Part shown: one piece after another, positions 1 to 64,000 of the stretch | Numbering within the stretch: the stretch's first letter is position 1 | How the letters are laid out: the number at the start of each line of letters is the position of its first letter | Assembly: GCA_030280995.1 (NCBI GenBank) | Contig: JASXTE010000010.1 | Location: 25,235,823 to 25,299,822 of the forward strand | Length of the DNA: 64,000 nt | Reading direction: 5' to 3' | DNA from: Hemileia vastatrix | Lineage: Eukaryota > Basidiomycota > Pucciniomycetes > Pucciniales > Zaghouaniaceae | The notes under the pieces: generated by a model | Told to the model about the DNA's origin: nothing | What the model saw: only the letters and a program-made list of their open reading frames with translations | Database searches by the model: none | Program-made: the position numbers and the translations under genes

Positions 1-1729
1 AATATTTGAGAGAAATTATCACCAAAAAAATCAGATAATGAAGAACCTACAATTGACACAAAAATATAATAGCTTGTTAACTGATCAAGGTTACCAGGAA
101 TTGAAAAGTGAGTTGAATAGGGTTTCTGGTGACTTGTTTAGGTACAAGGTAAATTATGAAAATAACTTTGATTTGTGGCAAAATATTAAAAATGATCTAT
201 CTGAATTTCAAGAAACTATGTATATCTGTTGCTAAGAGCTAGAAGGTCATAAATAAAACTTGAAAAAACTAAATGACCATTATTCATCTCTTAAAAACAA
301 GAGCCAATTATCTTTTGCAACAATCTATGAGACATTAACTAGTATTGCAAGGGTGAAAACTAGGTTAACCAACATTGAAGAACAATCAAACTCATTGTAA
401 TTTGACCTGAAATACTCTGTCACTCCTTTGAAAGAAACTGTTGCACAAGCTACTGCATAAGTACCTGAGCCAAGTTCTTCTAGAGAAGAATTAGTATAAG
501 AGAAACCTGTAGATATTTCTGAGTTTCCATCAAAAATTGATGATGCACCCTGTTCATCTATAGATGGGTTAAAAATGAGATTACTGCTCAATTATAAAAA
601 TTGCAGCTTCTTCTTACACAAAAGCAAGTTATCCACAAGGAAAGTAATTCAAATAAGAAGAATTGGCTTAAACTTGACCAATATTCAAAATTTGATAGTG
701 ATTCTTCCTCTGATTGGCAACAATTAATATGCAGAATTGATAATCTAAAAACTCTTATAAACTACAAGATGAAGAAATTGTGTCTAAATTGATTTCTTTG
801 TTTTCCAATGTTACCCTCATGTGGTATGAATCTGTCCTTTTGGATAATAATGATTACTCTTGGGAGAATTGGAAAAAATTAATTAAAGCACGATTTGGTG
901 GTTCAAAGTTTAGGTTAGCCCAGCAAAGGCAGAATGAGGAGTCTAGATATAGTTCATCCTCTACAGAAAAAACTATTGAGTTCCTGATGAAACTAGTAAA
1001 AATATTGAGAGAAATGGATCCAAAGATGGATTATGAACTCTGGAATGACAGGATCCTTTATAAATTGCCAATGTCTTTGATAGAATTAATTGTTGAAAGA
1101 CCTGAATTCTACAGTGAGCCTTCTTCCTTTATTAATATTTGTAATGAATTTCTTTTAAATAACAGGTATGAATCTAGGAAGTTCTTCCCAAGACCTTCAG
1201 TGGAGAAACCCTCCAACTACCAACAAAAACTTCCTGAAAAAGCTGGTAAACCCTCTGCCCCTGTAGCATCTAAAAATATGGAACAAAAAGTTACTTTAAA
1301 TGCAGCAAGCCTTGGAAGAAAGTTCATGTTTGTGACAAGAAAATAAACCTAGTTAAAAAAACAGAGGAGCCTTCTGATGACACAGTTGCACCAGATGATA
1401 CTTCAAGTGATTGTTCCAGCAACATTTCTTGTGAGTCTAACCAGGAAATCCTGATGCTGGAGGAAGATATTCAATATTTGAATAATATTGACATCGATAA
1501 AAATGATTTTTCCTCAGTTGAAGATGCTAAAATTATAAGAAATCTTGAGGACACATTAATTATTATTACTCCTCTCAAGGCACCAGTCTTGATTAATGGA
1601 AATAACATTGAAGTTGTTATGGATTCTGGTGCTGGAGGAAGTGCTGTCTATGAAAAATCACTTGCTTCAGTAAATCAGGATTATAAATAAAAACTTATGC
1701 CTGTCACTTCTGAAAATTGGAGAGGTTAT
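1..1729 (+). pseudogene. Element F: decayed chromovirus gag to protease remnant (left part)
   Basis: This is a remnant of a Ty3/gypsy gag-pol gene that runs off the left edge. It aligns piece by piece with the intact gene of element A: the coiled-coil Gag region (QKYNSLLTDQGYQ near 70-100), the capsid block (SDWQQL to LRAM-like text, about 690-1200) and the retropepsin motif DSGAGG near 1624. It is broken by stops at about 233 and 255, several more before 600, and frame changes near 600, 780, 1345 and 1690. The zinc knuckle clear in A is destroyed near 1290-1340. The reading stops at 1729 in the protease, where a TIR element is inserted, and resumes at 6328. It is a dead copy, probably of the A family or a close relative. 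Confidence 0.85.
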
Positions 1730-2594
1730 CAACACGCAATATGGGAGGTGGACTCTCTAGCAAGTCCACAACCTTAAACCCAAATTCATATCTAATTGAG
1801 CACACATTGAGGTGGTGTTGAAACAATGATGAGGAAATATTGATTTTAATTTGAACACAACTTGAAATTAATTCAAACATTTATTGAAGCACAGTTTATC
1901 ATTAGCAAAACAAATCTTGATGCTTGACTTACTAGAATTTTTGTACGAATATTGAAGTAACTGAACCACACTACCAAAAAAAAGTGGACACATTCATAAG
2001 ATTGTGAAAAATCATGTTTTTTGTTCTTTCTTTGAAAATATAAACATTATTGTATAAATTGAACTAAAACCACTTTTGCATGCTTTTACAGGATTTTTCA
2101 CTAATAAATTTATAAAATAATCTCCAAATACTATAAAAACTTATTTAAGAAAAAAGATTATTAAAATTATACTTTTCATCAAAATTTTATTAGTAAAAAT
2201 TTCCTGAAGTATATATTTACACCCATTGTATGAGTATATATTCTTAAGTATTTCTTAAGCTTTAAAGTATTAGTGGAAACTACATAAAGCTCAAAATTGA
2301 TGGTTAAAATAATTTAGTTAATTGTACAATCCAAAAAATAAATATTTATAGCATGATTTTAGATTTAAAAATATTTTATTGTCACTATTTTTCAAATAAA
2401 TATTTTACCATTACCTTCATTATAGAAAGAAATTAAGTGTCAAATTTCAAAAACAATAAAATATTTGGCTAAAATTTTTTTCACAATAGTTATAAGTTTT
2501 TTTTGTTTCATGCCATTTAATTTTCAATTCTCTATAACTTATTATATATGTTTATTATTTATTTTCTTTAAAAATTATCATTCCTAATACTTCC

Positions 2595-3131
2595 CTCCCC
2601 TCTTTTGTGCTTCCTATATGCTTCCCCTCACACATTCTCTCACTCTCTTAAATTTAGTGCTACTCTTCCCAGTCCTCTCCCCTCACCACCCCTTGTATCC
2701 CCCTTCCCCACCCCTCTCCCTCCCACCTCACCTCACCTAAATCAATTTGTTACACATATCAACCCTTTTGATCCCCTATCCACCCTTATATATCTCATAT
2801 CACTATGAATAAATTTAACTGATCTCTTTCTCACCCCTCTTACTCTATTTGGAAAAAAGGGGTGAATTTACAAGCCAAAGAGGTGGGGTGAGCAGTGAAA
2901 GGATCAATATGATTCTGAGGTTAAATGATTGGGATGGGGAACAAGAAGGTTGGATTTGGAAGTGAGAGGTTCAGGATATCTTAAAAAAGGCTTGGTGGGT
3001 TAAAGGGTGGAAAGGAAAGGTTGAGGTAGGAGGTGAAAGAGGTGGGGTGGGGTGGGGATGAGTATAGATGAGGAGGGAAGCAAGAGTAGTGAGGTGTGGT
3101 GAAAAGTAAAAGGGGAGGGGAGGGGAGGGGT
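2595..3131. repeat. Strand-asymmetric arms: pyrimidine-rich then purine-rich (imperfect giant hairpin)
   Basis: Inside the TIR element, about 2595-2850 is C/T-rich on the + strand (runs such as CCCTCCCCTC, CACCTCACCTCACC). About 2860-3131 is G/A-rich with the mirror composition (GGTGGGGTGGGGTGGGG, GGGGAGGGG). The two halves are approximate reverse complements and could fold into an imperfect hairpin of several hundred bases. The open reading stretch in the left half (2605-2808, Pro/Ser/Leu-rich) is a by-product of the low-complexity sequence. Confidence 0.6.
3112..3130 (+). other. Canonical G-quadruplex motif
   Basis: Four runs of four G separated by single A residues. This is a textbook G4 consensus with 1-nt loops, at the outer edge of the purine-rich arm. 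Confidence 0.8.
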
Positions 3132-6100
3132 AAGGAGTATGGAAACTTACTCATGAATGTTTGATACTACAGTAACTTCCCTGGGATGTTTATCAAAAGA
3201 AGAGATATGGGAGTGAAGTCAGAAGGAATACAAAGGCAGAGAAAGGCATGTATAGAACTCAAAAGGATGTGAAACAAGGTAAACTCTATCTTTCAGCCAA
3301 GGAACAGAGTTCACCCTGTCTGATTTCAGCACTCATTTTTCACAATCAAAAACAACATGTTAAAGTGGTTTATTTCTATTTGTAACCTTCAATACATACA
3401 AGCTATTGGTATATTCAATGTTTGTAATAAGGACCAAACATTGAAAATGAAGATCTATAGGAGTGTAAAAACTAGCCATTAAATACTATTTCAATTTTTT
3501 ACAAAGTCTTTTACAGAATGTTTATTAAGAATATACATAAGATAGAAAACCAATAAAATGGGTAAACTTTTGAAACAAGTTGCAAAAATTAAAAAATCCT
3601 ATATTAAAATTTTGAGCTAATGAACTTTTTTCCTTTTATTAGATGAATGTATAGAGCTTTTAATTTAGTTCAGAAAAATTTTAGTTAGATGTATAATATT
3701 TTCAAATTCAAAAATAAAATTCAAAAAAATATTTAAGATGAAACACATTGATATATATAGTAAACCTTTTGCTTTATTTTATGTTCTATGATTACTGTAC
3801 ATGAAATAATAATTAGTCATGATAACCAAACATTCAATAAAATGAGTATGTTAGCTTTGTCAATATCTTTTCTATAATCTATTAAATAAAAGAAAAAAAG
3901 TTTTTGAGTCATCTTTTTACTAAAGTTTTTTCATTTCAATGACTATATACATTTTCCAAAAGTAATATATCTTAATTTTGGTGGAACTTAGATTGAACTC
4001 AGAATGAGATCCTGTTTCAAACTGTGGTTCAAGCTAAGTTAAACTGTGAGAAAATTTATAATTTTTTAAAATTTTTATCAAATATTTTTAAATGTAAACA
4101 AGTATATTCTTATATCAAAATGTATTATATTAAATACTTTAAATTTCTGGAAACAAATACAAATGATGAATCATTTTGGAGAACTTTTTATTAAAAATAT
4201 TTGGATGTTGATTTTCTAATATTATGAAATTATTCTTTATTATGAATTAAAGATTAAAAAGATATCTAAAAATAATTTTAATGCAACTATAACATATAAA
4301 AAAGGTATCAGATCTTCTTTTTAGATTCATACTAACTCAAAAAAACAATTTGTTCATTTTAATTACAAATTATATAGATCCTTCAAAGTCACAATTTTTT
4401 TTCTTGATCTTCATGTGTAAATTAAAGGGAAATCTCATAGGATAAAAATTATATTTTTTTAAAAAATTAAATAAATATATTTCAAAAAAATATATATTGT
4501 TGTAAAAACTCAAAGTTTAACCTTACGTTTCTGTATTAAATGTGTTCTGATGAGTTGAAATATTCTCCATCCAAATTCATTTTTTTAAAAATATATTCAT
4601 TCTAGTATCTCTTATTTATAAGGCCAATTAAAAGAAGATTTTTAAAATCTTCTTTTTACATATAATATCAAAGGTATTTTACTTTAAAGAATTAGAAATT
4701 TAATAGCAGAATAATATTATTTTTACCTATCAGTGTGAATATCATCTTTCTAATAAATGATTGATAATTTGTTAACTCATATATTCTATTTAAGAAGTAT
4801 GTGTAAATGTTCAGTTGTGAATGAATCCTCCCAATAACTTTTTTCCAAAGACTACAGCAAACCTGAAACTTTTTACTTAATTTCTTCATAAACAACATAG
4901 AATTGAAATATTGTGTCTATAAATTTAAAATATTCATCATTATTTATTTTAATTAAAATGTAATCCATTTAAGACTAGCTTTTTTATATGAGTATAACTC
5001 AAAATACCTATTGTGTCTTTTTTACAAAATAATTATCATATGGTAGTTATTCAATGATAAACTAATATAATGATAAAAAATTACCACTTCTACTTATTAA
5101 GTTCAGTTCTTGCACAATATTTTACTCTGAAATTTGACCTGAACCACCTTTTTTGACATGAGAACACTTTTGAAAATCTATGGTGCTTATTACCAGGTGG
5201 ACACAGCAATTATCCCACCATATAGAATGGAAGCACAGTTAAGCATTAATATTAAATTAAAAGAATTTTATGCTTTTTTTTGTGTTTTATCTTTAAAATT
5301 TTACTTCTAGTTTGAATTTCAGTTTTTCATATGGAAAATCATTGAGTAGTGATTAATTATTTTAACTCATGAGATCACTCACCAACTGACAATATTTTCA
5401 TAGAATTTTAATGAACTAAATCAAGAAAAGTTCTAGAATTACATATATTTATTATGTTAACTAAATGCTGATTACAAAACTACTTAGTATTTGAGGAATA
5501 AACAGAGTAAATAAAAGTTCAAAAATGAATTTCCTTTTGATTTTAATCATTGACTTGCATTTGAAAATTTCAAAAGCTGGATTGAATCTACTATTATAAG
5601 AGATATACTTTTTTATAAACATTTAATCAAATAATTTCTCAAATATTATTGTTGAGTATATGAAATATATTAGAGTACTTCATTTAGTGAGATATTGAGA
5701 AAACAAATCAATAATTTTTTTTGTTTGGTTATATGTGGCTTAACTGTAATCTAGATTTAAAAATATAAGATATTTGATGGTTTGATATTTATTTTGGATA
5801 ACTCAACAGAATTGAAAATAATTAAATTGAATGAACAAAAAACATAAAAATTCATGAAATAAAGAATCAGGTCATATGGGTCAAAATTAAAAATCAAAGC
5901 TTCAAATTCTGGGTTAAAAGAAGTTTTCAACAAAGATAGCCACATATATAAATTTATATTTTTTCTTAAAAAATTAATTAACTCATTAGAAATCTTAGAA
6001 GTAAAATTTTTGAAATAAGTACTATGATTTTTAGTCTTTTTACTGATAAATTGAGACTAAAAATTAGCATTAAATTGTGTTTTATTAAAAAATACAGTGG

Positions 6101-6194
6101 ATTTATCAGATTCTTAAGCTCCCCAACTTTGTATCTCTATTAATTTTTCATTAAACTCTCAATATTATTTCAGCACAGTATCATTCATCCTTGG

Positions 6195-6307
6195 TTAAGA
6201 GCTCAATATGAGTTCAAAGTAAATTTCAGTATCAGTTCATTATAAGTTCAGTCTGAGTTACATCTGTGTTTGATCTAAGTTCAAGTTGAGGACTTGCTAG
6301 CAAGTCC
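6195..6307 (+). repeat. Subterminal AGTTCA repeats and 18-bp palindrome of the TIR element
   Basis: At least four AGTTCA/GTTCAR words are spaced about 15-25 bp apart just inside the right terminus, followed by the perfect palindrome GGACTTGCT/AGCAAGTCC at 6290-6307. Subterminal arrays of this kind are typical transposase-binding regions of cut-and-paste elements. That role is inferred here. Confidence 0.5.
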
Positions 6308-6330
6308 CCCCCAAATATTGTGTGGTGTAT

Positions 6331-8675
6331 GGCTCTGTTTTATCCCCCATTGGTAAATAAAAAGCTACAGTATTTTTCAAATATAACCATGGCTTTGTAA
6401 GAGCTATGTGTGAGTTTGTAGTTATGAAAAATGATAACTTAAGCAATTGGTTCATTGTGGGAAATAATATATTAACAAAATATGGCATTAAGCTTGATCC
6501 CTCAAACCAATGCTTCACAATGGGGTTGAATGGGAAGAGAAAATTTAAAATTTCTTCCCCACAAAAAATAATAACATCAGGATTGAACACATGTCAATCT
6601 GTAGTTCAATATAAAGGAAGATTTACAAAAGAAATTCCTGCCCTTCTTTCTGAAATTGACACAGCTTCTTTTGTAGAATAACTTTCCGGTGAGTAAAAAG
6701 CTTCCATAATCCAGTTGATAAAATCTTTTACTATGGCCTTTGCTCATGGTTCACATAAATTAGGATTGGTAAAAGAAGAGATGAAGCTTTAATTATCTTT
6801 CCCATTAACTGTAATACCACCTAGTTTAAAAAATGGAGCCTTATCCTGCTTCCCCCACAAAGAGAAAAGATATTGAAGACAATATATCTACCCTTTTAAA
6901 AATTAATATAATTGAAAAAGTAGTTGAAACACCTAAATATTGTGTTATCTCACCTGTCTTAGTTTCTTATGAGAAAGAAAAATCCAGGTTATGTGATGAT
7001 TATAAAGCATTAAATACTTATACTGTAGATGATATCTATCCTTTACCTAGAATTAGCTCTATCCATGCTACCTTACAAGGTGTTAAATATATCAGCTGTC
7101 TAGATGGTAATAAAGGATATCACCAGGTACCTCTTGAGAAAAATTCACAAAATTTTCTAATTATTACTACTCATATGGATATTTATAAGTATATTAGGAT
7201 GCCATTTGGCCCCAAAACATCACCTTCAGTTTTTCAAAAATATTATGGATAACACATTCTATCAAGAAATAACTGAAGGATGGTTAATGATTTACATTGA
7301 TGGTATCATCATATTCTCCAAAACATTTGAGGACCACCTTAACCACCTATGTAAAGTGTTCCATAAAATGGATGAGATAACTATGACACTTTATTTGAAA
7401 TAATGAAAATTTGGCTTTAATTCTTTGAAAGTTCTTAGTCATCTAGTCTGAGGGTTACAGATATGTGTTGACCAGAACAAGGAGGCAGCCATACACCAGG
7501 TAAAAGCTCCTACTACAGTTAGAGAGCCCCAAAGTTATTTGGGAATGTGTGGATACTATATAAAATATTTTTAAAATTATTAAGTCATAGCATTACCCCT
7601 CACCCAATTAACTAGGAAAGATGTTGCTTTTCTCTGGTATAGTGAAAGACAAAGAGCTTTTGACACTATAAAATTTTTTTTGATGTCAGCACCAATTCTT
7701 GCCTTGCCTGACTTTACTCAACCATTTTTTTGTGCACTGATTCAAGTTTTATTGGCCTTGATGCTACTCTCCACCAAAAACAAGTTATGAAAGATAAAGT
7801 ATCAGAAGTAATAATTTGTTATATTTCAAGAACCTTAAGAGATGGTGAATTGAAATATGGTGCCACTCAAATTGAGTGTTTGGCAGTTGTGTGGGCTATG
7901 TAAAAATTACATTATTATCTGGATGATTAGAAATTTGAACTTGTCACTGACTGAAGTGCAGTGAAGTCCTTCTTAAACTTAAAAACACTTAACAGACACA
8001 TTTTCAGATGGAAGTTGGATGTTCAGGAATACAGAGGAAGGATGAAATTAATTAATAGGGCTGGTATTGTTCATTCAAATATGGATATATTATCAAGGTT
8101 ACATTTTCCAAATGATGAATCTAATCCTGCATATGCTCCTGAGGATGAAATAGTTCACATTCATATGATATATGGGGTTTATATGGCAGAAGGGCTATTA
8201 CAGCTTATTCTGAACAGATATGATAAAGACACTGACTTGAAAAAGCTGTGCACTATATTAAATGATCCAAAGAATTCTTAAATACAAGCATCAATTAAAA
8301 CCCTTCCACCAAAGTACCAAAATGTTAGGAAAAAGGTAAACTTTCAATATATGAAGGCTATCTCTATTATAGAAGAGATTTGAGTAATGTTATTGTTATT
8401 CCTTCTCCTATGGAAGAAATCATCTTGAAAATTTTTCATGATGACATATTGGCAGGACATTGTGATCTTGATAAAATATTGATTAGAATTAAGAACACTT
8501 CTTGGTGGGCTAATATGTCTGAAGACACCAAACTATATGTTGAATCCTGTGATTCTTGCCAGAAATCAAAGAGATTAATTTGGAAAAGAGCTGGATTGAT
8601 TCAACATATTGAATCTCCTGGTGCACCATGGAAAAGTATCAACATGGACCTTGTAACAGGACTACCAATTGCTGG
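6331..8675 (+). pseudogene. Element F: decayed protease-RT-RNase H-integrase remnant (right part)
   Basis: This continues the F gag-pol frame after the TIR element. Recognisable in order are the end of the protease domain (NWFIVGNNILTKYG, about 6440-6490), RT (YCVISPVL near 6940, LDGNKGYHQVP near 7100), RNase H remnants (7700-7990) and the start of integrase with its HHCC zinc module (HDDILAGH near 8440, CDSCQKSK near 8550). The RT active site reads YIDG instead of YIDD (about 7291-7302), so a catalytic Asp is lost. Stops at about 6679, 6790, 7250, 7401, 7901, 7930 and 8279 plus frame changes confirm decay. Homology to element A ends abruptly after the codons for PIAG at 8675, where the LTR of E appears to begin. 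Confidence 0.85.
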
Positions 8676-9772
8676 TGTGGTCTTCCAAAATTGGCAGAGC
8701 CCTTCGTTGGCTTATTTGGTGTTGTTTTGGTATACCTTAAATGGCATTATTTAATAATTAGGTGTTTTTCTAGAATTACGCAGCAAATATTGGGACTACT
8801 GGGATATGAATACTACCATTGGATAGCCCTGGTTCATCTCTATATTTTCTGTCTTGATGACATTTTTCATAGTCTAAGTATTTGGGGGGTAATCTCTCAT
8901 TTTTGATTTAAAAAGATTGCTGTTGAATTTTGCTTTTTGTGTTTTACAGGCTAACCTTAAGTCTTAGGGTTAAGTGCTTAGTAACTTTGGAATGAGCTGA
9001 ATTTTCTCTACATTTCATGTCTCAATGTTGCTATAGCATAATTATATGTTTTAAAGGTTTTAGTAGTTGTAGTTGATTTTTCTAAGTATTTTGGGTATTT
9101 TTGGTGGTTTTTGGTGGTTTTCTGGCTTCAGGGTGGTCAGGCTGCTTCAGGCGGGCCTCCTGACGTTGGGATGACTGCCTGCCTCAGTGCTAGAGGGCTG
9201 GGAAGCATTTCTAGGGAGGTTTTATGCAATTTGGCAGTCAGGAACGCCAAATTTGTTGGTGTGCATTGGCTCTTAGTAGTCTGGGTGTATGTAGTGAATA
9301 AGACAGTTTGGGGCAACCTTAATTATCATACAACCATCCTGAGGTGATATCCTTGTTCATCACTCAGTTTTCACTGCTTTCTGGCCACAATTGGTTGTGT
9401 TTGTTGCAAAGTGAGTTCTTCATTTAACTTAACTTGGCAACTGTTTTCTATGGTGTAGTCTTTCAAGCTATATCAAGTATTATTGCTGTTTCTGGTATGG
9501 ATTTGCAACCTACATCAAGTATAATTTCTATCTCTGGGGTGGACATTGGTCTAAATTTCAGTTCTTTGGTTTGGTAGTCTGTCTGGAGACTACTTTCTTG
9601 ACTGATCAGGAAGTCAAGTGTGTTGGAAAAGGGGATTTTGGTAAACAGGAACTAAATTACTGTAGCAGGTAAATCTCACTCTATTTTTCTAAAGGGACAT
9701 GGGATTTTCTCTCTGGTTTTTCTCCAACTCACTTGGTCAAGGCCTATAGCTAGTACTATATGATTGTCTGCA
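8676..9772 (+). repeat. Probable 5' LTR of element E
   Basis: Homology of F to other chromoviruses stops at 8675, and a tRNA-Lys-type primer-binding site lies at 9777-9793. The interval starts TGTGG and can end TGCA at 9772, which would give a 1.1-kb LTR. No matching 3' copy is in the window, so both boundaries rest on context alone. Short open frames here (for example about 9111-9347) show no recognisable protein. Confidence 0.45.
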
Positions 9773-9776
9773 TTTC

Positions 9777-9793
9777 TGGCACCCAACGTGGGG
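9777..9793 (+). other. Primer-binding site of element E, tRNA-Lys type
   Basis: TGGCACCCAACGTGGGG is, apart from one G-to-A, the complement of the 3' end of eukaryotic tRNA-Lys(CUU), the primer of several retroviruses and gypsy-type elements. It sits 4 bp after the inferred LTR end and 73 bp before the gag start codon. Confidence 0.75.
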
Positions 9794-9865
9794 AACAGAT
9801 CTTCTAGTTTTTTGGAATCTCTGTTGTCCTTGATTGGCTTTTTCTGGTGATTTTGGACTGGAAGA

Positions 9866-11698
9866 ATGGCTTCTGGTTCTTCTATATCTGTGGTGACTGT
9901 CAGTGGGGGGGGAAGGTCCTCCTGCTGTGATGGTTAGTGAATGTGTAAGGATTAAAACTTGGGGTGGTACCAAGTTTAATGGTGAAGATGTAAAGTGGTT
10001 TCTGGAGAAGCATGAAACTGCTGCTGGTGTGGATGGTTCTTCTTATCTGGACATGGTGAAACAAATTATCTTCTTCATTGGTGATAGGGCAGTGTAGACA
10101 GAGGTTGTGGCCATGCCTGGCTACAAGAAGAGGGACTGGAAGTTACTGTGTAGGGAGATGGTAGATATATGGGGTGTCAGGTTCACTATGGTGGATCTGA
10201 ACAAGGTTTTCAGTGAATTTCAGTCTCTTGGTGGTTTTGGTAACTTGCACAGTTAAAGGAAGTTTCTGCTACAGTTTGATCCTGTGGTGGAATACTTGGT
10301 GGAAGTAGAGGAGCTGGCACATGAAAATGCTTTAAAACATGTTTTTTAGTCTTCCCTCGCTAAAGATATCAGGATGGATTTGTTGAAGGAGCTGTCAAGG
10401 AAGGAATTGATGAAGACTCTTTATAATAGGGACCAGAAGTTTCCTGCCTTAGACAAGGTGAAGGAGGCAGTGGAGGCCCATTTGAAGTTATTGGCTGTGG
10501 ACACCTATCAAGAGGGGTGTGCCAAATATGTCAGCATCAGTGAGGCTTTGGCTGAGGAGGAGAGTAGAGTAAAGAAGGAGGAGAAGAATATGGTGAAGGT
10601 TCCCAAACAGGAGAGGGACCCAGTGGTGGAGCTGTTGGCTGATCTGAAAAACCAGCTACACATTTTTGTTCAGGAGGCTATGAAGGCAAATAAGGCTCCT
10701 TCTCAGCCCAGATATTTTGACAAGCAGGATGGTAGGAGTGATCCTTGGGTCTGCTCTTATTGCAGTAGGAGTGGGAAATAGTCCAATGATTGTTGGGCTC
10801 TGAACAGAGATGTTTCAGAGGGAAAGGTGGAGTTTGTTGGCAGGGTTTTAAAGTTCCCTGACAGTTCATTTGTGAATCCCAGTGAGGGGCAGGCTCCTGT
10901 TGATTTGGTCAGGAGAAGGGCTAGTCTCAATCAGAGGAGGCCAAGGTTTGAAAGGCTTCCTGATCAGGGGAAGTCTTCTGGTAAGGAAGATGATGATGCC
11001 AAGGGAAAAGGGAAGGAGGTTAATAAAGTCTCTTTTTCTACTTCCTTTGGTGGGTTAGAATTATATTCTTGTGGTGAACAGTCAAGTGGTGAATGCTTGG
11101 CTGGTGTCTATGATGTAGAAGCAGGAAAGGTGGGAAGGCCTAAGAGCAGCTCTCAGGCCAACCAAAGCCTAAGGCTTCTAAGGTGGATCCTAAGCTGAGT
11201 GCAGCTAGGAGAAAGTACAACAAAGAAGAGCTGTACAAGATTCAGAAAAGGATCGCTAATATGGGCCCCCCTAGCTTTGGTGCATTGGACATGAATGGAG
11301 AGCCAATGCCTATGGATGTGGATTCTGACTCTGAGGAGGATGTTCCTTTGGCTTTATTGCCAAGGCCTGCCGGAGTTAGAGGTTCTGGTGAGGGATCTGG
11401 TTTTATTCCTGTTGATGGAAAATCTGTTGGTGGTTCTGGTCCTCAGGAAAATTCTAGGACCAAGGTAGTGAATCCAAGGGTTCACTTTAAGAGGCCAGTA
11501 GTTTCTGGCCAATCTAAAGTTATGGACTCTGTTCTGGAAAGGATGAACCAGGGTCAGGTTTCCCTCACTTATAGGGAATTTTATGCTATCAGTCCTGGGT
11601 TGTATGATAGACAAAAGAAGTTGTCGACCAGAAGAAGGGTGTCTTCTAGGGAGGTAGAATGCATATGTGATTCTGCTGAAAAGTTTGGTGAGGGGTTG
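9866..11698 (+). pseudogene. Element E gag, degenerate
   Basis: Gag of a Ty3/gypsy lineage unrelated in sequence to A-D. The likely start is ATG 9866 (MASGSSIS...). An 8-G run near 9905-9912 shifts the frame; with 7 G the frame would continue into EGPPAVMVSECVRIKTW. The capsid-like part (WGGTKFNGEDV, 9960-10350) has stops at about 10095, 10253 and 10347. A basic/acidic coiled region follows (10374-10700). A zinc-knuckle remnant CSYCSRSGK-stop-SNDC (10750-10790) has lost its His and carries a stop. The downstream linker is Ser/Gly/Pro-rich, with a frameshift near 11170-11190. The gene is cut at 11698 by element D and resumes at 52881 in the protease with the frame preserved (SAEKFGEGL joined to VTHFSAPLG). 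Confidence 0.75.
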
Positions 11699-12876
11699 TT
11701 TCAGCCTAGATATCCCTAGGACTGAGTATTTCTTATGCTTAAAATAAGATAAACTTAAGAAAATTAAGCTTATATCTTAAAAATAAGGTTAAAACAATTA
11801 TATATATGATTATAATACATATATATATAATTATTACACTATTATATAACTTATAGTAGTTTAAATAGCTTATCCATAGCCTAATAATACTTATTAAGAT
11901 TTTAATGGAGTCATAATATACTTATCTTAAGTGATATTAAGTAATTATTGACATACATAAGCTTAAATGTATACATAAAGTTCATATTCAGTGAGATATG
12001 CAGTATATTATGTATATTTAGGTCTATAAGTGGGTATTAGCCTCTTAATAGCCTATAAACTTTTTTTTCTGCTTATTTTAGGTCATATGGACAAATTAAG
12101 TTGATTCACAACGCCTACAGAAGCATAGACATCTATATCAGATGCATACACTCAGTTTGGACAACTTAATCTGCTTCCTTAGATGGATATTCACGGATTT
12201 ATGGGTTGGGAGGTCATTGCTGGGTTAATGTGGATGCTTGGGGATGTTATTGGGGGCTTGGAAATTTCATTTCTTTCCTTTATATGCTTTGGTTTTCATT
12301 AAATCTCTTTTGGATTACTTATTTTACCTGTTTCTTTATGGTATCCGCTTTTATCTGGATTTTCTAATTATGTTTTGGGTCTGTGTTATCATTAATTGTG
12401 ATGGAGGGTCCTTACTGGAGGTCTGAGTGTCGAATCTTCTTGAAGTGGACGCCATGGGGAGGTGATGGGCCCTCAAAGTGCTGTAATTGCTGGGGATAGC
12501 AGTGACATCATCTGGATTGAAGGTCTGTGCACAACAGGGGATTTGGGTATAAGTAAGGAGGTATTTTGACAGTTATTCATGATCAATTACTTACTAAATT
12601 TAAATCAAACACTACAATACAATTATTAACATTTAGAAATATATTATAAAGCCTTTTATAAGTTGATATTATCATTATTAAAGCTATAACTATATTCTAT
12701 TTAGCTGTTTTCCACCACTAAGCATGCATTTAAATACAAGTATTGTGAGTTTTATTTGAGTATAACTATTTTATTAGTCTTCCCCTGAGGTTTAATCACT
12801 AAATAATTTATCAATAAGTAGTAGGACCATAAATAAAAACTATTATATCATACTTATATACTAGACAATACTGACA
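11699..12876 (+). repeat. Element D 5' LTR
   Basis: A 1178-bp LTR starting TTTCAGCCTAG (ancestral TGTCAGCC as in the 3' copy) and ending ACTGACA. It pairs with 51697-52875. By eye the pair differs at roughly 3-5% of sites. Confidence 0.92.
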
Positions 12877-13386
12877 ATTGGGGGTCATTCCTTGATTATT
12901 ATTGATTTTTTAGTATAAGCCTTAGGACATGATTTTTACTTAGTATAGCTCAAAAACAACCTAATATTTGGGTCTGCTGCATATTAGTGGGTCATCATAG
13001 CTCAGTGATTACGGAAAAGAATCCTTATAATAATTGTACTAATTTTTTATCATAAAAGTTAGGTATTTACAGTAGTAACTCTACCCAATATAAACCCAAT
13101 TTCACTTGGTATTTGGACACCAATATAACACCCAATTAAATGGGTATTTGGTTAAAGCTTGGTAAGCTAATAATTCAACCTTACAAAGGTCTAGTTAAAC
13201 TTATTATTATATTTTTAACAGATTTTTTCAAATTTTTCTTATATTTTATTTAAATAAATAAAGATATAAATTCAGGGTAAGCTCCAGTGCTTTTTTATTA
13301 GTAATAACATTGCTAATAACTTTTGTATACTAATTCCATAGAGTTTTTTCTTTCTGTAGATGTGATATATTGTCATTATTAAAAAT
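12877..13386 (+). other. Element D primer-binding site and leader
   Basis: The LTR is followed after 2 bp by TGGGGGTCATTCC (12879-12891), the counterpart of the conserved site in A, B and C. The remaining leader to ATG 13387 is AT-rich and untranslated, with a repeated phrase ACCCAATW...TGGTATTTGG at about 13080-13155. I see no other feature in it. Confidence 0.7.
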
Positions 13387-13986
13387 ATGAGTGCTTCTCA
13401 GGACAGTGTAAGTGAAAAGCCTGCTTATAATACCAGGTCTAAAGCTAACAAAAACTATCCAGGACATAACCATGGAGGGTCAGCAATACCCCCAGGCAGA
13501 GAACATGAGCATAGAGGAAAAAGATGCCCTTTTATAAAAGATAACCATAAAAAAGACATCTCCTCCTCTTCAGGATTAACTATCTCACTTGGCCAAACAG
13601 GTTTTAAAGTTGGAAGAATCCAAGGCACTCATGCTCAAAGAGGTAGAGCAATCACAGAACAATTGCAAGGTAGGGTTTCAGCAAATGAATCAAACACTGG
13701 CAGAGCTAAAGGGAGGCCAGCCAAGTCAACCAAGTCAGCAACCCCCTATCCCTGGAGGGTCACATCACTCCCAGGAGAAAATCCTGGTAGACAAATGGAA
13801 GTAGGACTGGTTCCATCAATAATGGACCAGCCACAGCTGCAACAGAGATCCACCACCTCATCAGACTTTCTCAGTTCACCCATACAAAGGAAAAAAAGCA
13901 CCAAAAATCAGGACTGGCATCTATCCCATGGTAAGTAGATTACCCTCTCAGATTGAACACAATACTGATAGTTACAATATAGGTAA
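13387..13986 (+). pseudogene. Element D frame-switched 5' ORF (decayed)
   Basis: This is the D version of the spliced second-frame protein described for A. Exon 1 is MSASQDS (13387-13407). Intron 1 is 13408-13462 (55 nt, GTAAGT, branch CTAAC, CCAG). Exon 2 enters the +1 frame at DITMEGQQYPQ. Intron 2 is 13931-13982 (52 nt, GTAAGT, branch CTGAT, ATAG) followed by GTAA. Exon 2 now has stops near 13535, 13571, 13802 and 13814 and one extra base before 13930. The lineup with C (MS.EE..LL, coiled coil, KWK.DW, HPY.GK) is still plain. This gives a fourth, more diverged witness of the arrangement. Confidence 0.6.
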
Positions 13987-16900
13987 TCCTATTGATGTTA
14001 AATCTGTTCAGAAAATAGAGGAGGATTTAAGAAATTTAGGTTTTGATGTAGATACACCTGACTTGTCTTTTGTCCACAATAACAGTACTATTCATAATAA
14101 TAATACAGTTAATCCTCAGTTGCCACCACTTACTAGTGAGATGAGAAGTTCACAGGATAGTGAGAGAATTGAAAAGGAAGACATGGAGTATTTTAACAAT
14201 AATCCAACTGTCCATAGAATTGTTTCAGCATTGTGGAATAGAATGACTGGTTGTGAGGAACAGACAGTTAAGCTCACTAGTGATACAATTTCATCCTTGA
14301 CATTAAATATTTTTCAACTGGCAACACGTAAAAAAGAATTAGAGAAAGAACATTTTTCTCTAACTCTTAAATATGATTCATTAAGTAAAAAATATAGTGA
14401 ACTTTCAAACAAATTCTGTGAGTTGGAAAAATTGTATGAAGCACACTTGTTAAAAACTGAATCAAGAACTAAGTTATCTTTTTCCCAGACAAATCAAAGT
14501 GTCTCTGAGCTTCTACAAAGATTAACTAAAGTTGAGTTTGAAACTGCCAATCTACTAATGAACCAGGATAATAATAAGTATACTCAATATAACAATAATC
14601 CTTTCATTAGCAAAAGTGAATCTCATTCCTTTCCTATACCACCACAACTAAAACCATCTGGTGGTAGTGTCAAATCTGAAAATGTAAGTCACAAATCTGT
14701 ACAGGAGGAAATACAAGACCATTTATCAAGAGTAAATGAGTTATTGAATTTACCTAAGATTAGTGAGATAAAATCCAATCAGAAGAACTGGCCTAAGATA
14801 GATCAGTACCCAACTTATGATGGGGAATCCAGCTCTGATTGGCAACATTTTATTCAAAGAATTGACAATTTAAAATTCTCATATAAGTTACCAGATGAAG
14901 AAATAACATCAAAATTAATTTCTTTATTTAAGGATGTTGCTTTATTATGGTTTGAAGCTGTTTTAAGTGCGGGTAAAGAAAAATCTTGGGCTGAATGGAA
15001 ACAACTTATTGAAAAACAATTTGGAGGCTCTAAATTCCGGCTTACTCAGCAGAGACTTTATGAGAAAACTAGGTACAATCCGTTGAATGGTGACAAACCT
15101 ATGGTATTTTTAATGAATATAAATAAAATATTAAAAGCCATTGAGCCTAATAAGGATTTTAACTTATGGAAAGGAGACATTGTTGTAGCTAGAACAATTA
15201 ATATTACTGAATATTCTGACTTTATTAATATTTAAAATGAAATATTATTAAACCATAAGTATGAATCAAGGTATTCCACTTATAAACAAAATGTTGAACA
15301 TGTGAAAAATCAGAATTCAAAAACACTTTAGGAGAAGCAGAAAAAACCTATTGCACCTGTAGTACCTAAAAAGTATGAAACAACTACTTGTTATAAGTGT
15401 AACAAACCTTGGGTTAAAGGTTGCAAATGTGAGAAAATTTAAATATTGTTGAAAACCAACGTGAACCCAAAACTGAAACTGAAAAAAGTAAAGAATCAAG
15501 TGATTATGACAGCAATATCTCGTATAGTGATGAAAATGAAGTCTGTATGTTGGAAGATGATTTTTCCATCTTTGAAAAACCAATATTAAATATGGACTCA
15601 AATGAATCTTTAATGAATTTTGAGGATGCTGAAATCATTAAAGATATACAAGCTGATAACTTTAAAATGACACCTATCACGGTTCCAGTTATCATTACTG
15701 GTGAAAATGTTAATATAGTATTGGACACAAGAGCTTCTGGTTCTGTTGTTTCTACTAATACATTACAGAAAATTGATAGTGAATATAAGTCTAAGCTTGA
15801 ACCCCTTCAGCGTAAAAATTGGAGAGGTTTTGGATCAGTACTACACCCCATTGGTAGATACAAAGCTGTTGTTTTCTTTAAACATCAACATGGTTATTTA
15901 AGATTAACTTGTGACTTTGTAGTAATGGACAATACTAACTGTAGAAACTGTTTTATCATTGGAAATGATATTCTGACTATATTTGGTGTGAAATTAGACC
16001 CTGCTAATAATAATTTTACAATTGGCATGAATGGTAAAAGGAAATTTAAAATAAATTCTTTTAATAAAGTCTTACACATTGAGTCAGTAACAAATTCTCC
16101 ATGCAAAGGAATAGAATCCAATGAGATGGAACTTCTGGAAACAGAAATTTCAAAAGCATCATTTGGCACTCAGATAAATGAAGCTGAGAAAAATAATATT
16201 TTGGACTTAATTAAAGCATTTCAAATGGCTTTTGCACATGGTACAAATGAACTTGGCCTTGTAAAAGATCATGAGATGAAAATTAGTTTAACCTGTGATA
16301 TGGATAATATTCCTGCTAGTCTTAAAAAGAAACCATACCCCGCTTTACCAATGAAGAGGAAAGACATAGAGGATAATATTAAGATGTTATTAAAAATGAA
16401 CATTCTTGAGAAGGTTGAAACTACACCAAAATATTGTGTAATATCACCAGTGCTAATTTCTTATGAACAAGATACAGCAAGACTGTGCGGTGATTATAGA
16501 GCATTAAATACATTTACAGTAGATGATATCAGCTTGGTGGATTAACATGTCTGATGATGTTCAAAAATATGTTGAGATGTGTGATTCTTGTCCAAAATCT
16601 AAAAGATTAACAGGCAAAAGAGCTGGTTTATAACAACAAATTGAGCAACCCAAAGCTCCACAGGAAATAGTTAACATGGACTTTGTAACAGGTTTTCCAA
16701 TAGCAGGACATAAGAGTTATAACTCCTGCTAGGTGGTTGTTGATAGATTTACAAAAATGTGTAAATTTATTCCTACTCATAAAGAGGTTTCTGCAAAGGA
16801 CTTAACTTTTTTATGGTGGACACAAATGTTAAATATAGCAGGTTTCCCCAAAGCAATAGTTTCTGACAGAGATCCTAAATTTACTTCTGAGTTCTGGACA

Positions 16901-17438
16901 TCACTTATGGATGTTTCAGGGTGTCAATTAAAAATTTCTACAGCACACCATCCACAGACTTATGGGCTAGCAAAAAGAATGATACAAACTTTAGAAGATA
17001 TGATAAGAAGATATTGTGCTTTTGGTCTTAACTTTAAAGACAATGACAAATTCACGCATGATTGGGTAACCCTTATTCCAGGTTAAGAATTTACATACTA
17101 TAGTACAGTACATTCTGTCACTGGTAAAAAGCCATTTGAGTTATGGCTGGGTTACGTACCTAATACCCCTGCTAAAACTCTTAATTAATTACCTAGATTG
17201 GATATCCATCCAGGTACTAAGTCTTTTCTTCAAATGCAAGAATTATGCAGAAAACATGCTCAAGAATGTACAAATAAGGCATTTAAGTATGAGAAGAAAA
17301 GATGGGATAAAGCCCATAAAGAAAAAATGTTCAAAGAGGGTGATGAAGTCCTTATTTCTACACTACATTTCAATTTAAATGGTAATGTTAAATTGAAGGA
17401 TCCATTCATTGGACCATTTCTAGTAAAAAAGATGGTTG
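13387..17438 (+). pseudogene. Element D gag-pol, internally deleted (5' part)
   Basis: The Gag frame runs 13387-13930 and, after a 1-nt shift, 13928-15235. It holds a coiled coil (14310-14560) and a capsid block (KNWPKIDQYPTYDGES near 14785; QFGGSKFRLTQQR near 15020), with a stop at 15233. Zinc-knuckle text CYKCNKPW is at 15390. The protease motif is DTRASGS (15724-15744), so the catalytic DTG/DSG Gly is changed to Arg. The RT begins normally but at 16530/16531 it jumps from TVDDI straight to the integrase zinc-finger text WWINMSDDVQ. This loses the RT active site, RNase H and the first half of the HHCC module (about 1.46 kb compared with C). The integrase core follows with stops near 16631, 16730, 17083 and 17185. 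It ends at 17443, where C is inserted. Confidence 0.88.
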
Positions 17439-17443
17439 GTAAC

Positions 17444-18945
17444 TGTCAGCCTGTATGTATCCAGGACTGAGTAAAAAGTTCTTATAAGTTATGTTAAACA
17501 CATGAACTATACATGGGAACAATAAATAAGAGTACACAAATAGTATACATAAGTAAAATTATGATAAATACACAAAAAATGCCATTATAACACCTTATAT
17601 ACACGCATATATCCACCTTTTATAGGTCTTATGTACTTAATATTAAGTTGGAATATGTTAGGATAATCTTAAGAACCTTAAGTATAAGGCTACATAATTT
17701 TTAAGTACACTTAAAGCTGTTATATTCATTGTTTTACGCAAAAAACAAGAAATGCGCTTTATTTCACTTAAAAGTTGACTATATGCGCTATAAAATTGAG
17801 AATATCAAAAATGCGCTTTGACAGATCAATTGGGCTCATTGAGGACTATTGATTTGGTTATTTAAATGCATAAAAATAACACTTTTCAAATTTGGTGTTT
17901 TTTATGCCAGAAATGGCTTCTGTGTACTGGCCACATACTGCCTGCTTTTTTCCCGTGTGAATAGCTTCATTTTTAGCAAAGTTAGCTTTTTCACACTATA
18001 ATTACCCCACATTCTACGCCCACTGTGGGGAAACGCACTAAAATAGGCGACAGGCGCTTATTTAGTGTCCTAGCTTAATTAATAGTGCATTGACCTTGTT
18101 TATATGCACTAATTTCATTAATAACCTCATTCTTGGCATCTTATTTCATCACCATGCTTAAATTCGCCTAATTTTAGTCAAGGATTTACCCATGAAAGCG
18201 CCTGCCAAGGACTGCATGTAGTTACCCCACATCTCACGCTCTGTTTTAAGTTTTTTGGTGGTTTCTCAGTCAATTTTGGTTATTTTCGGATGGGAATTTC
18301 ACGTAGTATAATGTCAGGATTAGCCCCTCCATTTCTACATTAAATCCCCCTTATTCTTAAGCTATTATTAACATTAAAAAGTCTCCTTTAGTCTTTTATA
18401 TTATTGTTTTATATGCATATACTCTCTTTTTGTCTTTTTCTTTAATTTTGATGGATTTCCCTTATTATTACAGGATTTTTGCGGTTGTTACTTGTATGAT
18501 TATGTCATGGATCACTAGGGATGTTGATGGGCAGGTCTATTAATGGATTTGAGGCGTCATTAACTGTGTATTGGATGGTATATTAAGGGATTTATTGGGG
18601 AACTCAGTGTATATAAAAGGAGGGGGTTTTTGGGTCTTGTTTTCTTCATTCTTTATCACTTCAATTTATCCAATATAACCAAACAAATTACAATACAAAT
18701 CAATTAGTACTTTTATAAGACTTTTGAATAGTATCTGAAATTATTGAATCTATTTTTCTACCAACTAAAAAGATTTTAAGCCACATATAAGAATAGTGAG
18801 AATTATATTACTGAAACCTTTATTCTGAATTATATTTTACTATTTGTTGGATTTATACTACAGTATTCATATAGGACCATTTAAATCTTCTAGACAAAGT
18901 CTTTTCAAGCTAGTTCACGTCCAATTAGTTGATCTTAGCCTGACA
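17444..18945 (+). repeat. Element C 5' LTR
   Basis: 1502 bp, starting TGTCAGCCTG and ending GCCTGACA, paired with 49761-51261. I count about 40 substitutions and one indel by eye (about 2.7%). It contains a hairpin CCCCACA-n12-TGTGGGG at 18005-18030 and repeated AATGCGCT words near 17750-17820. Confidence 0.95.
18612..18619 (+). promoter_or_regulatory. TATA box in C 5' LTR
   Basis: TATAAAAG followed by a GGAGGGGG stretch, about 330 bp before the LTR end. The same box is at 50928-50935 in the 3' LTR and, in the equivalent place, in the LTRs of A and B. It is the likely core promoter for the genomic RNA. Confidence 0.65.
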
Positions 18946-19535
18946 ATTGGGGGCCTTTCCTCAAGAATTCTGTTATAATCCAGTAAGTGAAAATTTCAAA
19001 GAAGGTACATGTAAATAATATCCCTATAGAAATATTTGGATAATTACAACAGGTTGGGGTCACTTATATAGTGATTTCAGAAAAAGAAGCCCTGTTTTAT
19101 AATAAAATTGTGATATTGAATCAACAATTTTACCACTAATTTAACATAAAATTGTTATTAGTGGGAGTCTGTCAATAGACCAATTAAATTTGTGATCTTT
19201 GCAGATAATAAACCAATTAAACTGATTAATTGTTTTCTTTTAAACAGGACTCTTAATCTTTTCTTTTTATTGGTTTGTAACATTCATTAAATATTTAGAG
19301 AGAATCTTACTGACTGTTGTTTTCTTTTAAATATAAAAACATGGCTACATATTGTAGACCAGTTAAATCAAGTGACCATATAAAAAGCATATTTGACTTT
19401 TGGCACTTAAAGATTCACTTCATACCAATAAGTAAGCAAGAAAATTGTCTTCAGTGGTATTGATAAATACTGATAAAACTCCTTTTTGAAGTTTTTTATA
19501 TCTAAATTTTCAAATTCTTTAAATTCCGCGTGAAA
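18946..19535 (+). other. Element C primer-binding site and leader
   Basis: TGGGGGCCTTTCC at 18948-18960, 2 bp after the LTR, is identical to the 13-mer of A. The remaining 575-nt leader is AT-rich and has no other feature I can support. The codon at 19530 is GTG; the first in-frame ATG is 19536. Confidence 0.7.
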
Positions 19536-20131
19536 ATGTGTGACAACAATGAAATTGTAAGTAATAAGGCAAAACCTTATAAATTAAGACCTAGAGCTGA
19601 AAGACCTGTTACAGGACATTCAAATGGAGGGCCAGGACTCTCCCATAATCAACAACACTCCGCCAATGTCTCTGGAGGAAAGGGAAAAGCTTTTAAAGCA
19701 GGTTTCAATAAAGAAATCAAAAAATACATTACAAGAACAAGTTCACTCCCTATCCACCCTACTGAAAACCTTGACAATAAGAGTCAACAATATAGTGGAC
19801 CAGATCAACAATCTGGAAAAGAGAGCAGCTCAAGGTTTCATAGAAGTCAACCAAGCTCTAGTGGACATAAAGACTCAACCACCAACAGTGGCACCCAACA
19901 ATTCTATAGCAACACCTCCAGCCCAAGAGGAGGACCAAAAAATTACAGTAAGCAAATGGAAATGGGATTGGTACACCCAAAGTTACAAAAACCCTCCTCA
20001 GCAAGGATCCAGCAGTCACCCTTACAGGGGAAAGCCAAGGAGAGGCAGGGGAAATGGAATAAGACCTTGGTGAGTCATCCAACTTCTTATGATCAATTGT
20101 ATCAACCTAACAATGAATTACTTATAGGTAA
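19536..20131 (+). CDS. Element C frame-switched spliced 5' ORF (about 159 aa)
   Basis: Predicted from splice signals. Exon 1 19536-19556 (MCDNNEI) shares the Gag-Pol start. Intron 1 19557-19614 (58 nt, GTAAGT...branch CTGAA...ACAG) moves reading into the +1 frame at DIQMEGQDSP. Exon 2 runs 19615-20069. Intron 2 20070-20127 (58 nt, GTGAGT...CTAAC...ATAG) is followed by GTAA, giving a terminal Trp and stop. The protein has an N-terminal MSLEEREKLL segment, a long coiled coil (EQVHSLSTLLKTL to NNLEKRAAQG), a Pro/Gln-rich linker, a KWKWDW motif and a basic tail HPYRGKPRRGRGNG ending RPW. No known domain is recognised. A coiled coil plus a basic tail would suit an RNA-binding or assembly role, but that is inference. 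Confidence 0.55.
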
Positions 20132-20359
20132 TGAGATTGATAAGGAAATATTTGATATGATTGATAATGATTTAAAAGATTATTCATTTGAAAAAAATAT
20201 GTTAAACTTGTCTTTGCACAAAGACAATGTAAATAGTCTTATTGATCACCAGGATAATGCTATTAATATAAAATTGGAATCAAATGATGAGTCTTCTGAG
20301 TTGGACACAGAAAAAATAGAATATTTTTTAAAAGAAAATCCAATTAAATCAAAGATAAT
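19536..20359 (+). pseudogene. Element C Gag N-terminal part (unspliced frame)
   Basis: The unspliced frame from ATG 19536 is open through both intron-like segments and into Gag-specific text (NELLIGNEIDKEIFDMIDN). It is cut at 20359 by the Harbinger insertion. Joining to 26475 restores an open frame (NPIKSKII followed by CKLLLRIEKLEEF). The first 170 residues are Ser/Pro/Gln/Lys-rich and low in recognisable structure, as expected for a frame overprinted by another coding frame. Confidence 0.75.
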
Positions 20360-20441
20360 AGGGGGTATCAATGTTCAGGGATCCGCAATTAGGGATCAGG
20401 AATTTTTTTTCCCGGGATCAGACATTATTAATTGCAGAAGA

Positions 20442-20477
20442 TTCTTATCCACTAGCCCCAGGGCTAGTGGATAAGAA
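20442..20477. repeat. Near-perfect palindrome near the left Harbinger terminus
   Basis: Two perfectly complementary 17-bp arms (TTCTTATCCACTAGCCC and its complement) separated by only CA, about 80 bp inside the element. The sequence can extrude as a cruciform or form an RNA hairpin. At the right end, AATTGCGG/CCGCAATT words repeat in both orientations (26390-26455). Confidence 0.8.
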
Positions 20478-20739
20478 ATCCACGATAATGAATTATCCCG
20501 CCTCTTATACCCCAATTTCCATTCCTAATTCCTGATCCCAAACTCATCTCATCCATGATGGATTTGCAAGAAAGTCACATGACTCATAATTGCTGATGCC
20601 ATCCTTAAGTCTTTCTTCTCTCTATGCTACTTAATTTTGGTGGCGAACACTTAAGTTTTTTTTCTATCTACACACCCCAACTGCACATTTGGCCGTGAAT
20701 TCCCACTTCCCTCATCACTTAACCCTTCCACCGGCAACA

Positions 20740-21999
20740 ATGAAACACCTCTCTACTAGGAAGCTACTTCACTCAACAATGAATGCTATTACTTTTCTTT
20801 TAGTTCTTTACTATAAATCTGACTCTGATTTGGAAGATGCTTTAGCTTATATGTGTTTTCTTTCCAAAAAGCGTTACATCATCACCAGGGGGCCAAATCT
20901 TTATCATGATCCCCGATATGATCTGGCCTCCATCCTCAACATTCCTCATTTAAACTTCACACAACTTTTTAGAACTTCTCCCGATTCTTTCTTCAAACTT
21001 TATCAACTCATCTCCAATCATCCTATCTTCCATAACAATTCTCATAACAAACAGCGTAATCCTGCCATCAACTTGCTGTTGCTCTATGTCGCTTTGGCTC
21101 AAATGGAAATGGTGCTGCCGTAAGACGTTTGGATAATCTCTTTAACATAGGATATGGTACCGTGATATTATACACCAAGCGCTGTATGATTGCTATCCTT
21201 TCCCTCAAGTCTCAAACTCTTGCTTGGCCAACTCCAGAACAGCGACTTGAATCCTCTCAAGTAATGCAAGCTGAAGGTTTCCCTGGCTGTATAGGTTTTG
21301 TTGATGGCACAACCATCCCTTTGAGTCAAAAGCCTGCTCATGATGGCAACCATTATTTTGATTGCAAAAAAAGGTTTCTTCAAAATCTCCTCCAAGTTCT
21401 CATCTTTCACAATCTAACTTTTTATCTTCTTTCTAGATACTCTATTGCCGTTCAACTTGTATGCGATGTCAATAAAAAATTTATTGCATTTTCACAGTGG
21501 CTGCCCTGGATCATGTCATGACTCTTCCGTCTTCCAAAGAATGAGGATTTCTCAATCCCCTGACTCATACTTTGACGAATCTCAGTACCTCCTTGCAGAC
21601 TCAGCATATGCAAGTGGAAAGTACATTATACCTGCTTTCCGTGGTGCAAATTCAGAAAATGACCCCAAAACTAAATTTAATTATCACCTTGCACAATCAA
21701 GAGTACGAATTGAACATGCTATAGGTATTTTAAAAGGACGATTTTCTAGTCTTCGGGAGCTCAGAATCCAATTTCAAAAAAAATTGGAGATCAAAACTGC
21801 AAATCATTGGATCTTGACTTGAGTAATACTCCACAATATTCTAGCTGATTTAAAGGATGAGTGGAATGATCTTTATGAAGAAGAGGATCCTGAACCACCA
21901 CTGGCACTCCCCTCCCTTGATTCACAAATCATTCAATTAACCGGCATACGCCCCATTATAATGCCAATTACTCTCCAACATTTCTCTTCACCCTTTTAA
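20740..21999 (+). pseudogene. PIF/Harbinger DDE transposase, damaged
   Basis: HARBI1-type nuclease (DDE_Tnp_4 family). Seen in order: an N-terminal region with YHDPRYDLASILN, the first catalytic Asp in GFVDGTTIPL (about 21295-21322), PGSCHDSSVF (21505-21535), the second Asp in LLADSAYA (21590-21612) and the Glu in RVRIEHAIGILKGRF (21700-21745). The reading is broken by a 1-nt loss near 21103 (QMEM instead of the family-like QMGNGA), an extra T near 21491 and a TGA at about 21820 before VILHNILADL. A probable 65-nt intron lies at 21371-21435 (GT...TTTCTAG) between CKKR and YSIAV. The catalytic residues themselves are all present. The start is the ATG at 20740; the frame also opens upstream without an ATG. 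Confidence 0.85.
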
Positions 22000-23234
22000 T
22001 TTTTTATTTTTATGTTTTCATACTTTACAAATGTCCTCTTTGTGTACTTTAATCACTTGGTTTTGTATTTTGGTTTGTTGCATATTCATTTTTTTTTTGA
22101 ATTTACGGTGAATATCTTTTTTTTGGATGGCTCATTGGTTTTCTTTCACCAGCTCAACATGAAATTGCATATTTTCTGAAATTGCATATTTTGTCAGTGA
22201 TTTTTTTTTTTCATTCATCCCTCATATCCTTTTCCTATTCTCCTCCAACATCCCTCAAACAATTTGGTTTCATTCATTTTGTCATCTCATCTCTCCAGGT
22301 AAGTCATTTTATTCTTTTTTTTTGATTTTTTGATTACTAATTATAATTTTTTTTTGTTTTTTTCTGTTTATTTTATTTTTTTTATCTAAATTTTTTTTGT
22401 AAGTGGTTATTTTGGATTTCAATGGTATAATTAACCTTTTTTTTCTCTCCCTCTTTACTTTATTTTTTAGCTCCATCACCCTACTCTTCATCCCTCCTTG
22501 GCATTGTCATTATCCCCCCTTTCCCTTATTTCACTTTTTTTTGGCTCCATTTCATTGAAACACATACATTGCACATTCTTTATGCATTTCACTTACTCCA
22601 TATTCAATTTCCCCACAATTCCAACATCAATCTTTCTCACTCTATTTTTCGTACTTTTCAATCAAGGTAAGTTTCATCTCCTTTTTTCATGCCTATATGA
22701 TATCTCATTCCTTTTATGAAAACTTCATACTTAAATATATGTATGACTCTTATCTGGATAACAGTGAACTTATAAAACTCCTTTTGATCTCATCTTCATT
22801 ACCACTTTTCAAGTTTTTGTAAAATTTTAAAAATCAGACTCGGAATTAGGGTTAGGTTTATTCAAATCTAATTTTCTTTTTACTGAAGATTCTCCTGAAG
22901 GATACCTTTCATTTCCTGCAAACAGATTTGAATTTGATTCAGTGGTTGCTGAGATATTGACTGTTAAAGTTGAGCCTTTTTTTTCCCAATTTAAATTTTT
23001 ATTTCATTTTTTTATGTAACAAATTAGGGTTAGGTTTATTTAAATCGCATGTCCTTTAACTGAAGATTCTACTAAAGCATATCTTTCATTTTCCACAAAC
23101 AGGTTTGAATTAGGTTCAGTGGTTGCTGAGATTTTGACCTTTGAAGTTGAGCCTTTTTTCCAAATTTCATTTGTCTTATTTCACATTTTTATATTGCATA
23201 TTTAGAGGATAAGGATTCTGAAACTCTTATATGA
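22000..23234. other. Spacer between transposase and Tet-like gene, with a direct duplication
   Basis: T-rich, non-coding. A unit of about 170 bp is present twice, near 22838-22985 and 23025-23160. It begins AATTAGGGTTAGGTTTATT and contains ACTGAAGATTCT and CAGTGGTTGCTGAGAT. Any 5' exon of the Tet-like gene would lie in this spacer, but I cannot fix one. Confidence 0.6.
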
Positions 23235-23891
23235 TTATTATCTAGCCATTTCAATTATATAGGCATATATTCGTTGGTCAAGAATATCACTAAAGCTCAA
23301 AAAGATGAAGATTTTCGCTTATGGGACACTCTACCTTCCTTTGACTCTTTTCTTGCTTTTCAACTCAACAAGCTCTGTAATAAAGCATTTGAAAAAAATC
23401 ATGAACTTGCAACCAAAGTTGGAATAACGAATTGGTGTGACTCCGAATTGGAAGATATCAGCCACGAATATCTTTTATTTTCTAATGTTATTATCACTCA
23501 TTCTGGATTCCACAATAGGATTCATATCGATAGGAATGATGCCAATTTTCTTACTTTTGGAATATTCTCATATATCAATCCGATAACTGGCCACCCAATA
23601 CCATCTCCAGCTAAAATCAAAGGACATGGTTTATATTTTCCAGACCACCGGTGCATCATTGATTTTGGTTTGGGAAATTGTATCATCAAAACTATTTGGA
23701 ATTCTTCTAAGGATAATCATCAAACGACCAAAGCTCCTCCTGGTTTGGAATCCTGTCAAGATTTCACTCATTTCGGTTGCTCATTTCAAATCAGTAATAA
23801 ATTGATACAAAGAATCAATAAGGTAAAGAAAGAAGGTAAAGTTATTCGATTTAAAAAAACTTTATCTAGATCCAAAAAGTATGGGGATTAG
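23235..23891 (+). CDS. Tet/JBP-like 2OG-Fe(II) dioxygenase (transposon cargo)
   Basis: This resembles the fungal Tet-like 2OG-Fe(II) oxygenase family, whose animal and kinetoplastid relatives oxidise the methyl group of thymine or 5-methylcytosine in DNA. Seen in order: a helical N-part (LPSFDSFLAFQLNKL, NHELATKVGI), the double-stranded beta-helix iron motif HID in RIHIDRNDANFLTFG (about residues 75-95 from 23274), GHGLYFPDHRCIIDFG, the distal His in NHQTT, and FTHFGCSFQI. In the family as I know it this last block carries an Arg (FTRxG) that binds 2-oxoglutarate. Here it is His, so activity is uncertain. There is no ATG: the frame is open from 23235, so an upstream exon probably joins at an AG such as 23245 or 23262. 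It has no stop or frameshift, unlike its transposase. Confidence 0.72.
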   Translation, partial: LLSSHFNYIGIYSLVKNITKAQKDEDFRLWDTLPSFDSFLAFQLNKLCNKAFEKNHELATKVGITNWCDSELEDISHEYLLFSNVIITHSGFHNRIHIDRNDANFLTFGIFSYINPITGHPIPSPAKIKGHGLYFPDHRCIIDFGLGNCIIKTIWNSSKDNHQTTKAPPGLESCQDFTHFGCSFQISNKLIQRINKVKKEGKVIRFKKTLSRSKKYGD

Positions 23892-24186
23892 AGTTTTCAT
23901 CGAAAATTTTATATTTTTTCATAAATTTTTAATAAATATTTTTTATATATCAATTTTCTCAAATAATGTGATGAGCCATCGACCTTGTGTTGTATAACAG
24001 GTAATCATGATAACATTTATTTGTTTCATGGGGTTCCTCTTGCCTATACCTGTAGAAAGTCCCAAACTTTTGTTTCTCGACTTGGTCTGCATTTTGGCTT
24101 GAGGGATTGTCATTACTTTAAACTAGGGAAATTGATATATATTAGATATTTATTTAATAATTTATGTAATTATATTAAATTTAGAT

Positions 24187-24615
24187 GACTTCCACCCCTT
24201 ACTTCAATAAAATGCAGGGGGGGGTATTGCCAAATTTTCAAATCTGACATGTGAAATTGATGACTTAGAAAAATTTTGGTGATACCCACCCCTTGCTTCA
24301 ATAAAATGCAGGGGAGAGTATTGCCAATTTTTTTAAACAGATATAGAATTTTTTTGACTTGTAAATATTTTTGTGATACCTGTCCCTTACTTCAATAAAA
24401 TCCATGGGGGGTTGTGCCAAAATTTCTTATAAGACTTGTGAAATTCTTGACATGTAAGAATTTTTGGGATACCAGTAAAATGCAGGGGGTAGTAAAGCCA
24501 AATTTTCATATAAAACTTTCAAGATTCATGACATGAAAGAATTTTTGTGATAACCACCCCTTACTTCAAAAAAATCCAGGGGTGGGGGATTGTCAAATTT
24601 TCAAAGGAGACTTGA
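24187..24615 (+). repeat. About 100-bp tandem repeat, five units
   Basis: Each unit has CCACCCCTTACTTCAATAAA, ATGCAGGGGGG-like text, TTGCCAAATTTT, a GAC-TTGTGAAATT-like stretch and GAATTTTTGTGATA. The unit starts are near 24190, 24288, 24385, 24470 and 24555. The units have diverged. It lies between the Tet-like gene and the 3' end of the Myb-like gene. Confidence 0.75.
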
Positions 24616-24881
24616 AAATTTTATTTAAAAAAGGAATATTTAACATTAAAATACAATATTTCAAGAAATACAGAAAATAATTGTAAAATTTATGTACAAA
24701 TAAATATGAACACATGAAGTGTGAAAGAAATAAAAGAAAATAGTCAACAAAAAATTTCATTAAACTTTCTATTTCTTCAACAGATTTGTTTGCTTTAATG
24801 CATTCGATCAAGAAATCTTTCTTTTTAGAACTTTCTTGGAGATCATGCTTATACTTCATCTATTCCATTAAGTTTTGATGC

Positions 24882-26120
24882 TCAATGTTTTTCCTTATTT
24901 TTGGATCTTTCAATACTAAAAGTTAACTCAAACTTCTTCTCCTCCAAATCTTGGGCCCTACCATCTTTCTGTAAAGAGAGCTCAAACTTCTTCTCCTCCA
25001 AATCTTGGATCCGATCATCCTTCCTCTCTTCCAAATCTTGTACTCTGTCATCCCTCCTTAAAGAGAGCTCGTATTTCTTCTTTTCAAAGCTCAGAGTCTC
25101 TTTAGCAATTTCCACTTGTTCTAGAGTGAGAATAAAAATTAACATAAAGTAGAAGAAAAGCAGAGTAAAGTAATAAGAGGTATGATATCACTTACCAGCA
25201 TCACGTTTCTCTAAAAACTGTTCCATCGAAGAACAAGGTGTTTGTGATGAAGTATCACTTTTTTGTCTTCTTTGGGAGAGGAAATTTAGACTAGTTGAAG
25301 CCCTTCTCTTTTTGTTCAACGTAGCATTTTCCTCCTCATCATTGTCACTAGCTTCAGACTCAGTTGATTGAGGATCCTGGGTTTGTTCATCAGCCTTTTA
25401 AGAAATAAGAAAAAGATAAGTAAATAAAAAATAGAATTGATAAGATAAAAGAAAAAAGAAACAGACCTGAGTTAGATTTGGTTGGGTTAAATCACCTATA
25501 GGATCTACAGAAAAGCTATTTAGATATGTCTCATTCAAATGAGGGGAGGCTTGAGTGGAGGAAGAGGATGGGAAAAGATTTGCTTCGACATCATGTTCGG
25601 AGATAGGATCTTCTCCATCCAACATGTTTACAGGATTAACATCAGCTCGCTCTCCAAAAATTGCATCCATCTCTTTAAAGTAAGGACATAAAGAATCAAG
25701 TTTATAGTCTATGGATTTTATGCCCTTAGTTATATCATTGTTGGTAATCCCAAAACCAGTGGAAGATGAAAGAGCCTTTTCCTTCTTGTATTTTGCTTGG
25801 TAATGCTTGAAGCGTTCAGACATCTGTTTAGGCAAAAGATCAATCCTTCCCTTGGTCTTATTGCGTAATTCATTTGCCATTAGAAGATAGCCATTAACTT
25901 TTGATGCGGGGGGCCGTCCTACTTTAGTGGCATACTCAGTATCAAAACAAGAATCATAGTTAGATTTGGTTTTAAGCCAGTTGATAAGAATGAGATGTTC
26001 ATCTTTTTTTAATTGAACGGTCTTTGATTTCTCAGCTGAGCGGGGGAAAGAGGAAGTAGTGGGAATTGAAGAACAACTGGGTGATGGCTGCCTTTGAGAA
26101 GATCTAGGATGACGAGGCAT
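24882..26120 (-). CDS. Harbinger Myb/SANT-like DNA-binding partner protein
   Basis: Second gene of the transposon, convergent to the transposase as is usual for PIF/Harbinger. It starts at ATG 26120 (MPRHPRSSQRQ). Exons, read on the minus strand: 26120-25467, 25394-25196 and 25120-24882, with donors GTCTGT and GTAAGT and acceptors AAAAG and TCTAG; frames join cleanly. It has a Ser/Pro-rich N-terminus and a Myb-like trihelix block (DEHLILINWLKTKSNYDSCF to MSERFKHYQAKYKKEK). This is followed by LDSLCPYFKEMDAIFG, an acidic linker and a Glu/Lys/Arg coiled coil with three copies of QDLEEKKFELS-like text. The frame ends in KNKEKH. A neighbouring frame down to about 24740 (KYKHDLQESSKKKDF) looks like its former C-terminus, lost by a small shift and a stop. 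In the family it binds the TIRs and helps import the transposase. Confidence 0.78.
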
Positions 26121-26470
26121 GTTATTATAAATGAAGATGAAAAGGAGCAGAAACAAGCAGATGAGATAGTGAGATGAAAAGGAGAAGAATCAAATAGATG
26201 AAATGGGGAGAAATTCTGAGCGGATAGAATGAACAGGATGGGATGAGAATGGAAGTGCGCAGCAAGGTAGAAGGCTGGGATATCCAGAAAGTTGTCCAAG
26301 ATGTGGTTATGGAAAATTGAGTAAAAAAATGTCGGATAAGAGGTGAACATTGACACGTAAAGTGTCTAATAACCCAATTATTAGCAAAAATAATTGCGGA
26401 AGATAATTGGGGTATGCAGATTATTTTCCGCAATTAATTTAATTGCGGATCGGTCAACATTGATACCCCC

Positions 26471-29400
26471 TAATATGTAAATTATTATTGAGAATTGAAA
26501 AATTGGAAGAGTTCTCAAAAGAGTCAAACAATAATACAGAAAAGGTATTATTACAGCTGACTCAATCATTGAGTGCAACAGCCAATAGATTAAAAATTAT
26601 TGAAAATTCAAATAATGAATTAATCAATGAGAATAAAGGCTTAAAATCTGAGATTAGAAATTTAGAAAATAAATTAGAACACTCTCAGAGTATTATGGCT
26701 ACCATTGAGGGACATGTTAAATTATCTTTTTCAAATGTAAATGACACTCTAACTCATGTACCTGTAATACAGGATAGGTTACAAAGAGTGGAAATAGAAG
26801 TAGCAAACATGTTGAAAAGTTCTGAAAGAATAAAAGATAACACTTCTTATGTAGCAAGAGTACCTGTTTTTATGAAACATGCAAATGAAACACCAATGAT
26901 GGAACATGAACATAGTATCATGGGCTCTGAGAATAATAAGTCAGTAAAAGATGAAATAAATGATAATCTTTCTAAAGTAAGTGAATTACTCAATATTACT
27001 CAGGTTAGGGAAGCAAAAACTAGCCAAAATAACTGGCCTAAGTTAGATCAGTAGCCATCTTTTGACGGAGATTCAAAATCTGATTGGCAGCAATTCATAC
27101 AAAGAATTGATAACTTAAAATTTTCATACAAATTACCTGATGAACAAATTACTTCAAAGTTAATATCTTTATTTACAGATGTGGCCTTATTATGGTTTGA
27201 ATCTGTATTGAGTGAGGGAATTAATTACTCCTGGAATGAATGGAAGGCACTAATTGAAAGGCAATTTGGTGGCCCAAAATTTAGAATCACTCAACAAAGA
27301 TTGTATGAAAAGACCAGATATAATCCAAATGCTGGAGATAAACCCATGGTCTTCTTAATGAATTTAATAAAAATCATGAAAGCTATGGATCCAAAAATGG
27401 ATTATGAAGAGTGGAAAGAAAAAATAATATACAAGTTGCCTATATCAGTTAGAGACATTATTGTGGCTAGAACTGAAACCATCAGAGATACCTCTGGATT
27501 CATTAACATATGCAATGAGATATTATTAAACCACAAGTATGAAACCAAGTATAGTAATTACAGACAAAGTGTTGACGTGGTAAAACCTACTACAAGTAAA
27601 TTACCAGTGGAGAAGAAAAAACCTTCAGCTCCCCTTGTCCCTAAGAGACAAGAGAATAACACTTGTTACAAATGTAATGAACCTTGGGTTAAGGGTCACA
27701 CGTGTAAGAAGAGAATAAATGTTATTGAAACCTCCCAGAATTCTGAACCAAGTAATCATGAAGATGAAAATGTGGAATCCAGTGAGGATTGTAAAAGTAA
27801 CATATCTTACAGTGATGATGAAAATGAGATATTTGTATTAGAACAGAATATAATGTTCCTGAATGATGCTATACCTAATTCAGATACATCTTTAACTTCC
27901 ATTGAAGAAGCTGAAATAATTAAAGATGTATCTCATGATACTTACAAAATAACACCTATTAGAGCACCTGTTATTATATGTGGAAGAGAAATGAATGCCA
28001 TTCTTGACACTGGGGCTGCAGGTAGTGTAGTTTCTATTAATACATTAATGAAAATGACAGTAAGTATAAGGAAAAACTAGAACCTGTTCAAACAAAGAAC
28101 TGGAGGGGTTTTGGTTCAATATTAAATCCAATTGGCAAATACAAAACTGCTGTATTCTTTAAATATAATAATGGAAATGTAAGAGCAGTTTGTGAATTTG
28201 TAGTAATGGATAATAATAATTGTAGTGATTGGTTTATTATTGGCAATGATTTATTGACAAAATTTGGAATTAAACTAGATCCTGAAAACAGTTGTTTCAC
28301 CATAGGAGTGAATGGTAAGAGAAAATTCAAGATATGTTCTGAAAATTCAGTGTATGCCATTTCTCCTAGAGAAGAACAACTACAAGGTGGAAGAACCACC
28401 AATGAAATGGTTGAATTGGAAAATTAAATCCAAAAGGCCTCTTTCAGTCCTCAACTCTCAAAAATTGAAGAAGAAAATATTTTGAGATTGATTAAATCAT
28501 ATTTTATGGCATTTGCTCATGGTTCAAATGAACTAGGATTGGTCAAAGACCATGAGATGAAAATCTCTCTAAGCTGCGATTTGGATAATATTCCTGGAAG
28601 CCTAAAAAAGAAACCTTACCCAGCATCTCCTGCAAAAAGGAAAGATATTGAAGAAAATATAAAAATGTTGTTGGAAATGGGTATTGTTGAAAAAGTGGAC
28701 ACAACACCTAAGTATTGTGTCATTTCACCAGTATTGATATCTTATGAAAAAGATAAGGCAAGATTATGCGGTGATTATAGATCTCTGAATACATACACAG
28801 TAGATGATATTTACCCTCTTCCAAGGATAGCTTCTATCCATGCTAATTTACAAGGAGCAAAATATATTTCCTGTCTGGATGGAAACAAAGGTTACCACCA
28901 GATTCCTGTGGAAAGAAATTCTCAAAATTACTTATTAATAACCACACATATGGGTATATATAAGTATGTGAGAATGCCATTTGGCCCAAAGAATGCGCCT
29001 TCAGTCTTCCAAAAATTGATGGATAGGGTTTTTCATCAGGAAATGGTTGAAGGATGGCTAGTGGTCTATATTGATGACATCATAGTGTTTTCAAAAACAT
29101 ATGATGAACATTTAAAACACCTGAAAAGAGTCTTTCAAAGAATGGATGAAATAAATATGACAATTGCATTAAAGAAATGTAAATTTGGATTCCAATCTTT
29201 GAAAGTACTGGGACATGTTGTATCTGGTTTACAAATTTGTGTTGATCAGAATAAGGTGGCAGCAATAAAAAACATTGGTATACCTAAGAATGTAAAAGAA
29301 ATTCAAAGTTTTTCAGGTATGTGTGGATATTATAGACAATATATTAAAAATTAACCATCTATTGCAGCTCCTTTGACAACATTAATCAGGAAAAATGAGG

Positions 29401-31101
29401 CTTTCATTTGGAATAATGAAAGACAACATGCCTTTAATAAATTAAAGGAATGTTTAATGACAGATCAAATTCTGGGACTGCCAGATTTCACCTTACCTTT
29501 TATCTTTTACACTGATGCAAGCTTCATAGGTTTAGGTGCTGCTTTACAGCAAAAACAGATAATAAATGGAAAATTATCTGAAGTAGTTATCTGTTATATA
29601 TCCAGAACCTTAAGGAAAACTGAATTAAGGTATGGTGCCACACTTTTAGAATGTTTAGCCGTGGTGTGGGCTTTGGAGAAGCTTCATTACTATCTGGAAG
29701 ACCAGAAGTTTGAACTTATAACAGATTGCAGTGCAGTAAAATCATTGCTAAACATGAAAACACCTAATAGGCACATGTTTAGATGGCAACTGGCTATACA
29801 AGAGTACAGAAGAAGAATGACAATCACTCACAGAGCAGGAACATTTCATTCTAATGTGGATTTATTATCTAGAAGTCCTTTGCCAAATGATGCTGGCAAC
29901 CCAGCTTATGTACCTGAAAATGAGTTTATACATATATTTGGGATTTATATAGTGGATTTAGAAGAAGAATTTATGCAAACTATATTAGAAAATTATTCAT
30001 CTGATAAAGATTTGTCTAAACTATCTACCATTCTTAATGATCCAACAAATGCCTCCATGAGTGCATTAGATAAAACCTTGCCTCCAAAGTATAAAAATGC
30101 ATTGGAAAAAGGTAAATTATCAATTCAAGATGGATATATATATTACAGAAAAAAGTTAAGTAATGTTATAGTAATACCACCTTCTATGAAAGAGTTAATG
30201 TTGAGTACTTGTCATGATGACATCTTAGCTGGTCATTTTTACTTTAACAAAACATTAACCAGAGTTAAAAATACAGCCTGGTGGATAAACATGAAAGAAG
30301 ATGTACAAAAATACATTGAAACATGTGACTCTTGTCAGAAATCTAAAAGATTAACTGGTAAGAAAGCCGTGTTGTTACAACAAATAGAGCAGCCAAAAGC
30401 TCCATGGGAAATTATAAACATGGATTTTGTAACTGGGTTGCCATTAGCAGGAAAAGAAAGTTTCAATTCTTGCTGGGTAATTGTGGATAGATTAACAAAA
30501 ATTTGTAAGTTTATCCCTACCCATAAAGAGGTATCTGCAAAAGACTTGGCATTACTATGGTGGACTCAGAAGATGAATACTTCTGGGTTCCCCAAAGCCA
30601 TAATCTCTGACAGAGATCCTAAATTTACTTCAGAGTTCTAGACATCTTTGATGGAAGTATCAGGTTGTCAATTGAAATTGTCTACAGCACACCATCCACA
30701 AACTGATGGGCTGGCTGAGAGAATGATACAAACTCTAGAAGACATGATCAGAAGATATTGTGCCTTTGGATTAGAATACAAAGACAATGAGAAATTCACA
30801 CATGACTGGGTAACATTAATTCCTGGCCTTGAATTTGCTTATAACAGCACAACTCATTCTGTAACAGAGAAGAAACCATTTGAACTCTGGCTGGGATACG
30901 TACCAAATACCCCAGTAAATCATTTAAGTAAATTACCAAGGTTGGATATACACCCTGGTACTAAATACTTTATTCATATGCAATAAATGTGTAGAAAGCA
31001 TGCAGAAGAATGCATCCAAAAAGCATTTGAATATGAAAAGAAAAGGTGGGACAAATCTCATAAATAATTTGAATTCAAAAAGGGAGATGAAGTCCTCATA
31101 T
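26471..31101 (+). pseudogene. Element C gag-pol, main body
   Basis: Resumes after the Harbinger element. Gag coiled coil (26490-26830), capsid (SDWQQFIQRIDNLKFSYK near 27080; QFGGPKFRITQQR near 27260), zinc knuckle CYKCNEPWVKGHTC (27664-27705), protease DTGAAGS (28006-28026). RT has YIDDIIVFS (29068-29094), RNase H has TDASFIGLGAAL (29511-29546), and integrase has HDDILAGH, CDSCQKSK, NMDFVTGLP, SDRDPKFTSEF and DGLAERMIQ. Inactivating changes: TAG at 27052, a 1-nt loss near 28054, TAA at 28425, 29352 and 31065, TAG at 30639 and a stop at 30984. Cut at 31101 by A; continues at 39852 and 49309. Confidence 0.92.
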
Positions 31102-31920
31102 TGTCAGCCAGGCTACTAGACTTACCCAGTGAAATAATTAATTATTTACTGGATGAAGCCGCACCCTATCATTTTTAATTATCATTTAATTATCATTTAG
31201 TTACATTAAAATTAGTTATAATAAATTAACTAATTACAAAATGTTAAAATTAAATTAATTAATTAAATAAATAATTAAAATTAAAATTATAATTTTGTCC
31301 CTTATATTTTTCTCTAACACCGTGCTCATTTGACAGGTTGGGAAAATTTTATATTAAAAAATAAATACAAAGATAAAATAAGATTTAAATATTCAAATAA
31401 TATTAAATATATACAAAAAAAATCAAATTTCTTATTTAGGATTGACTTTTACAGTAAATATTAAAAATATTGATGTATTTCTGACATACTCTGTAAATAC
31501 ATCTTTTTTTGATGCCTTCTTTTTAGAATAACTTTATTATTTGAAATACTTTTTCTGGAATGTTCTTTTTCTCTCTCTTTTCCTACTGTTTTTAGAATTT
31601 GTTTTCTGTGCTTTGTCTCTCCTTTGCCTATAAAAGGCCTCTCTTTTTGTTGTCTTTTGATCATTCTATTTTACCAACTCATTTTATTACAACAATAACC
31701 AACTAAACACTTATTCTTATATTCTATATTATTAGTATTTACAATAGCATAATTCTAATTTATAATTTATATTAATATTTTAATCCTACCTCTTTTATTG
31801 AGTAAAAAATTCATCTTTGAATTAAGAAATACGTACAAATTTGTTGAGAACCCATTTAAGCCTTTTAAATCCTCGTAGAACTACGTACCAAATCTTCTAG
31901 ACTAAAAGTATACCTTGACA
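31102..31920 (+). repeat. Element A 5' LTR
   Basis: 819 bp, TGTCAGCCAGGC...ACCTTGACA, with terminal TGTCA/TGACA inverted repeats. It is identical to 39033-39851 except for four substitutions. Confidence 0.97.
31629..31636 (+). promoter_or_regulatory. TATA box in A 5' LTR
   Basis: TATAAAAG in the context TTTGCCTATAAAAGGCC, about 290 bp before the LTR end. Element B has the same box with the shared lead-in TTGCC. The copy in the 3' LTR is at 39560-39567. Confidence 0.7.
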
Positions 31921-31922
31921 AT

Positions 31923-31935
31923 TGGGGGCCTTTCC
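31923..31935 (+). other. Primer-binding site of element A
   Basis: TGGGGGCCTTTCC starts 2 bp after the LTR and is shared (12-13 of 13) with B and C, less exactly with D. Only the first 7 bases fit a tRNA-Pro 3' end, so the primer is not assigned. Confidence 0.6.
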
Positions 31936-32284
31936 GAAATATCGACGGCGCAACGTTACTTGAGGCGTAATCGAGAGGACCATCGGTGTAGAAGCACCTG
32001 TAAAGGACGAGTGGAGGCAAGAAAACGACGAACGTCATACGTCACGTGATAAAAGTTTTTTCTGCAAACGGGAATTGAACCGCGCTCCAAAACTTAAGTT
32101 CATATACTGACTAAAGATCGTATATATCGTGGTAATTATTGTGATTACTATTTGTGGGTTACTCTTCACTCTTCATTTGCTACGTATTTCCTTTTACTCA
32201 GCACTCTGTAAGTGGCATTAATTTGCTCATTTTGCAGGGGGAGGTGTCTGGTAATTGGAATTTAATTTTATTATTATATTTTTT

Positions 32285-32840
32285 TTTTATTTTTCCTGGT
32301 TGACCATAATAGAGCAATAACTGTTCTTAGTCCCAGAGGTAATAAAATAATTATATATTAATATTAATTATTATCATTTTTCATTTGACAATTGTCCTGA
32401 TTAATTTGAATTTTAATTGTTCCAGTTGACAAACTGTCCTGACAATAAAATATTTTATTAAATAAAATAATTATTATAATTTTTAGGTTGACATTTTTCC
32501 TGATTAATTAATTGTTCCAGTTGACAAATTGTCCTGACAATTATATTTTTTTTAAATAAATAATTAACATTTCATTACTTCAGTTGACTTTGAGTCCTGG
32601 TAATCCAATAAATCTTTTTAAGTAATAAAATTCATATTTAAATTACTTCAGTTGACATTAAGTCCTGGTAGTTAATTAATCAGTTAAAATAATTTTTATT
32701 AATAAAGATTCATATTTGATTATTTCAGTTGACAATAAATCCTGGTAATAAATTAGTTGATTTAAATCCTGAAAATAAAAATTAATAGATATTCTAATTT
32801 ATTTCTACAGTTGATTGCATTATCCTGGTTTTAAATTTTT
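32285..32840 (+). repeat. Iterated CAGTTGACA-n5-TCCTGG motif in the A leader
   Basis: The leader (31936-32983) has no ORF but repeats a motif (C)AGTTGACANNNNNTCCTG about nine times, at about 32300, 32386, 32422, 32486, 32517, 32581, 32649, 32726 and 32810, embedded in A/T-only spacers. Looser copies occur in the B leader (about 41505 and 41622). The repetition suggests a cis-acting RNA or DNA element, but the function is unknown. Confidence 0.65.
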
Positions 32841-32983
32841 TTATTAATTTTATTTAAGTTGATTTTTATGCTAATAAGATTTTTTTTTTTGATTTATTTT
32901 TATTTTATTTCTGTTAAATAAAAATTAAAAATAAAAGACTAATTAATTTTGTCTCTTTTCCTTCATTTAAGTAGAATCTTAAA

Positions 32984-33657
32984 ATGACTGATCAAAGTGG
33001 TTTTACTGCACGTGAAGAAGAACTAGACTTAATTGATTATGATGAGCCTACTTCTGTAAGTTCTCCTTTAACAAGAAGAATTTCTCAAACTAATAAATCC
33101 TTGCCCCAAACAGGATGTGGAAATGGAAGAAGTAGAAATCCTAGTGGACAATACTCAGGATCAGAAACCCAGGACAAACCCACCAGAAGAGCTTCCAAGA
33201 GGCTTCAAAATAAAAAAGATGCCGTTGTCCCAGCAGATAAAGAATCAGTCAACCCACATAAAGGAGTTAAAGACAGACAGCTTAAAACTAAAGGTAAGGG
33301 TAGATGCCTTGGAAGAATGGGAGAAAAGAAAAAATACTTCTCTCCAAGAGAAAAGGAAACCTCTTCCTCCCAGGGATCAACAACAATTGGCTCCCCAATC
33401 CCAAGAGATGGTAGAAGTGTCCAAGTGGCAGTGGGACTGGCTCAACACTCAGTGGGACTACTTGGCTCAAAACCAGCATCAGTTACCTCAGGTAGGTCCA
33501 TCAAGGCCCGCCCAGACCAATCCCACTCCTCCCCACCCTTATCAAGGAGGCAAAAGAAGAAGGAAGCCCAATATGGTGATACCCAGCAAACCCTGGTACG
33601 TCCCTCTATTGATTCTCAAGTGCCTTTTCTTGTGGCTGACTCTGTTCCTTCAGGTAA
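32984..33657 (+). CDS. Element A frame-switched spliced 5' ORF (185 aa)
   Basis: Predicted spliced product sharing the Gag-Pol ATG. Exon 1 is 32984-33055 (24 codons). Intron 1 is 33056-33113 (58 nt: GTAAGT, branch CTAAT, AACAG). Exon 2 33114-33595 continues in the +1 frame as DVEMEEVEILVDN. Intron 2 is 33596-33653 (58 nt: GTACGT, branch CTGAC, TTCAG). Splicing TG to GTAA gives a final Trp and TAA. Unspliced, this copy would read on past Trp because its donor is GTACGT, so splicing supplies the stop. Features: basic RGFKIKKMPL, a coiled coil (IKELKTDSLKLKVRVDALEE), a Pro/Gln linker, SKWQWDWL and the basic tail HPYQGGKRRRKP ending KPW. No family is recognised; a nucleic-acid or particle-associated accessory role is inference. 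Confidence 0.6.
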
Positions 33658-36600
33658 ATCTGGAAGGGAGGATGAAACTTTGAGACCTATAGAGGCTGGG
33701 AATAGTAGACAGTTATCTCATCCATTACTTTTAATTGCTACCTCAATGATTAATCCTGATATGGCTGTGATTGATGAAACTCTTGACCCTGAGTTCTATG
33801 AGAGTCTGGAAAGTTACTCAGTTTCCTTATTGAGAAACACTCCGGATGTAGCAAGAATTAATGATGAGCACTTGAGAGATATTATTGCCAAGAAAAATCA
33901 TATAATGAACAATATGCAATTGACTCAGAGATATAATAGTTTGTTAACTGATCAGGGTTATCAAGCATTAAAAAGTGAAGCACAGAGAGTCTCTGATGAA
34001 TTGTCCCATTACAAAGCAACCCATGAAAAGAAAATTGCTTTATGGCAAAATATAAAAAATGATTTGTCTAAACTAAAAGATACTGTATCTGCCTGTTGCC
34101 AGGAGGTAGAGATAGATAAGATAAATCTGAAAAGATTGAGTGACCAGTTGTCATCTTTTCAACATAAAAATCAATTATCTTTTGCAACTGTCAATGAAAG
34201 TTTATCTAGTCTTCCAAGAATGAAAACAAGACTAACAACCATTGAAGAAACATTGAACTCATTGTTAAATGACCAAAAATATTCTGACAATTCTGTGAAG
34301 GAACATATAGTGCAGGATTCTCAACCAGTACCTGTGGCTAGTTCATCTAAAATAAAACTTGAACCAGAAATACCTGTTGATAACACTGAGTTTCCATCAA
34401 AAACTGATGATGCACCAGGATCTGCAACAGAAGGATTGAACAATGAGATTTCAGCACAATTAGAGAAATTACAGCTGCTTCTTACTCAGAAACAAGCTAG
34501 TACTAAGGAGACTCCTTCAAATCAAAAGAATTGGCCAAAACTTGACCAGTACCCAACATTTGATGGTGATTCTTCCTCTGATTGGCAACAATTTATTTGC
34601 AGAATTGATAATTTAAAAAATTCTTACAAACTCCCAGATGAGGAAATTGTGTCCAAATTAATTTCTTTGTTCACTAATGTTGCCCTGATGTGGTATGAAT
34701 CTGTTCTCCTGGATGGGAATGACTATTCATGGGAGGATTGGAAGAAATTAATTAAAGCACAATTTGGTGGCTCCAAGTTCAGAATGGCTCAACAAAGGCA
34801 GTATGAGGAAACCAGATATAGCTCTTCTACTGATAAACCTATTGAGTTTTTAATGAAACTTGTAAAAATCTTAAGGGCAATGGACCCAAATATGGAGTTT
34901 GATTTATGGAAGGACAGGATCCTCTATAAATTACCAATGTCTCTGAGAGACTTGATTGTGGCTAGGACTGAGTTCTCCAAAGAACCCTCTTCTTTCATTA
35001 ATACTTGCAATGAGATACTTCTAAACAATAAGTATGATGCAAGAAGATTCATTCCTAGGACCCCTTTGGAGAAACCCTCCACTTACCAACAAAAACCTCT
35101 GGAAAAGGTTGGTAAACCTTCTGCCCCTGTTGCACCAAAGAAGTATGCAACAAACACTTGCTTCAAGTGCAACAAGCCTTGGCAGAAAGGCCATGTTTGT
35201 GACAAGAAGATAAATCTTGTGGAACAAACAGAGGAGCATGCTGATGACACAGTGGCACTGGATGATACATCAAGTGATTGTGCCAGCAATATTTCATATG
35301 AATCTCAACAAGAAATCTTGATGCTGGAAGAAGATATTCATTATTTAAATACTATTGACGTTGATAATAATGATTTATCTACAGTTGAGGATGCTGAGAT
35401 CATAAAGAACATTGAGGATAACTCAATTGTTATTGCCCCTCTTAAGGCACCAGTCTTGATTAATGGAACCAGCATTGAAGTTGTTCTGGATTCTGGAGCT
35501 GGAGGAAGTGTAGTATCTGAAAGAGCACTTGCCTCAGTAGATCAAGACTATAAATCTAAACTGTTGCCTATCATTTCTGAAAATTGGAGAGGGTATGGCT
35601 CTGTTTTGTCCCCCATTGGTAAATACAAAGCCACAGTGTTTTTTAAATATAACCATGGTTTTTTAAGAGCTATTTGTGATTTTGTTGTCATGAAAAATGA
35701 TAACTTGAGCAATTGGTTTATTGTAGGGAATGATATTTTAACCAAGTATGGCATAAAATTGGATCCTTCAAACCAATGTTTCACAATGGGGTTGAATGGG
35801 AAGAGAAAATTTAAAATTTCCTCCCCTAAAAAATTATTAAAACCAGAATTGAACACATGTAATTCTGTGGTTCAATATAAAGGAAGATCTACAAAGGAAA
35901 TGCATGCCCTTATGTCTGAAATTGACAATGCCTCTTTTGGAGAACAACTTTCTGGTGAGGATAAAGATTCCATCATTAACTTGATAAAATCTTTTCCTAT
36001 GGCCTTTGCTCATGGGTCACATGAACTGGGATTAGTTAAAGAGGAAATGAAACTTTCATTGTCTTTCCCATTAACTGATATACCACCTAGTTTAAAGAAG
36101 AAGCCTTATCTTGCTTCTCCCACAAAGAGAAAAGATATTGAAGATAATATCTCTACCCTTTTAAAAATGAATATTATTGAAAAGGTAGTTGAAACACCTA
36201 AATATTGTGTTATCTCACCTGTCCTAATTTCTTATGAGAAAGATAAAGCCAGGTTATGTGGTGATTATAGAGCACTAAATACTTATACTGTTGATGATAT
36301 CTACCCTTTACCTAGAATCAGCTCTATACATGCTACTTTACAGGGTGCTAAATATATCAGCTGTTTGGATGGTAATAAGGGATATCACCAGGTACCTGTT
36401 GAGAAAAACTCTCAGAACTTTCTGATGATTGCCACTCATATGGGTATTTATAAGTATATTAGGATGCCATTTGGCCCTAAAAATGCCCCTTCTGTTTTCC
36501 AAAAAGTAATGGATAACACATTCCATCAAGAGATAATTGAAGGTTGGCTGATGGTTTATATTGATGATATCATTATATTCTCAAAAACATTTGAGGACCA

Positions 36601-38998
36601 TCTTAAACACCTGTGTAAAGTATTCCAGAAAATGGACGAAATAAATATGACACTTGCTTTGAAGAAATGTAAATTTGGTTTCCATTCTTTAAAAGTTCTT
36701 GGCCATGTTGTTTCAGGCTTACAGATATGTGTTGACCAGAACAAAGTGGCAGCCATACAACAGGTGAAAGCTCCTACAACAGTAAGAGAGCTCCAAAGTT
36801 TTTTGGGAATGTGTGGATACTATAGACAGTATATTAAAAATTACCAAGTCATAGCTTTACCCCTTACCCAATTAACTAGAAAGGATGTTGCTTTTGTCTG
36901 GAATAGTGAAAGACAAAGAGCCTTTGACACTATGAAACACTGTTTAATGTCAGCACCAATTCTTGCTTTACCTGACTTTGATCAACCATTTGTTTTGTAC
37001 ACTGATGCCAGTTTCATTGGTCTTGGTGCTGCCCTCCATCAAAAACAAGTGATAAATGATAAAGTTTCAGAAGTAGTAATTTGTTATATTTCAAGAACCT
37101 TGAGAAATAGTGAATTGAAATATGGTGCTACTCAATTAGAGTGTTTAGCTGTAGTATGGGCTCTAGAAAAGCTTCATTATTACCTAGATGACCAGAAATT
37201 TGAACTTGTCACTGACTGCAGTGCAGTTAAATCCCTTTTAAACTTGAAAACACCTAATAGACATATGTTTAGATGGCAGCTGGCTGTTCAAGAGTACAGA
37301 GGGAGAATGACAATTGTTCACAGAGCTGGTATTGGTCACTCAAATGTGGATATGTTATCAAGGTTACCCTTACCAAATGATGACTCAAATCCTGCATATG
37401 ATCCTGAGGATGAAATTATCCATATCCATGGGATATATGTGGTTGATATGGAGGAAGAGCTATTACAGCTTATTCTGGAATCATATGATAAGGACACTGA
37501 CTTGAAAAAGTTATGCACCATATTAAATGATCCAAAGAATGCTTCAATACAAGCATTAATTAAAACCCTTCCACCAAAGTACCAAAAGGGTTTGGAAAAA
37601 GGAAAATTTTCAATTGATGAAGGATATCTATATTATAGGAGGAAGTTGAGTAATGTTATTGTTATTCCTCCTTCTATGAAAGAAATCATCTTGAAAATTT
37701 GTCATGATGACATATTGGCTGGACATTTTGATCTTGACAAAACAATGATCAGAATTAAGAACACTGCTTGGTGGGCTAATATGTCTGAAGACACAAAATT
37801 ATATGTTGAATCCTGTGATTCATGCCAAAAATCAAAAAGATTAACTGGTAAAAGAGCAGGATTAATGCAACATATTGAACCTCCTGATGCCCCATGGCAA
37901 ATAATAAACATGGATTTTGTAACAGGATTACCTATTGCTGGTAAAAACAGTTATAACTCTTGTTGGGTTATTGTGGACAGATTCACAAAAATGTGTAAAT
38001 TTATCCCTACCCACAAGGATGTTTCCACTAAAGAATTGGCTTTCTTATGGTGGTCTCATATGTTTAATACTGCTGGTTTTCCTAAAGCCATAATCTCTGA
38101 CAGGGACCCTAAATTTACTTCTGAATTCTGGATGTCTCTGATGGATGTTTGTGGTTGTGATCTGAAACTTTCTACTGCCCATCACCCTCAGACTGATGGT
38201 TTAGCTGAAAGAATGATTCAGACTTTAGAGGACATGATAAGAAGATATTGTTCCTTTGGCCTTGAGTATAAAGATAATGACAGATTCACTCATGATTGGG
38301 TTACCTTACTTCCTGGGTTAGAATTTGCTTATAATAGCACTGTTCATTCTGTTACTCAAAGGAAGCCTTTTGAGCTCTGGCTTGGATATGTTCCTAATAC
38401 TCCTGCCCAAATTCTCAATAACAAAATACCTAAATTGGATATACATCCTGGTTTAAAATCTTTTCTTCAAATGCAACAACTATGCAGAAATCATGCTCAA
38501 AAATGTATTGAAAAATCATTTGAATATGAGAAGAAAAGATGGGACAAATCCCATAAAGAATACACTTTTAAAAAGGGTGATGAAGTGTTGATTTCTACAG
38601 TCCACTTCAACTTACAAGGTAATAACAAATTAAAAGATCCATTTGTTGGTCCTTTTGTTGTAAGAAGAATGATTGGAGATAATGCAGTTGAAGTTATTCT
38701 GTATTCCCCATATGACAGAAAACATCCTGTTTTTCCAATATCTCTTTTGAAACCTTACACATCCAATAGTGATTTATTTCCAAGAAGGAGGGGTAGACCA
38801 AAGAAAACCCCAAATGAAATCACTGAGACAGCAGAAATTGAAAAAATTTTAAATGAAAGAATAGTCACTGCTGAGAAAGGTACAGAATACTTATTGAGAT
38901 TCAAGAATAAATCATCTGAATATGATTCTTGGATACCTGGGAAGGAGATATCTAATCTTCCTACTCTACTAAAAAAGTATAAAAAGAAAAAATCATAG
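32984..38998 (+). CDS. Element A Gag-Pol polyprotein, chromovirus Ty3/gypsy, intact
   Basis: 2004 aa in one frame. Approximate residues: Ser/Lys-rich N-region 1-230 (overprinted by the second frame); coiled coil 300-450; capsid 515-680 (NWPKLDQYPTFDGD, AQFGGSKFRMAQQR); zinc knuckle CX2CX7HXC at 724-737 (CFKCNKPWQKGHVC). Retropepsin DSGAGGS is near 835. RT is 1040-1230 with YIDD near 1192. RNase H is 1320-1460 (TDAS, E in LECLAVVW, TDCSA, NVDMLSR). Integrase has HHCC 1573-1613 and core D near 1642 (NMDFVTGLP), D near 1705 (SDRDPKF) and E near 1742 (GLAERMIQ). GPY/F-like module 1884-1925; chromodomain 1947-2000 (EIEKILNERI, YLLRFKNKSSEYDSW). The chromodomain class targets integration to marked chromatin in relatives. 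Gag and Pol are fused without a frameshift. Confidence 0.95.
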   Translation: MTDQSGFTAREEELDLIDYDEPTSVSSPLTRRISQTNKSLPQTGCGNGRSRNPSGQYSGSETQDKPTRRASKRLQNKKDAVVPADKESVNPHKGVKDRQLKTKGKGRCLGRMGEKKKYFSPREKETSSSQGSTTIGSPIPRDGRSVQVAVGLAQHSVGLLGSKPASVTSGRSIKARPDQSHSSPPLSRRQKKKEAQYGDTQQTLVRPSIDSQVPFLVADSVPSGKSGREDETLRPIEAGNSRQLSHPLLLIATSMINPDMAVIDETLDPEFYESLESYSVSLLRNTPDVARINDEHLRDIIAKKNHIMNNMQLTQRYNSLLTDQGYQALKSEAQRVSDELSHYKATHEKKIALWQNIKNDLSKLKDTVSACCQEVEIDKINLKRLSDQLSSFQHKNQLSFATVNESLSSLPRMKTRLTTIEETLNSLLNDQKYSDNSVKEHIVQDSQPVPVASSSKIKLEPEIPVDNTEFPSKTDDAPGSATEGLNNEISAQLEKLQLLLTQKQASTKETPSNQKNWPKLDQYPTFDGDSSSDWQQFICRIDNLKNSYKLPDEEIVSKLISLFTNVALMWYESVLLDGNDYSWEDWKKLIKAQFGGSKFRMAQQRQYEETRYSSSTDKPIEFLMKLVKILRAMDPNMEFDLWKDRILYKLPMSLRDLIVARTEFSKEPSSFINTCNEILLNNKYDARRFIPRTPLEKPSTYQQKPLEKVGKPSAPVAPKKYATNTCFKCNKPWQKGHVCDKKINLVEQTEEHADDTVALDDTSSDCASNISYESQQEILMLEEDIHYLNTIDVDNNDLSTVEDAEIIKNIEDNSIVIAPLKAPVLINGTSIEVVLDSGAGGSVVSERALASVDQDYKSKLLPIISENWRGYGSVLSPIGKYKATVFFKYNHGFLRAICDFVVMKNDNLSNWFIVGNDILTKYGIKLDPSNQCFTMGLNGKRKFKISSPKKLLKPELNTCNSVVQYKGRSTKEMHALMSEIDNASFGEQLSGEDKDSIINLIKSFPMAFAHGSHELGLVKEEMKLSLSFPLTDIPPSLKKKPYLASPTKRKDIEDNISTLLKMNIIEKVVETPKYCVISPVLISYEKDKARLCGDYRALNTYTVDDIYPLPRISSIHATLQGAKYISCLDGNKGYHQVPVEKNSQNFLMIATHMGIYKYIRMPFGPKNAPSVFQKVMDNTFHQEIIEGWLMVYIDDIIIFSKTFEDHLKHLCKVFQKMDEINMTLALKKCKFGFHSLKVLGHVVSGLQICVDQNKVAAIQQVKAPTTVRELQSFLGMCGYYRQYIKNYQVIALPLTQLTRKDVAFVWNSERQRAFDTMKHCLMSAPILALPDFDQPFVLYTDASFIGLGAALHQKQVINDKVSEVVICYISRTLRNSELKYGATQLECLAVVWALEKLHYYLDDQKFELVTDCSAVKSLLNLKTPNRHMFRWQLAVQEYRGRMTIVHRAGIGHSNVDMLSRLPLPNDDSNPAYDPEDEIIHIHGIYVVDMEEELLQLILESYDKDTDLKKLCTILNDPKNASIQALIKTLPPKYQKGLEKGKFSIDEGYLYYRRKLSNVIVIPPSMKEIILKICHDDILAGHFDLDKTMIRIKNTAWWANMSEDTKLYVESCDSCQKSKRLTGKRAGLMQHIEPPDAPWQIINMDFVTGLPIAGKNSYNSCWVIVDRFTKMCKFIPTHKDVSTKELAFLWWSHMFNTAGFPKAIISDRDPKFTSEFWMSLMDVCGCDLKLSTAHHPQTDGLAERMIQTLEDMIRRYCSFGLEYKDNDRFTHDWVTLLPGLEFAYNSTVHSVTQRKPFELWLGYVPNTPAQILNNKIPKLDIHPGLKSFLQMQQLCRNHAQKCIEKSFEYEKKRWDKSHKEYTFKKGDEVLISTVHFNLQGNNKLKDPFVGPFVVRRMIGDNAVEVILYSPYDRKHPVFPISLLKPYTSNSDLFPRRRGRPKKTPNEITETAEIEKILNERIVTAEKGTEYLLRFKNKSSEYDSWIPGKEISNLPTLLKKYKKKKS

Positions 38999-39000
38999 CA

Positions 39001-39032
39001 TTTTTTTTTATTGTTTTTTTAGAGTGAGGGAG
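39001..39032 (+). other. U-rich box and polypurine tract of A
   Basis: T-runs (TTTTTTTTTATTGTTTTTTT) directly before AGAGTGAGGGAG (39021-39032), which abuts the 3' LTR. The same two-part element ends B (to 48055), C (to 49760) and D (to 51696). In retroelements it primes plus-strand DNA. Confidence 0.85.
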
Positions 39033-39851
39033 TGTCAGCCAGGCTACTAGACTTACCCAGTGAAATAATTAATTATTTACTGGATGAAGCCGCACCCTAT
39101 CATTTTTAATTATCATTTAATTATCATATAGTTACATTAAAATTAGTTATAATAAATTAACTAATTACAAAATGTTATAATTAAATTAATTAATTAAATA
39201 AATAATTAAAATTAAAATTATAATTTTGTCCCTTATATTTTTCTCTAACACCGTGCTCATTTGACAGGTTGGGAAAATTTTATATTAAAAAATAAATACA
39301 AAGATAAAATAAGATTTAAATATTCAAATAATATTAAATATATACAAAAAAAATCAAATTTCTTATTTAGGATTGACTTTTACAGTAAATATTAAAAATA
39401 TTGATGTATTTCTGACATACTCTGTAAATACATCTTTTTTTGATGCCTTCTTTTTAGAATAACTTTATTATTTGAAATACTTTTTCTGGAATGTTCTTTT
39501 TCTCTCTCTTTTCCTACTGTTTTTAGAATTTGTTTTCCGTGCTTTGTCTCTCCTTTGCCTATAAAAGGCCTCTCTTTTTGTTGTCTTTTGATCATTCTAT
39601 TTTACCAACTCATTTTATTACAACAATAACCAACTAAACACTTATTCTTATATTCTATATTATTAGTATTTACAATAGCGTAATTCTAATTTATAATTTA
39701 TATTAATATTTTAATCCTACCTCTTTTATTGAGTAAAAAATTCATCTTTGAATTAAGAAATACGTACAAATTTGTTGAGAACCCATTTAAGCCTTTTAAA
39801 TCCTCGTAGAACTACGTACCAAATCTTCTAGACTAAAAGTATACCTTGACA
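39033..39851 (+). repeat. Element A 3' LTR
   Basis: 819 bp, partner of 31102-31920. The TATA box is at 39560-39567. The TSD CATAT follows at 39852. Confidence 0.97.
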
Positions 39852-39989
39852 CATATCAACACTACATTTTAACTTACAAGGTAATGTTAAATTAAAGGAT
39901 CCCTTTGTTGGAACTTTTTTAGTAAGTAAAATGGTTGGTAATAATGCAGTGGAAGTCATATTATATGCTCTATATGATAGGAAACATCC
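39852..39989 (+). pseudogene. Element C pol island between A and B
   Basis: 138 bp continuing C pol from 31101: it encodes STLHFNLQGNVKLKDPFVG and NNAVEVILYALYDRKH (the GPY/F-like integrase tail). It includes both TSD copies: CATAT at its left edge and CATCC at its right edge. It shows that A and B hit the same C gene only about 135 bp apart. Confidence 0.93.
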
Positions 39990-41232
39990 TGTCAGCCAGG
40001 CTATTCCAGGAGTCCAGTAAATGATATATAAATTATAAAACCTTAAAGAGTGGGTAAGACTTGTATTTAATGAATATAACTTAATATTTTATTGCATAAT
40101 GAAATTATATAAGAATTTTATTATATACAAGTGTTACATTAAATTTATTGGTTATATATATTTTTATATATACAATTAAAATTGAGCATAATATAATATA
40201 TTCTACAAATAATGGCACATTCTTATGTATTTAATAATTATAAATTTATATTTAATTAATTAAAAAACATATATTATAATTATAAGTGTAAAATTGACTT
40301 ATAATATAATTAAATTAATTATTTAAATTTATATAATAAATAACATCTTTCATATAGTATTAAACAATAATTAATGGCGCTTCTTTTGACCCTTAATTGT
40401 GTCAGGAAGAAAATCAAATAAATTATAATACTTATTTTATAAAATAGTATTATAAATTCTCAAATTAAATTAATTAATTGTTTCAGTTAAACTAGTTATT
40501 AAATTACATAGTGAAAACAATTAATAAATATTAATTTACACTGAATTAAAATGATTGCATGCCTTGTTACGTCAAAACATGTTATTTGTTTCACTTAGAA
40601 ATGCTGAAAACAGATTGTAATACTTGTTTTGATTTGTTTTTCCCATAGTTCTTAGATCACAGGGTTGTTTAGTTACTCATTATTTTGTATTAACTGATTT
40701 GGGAAATTTGGGATGGGAATTTTATATTCTTAATTGGGATTCTTATTATTTTTCGTATAATTTTCTCTTAATTACTATGTTACAGATGTCTTCTTTTATC
40801 TTCTTGTTTTACTTCATTACTATTTTGTATATAGTCACTTGTAGCGCTTCAGAGGACCCATTGCCTATAAAAGGGCCTTGGATAATCCCCTGTAGAAGTA
40901 TCACTTATTATACACTCAACAAACTTGAAAATATTTTCTATTACATTTATATAATTTTTTATTAGTATTATAACTCTAATTAAAATTCTATATAATTAAC
41001 CAGAGGTTGCCTTAAGTATGATAGTACTCATAGTGTTTGCCGCGCAGAAACCCTTACACCAAAATAATATTATTACTTTTGTCATCTCTCAAGTTACTCG
41101 TGGTTGCCTTCCTTTAAATAAATTAAATAATTTTTTATATTTTATTTCTTTTATTCCTCAAAGCCGTTCTCCTTGTCCTCCTCTATCTCTTTCTTCCCCT
41201 TTTTCTTCCCTCTTCTAGACAACTGACCGACA
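39990..41232 (+). repeat. Element B 5' LTR
   Basis: 1243 bp, TGTCAGCCAGGCTATTCC...GACCGACA. It differs from 48056-49308 at about six sites plus a 10-bp indel near 41070. TATA box TATAAAAG at 40866-40873. The first 14 bp match the A LTR, after which the families diverge. Confidence 0.96.
40866..40873 (+). promoter_or_regulatory. TATA box in B 5' LTR
   Basis: TATAAAAG in TTGCCTATAAAAGGGCC, about 360 bp before the LTR end; repeated at 48932-48939 in the 3' LTR. Confidence 0.65.
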
Positions 41233-41898
41233 ACTGGGGACCTTTCCAAACGACGAACGACAAAACGCACGGACCACCTAGCAAAACGAAACTTTTGCCG
41301 CGACTGTGTTTCAAACTTGGGTTCGACATCTTAGGTTTGTATATTATTAATTTTTATATTATTTTGAAGTGATTTTTCGATCACTATAGTAAGTTCACCT
41401 TTGCGCCTATCACTCATATTACTATATTTTTATTGCAATAACAGTGATTGTGGCTTAATTGCTGATTCACTGAGTGTAAGTGTTCAATTTTAAATTTTTT
41501 TTTTTTCCTAGTTGACCATTATAGAGTGTTAAATCCTCTTAGTCCTAGAAAAATTGACATTATTATTAATACAAATTGAATTATTAATTTAATTTTTTTT
41601 TTATTATTAATTATTGTTAATTTTGGTTGACTTAAAACTACATTGTGCTTAGTCCCAAATATATTGCCATATTTAATAATGGTAATTAATTGGTTGAATT
41701 AACTTACTTGTTATTCCCAATTTAACCTTGCAATCCATTTTTTTTAAAAAATTAATTTTTTAATTATTACTTTATATTGAAAATTATTTCTATAATTTAA
41801 TTAATTAAATATTTTTTTTTATTATTTGGAGCAATTATTGACTAACTTTGATTATTTTTTTATAAAGTACAAAGTAAAAAATAAATCTTCCCACTAGT
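41233..41898 (+). other. Element B primer-binding site and leader
   Basis: TGGGGACCTTTCC (41235-41247), 2 bp after the LTR, then a 650-nt AT-rich leader without ORFs. Two loose copies of the TTGACC/TTAGTCC motif of the A leader occur at about 41512-41550 and 41625-41665. Confidence 0.65.
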
Positions 41899-42638
41899 AT
41901 GTCCAACAATTTGGCAGAAAAAATGGATAACATGCAAGTGGATGAGATAGAAATTGACTATGATGCTGACACTGTAAGTTCTTCTAAAGTTGGTCATAAA
42001 AAATCTTATGCTAACACAAAGAATTCACATACTGCAGGATGTGGAAATGACAGGAAATGCAAACAAACCAAACCCCCTTCCCCCAGTACCACAGAAGGAA
42101 GTAAAGCCTCTAGTGCCTCAAGAAGGTCTTCCAAAAGGCTTCAAAATAAAAAAGCTTCCTCTGCCACAACAAATCAGCAACCTATCCAGTCATATAAAAG
42201 AGTTGAAGACAGAAAATATGACGTACAAAGCAAAGGTAGACACATTGTGGGATCAGGTCCAAGAACTCAGGAACCAGATTCAGGCCCAGGCCCCTCCTCA
42301 GTTGCCTCCCAATCAGCCTCAATTTCAGGCTCAACCTTCACAGCCACCCAGCTCAACCATCCAAAATCCAAATACTATGGAAGTAGAGCAATGGAAATGG
42401 GATTATCTAATGAGTCACTACCAACAGAATGTGCAACACCCTCCTCATCATCAGCCTGGCCCATCCAGAACACCCAATTTCCATCCACATCCTCATCCCT
42501 ACCAACAAGGCAGGAGAAAGAAGGCCCAAGCACAATCCCAAACCCAGTCCCAGGGGAAGTTTCCTCCTCTGCCATGGTAAGTAATTTGGTTGATAGTCAC
42601 TTGGGTATGTTTTCTAATAAATCTTCTTCTGCAGGTAA
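41899..42638 (+). CDS. Element B frame-switched spliced 5' ORF (205 aa)
   Basis: Same plan as in A. Exon 1 41899-41973 (25 codons). Intron 1 41974-42037 (64 nt: GTAAGT, CTAAC, TGCAG). Exon 2 42038-42576 opens as DVEMTGNANKPNPLPP. Intron 2 42577-42634 (58 nt: GTAAGT, CTAAT, TGCAG) is followed by GTAA, giving Trp then stop. Protein: Pro-rich start, PKGFKIKKLPL, coiled coil (SSHIKELKTENMTYKAK, LWDQVQELRNQI), a long Gln/Pro linker, EQWKWDYL and the tail HPYQQGRRKKAQ ending LPW. Nucleotide identity to A is low in the intron bodies, whereas the splice signals and the amino-acid motifs are kept. Confidence 0.6.
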
Positions 42639-43578
42639 TATTATTGAACATGGTGAAAGAACAGTTAAACCTGTTAAAAGACAGCTTCCTGTAACTAGTA
42701 GCCCTATTGATGTAATTAGCAAATTGTCATTTGATGAACCTTTACATTTAACTTCTACATCTTTAATTAATCCTTCTCTTGCAATTAAAAATGATTCTGT
42801 TCCCCCTGAAATCTATACCTTAATTGAAAAAACTTCTGAGGAAATATTGAAAGATACCCTTGATTTTAATATTGTGAAAGACAAACATGTGAGAGATGTG
42901 TTAATCCATGAAAATGATAGATTAAATAATTTACACTTGCAATGTAAAGTAAGTTCTTCTGTACAAGATACAGCTTATTTAAAAATCAAAGAAACCTTGA
43001 ATATTGTTCTTAGTCAACAAAAACAAATAAGAAGTGACCATAGAGCTATCTCAGATAGAAATATCAGTCTACATAAGACCTTGAGTGAATTTAAACCCCT
43101 TATTGAGGAAAATTATTCATTCAAGAATGAAATAAAATCTCTACAAAATGAGTTTAAGAAGCTAAAAAATGATTTCCATGCACTAAGTACCAAACACTCA
43201 GTTTCTGAGGACAGAAATGTTCTATCTCTTGCAAAAGTAAATGACCAGATGTCTGAAATTCCAAGAATAAGAAACTATGTGTCTGACCTACAGGAAAAGT
43301 TCTCAACCTTATCCATCAATAATGAATTAAATGAGATTTCTGCAAATAAGCTGCATAAAAATAAAGGGAAAAAACCTGAACAAAGTTCATCTTTTCTTCC
43401 TCATATTTCAACCATTAAACAAACTGACAATGAGTCTGTGAAATCTTTTGCTACTAGCAAAAAATCTTGTGATGGTCATGCACCAGCTGTTTCTGTAAAT
43501 AATGAAATTTCTGAACACCTGGCTAAACTTCAGGAATTATTACTAATGAAAGTAGTCAGAAAAATTGGCCTAAGTTAG
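41899..43578 (+). CDS. Element B Gag N-terminal half
   Basis: 559 codons in the unspliced frame: Ser-rich N-region, then Gag text aligned with A (TSLINPSLAI near 42755), then a long coiled coil (42900-43330). It ends at a TAG at 43576 because one base is missing near 43550. The text ...LQELLLMKVVRKIGLS replaces the family-like continuation into the capsid, which carries on one frame away. A has no shift here, and I see no slippery heptamer, so mutation is more likely than programmed frameshifting. Confidence 0.85.
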   Translation: MSNNLAEKMDNMQVDEIEIDYDADTVSSSKVGHKKSYANTKNSHTAGCGNDRKCKQTKPPSPSTTEGSKASSASRRSSKRLQNKKASSATTNQQPIQSYKRVEDRKYDVQSKGRHIVGSGPRTQEPDSGPGPSSVASQSASISGSTFTATQLNHPKSKYYGSRAMEMGLSNESLPTECATPSSSSAWPIQNTQFPSTSSSLPTRQEKEGPSTIPNPVPGEVSSSAMVSNLVDSHLGMFSNKSSSAGNIIEHGERTVKPVKRQLPVTSSPIDVISKLSFDEPLHLTSTSLINPSLAIKNDSVPPEIYTLIEKTSEEILKDTLDFNIVKDKHVRDVLIHENDRLNNLHLQCKVSSSVQDTAYLKIKETLNIVLSQQKQIRSDHRAISDRNISLHKTLSEFKPLIEENYSFKNEIKSLQNEFKKLKNDFHALSTKHSVSEDRNVLSLAKVNDQMSEIPRIRNYVSDLQEKFSTLSINNELNEISANKLHKNKGKKPEQSSSFLPHISTIKQTDNESVKSFATSKKSCDGHAPAVSVNNEISEHLAKLQELLLMKVVRKIGLS

Positions 43579-46500
43579 ACCAATATCCTACCTTTGATGG
43601 TGATTCTTCCTCTGATTGGCAACACTTTATCCAAAGAATTGATAATTTAAAGAGATCTTATAAACTACCTGATGAGGAAATTGTTTCTAAGCTAATTTCT
43701 TTATTTTCCAATGTAGCCTTGATGTGGTATGAATCTGTCCTCTTAGATAACAATCATTATACATGGAATGATTGGAAATCCTTGATTGAGAATCAGTTTG
43801 GTGGTTCAAAATTCAGGTTAGCTCAGCAGAGACTGTATGAGAATACTAGATATGTATCCTCCTCTGTTGAAAAGCCCATTGTTTTTCTGATGAAAGTAAC
43901 TAAAATCCTTAGAGCAATTGATCCAAAGATGGATTATGATATTTGGAGAGATAAAATCTTGTATAAATTACCAAATTCTCTTAGGGATTTGATTGTTGCT
44001 AGAACTGAGCATGTAAGGGAAAATTCTTCTTTCATTAACATCTGTAATGAAGTACTACTCAACCATAGATATGAACCAAAGAATTACCTTAGTAAATCTT
44101 ATAATGATCAGAATAAACCTTCTATAAAGCTCCCAGAAAAATCTGGTAAACCCTCTGCCCCAGTTGCACCTAAAAAATATGCAACAAATACTTGTTATAA
44201 ATGTAACAAACCGTGGCAGAAGGGTCATGTTTGTGACAAGAAAATTCATCTTGTTGAACAAAATGAAGACACTGATGAAGTTGAACTTGATGTCAATAAT
44301 TCTTCCAGTGACTGTGAAAGTAATATCTCCTATGACAATGAATCTGTTAAAGATGTTTTAATGTCGGAACATGATGTCCATTATTTAAATAATATATCTG
44401 AAGATTGTGTATTGAATTTATATTCAGTAGAAAATGCTGAGATAATTAAAGATATTACTAACAATTCTATTCCCATATCCCCTTTAAAGGCACCTGTTAT
44501 CATTAATGGTAAAAATGTTGATGTAGTTCTTGATTCTGGTGCTGGAGGAAGTGTAGTATCTGAAAAAGCTTTGGCTTCAGTGGATAAGGAATATTTGAGT
44601 AAATTATTGCCTATAACTTCTGAAAAATGGAGAGGGTATGGTTCTACCTTATTTCCTATTGGCAAATACAAAACCTCTGTATTCTTCAAATATAGTGGTG
44701 GTTTTGTCAGAGCTATTTGTGAGTTTGTTGTCATGAATAATGATAATTTGAGCAATTGGTTTATTATGGGAAATGATATTTTAACCATGTTTGGTGTGAA
44801 ACTGGATCCAGCAAATAATTGCTTTACTTTAGGAATGAATGGGAAAAGAAAATTCAAAATTTCTTCTCCTAGACCTTCTGGGCATTTGTTGAAATCTTGT
44901 AACTCACTGACCCAATGTAAAGGTAGAACAACAACTGAAATGGATGATTTATTACATGAAATAAATACCGCTTCTTTTGGTGAACAGTCGACTAGTGAAC
45001 AAAAGGATTCTATTGTTGCCTCTATTACCTCTTTCCCTATGGCTTTTGCTCATGGTTCTCATGTCTTGGGAATTGTTCAGGAAGAGATGAAAATTACCTT
45101 ATCCTGTAATTTGAGTGATATTCCTCCTTCCCTTAAGAAAAGACCATATCCTGCTTCTCCATCAAAAAGAAAAGATATTGAAGATAATATTGAAACATTA
45201 TTGAAAATGAATATCATTGAGAAAGTGGATGTCACCCCCAAATATTGTGTCATCTCCCCAGTCTTAATTTCTTATGAAAAAGATAAAGCTAGATTATGTG
45301 GAGATTACAGAGCTTTAAATACTTATACTGTTGATGATATTTATCCTTTACCCAGAATTAATTCAATACATGCTACCTTGCAAGGTGCAAAATTTATTAG
45401 TTGTCTGGATGGTAATAAAGGTTATCATCAAGTTCCAGTTGAGAAAAATTCTCAAAATTTTTTGCTTATTGCTACTCATATGGGAATATATAAGTATGTT
45501 AGGATGCCATTTGGCCCTAAAAATTCTCCTTCAGTTTTCCAGAAAGTCATGGATAACACTTTCCATCAAGAAATTATTGAGGGTTGGCTCATGGTTTATA
45601 TTGATGATATTATTGTTTTTTCTAAAACTTTTGATGAACATATGATTCACTTGAATAGAGTTTTCCAAAAAATGGATGAAATCAATATGACCTTATCTTT
45701 AAAAAAGTGTAGATTTGGTTTTCAATCTTTGAAAGTCCTTGGCCATGTTGTGTCAGGCTTACAAATTTGTGTAGACCATAATAAAGTTGCTGCCATTCAA
45801 AATGTGAAAGCACCAACTTCTGTAAGAGAAATCCAAAGTTTTTTGGGTATGTGTGGCTATTATAGACAATATATTAAAAATTATCAGGTCATAGCCATGC
45901 CTCTTACAAAACTAACCAGAAAAGATGTTGCTTTTCTCTGGAATAATGACTGTCAGAAAGCTTTTAATACATTGAAAAGTTGCTTAATGACAGCCCCTAT
46001 ATTGGCTCTTCCAGATTTTAACAAGCCATTTGTACTTTATACAGATGCTAGCTTTATTGGTCTGGGTGCTGCCCTTCACCAAAAGCAAATTATTAATGAT
46101 AAATCCTCAGAGGTTGTAATTTGTTATATTTCAAGAACCTTAAGAAATAGTGAATTGAAATATGGTGCCACTCAATTGGAGTGCTTAGCAGTTGTTTGGG
46201 CTCTTGAGAAACTTCATTACTACTTGGATGACCAAAAATTTGAGCTGGTAACTGACTGTAGTGCTGTGAAATCTCTCTTAAACCTCAAAACACCTAACAG
46301 ACATATGTTCAGGTGGCAACTTGCTGTTCAGGAATACAGAGGAAGGATGACTATTATCCACAGAGCTGGAAATGTTCACTCTAATGTTGATATGCTCTCC
46401 AGATTGCCTCTGCCAAATAATGACTCCAATCCTGCTTATGTACCTGAGGATGACACTGTTCATATACATGGTATATTTATAGTTGATATGGAAGAAGAGT

Positions 46501-48020
46501 TATTACAGTTAATACTGGATTCATATGATAAAGATTCTGACTTAAATAAATTAGTTACTATTTTGAATGATCCTAAGAATGCTTCAATTCAATCATTAAT
46601 AAAAACTCTTCCTGCAAAGTACCAAAATGCTTTAAATAAAGGAAAGTTTTCTATTGAAGATGGTTATATATATTATAGAAGGAAGCTTACCAATGTAATT
46701 GTTATTCCTCCTTCAATGAAAGAAACTATCCTCAAACTTTGTCATGATGACATATTAGCTGGTCATTTTGATCTTGAAAAAACATTGATTAGAATCAAAA
46801 ACACTGCATGGTGGGCTAATATGTCTGAAGACACAAAATTATATGTTGAATCTTGTGATTCCTGCCAAAATTCTAAAAGGTTAACAGGTAAGAGAGCAGG
46901 GTTATTACAACATATTGAAGCACCTAGTGCTCCCTGGAAAATCATTAATATGGATTTTGTCACTGGTCTTCCTGTTGCAGGTAAAGACAGCATAGTGGAT
47001 AGATTCACAAAAATGTGCAAATTTATTCCAACCCACAAAGATGTATCCACCAAAGAATTAGCCTTCTTATGGTGGTCTTACATGTTTAATATTATTGGTT
47101 TTCCAAAAGCCATTATCTCTGATAGGGATCCAAAATTCACTTCTGAGTTTTGGACCTCTTTGATGGATATTTGTGGCTGTGAGTTAAAATTGTCTACAGC
47201 TCATCATCCTCAGACTGATGGTCTAGCTGAAAGAATGATTCAAACTCTGGAAGATATGATTAGAAGGTATTGTGCCTTTGGTTTAGAATATAAAGACAAT
47301 GACAGATTTACTCATGATTGGGTCACTCTTTTGCCTGGTCTTGAATTTGCATATAATAGCACTGTTCATTCTGTCACTGAGAAAAAGCCTTTTGAGCTTT
47401 GGTTAGGTTATGTCCCAAACACTCCTGCTCAGATTCTCAATAATAAATTACCTAAGTTGGAACTACACCCTGGTGTAAAATCTTTTATGCAAATGCAACA
47501 GCTCTGCAGAAAACATGCTCAGAGTTGTATTGATAAAGCATTTGAATATGAAAAGAAAAGATGGGATAAATCCCATAAAGAATACACATTTAACAAGGGT
47601 GATGAAGTGTTGATCTCTACTGTCCATTTCAATTTACAAGGTAACCACAAATTAAAAGATCCTTTTGTAGGACCATTTGTTGTTAAAAGAATGGTTGGTG
47701 ATAATGCAGTAGAAGTTGTATTGTATTCTCCATATGATAGGAAACATCCTGTCTTTCCCATTTCTTTACTTAAACCTTATACTTCCAACAGTGACTTATT
47801 TCCAAAAAGAAGAGGAAGACCTAAGAAGAACCCTCAGGAAGTCACAGAAACAGCAGAAATTGATAAAATTCTCAATGATAGAATTATCACTTCTGAAAGA
47901 GGTACTGAATATTTATTGAGATATAAGAACAAATCATCTGAACATGATGCATGGATACCTGGCAAAGAAATTTCAAATCTGCCTGCTCTGTTGAAAAAAT
48001 ACAAAAAGAAAAAATCTTAG
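43552..48020 (+). CDS. Element B capsid to Pol polyprotein
   Basis: Continuous frame; the first internal ATG is at 43719, giving 1433 aa. From that Met: capsid to about 120; zinc knuckle CYKCNKPWQKGHVC near 158; retropepsin DSGAGGS near 271; RT with YIDDIIVFS near 627. RNase H TDASFIGLG is near 774, integrase HHCC 1008-1050, and core D near 1079, D near 1135 and E near 1171. The GPY/F-like module precedes a chromodomain at 1378-1430 (EIDKILNDRI, YLLRYKNKSSEHDAW). Between GKDS and IVDRF it lacks six residues (18 bp, near 46990) present in A, C and D (homologous to YNSCWV in A), inside the integrase core just after the first catalytic Asp. Confidence 0.93.
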
Positions 48021-48055
48021 CATTTTTTTTTATTGTTTTTTTTAGAGTGAGGGAG
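48021..48055 (+). other. U-rich box and polypurine tract of B
   Basis: T-runs then AGAGTGAGGGAG (48044-48055), identical to A and abutting the 3' LTR. Confidence 0.85.
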
Positions 48056-49308
48056 TGTCAGCCAGGCTATTCCAGGAGTCCAGTAAATGATATATAAATT
48101 ATAAAACCTTAAAGAGTGGGTAAGACTTGTATTTAATGAATATAACTTAATATTTTATTGCATAATGAAATTATATAAGAATTTTATTATATACAAGTGT
48201 TACATTAAATTTATTGGTTATATATATTTTTATATATACAATTAAAATTGAGCATAATATAATATATTCTACAAATAATGGCGCATTCTTATGTATTTAA
48301 TAACTATAAATTTATATTTAATTAATTAAAAAACATATATTATAATTATAAGTGTAAAATTGACTTATAATATAATTAAATTAATTATTTAAATTTATAT
48401 AATAAATAACATCTTTCATATAGTATTAAACAATAATTAATGGCGCTTCTTTTGACCCTTAATTGTGTCAGGAAGAAAATCAAATAAATTATAATACTTA
48501 TTTTATAAAATAGTATTATAAATTCTCAAATTAAATTAATTAATTGTTTCAGTTAAACTAGTTATTAAATTAAATAGTGAAAACAATTAATAAATATTAA
48601 TTTACACTGAATTAAAATGATTGCATGCCTTGTTACGTCAAAACATGTTATTTGTTTCACTTAGAAATGCTGAAAACAGATTGTAATACTTGTTTTGATT
48701 TGTTTTTCCCATAGTTCTTAGATCACAGGGTTGTTTAGTTACTCATTATTTTGTATTAACTGATTTGGGAAATTTGGGATGGGAATTTTATATTCTTAAT
48801 TGGGATTCTTATTATTTTTCGTATAATTTTCTCTTAATTACTATGTTACAGATGTCTTCTTTTATCTTCTTGTTTTACTTCATTACTATTTTGTATATAG
48901 TCACTTGTAGCGCTTCAGAGGACCCATTGCCTATAAAAGGGCCTTGGATAATCCCCTGTAGAAGTATCACTTATTATACACTCAACAAACTTGAAAATAT
49001 TTTCTATTACATTTATATTATTTTTTATTAGTATTATAACTCTAATTAAAATTCTATATAATTAACCAGAGGTTGCCTTAAGTATGATAGTACTCATAGT
49101 GTTTGCCGCGCAGAAACCCTTACACCAAAATAATATTATTTAAAACCTTCACTTTTGTCATCTCTCAAGTTACTCGTGGTTGCCTTCCTTTAAATAAATT
49201 AAATAATTTTTTATATTTTATTTCTTTTATTCCTCAAAGCCGTTCTCCTTGTCCTCCTCTATCTCTTTCTTCCCCTTTTTCTTCCCTCTTCTAGATGACT
49301 GACCGACA
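48056..49308 (+). repeat. Element B 3' LTR
   Basis: 1253 bp partner of 39990-41232, with TATA at 48932-48939. TSD CATCC follows. Confidence 0.96.
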
Positions 49309-49581
49309 CATCCAGTTTTCCCTATCTCATTATTGAAACCTTACCATGCAAATGATCCTGACTTATTTCCAAAAAGAAGGGGAAGGCCTAAAAAGCAACC
49401 TGAAGAAATTGTGGAAAAAGCAGAGATTGAAAAAATACTCAAGAAAAGAATCCTTACTAAAGAAAAAGGAACTGAGTATTTACTGAGATTTAAAGGGAAA
49501 TCAAATGAATTTGATAAATGGATACCTGAAAAAGAAATTTCTAATTTATCCACCCTTCTTAAAAAATTTAAACAGAAATAA
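49309..49581 (+). pseudogene. Element C pol 3' end with chromodomain
   Basis: Resumes C pol after B: HPVF, the tail of the GPY/F-like module, RRGRPKKQPEEI linker, then a chromodomain (EIEKILKKRI, TEYLLRFKGKSNEFDKW, EISNL) and TAA at 49579-49581. It is intact over this stretch. Confidence 0.93.
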
Positions 49582-49760
49582 ATTTCTGTTCAACCAGTTG
49601 AGGGGTTAAAAAACCAGTATTCATAATATTTTATTATGTTTTATTTCTTTAAAGTTTAATCTTTAATTCTACAGAATTACTCTGAATACCTGAAAATTAC
49701 AAATAAATAAATAAAATGTATAACTAATCATTTTTTTTATTGTTTTTTTGGGTGGGCGAG
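49582..49760 (+). other. Element C 3' untranslated segment and polypurine tract
   Basis: AT-rich spacer ending in the T-run box and GGGTGGGCGAG (49750-49760) directly before the 3' LTR. Confidence 0.8.
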
Positions 49761-51261
49761 TGTCAGCCTGTATATACCCAGGACTGAGTAAAAAGTGCTT
49801 ATAAGTTAGGTTAAACACATGAACTATACATGGGAACAATAAATGAGAGTACACAAACAGTATACATAAGTAAAATTATGATAATACACAAAAAATGCCA
49901 TTATAACACCTTATATACATGCATATATCCACCTTTTATAGGTCTTATGTACTTAAAATTAAGTTGGAATATGTTAGGGTAATCTTAAGAACCTTAAATA
50001 TAAGGCTACATAATTTTTAAGTACACTTAAAGCTGTTATATTCATTGTTTTACGCAAAAAACAAGAAATGTGCTTTATTTTACTTAAAAGCTGACTATAT
50101 GCGCTATAAAATTGAGAATATCAAAAATGCGCTTTGACATATAAATTGGGCTCATTGAGGACTATTGATTTGGCTATTTAAATGCATAAAAATAACACTT
50201 TTCAAATTTGGTGTTTTTTATGCCAGAAATGGCTTCTGTGTACTGGCCACATACTGCCTGCTTTTTTCCCGTGTGAATAGCTTCATTTTTAGCAAAGTTA
50301 GCTTTTTCACACTATAATTACCCCACATTCTACGCCCACTGTGGGGAAACACACTAAAATAGGCGACAGGCGCTTATTTAGTGTCCTAGCTTAATTAATA
50401 GTGCATTGACCTTGTTTATATGCACTAATTTGATTAATAACCTCATTCTTGGCATCTTATTTCATCACCACTCTTAAATTTGCCTAATTTTAGTCAAGGA
50501 TTTACCCATGCAAGCGCCTGCCAAGGACTGCATGTAGTTACCCCACATCTCATGCTCTGTTTTAAGTTTTTTGATGGTTTCTCAGTCAATTTTGGTTATT
50601 TTTGGATGGGAATTTCACGTAGTATAATGTCAGGATTAGCCCCTCCATTTCTACAGTAAATCCCCCTTATTCTCAAGCTATTATTAACCTTAAAAAGTCT
50701 CCTTTAGTCTTTTATATTATTGTTTTATACGCATATACTCTCTTTTTGTCTTTTTCTTTAATTTTGATGGATTTCCCTTATTATTACAGGATTTTTGCGG
50801 TTGTTACTTGTCTAATTATGTCATGGATCACTAGGGATGTTGATGGGCAGGTCTATTAGTGGATTTGAGGCGTCATTAACTGTGTATTGGATGGTATATT
50901 AAGGGATTTATTGGGGAACTCAGTGTGTATAAAAGGAGGGGGTTTTTGGGTCTTGTTTTCTTCATTCTTTATCACTTCAATTTATCCAATATAACCAAAC
51001 AAATTACAATACAAATCAATTAGTACTTTTATAAGACTTTTGAATAGTATCTGAAATTATTGAATCTATTTTTCTACCAACTAAAAAGATTTTAATCCAC
51101 ATATAAGAATAGTGAGAATTATATTACTGAAACCTTTATTCTGAATTATATTTTACTATTTGTTGGATTTATACTACAGTATTCATATAGGACCATTTAA
51201 CTCTTCTAGAAAAAGACTTTTCAAGCTAGTTCACGTCCATTTAGTTGATCTTAGCCTGACA
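49761..51261 (+). repeat. Element C 3' LTR
   Basis: 1501 bp partner of 17444-18945, TATA at 50928-50935, followed by TSD GTAAC at 51262-51266. Confidence 0.95.
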
Positions 51262-51581
51262 GTAACAATGCTGTTGAGGTTATTCTATATGCACCATATG
51301 ATAGAAAACATCCAGTATTTCCTATATCTCTTATTAAACCATACCTTTTAAGTGATACTTCTCTATTTCCAAGAAGATCAGGAAGGCATAAACAGAAACC
51401 TGAAAAAATAGTTGAAAAAGCAGAAATTGAAAAGTTACTTAAAAAGAGACACCTTACAAAAGAAAAGGGAGTTGAGTATCTATTAAGATTTAAAAATAAA
51501 TCAAGTGAATATGAACAGTGGATTCCAGAAAATGAAATCTCGGATCTTAAAAAACTCTTGAAAAAATTTAAATCAAAATAA
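51262..51581 (+). pseudogene. Element D pol 3' end with chromodomain
   Basis: Resumes D after C: NNAVEVILYAPYDRKHPVF, PRRSGRHKQKPEKI, then a chromodomain (EIEKLLKKRHL, VEYLLRFKNKSSEYEQW) and TAA at 51579. This end is open despite the decay upstream. Confidence 0.92.
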
Positions 51582-51696
51582 TACTGTTTATTCAGTATAT
51601 GTATTATAGAAAATTTAAAAATTATTTTTCTATTCACTCCTTACTTTTAATTAAAATGTCTTAACATTTTTTTTATTGTTTTTTTGGGTGAGGGTG
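51582..51696 (+). other. Element D 3' segment and polypurine tract
   Basis: Short AT-rich spacer, T-run box, then GGGTGAGGGTG (51686-51696) before the 3' LTR. Confidence 0.8.
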
Positions 51697-52875
51697 TGTC
51701 AGCCTAGATATGCCTAGTATTGAGTATTTCTTATGCTTAAAATAAGATAACCTTAAGAACATTAAGCTTATATTTTAAAAATAAGGTTAAAACAATTATA
51801 TATATGATTATAATACATATATATATAATTATTACACTATTATCTAACTTATAGTAGTTTAAATAGCTTATCCATAGCCTAATAATACTTATTAAGATGT
51901 TAATGGAGTCATAATATACTTATCTTAAGTGATATTAAGTAATTATTGACATACATAAGCTTAAATGTATACATAAAGCTCATATTCAGTGAAATATGCA
52001 GTATATTATGTATATTTAGGTCTATAAGTGGGTATTAGCCTCTTAATACCCTATAAACTTTGTTTTCATGCTTATTTTAGGTCATATGGACGAAATCAGT
52101 GGATTAACAATGCCTACAGAAGCATAGACATCTATATCAGGTGCATACACTCAGTTTGGACAACTTAATCTGCTTCCTTAGATGGATATTCACAGATTTA
52201 TGGGTTGGGAGGTCATTGCTGGGTTAATGTAGATACTTGGGGATGTTATTGGGGGCTTGGACATTTCATTTGTTTCCTTTATATGCTTTGGGTTTCATTA
52301 AATCTCTTTTGGATTACTTATTTGACCTGTTACTTTATGGTACCTGCTTTTATCTGGATTTTCTAGTTATGTTTTGGGTCTGTGTTATCATTAATTGTGA
52401 TGGAGGGTCCTTACTGGAGGTCTGGGTTTTCAATCTGCTTGAAGTGGACGCCATGGGGAGGTGATGGGCCCTCAAAGTGCTATTATTTCTGGGGATAGCA
52501 GTGACATCATCTGGATTGAAGGTCTGTGCACTCCAGGGGATTTGGGTATAAGTAAGGAAGGATTTTGACCGTTATTCATAATCAATTAGTTACTAAATTT
52601 AAATCAAACACTACAATACAATTATTAACATTTAGAAATATATTATAAAGCCTTTTATAATTTGATATTATCATTATATAAGCTATAACTATATTCTATT
52701 TAGCTATTTTCCACCACTAAGCACGCATTTAGATCCAAGTATTGTGAGTTTTATTTGAGTATAACTGTTTTATCAGTCTTCCCCTGAGGTTTAATCACTA
52801 ACTTATTTATCAATAAGTAGTAGGACCATAAATAAATACTATTATATCATACTTATATACTAGAAAATACTGACA
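51697..52875 (+). repeat. Element D 3' LTR
   Basis: 1179 bp, TGTCAGCCTAG...ATACTGACA, partner of 11699-12876, followed by TSD GGTTG at 52876-52880. Confidence 0.93.
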
Positions 52876-54340
52876 GGTTGGTAACTCATTTTTCTGCTCC
52901 TCTGGGATATGTCAACGTCACTCTGAATGGCAGGGAGGCTAGAGCATTGGTGGATTCAGGTTCTCAGATCAACCTTATTTCCTTGTTTGAGGCTACTCAT
53001 TTAGGCCTCCCCATCAAAACTGGTATTGGTGGGAGTTTGAGAGGTATAGGTGGCCATGTCACTGAGTTGATGGAAACCTCCAAATTTGTTAAGTTGGATG
53101 TTGGTGGAGCCTCTGTAAAGGTTCATTTTTACATTGCTAAAGGTAGTGTAAAAGCTGTTTTGGGTGGGCCATTCTTGATGGATTTCCAGGCAGGAATTGG
53201 CTATCAGTTTGACATTGGAATTAGCTTGGAGTTAACTGGTGAAGATGACAGAAGGCTTCACATGAGGTTATCATCTCCTGGAGATGATGGTTTGGATACC
53301 AGGCCTGGTTTGTTGCCCATGTGTCAATGCATGGATTGCTGCAGGAGAAGAAAGGAAGTGGGTGCTGTCTCTGTATTTTTGGAGTGTGGCTCACGCTCTA
53401 TTAAGAGTCTGTCTTTTTTAGAGTGATGAGGTCTGATAACCCAAGTTCTACAACCTCTCCACAAGATGAGGAAATCCCAGGTTGTAGTAGGTCAGCTCCC
53501 TTGGAGATATACCAAGTGGAATTTCAACTTTCTCTTTTTAATGCTTCTCTTCTCTGCAAGTATTCTTCAAATTTTTTATCAAGTCTCTGTTCTCTCTCAA
53601 GATTTTCAATTAATTTTAATTCAAGTTCTAAAAGGAAGATGGGTTATATTTCTTTATTGAAAGATAAGCGGAAAAGCTGTGGAGTGGTGAGATTGGGGTC
53701 TAAAAGTAAGTCCTACCAATTGTGCACTGCTAAGGTTTCTTCTACACCTTTCAAAAACATTACCTTGGCCACATCCATGAGCGTTGGTGAAAACCCTGGT
53801 TATTTTTGTAGGAAAGAAGAAAACTCATGATAAAAAAAGAAAAATTTTGAGATAATTCAAGAAAATCAAGAAAAAAATATGAAGATAATGAAGAAAGATG
53901 ACAAAAATTATTTTTGTGAAGATTTTCAAGATCTAGTTTTGTGCCTCCAGCAAGAGGTTAAACTGCACAAATTTTTGAAGAATGAAGATCAGCAAGATCT
54001 TGTCTTGGGCCTCCTGCATGAGGATAAACTGCACAGTTTTAGAAGATGTGATTCAGAAGATGAATCTAGATTTGAAGAATTGGTAGATGGAAGTGAAGAT
54101 CAAGATGTGGGATTGAGGAAAAGCTTTGGATTGATGAGATTGGGGATTAAAAGTAAGTCCTCCCAATTGTGCACTTCTAGGGTTTCCTCTACACCTTTCA
54201 AAAACATTACCTTGGCCACACATGTGAGTGATGGGGAAACCCTTGGTTTTTGTTCCAGGTCTGGTGGAGAAGACATCCTGAACATCCCTCAAGTTGATGG
54301 TGGAGCCGCAAAGTACAAGAAGGTGGCACAGAAGATTAGG
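52876..54340 (+). pseudogene. Element E protease and protease-RT spacer
   Basis: Continues E from 11698. The retropepsin domain reads HFSAPLGYVNVTLNG, catalytic ALVDSGSQINLIS (about 52949-52990) and AVLGGPFLMDF (about 53153-53190). A Cys-rich stretch (CQCMDCCRRR) and a stop follow at about 53424. Beyond it, the spacer up to RT contains an approximate internal duplication: 53688-53812 and 54137-54260 both hold RLG.KSKS.QLCT..VSSTPFKNITLAT. The frame DGGAAKYKKVAQKIR at 54295-54340 joins cleanly to PVNEPMPVGL at 55185 once the solo LTR is removed. Confidence 0.78.
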
Positions 54341-55179
54341 TGTCAATGGGTCCTGATGGTCTAAAAGATTCTTACGGAGGTCCAACGGGAGGATTAGGTT
54401 GTTTATTGGGGTTTCAAAGTCAAAGTTTGTATTTTTTCTTTTATTTTATTTACTCAATTTAAAGAGGTAAATTTTTTTATAAATATTACTATTATAATTG
54501 GTTAGATTTACATAGTAGTAAAGACTAAGACAATGAATAATAGTAATAGATATTTGTTTATTATAGTGATGTAATAAAATAAGTAAGTAATGATTGAATG
54601 TTCCAAAACAACAAAAAGGAGAGGCCTTTTACAGTCAAATGAGAGACAAAGAACGGACTTAAAATTCTAAATACAGGAGTATGAGAGAAGAAGAAATAAA
54701 ATTCCAAGAAGACAATTTCAAATCATAAGATTGTTCTAGAAAGAATGTGTCCACAATCTGTATTTACAGAATATGTCAAAAATAAATTGTTTTATTTAAA
54801 ATTAAAGTAAGTGTCAATTTTGAATAAGTAATTTGAATTTTTTCTATATGGTTATTTTTATTTCAATAATAAATTTTATTTTCAATATTTAATATTTATT
54901 TTAATATTAAGTATTTTATTTCTCTTTAACCTGTCATTGAGCACAGTGTTAGAAATAAAAATAATAAAAATAAAATAAAAATAAAAATAAAAATATAAAG
55001 GACATTTATTATTAAATTTAATTATTTACTAACTTTACTTTTTTTTGTAACTAGTTAATTTATTACAAGTATGTTTAAAGTAAATATTATAATTAATAAT
55101 TATAAGAAATAAATAGGTGTGGCTTCATCCAGTAAATAATTAATTATTTTACTGGGTAAGTCTAGAAGCCTGGCTGACA
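54341..55179 (-). repeat. Solo LTR of the A family, minus strand, in element E
   Basis: The right end is the reverse complement of the A LTR start (CCTGGCTGACA, with TTACTGGGTAAGTCTAGAAGCC next to it). The left end TGTCAATGGGT...GTCTAAAAGATTC is the degraded reverse complement of the A LTR end. Flanks TTAGG (54336-54340) and TTTGG (55180-55184) are a TSD with one mismatch. 839 bp against 819 for A, clearly older. A solo LTR implies LTR-LTR recombination after insertion. Confidence 0.85.
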
Positions 55180-57050
55180 TTTGGCCTGTCAATGAGCCTA
55201 TGCCTGTAGGATTGAATCCTCTTTTGTCAAGAGATCCCTACTGTACTCCTCTGGTAAAGAATCCTCCTGATTTTGAGGAAATTGTTAGAGTGACTATGGA
55301 AAGGTTGAGGGTTTTTAATTTTGGTCTTGATGGTTGGTTGTCTGGTGAGGAAAAGAAGTTGTTGTTGCACATTATTGTGCTGAGGGAGAAGGCAGTGGCA
55401 TTTGTTTAAGAGGAAAGGGGTGTGTTGAAACACTCTTATGGGGAACCTTACTTGATTCCTGTGGTTTGTCATGAACCTTGGCAAATCAAACCTATTCCAA
55501 TTCCTGTTGCTATCCGGGATGATTTTGTGGAAATTTTTAGGGAAAGAGTCAGGACTGGATTGTATGAACAATCAACTTCTAGTTACTCAAGTCCGGTTTT
55601 CTGTGTTAAAAAGCAGAATGGAAAGCTCAGGGTGGTACATGATCTTAGAGCCCTGAATAGAGTTACTATCAAGGATGCAGGGAGGACTCCAAGTGAAAAA
55701 AACTTTGTGGAAGCCTTTGCTGGAAGGTTGTGTTATGGTTTGGGTGATATTATGGGTGGTTATGATGAAAGGGAACTTCACACTGATTCATGGCCACTCA
55801 CAACGTTTGAGAGTCCTCTGGGAAAATTTCAGCTCACTAGGTTGCCTCAAGGAGAAACAAATTAAGTAGAAGTTTATCAAGCACAAATGGCTTGTATTTT
55901 TCAGGATGAGGTTGCTACTCATGCTGGTATTTTTATTGATGATGGTGGAATTAAAGGACCCTCCACTGATTACGGAAATGAAGTGCTGAAAGAGAACCCA
56001 GGTATAAGGATATTTTTTTGGGAATATGAAATTACTCTAGAGAGAGTATTGTTTAGAATTGAAGAAGCTAGTTTGACCATTTTTGGGTCAAAGTTTAGTT
56101 GTTGTGTTCCTGCACAGGAAATTCTTGGTCATGTGGTATGTAAAGAAGGGAGGATTATGGAAAAGAAGAAGGTTAATAAAATTCATTCATGGCCAAGGCC
56201 TAAAAATACTACTGAAGTCAGGGGATTTTTGGGAGTTTGTGTGTATGTCAGGATTTTTATTAAAGATTTTTCTTTGTTGGATTCACCTTTAAGGAGGCTG
56301 ACCAGGAAAGATGCAGAGTGGGAATGGACTGAAGAGTGTGAAGAGGCTTTTTGGAAGTTGAAGAAGGTGGTGGGTGAAGATATTATTCTTCACAAGTTGG
56401 ATTATGGTAGGGAAGCTGGAAAGATTTATCTGGTGGTGGACTCAAGTTATATTGCTGCTGGTGCTGTTTTGTCTCAGGAAGATAAATCTGGGAAGTTCAG
56501 GCCAATAAGGTATGATTATGTGGTTTTTAATGAGGTGGAATCTAGGTATTCTCAGCCAAAGTTGGAATTGTGTGGTGTAGCAAAATTTTTGAAGAAGCTA
56601 CAAACTGTTTTGTGGGGGAAGCATTTTGAGCTGCAGGTGGATGCTGAATCTCTGGTTCAAATGATCAACACACCTAGTCTTCGAAATGCTCAAATGACTA
56701 GGTGGGTAGCATTTATTCAGCATTTTTCATTTGACCTGCTTCACAATCCAGGTAGAACATTTACAATGCCAGATGGATTATCAAGAAGGCCACCCACAGA
56801 TGAAGATTCTGATTCTGTAGAGTTTGAAAAAGATGTCCCAGTGGTTAGGGCCAGCACAAAGGGTGCTGAAGATTTTTCTCTCCTCCCCCATGAGGCTAAA
56901 CTGGAAAATTGTTGTCACCTCCCCCATGAGGCTTAACTGGATGATTTTTCTCTCCTACCAAAAGAGGTTAAACTGGATGGCTCTGATCTTGATTCTGGTG
57001 ATCATGATGTTTTTGTTGATGAAGATGGGGCTTTTGTTTGGGATGGCTCA
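55180..57050 (+). pseudogene. Element E reverse transcriptase and RNase H
   Basis: RT fingers/palm text (LYEQSTSSYSSPVFCVKK, KLRVVHDLRALN at about 55560-55660; GKFQLTRLPQG near 55825). After a stop at 55864 comes the active-site region HAGIFIDDGG (about 55920-55950), then ILGHVVCKEGRI and the connection. RNase H has VVDSSYIAAGAVL, a Glu in KLELCGV and QVDAESLVQMI. The last part NPGRTFTMPDGLSRRPP is typical of gypsy RNase H ends. A stop in the link at 55408 and another at about 56935 break the frame. The Asp-rich linker holds three LPHEAKL-like repeats (56875-56970). The protein belongs to a different lineage from A-D and is G/T-richer in codon use. Confidence 0.82.
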
Positions 57051-58511
57051 AATTTAGAAAATGGTGTTTTTGTTAGTGAACTGGATTCTCATAAGATTCT
57101 GTGGAAGGGAAAGGATTTACCAAAGTTTAGAGATTGGTGTCCTTGTTGGGCCGGTTGTGTTGCTCATGTGCACACTGGTGATTTTGATGACATGGTTGTA
57201 CCCTTGGATGTTGTTCTGTTGGATTTTGAAGATGATACCTGGGGTCAGACTGGGTTTTATTTTATTTTGGTTGAATATCTGTTAATCTTGGAGAGGCCGG
57301 ATATTTTTGATGAAGATACTTGGGTGGAAATCAAGAAGAAGAGTCCTGGATTCAATATTTCACAAAGGCGGTTGATAAGGAGGAGACATCCAAATCCTCA
57401 AGTTGTGGTGACTCAGAAGAAGGGTCAAGATTTGGTGTTGAAGTCTTTGCATGAACACCTTGGTCATAGAGGCTTTGGGGAGACTTATAGAAGAGTAGCA
57501 GACATATTTTGGTGGCCATGTATGAATTTGTCTGTGCAGGGTTGGGTTCAATCTTGTGAAGAGTGTCAAAGAAGAAGTCACTTATAACCTAAAGAGGTTG
57601 GCCGTGCTACTGGTGAATCAACTGTGTTTGTAAGAGTCAGTTTGGATGCTGTCCATATTAAAGAGGGAAGGTATAAATACTTGATTGTTTCTAGGGATGA
57701 TTTGTCTGGTTGGGTGGAGGCGGTGCCTCTGGTTAATTTGACTTCCAAAAACGTGGCAGAATTTTTGAAGAAGGAATGGGTATTTAGATATGGGTTGATG
57801 AAGTTGGTGACTGTTGTCAGTGGGCCAGAGTTTAGAGCTGAATTCAAAGAAGCTGTTGCAAGTATTGGTTCTAAAGTCAGGGTGGCTACACCTTATTATC
57901 CTGAAGCCAAAGGCATGGTTGAAAGAGGCCATCAAGTTATCAAGAATGCTTTGCTTCAGATGTGTGGAGATAGTGCTGAAAAATGGAGGCATTATTTACC
58001 CTTGGTGTTATTTGATGATAGGTTCACTGTGAAGAGGACAACTGGCTATTCTCCTTATGAATTAATTTTTGGTCAGAAAGCTGTTCTACCAGTGGATTTG
58101 TAAGCTATCTCTTATATTGGAATTGATTGGGATGATGTGTGCTCAACAGAAGAATTGCTCTGTGCCAGGATGCAACAGTTAGAATGTAGAGAGGAATGTC
58201 AAGAGAAGGCTTACTCTAGAATGATGAAGATAAGAAATCAATCAGTCAGATACTGGGACAAGAAGTTGGCTCATAGACTCAGGAATCCCTTGAAACCTGG
58301 TTGTTTGCTTTTGGTGTATAATAGAATTTTGGAGAGTCAGTGGGGAAAGATGTTTGCTGAAAGATGGAATGGACCTAACAGAGTCAGATCTCAGGTATCT
58401 GGAGGTTCTTATGTCTTGGAAGAGTTGGATGGTGCAGTCTTAAAGAAGAGAGTGACTGCTAACCAGGTGAAGAGATTTTACCCTAGAGGCACTAGAATTG
58501 AAGAAGATTGA
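57051..58511 (+). pseudogene. Element E integrase
   Basis: HHCC zinc module (HEHLGHRGFGETYRRV...CEECQRRS, about 57450-57575). Core with first Asp in SLDAVHI (about 57639-57660). The region that normally carries Asp-Asn-Gly reads VVSGPEF, so the second catalytic Asp is lost. The Glu is kept in GMVERGHQVI. A C-terminal module follows (WNGPNRVRSQVSGGSYVLEEL, ending FYPRGTRIEED). Stops at 57584 and 58100 interrupt it. There is no chromodomain, in contrast to A-D. The frame closes at 58509. Confidence 0.82.
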
Positions 58512-59270
58512 CTCTGCAATGAGGATAAACTATGGACCATTCTGTAATTTTGGATTTTGGTAATGCTGTGCATCTGTTTTGTTTGGAACTTTTTTGTTAG
58601 AAGGTACCCATGGGTGGGGATTCTAGATTTTATCTTGGCAAGTGTGGGCGTGACTGATGGTCTGGCTGCTCTATCAACAGTTACCCCAGATTGTTTGTTT
58701 CCAACCCCTTCTCTTGATTTGGTTGAACCCTAGTATTGGTTTTTCTTCACAGGTTTTATTCCTCTATGACTTTAAACTGGATATTCTTTTAGTCTCATGT
58801 GCTGGACTCTTCACGTTTATTGGTTTTGGTTTTTTTGTGTTGGATGTTGTGTTTTTGTTAGAAGGTACCCAAGGGGGGGACTCTTGATTTTATTTTGGCA
58901 AGTGTGGGGTTAACTGATGAGCTGGCTGCTCTGTAGAACAGTTACTCCATAATGTCTGTTTCAAGTATTTTGTTTGTCCTAGTTGAATCCTAGTTCTGGT
59001 TTTTGTTATTCAGGCTCTAGTCCACTATGACTTTAAACTGGCTTGGGACTGGCTTCTTATTTTTTCATTTAGATTGGTGGCGGATCACTGGTGGTCTCCT
59101 ATCATTTTTACTTATTGGAGGGATCCCACCCAGTTATCATTTCATTGGACTGGACTTTTTCTTTTTTCTGATTTTTGTGTTTATGGTTGTGTTAGATAGT
59201 AGTTTTAGATTATTTTATTTTTTCTCTTTTTTTCTTTTAATTTTTTATGGTGGCTATTAGGATGTAAAGA
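58512..59270 (+). repeat. Element E 3' region with duplicated polypurine/GCTGGCTGCTCT unit
   Basis: No ORF. A unit of about 200 bp occurs at about 58595-58790 and 58855-59045 (spacing about 260 bp). It comprises GTTAGAAGGTACCCA, a G-rich tract, GATTTTATYTTGGCAAGTGTGGG, ACTGATGRKCTGGCTGCTCT, ACAGTTACYCCA and CTATGACTTTAAACTGG. A third, shorter copy lies at 61793-61905. The purine tracts look like polypurine-tract copies, but no LTR follows them. Confidence 0.75.
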
Positions 59271-59705
59271 GGGAAAAATCACAAAATTAGGGTGTTACCA
59301 CATCAGGGTCACCTGGATGTGGGAAAGCATTTGTGGGGAAAGGCTCATCAATTGGCTGGGAAACGCTATTTTCTTTTTTCTCTTTTTCTCTTTTAATTTT
59401 TTATGTGGGTTATTAGGACTCAAAGAGGAAAAAATCACAAAATTAGGGTGTTACCACAGCAGGGTCACCTGGATGTGGGCAAGCATTGGTGGGGAAAGGC
59501 TCATCAATTGGCCAGGCAATGCTATTTTCTTTTTTATTTATTTCATTTTTTCTATGTTTCATTTTTTATTATTTTCTTTAATCTCTAGTTTTTTATCTTA
59601 AATCATTTAAAATATTTAAAGGTGTATCCACATCAAGGTGCACTTGGATGTGGGTAAGGTATCAGGGGACCAGCTCATCAATTGGCTGGGGGATACCATT
59701 TTTAA
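59265..59705 (+). repeat. About 150-bp tandem repeat, three units
   Basis: Units start near 59277, 59427 and 59620. Each has GGGTGTTACCACA-CAGGGTCACCTGGATGTGGG, AAGGCTCATCAATTGGC and a T-rich spacer. The third unit has diverged. Beyond it, to 59925, lies an AT-rich stretch with AAAATAAAAATA microsatellite (59790-59850) and a TATATA run. Confidence 0.8.
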
Positions 59706-59925
59706 TAATTATTTATTTCATATTATTTCATTCATTTCATTTTAATTTCATTTTCAAAAATCTTTTTAGTATGTTAGTAGTTTAGTAGTTAAAAATAAAA
59801 ATAAAAAATAACAAAATAAAAATAAAAATAAAAAATAAAAATAAAATAAAACAAATTTATATATATATATATCTGTTAGCTGTTATTATTTTTTTCTATT
59901 TAGTGAATTTTTATAAATATTTTAT

Positions 59926-61487
59926 TTAATGACGGGATGAAGAATCCTCTGGTGGTGGGTCTGGATGGTGTTGGCATTTTTGTTTCTTGTTTGGATTAGA
60001 GGAAGAACTGTGTTCTTTGTAGTGCAGGCTTCTGGAGAAAGTATACAGGTTATAGTGATCAGGAACTGGGTCAGAAGGCAAACTTTGGGAAGAAGAAGAA
60101 GAAGCAGGAATGGAGTGCTGGAAAGTGTGCTTAAAAATTTGAGACATCTTCCAGTGGTCATCAAGGAGTTGTTTTCTCAGATTCCTCTCAAATTCATTCA
60201 ATGATCCATGGAAAGCAAACGCCTTGAGCACGTTGGAACACATCATGCTTAGGTGTTGCTTCATATCAGCATAATCTAGCATCAAAGTAGTTTCTAGGGG
60301 TTGGCCAATTCCAAATTCAGCTGCAGGAGGTGGGGTTCCAACTAAACAGAAGAATTGGTTCAATAATTAATCTCTGTTGAAGAAATTGAATTTTGTTATT
60401 TTATTTTGGTACTTAGAGATTGGGAGATCTTCAAATTTGTATGCAGCTGAAATCTGGATGGCTGAAGAGTGTTGAATAGATGTTGTAGGAGGGTCCACCA
60501 GATGGAGGTATGGATTTTCATGGTCATTCTCCAAATGGTGTTGAGAAGATGAAGGAGAAGAAGGAGATTCCTGTGACCTGGGTTCAGCAGCAGGGCTGTT
60601 GCTGTTGCTTTTGTTTATATTATTGCTTGGTGCAGGTTTGGTAGATACTGATAGAGGAGTGCCTGGTTGGTTGTAGGAAGGACCAGGAGATGGTGAACTG
60701 GTAGCTGATTGTGATCTGCTGGATGAAGATCTAGAAGAAAGAGAACTATCAGAGAAATAATTGGTGGCCAGAGGAGAGGTGAAGTTATTTATTACTGAAG
60801 TAACAAGAATTTTTTGTTTAAGAACAGTGTTGGCTGTTCTGGTGTTTGCAGTGGGTCCTCTAGCAGGCCTTATAGAGATGTTGGAATTTCTGCTGTTGAT
60901 AGAGGAAGAAATGGTGTTGGTACGCATTTCTCTGGGAGCATTAGGAGGTTGTGGTGTAGTGTTATTGGTGTTGGATAGAAGAATTTGGCTATTATACGGC
61001 TGAATTTGGGAGGTCTGAGCCTGATTTTTGCTTTCTGGTGAGGTGGGCCGGCTGCCTGGACACTTTCTAGCAGCCTAGGAGCTGATTTTGATGCCATTTT
61101 TGCTAAATTTTCTGATAGAAAAGCAGATTCTTGAGAAGATAAATCTGGTCTTTTAGGAATGCTTTTGGGAATGGAACGGTGTGATCTTCTGGAAGGAGAA
61201 AAAGATAAAGAGGAAGATGCAGGTCCAAGATCTGGTGACCTGGTAGGAGATCTGGATACATATTTATGTGAAGGTGAAGGTGGAGGTATTGGGTAGTTGG
61301 GATCTCTGTCACATCTTTTCTTTTTAGAATTGCAAGAATCACAGTCCCTGTTATATAATTTGGCCTGGGAAGTAGGAAGAGTGAATGTGCAAGGTCTGCA
61401 CATGTGTATGCACTGTTTACAAGTGTAGTCCTTAGGAGCAGTGAAGCAGGGAAGGTCCCATGGGTCAAAATTTGGTGATCCAGCCAT
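59926..61487 (-). pseudogene. Antisense Cys-rich, Ser/Pro-rich protein gene downstream of E integrase (copy 1)
   Basis: Opposite strand to E pol. From ATG 61487: MAGSPNFDPWDLPCF, then a Cys cluster CKQCIHMCRPC and DCDSCNSKKKRCDRD (about residues 22-66), recalling Zn-binding clusters. A long Ser/Pro/Arg low-complexity part follows. The frame changes near 61050 and continues (60927-60413). A probable intron with AG near 60342 leads into a helical C-terminal part (MLDYADMKQHLSMMCSNVLKAF, NEFERNLRKQLLDDHWKMSQIFKH) and a basic Ser/His-rich end at 59926. I do not recognise the family. A second, related copy starts beyond the right edge. It may be an antisense ORF of E or a host-derived gene. Confidence 0.5.
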
Positions 61488-61639
61488 AATCTGTGAAGGA
61501 GAAATAATGAAGAGAAAAGAGATGAATAAAAAAAATTTATCAGTGATATGTAGATGGTGTAGAAAGAGTGGAAGTATAGCAAGTTGGCTGTGAAGCATTG
61601 TGCATGGAGGAAGCTCCACCTTAGCTATGCAAAACACTG

Positions 61640-62070
61640 TAAGTCTGTCAAGACTTTAAACTGAACACTGGAAAGTCTTTCAAGACTTTAAACTGAACAC
61701 TGGTACAGTCCCCCAAGACTATAAACTGAGGATGGTTTTATGGTTGAGTACTTCAAGACTATAAACTGATAATGGGAGTGGGTGTGATTCTGGCAGAGGT
61801 TATCCAAGGGGGAGTCTCTGAATTTTGTTAAGGCAAGTGTGAGGGTAACTGATGAGCTGGCTGCTCTGTCAAACAGTTACCCCAGAATGTTAGTTTGTTT
61901 CTTTGGGTCTTAAATGTTTTGATCTCTGGTTCTGTCTTTTGATTTAGGTTTTTAGTCCCCCAAGACTATAGACTGAGGGTTTTGAGTCCCACAAGACTAT
62001 AAAATGAGGGCTGTTAGTCCCCCAAGACTTAAAACTGAGGATTAGTCCCCCAAGACTGTAAACTGAGGAA
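61640..62070 (+). repeat. Short repeats AAGACTNTAAACTGAGG and third polypurine unit
   Basis: About eight copies of a 20-24 bp word, best form GTCCCCCAAGACTATAAACTGAGG. They lie near 61645, 61674, 61708, 61757, 61955, 61986, 62010 and 62041. The third PPT/GCTGGCTGCTCT unit (61793-61905) sits among them. The word ACTTTAAACTG also occurs in the two units near 58.7 and 59.0 kb, tying this block to the 3' region of E. Confidence 0.75.
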
Positions 62071-62147
62071 ATTTTATGATGATTGGCGACATTCAGGAAG
62101 TCTTGAGAAGTCAAGAATTTTTTTATATTTTTAAGTCAAGAGATTAA

Positions 62148-64000
62148 TTAAGAGTCAGGAGGCAGAAGAGAATCAAGAGATGTAACAAAATTTTCAGCAT
62201 TGGCTTTGAACTGGTGTATGAGGCTCTTCCTTTTCTCAAGGTCCTGTGGGTTCCTAGCAGGAGTGGATTGGAACTAGTTTAGTAAGAGATGCTTCTGTTG
62301 AGAAGAATATTGTTGAAATTTGTCCTTGATGGTGGGAAATGGATTATGTAAGCTGGTCATCTAGAAGAAGGAGAAAAAGAAGAAGAAGGAATGAAGAGGA
62401 GGAGGAGGAAATAGAAGTAAGGTATTTGAAAAATACTAAGGGAGGAGAAATAATAGGAATAATAAAAATGTTTAAATGAGATAAGAAAATTGCAACAGCA
62501 ATTTATGAGGAATGACACAACAGTAAGGCTTATTTTATTGATAGAATATTTATTTTAGTAAGTCAAGTTTCTCTGTGTGGTTCACAATTATTATTATTAA
62601 TAAACTTCAAGCAGGCTTTGATTATTTATATAATATTTAGATTAGATTTATAATACTAATAAAAATCAAAATAAATGTGTTATATATTAAAAAATATGTT
62701 CAAGTTGAGTGTAAAATAAGTGATGAGGCTACAGGGGGTTACCCAAGGCCTTTATATAGGAAAGGGGCCCTCTGAAGCACCATAATAAAGTATATACAAG
62801 GAAAAATGAAAACATAATAACAAAATAACTAATGTCGAGTAAATGTAAGGGGAAATATGACACAATTAACTAAGACACATGATTTAGAGCCCAAATATCC
62901 ACCAATTTATACCCAAACAGTTACCATAAAATTAGTGAGTAATTAAATAAGTTTGAGACACATAAAAACAATTAATTTAATTTAAAACATGTCTTATAAT
63001 CTTTTAAGTGATAAAAAATTAAAATGAAACATGAAAAATAAACTTATTTTAACACGTAAAAATAATGTAATTAATTAATTTAGTATAAGACATGAGTAAT
63101 TAATTATTATAATTACCTTTATTAGTGTAATAGTTATTTTAAATTAAAAAAAATACTTATTATAACAAAATTACTAATTTTTAAAATAATACATTAATAA
63201 TTTATTTAATAAAGTGTTTTAACTTGTTTAATAATTTGATGACACAATTAGGAATCAAAAAAGCGTCCAATATTATTGTTTAATAACATATGTAAGGTTT
63301 TATTTAATATATAATTTTAATTAATTAATTTAATTACATTATAAGTTAATTTTATACTTATAATTACAATATATGTTTATAATTAATAAATTATTAATTT
63401 ATATTTATTAAATACATAAAAATGCACCATAATTTATAGAATATAACATTTATTATGCTTAATTTAAATGTATATATAATTTATATAATAATAAAATTAA
63501 TATAATATTTATTTTACTTATATTTAATAAGATACTTATATAATTTCATTGTGTAATATAATATTAATTTATATACATAATAAGCATATTTTTACGCCCT
63601 CTTTTGGTTCCAGTAAATTAAATAACATTTACTGGGCTCCTGGTATAGCCTGGATGACAGATTAGGTGGGGGTGCTTCAATGGTTCCCACATTGTCATCA
63701 TCACTGTTAGGAGGGAAATGAACTGGAAAATTGTCAGATTGAAGTCCAGTATGAAGAAGTTTTGAGCTTACCATCAGAAGGACCAGGGATGTTAGAGCTA
63801 GTGATAGTAGTAGGGTTGGCACTCTTTTTGAAGGGTGTAACTTGTGTACAAGTCTGGGGATCAGGATGGATGGCCTGGAACTTTTGGTGCTGGTAGAAGG
63901 TTGATCAGGTTGTGGAGAAGGAGAAGGTGTTGAAGAGGAAAATGGACCATGTCTGAAACAAGTCTTCTTCATAGAGTGACAGGTATCACAGGAGGTTCTG
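62148..64000 (-). pseudogene. Antisense Cys-rich gene (copy 2), split by a solo LTR, runs off right edge
   Basis: Reading right to left from the edge: SCDTCHSMKKTC (compare DCDSCNSKKKRC of copy 1) and then a Ser/Pro-rich part. A likely 50-nt intron follows (GTAAGC...TTCCAG near 63720-63770), then NSDDDNVGTIEAPPPN. The gene is cut at 63664 by the solo LTR. On the other side (62341 leftwards) the frame continues as PFPTIKDKFQQYSSQQKHLL, meets a TAG near 62276 and ends DSLLPPDS at about 62148. Two related antisense genes in a row suggest duplication. Confidence 0.5.
62347..63659 (-). repeat. Solo LTR of the B family, minus strand
   Basis: 1313 bp with perfect TSD GATTA (62342-62346, 63660-63664). 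The right end is ACTGGGCTCCTGGTATAGCCTGGATGACA, the reverse complement of the B LTR start with a few changes; the left end corresponds to the CTAGAWGACTGACCGACA end. The TATA region survives as CTTTATATAGG (about 62750), and the segment around 63240-63265 matches the internal GGCGCTTCTTTTGACC part of B. It is older than element B. Confidence 0.88.

Follow-up and report, generated by a model that had tools for sequence, protein, structure and literature searches.

Fungal LTR retrotransposons are normally read as gag and pol. A 64 kb stretch of Hemileia vastatrix DNA (the whole stretch analysed, called the window below, to which all positions refer) raises the question of whether the 5′ end of gag can also hold a second gene, reached from the Gag start codon through a short intron. 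A sequence-only reading of the window had proposed this for four elements, with two GT–AG segments flanking a frame that overlaps gag.

The chromovirus elements of the window

The window is AT-rich (GC 0.27–0.40 in 4 kb steps) and contains several Ty3/gypsy elements. Four members of one family, named A, B, C and D here, have their gag start inside the window, all on the + strand, and the conservation tests described below cover these four. A fifth member (approximately 6–8754) starts outside the window, window position 6 being equivalent to position 33872 in A; the layout is thus present in all four elements that are able to show it, D being decayed. When the second protein served as a tblastn query against the window, only A–D were matched.

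In element A, the 5′ LTR (31102–31920, 819 bp) is 99.5% identical to the 3′ LTR (39033–39851) and is followed by a leader (31921–32983) and by an unspliced gag-pol frame (32984–38998), which is a single frame of 2004 amino acids with a chromodomain at its end. Pfam recognizes RVT_1 (93.8 bits) and RT_RNaseH (107 bits), both above their cut-offs, and, 3′ of the reverse transcriptase (RT), Integrase_H2C2 (64.9 bits, above the cut-off); the rve core scores 31.3 bits, slightly below its cut-off of 32.6, and Chromo, at the end of pol, scores 34.7 bits against a cut-off of 25.1. Judged by these domains, A is a chromovirus, i.e. a Ty3/gypsy element with a chromodomain. The LTRs of B (1253 bp) are 98.7% identical, and from these identities both A and B are taken to be recent insertions, so that the layout is carried by young copies. 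The two elements share 78% of their DNA sequence over 4.5 kb, 72% of the Gag core protein and 89% of the RT. A zinc-knuckle-like motif in Gag (35159–35200, CFKCNKPWQKGHVC) reads C-x2-C-x7-H-x-C and has similar counterparts in B and C; the usual Gag zinc knuckle is C-x2-C-x4-H-x4-C.

The unspliced Gag-Pol frame had been described as open across the whole region in A, B and C. This is correct between the two segments, where none of the three has a stop; further downstream, the frame of B is broken near 43550 (43527–43578), just before the Gag core, at a place where A is a single frame, and the ORF of C stops at 20474. Inspected by eye as a possible intron or programmed frameshift, the break in B seems more likely to be a length difference relative to A. 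Element C seems to resume at 26464 after an inserted stretch. In this insertion, positions 23274–23891 encode a Tet-like 2OG-Fe(II) oxygenase domain (PF20515, E = 6.5e-27), and 63 nt at 21374–21436 look by eye like a short intron, with CTAAC 23 nt from the end and a GTTTCT donor. Three overlapping ORFs in successive frames lie at 20635–21822; we take them to resemble an intron-containing transposase, and the part at 21060–21521 has no match in Pfam. Elsewhere in the window, 52836–58511 belongs to another, different Ty3/gypsy lineage (aspartyl protease at 52878–53426, RNase H at 55887–56936), and the GC skew is strong from 52 to 64 kb.

Among the best 120 of 1660 relatives of the RT, the top score belongs to a 3443-residue protein of the pseudoscorpion Cordylochernes (40% identity) and the highest identities to two environmental proteins (59%); Puccinia proteins reach 43–49%, and those of Austropuccinia, Rhodotorula and Phenoliferia 43–44%. 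A pattern search for RT relatives gave 153 matches in viral contigs and 56 in genome contigs, none of which was confirmed. With the Gag/protease region of A as the query, four related proteins were obtained among 5488 candidates, and the sole named ones found are from Puccinia striiformis (25–26% identity).

Splice-like segments at the start of gag

In element A, the first exon (32984–33055) provides 24 codons common to Gag-Pol and the second protein. It is followed by predicted intron 1 (33056–33113, 58 nt), through which the Gag frame is open, by a dual-coding exon 2 (33114–33595), in which the +1 frame encodes the second protein and the other frame Gag, and by predicted intron 2 (33596–33653, 58 nt). 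The same succession is found in B (exon 1, 41899–41973; predicted intron 1, 41974–42037, 64 nt; dual-coding exon 2, 42038–42576; predicted intron 2, 42577–42634, 58 nt) and in C, where exon 1 has only seven codons (exon 1, 19536–19556; predicted intron 1, 19557–19614, 58 nt; dual-coding exon 2, 19615–20069; predicted intron 2, 20070–20127, 58 nt). The decayed element D also starts with seven codons (13387–13407), followed by predicted intron 1 (13408–13462, 55 nt), an exon 2 of 468 nt (13463–13930) with four stops in the second frame and an open Gag frame, and predicted intron 2 (13931–13982, 52 nt); the length of its exon 2 modulo 3 is unlike that in A–C.

All eight segments proposed by the sequence-only reading are present as it placed them, each starting with GT, ending with AG and having a length of 1 modulo 3. 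The first donor is GTAAGT in all four elements, as it had also noted, and the second is GTACGT, GTAAGT, GTGAGT and GTAAGT in A–D, respectively. The reported CTRAN branch-like motif is found in every segment, starting 24, 27, 18 and 18 nt before the end of intron 1 and 18, 21, 21 and 18 nt before the end of intron 2 (A–D); the CTGAA of C intron 1 is the weakest of the eight, and intron 1 of B and of D has an additional CTRAN further in. In every one of the four elements exon 1 consists of whole codons, and removal of intron 1 would lead into D[VI]xM in each, as had been claimed. Splice-signal conservation among A–D also holds: among the aligned intron 1 sequences, GTAAGT, CAG and the GA after it never vary, and only three interior columns are invariant; for intron 2, the fixed positions are GT..GT, AG and the GTAA behind it, plus three columns of the interior. 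The GC content of intron 1 is 0.31–0.36 and that of intron 2 of B–D is 0.31–0.33, compared with 0.44–0.47 for exon 2; the exception is intron 2 of A, which at 0.47 has the same GC content as exon 2 of A. The Gag frame is open through seven of the eight introns (product of shuffled chances 0.0005).

The segments were compared with chance using several scans. A tuned rule (GTRNGT, 50–66 nt, CTRAY, YAG), set after the sites were known, retrieves seven donors on the + strand of the 64 kb and none on the − strand; all seven are among the eight, the one missed being C intron 1 with its CTGAA motif. On 40 dinucleotide shuffles, the same rule gives a mean of 1.62 and a maximum of 5. A slightly different tuned scan gives seven on the + strand and one on the − strand. 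An untuned rule (45–100 nt) finds 13 on the + strand, seven of them from the eight, and three on the − strand, compared with 10.55 in shuffles. Since the untuned rule hardly exceeds the shuffles, the motif alone is weak and it is the recurrence at one homologous place that counts. A loose rule, used for leader introns, yields 38 donors on the + strand versus 33.45 in shuffles; it gives a candidate before each start (32154–32237, 41389–41444, 18983–19080 and 12987–13062), to which no weight is attached.

Intron 2 is probably a genuine intron and is less secure than intron 1. Its donor already contains the second protein's stop in B and C (TGG-TAA and TGG-TGA, respectively), and splicing of intron 2 is therefore unneeded to end the protein there. 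The GTAA after the second acceptor, said to recreate the Trp-stop, does occur in all four elements, D included; as a stop it matters only for A, which alone needs the splicing of intron 2 and would otherwise extend the protein by about 30 residues. In the Gag frame of A–C this GTAA gives Gly-Lys or Gly-Asn, and it may be conserved for Gag. Inspection by eye also led us to reject the skipping of exon 2, since joining exon 1 directly to exon 3 would miss the Gag frame and run into an early stop.

Two coding frames and the second protein

In the stretch separating the two segments, no +1-frame stop occurs in A, B or C, in agreement with the earlier claim, and four occur in D, whereas the Gag frame has none in any of the four and the third frame has 13, 11, 13 and 11 (A–D). 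The protein alignment of the second frame exceeds shuffled sequences in all six pairs of elements (z = 6.1–32.6). For the Gag frame it is clearly above shuffled sequences only in A–B (z = 12.3) and C–D (z = 6.4), and for the third frame z ranges from −1.7 to 3.4.

Synonymous shuffles allow each frame to be judged with the other held fixed. In the conditional similarity test relied on here, every shuffle is re-aligned and all six pairs are covered. With Gag fixed, the observed second-frame similarity was reached by none of 1000 synonymous shuffles in any of the six pairs, which bears out the conserved +1-frame protein that had been proposed. With the second protein fixed, the Gag similarity has P values of 0.019 and 0.025 in the close pairs and of 0.115, 0.123, 0.562 and 0.589 in the distant pairs; an alternative conditional test, limited to four of the six pairs and with the alignment fixed on the observed pair, gives lower P values for Gag (0.002–0.019). 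The absence of stops behaves in the opposite way (3000 synonymous shuffles per element). With the second protein fixed, Gag has no stops versus 5.1–7.0 expected (P = 0.0010, 0.0003, 0.0000 and 0.0003 in A–D), whereas with Gag fixed the openness of the second frame is unremarkable (P = 0.029, 0.159 and 0.251 in A, B and C; P = 0.003, 0.074 and 0.172 when pol codon usage is applied). Counted by codon position in the second frame, A and B differ least at the first two: there are 59, 57 and 96 differences in a protein-guided alignment, and 48, 53 and 84 in a DNA-guided alignment.

The check for synonymous-site conservation in both frames, made on A–D, therefore has an asymmetric outcome: the second frame is conserved, and as Gag similarity beyond that imposed by the second protein is weak or absent, only the openness of Gag is clearly selected. 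Moreover, structure prediction finds no structure in the Gag frame of the overlap (mean pLDDT 48.3), and the first approximately 200 residues of Gag-Pol are predicted to be a disordered extension. With a second frame conserved when Gag is fixed, and a Gag frame that is open and has no predicted structure, these comparisons indicate that the second frame is a constrained protein and that Gag mainly needs an open frame there.

The predicted spliced products of A, B and C have 185, 205 and 159 residues, respectively, which matches the proposed range of 159–205. IKK, LKT, VD, W.WD, HPY, a later R and a terminal PW, among others, are invariant in the three, and the W.WD, HPY and R of the sequence-only reading are thus recovered. 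AlphaFold, given the three sequences, predicts a helix at residues 38–80 of exon 2 (pLDDT 92–93 over 41–70 and 78 in the flanking blocks) and a second helix at 104–121 around KWQWDW (pLDDT about 75); the remainder is low, and the pTM is 0.27. Basic residues follow HPY in the translated second protein. Pfam returns sub-cut-off matches only; those in B are mostly to coiled-coil families, and A has one. Among 1452 candidates from 5.8 billion proteins, none is a homologue of the second protein at E ≤ 0.001, and none of 116 pattern matches in viral contigs was confirmed. A profile of the second protein run against 122 element-related proteins gave a best match in Centaurea (12.3 bits in total, 4.5 bits for the best domain), which is taken as chance; this search reads records in their own frame and misses a protein hidden in another frame.

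Proposed choice between the products, rival readings and known systems

The leaders are poor in ATGs. Element A has one versus 16.9 expected and B one versus 10.1; in stretches of arbitrary length there are two versus 11.0 in the 600 bases before C and three versus 6.6 in the 500 bases before D. Such leaders fit scanning to a shared ATG. We consider, with a probability of roughly 0.8, that the 5′ end of gag is dual-coding and that intron retention picks between Gag-Pol and the second protein. When the introns are retained, ribosomes would start at the single ATG after the ATG-poor leader and make Gag-Pol. When intron 1 is removed, the same ATG would lead into the +1 frame and yield the separate protein, with a coiled-coil-like helix, another helix surrounding KWxWD and, beyond HPY, a basic tail; it would finish with PW-stop where the donor of intron 2 lies. 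Additional removal of intron 2 would leave the end of this protein as it is and shift the remaining gag-pol out of frame, so that the message would be dedicated to the small protein. In the earlier claim of one start codon serving two products, the conserved second protein, the Gag frame held open and the invariant donor and acceptor all stand; the splicing itself, and its ratio, is what we infer.

Other readings of the same region have to be set against this one. The second frame could be a chance open frame in low-complexity gag, with a similarity that mirrors that of Gag. Its openness in B and C is indeed unremarkable once Gag is fixed, but its similarity exceeds 1000 of 1000 such shuffles in all six pairs and Gag is the less conserved of the two frames, which leaves this explanation scarcely credible. 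Alternatively, the second protein could be real and made from unspliced RNA, with translation starting at the Met of D[VI]xM, whether through leaky scanning or through internal initiation, and the splice-like motifs would be fortuitous. This Met is present in all four elements, and between it and the Gag start there is no ATG in D and one in C; three ATGs intervene in A and seven in B, however, which makes leaky scanning an unlikely route in these two and leaves it a possible one in C and D. Such initiation also leaves unexplained why a donor, a branch motif, an acceptor and lengths of 1 modulo 3 should recur at a homologous place in four elements, and we regard it as improbable. A narrower alternative is that intron 1 alone works and that the pattern of intron 2 arises as a side effect of the TGG-TAA end and the Gag coding downstream. 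The stops inside the donors of B and C, reached without splicing, speak in its favour, and Gag coding can account for the GTAA after the acceptor. Against it, intron 2 passes the tuned scan in all four elements, under a rule with seven + strand matches in the window; its length is 1 modulo 3 in all four; and the GTACGT donor of A, which has lost the stop, still conforms to GTRNGT. This alternative appears unlikely, although less so than the other two.

Choice between products by intron retention, as we propose here, has parallels in plant Ty1/copia elements. According to the excerpted text on BARE1 of barley, a 104 nt intron shifts the frame; Gag comes from the spliced RNA, in which pol is knocked out (PMC3735527). 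Retention of a short frame-shifting intron would likewise pick the product of an LTR element in the present case; unlike in BARE1, translation of the predicted spliced RNA would quit Gag ahead of the core and continue into a distinct, conserved protein that overlaps gag in another frame, the host elements are Ty3/gypsy and the introns have 52–64 nt. For EVD of Arabidopsis, also Ty1/copia, the excerpted source describes an unspliced RNA for GAG-POL alongside a spliced one that gives a smaller product, with intron retention tied to nuclear retention (PMC8892269). The pairing of a full-length unspliced RNA with a spliced RNA for a smaller product would be common to both systems, the latter RNA being predicted here; in that text the EVD product is Gag, obtained with early cleavage and polyadenylation, and no overlapping second protein is described. 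Extra ORFs, some with spliced transcripts (env-like, Bagy2), are reported for plant LTR retrotransposons in the excerpted text of a further source (PMC7264820); these are env-like ORFs after pol and antisense ORFs, unlike the overlap with 5′ gag described here, and 'overlap' occurs 0 times in its main text. Of the traits of BARE1 and EVD, a donor and an acceptor whose removal shifts the frame are present in the coding region here; an encoded Gag is not, since the product of the predicted spliced RNA leaves Gag after 7–25 residues.

Complex retroviruses make spliced regulatory proteins in overlapping frames, for example Rev and Rex. A predicted helix that might oligomerize and a basic tail, in the product of a presumed spliced RNA from an element that must retain unspliced RNA as well, hint at a role in controlling the fate of RNA or as a cofactor of Gag. 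The second protein may accordingly be imagined as an oligomer that binds RNA or Gag and regulates the RNA of its own element, a tentative assignment to which we give somewhat less than even odds. The likeness to Rev and Rex would lie in the working principle only, namely a small basic oligomerizing protein from a spliced RNA (here with a predicted helix and with presumed splicing and oligomerization); what differs is the location within the 5′ part of gag and the use of the Gag start codon, and no sequence relation is claimed. It is by this analogy conceivable, and in our view doubtful, that a chromovirus lineage independently evolved a Rev/Rex-like control of the export, packaging or translation of its own intron-retaining RNA.

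A literature search covering titles and abstract openings, with few subscription journals or preprints, retrieved no paper describing the layout, and the terms gag, splic- and intron are absent from the main text of a 2025 paper on rust transposons. If the dual-coding reading is true, the annotation of such elements misses a gene, namely a conserved second protein reached via an intron of about 58 nt, and the balance of intron-retaining genomic RNA and spliced message becomes testable. The region would also exemplify an overlap between a protein under constraint and a disordered extension of Gag.

As a minor observation, positions 32413–32764 in the leader of A contain four or more diverged, unevenly spaced repeats, each roughly 49 nt long and built around CAGTTGACA...TCCTG.
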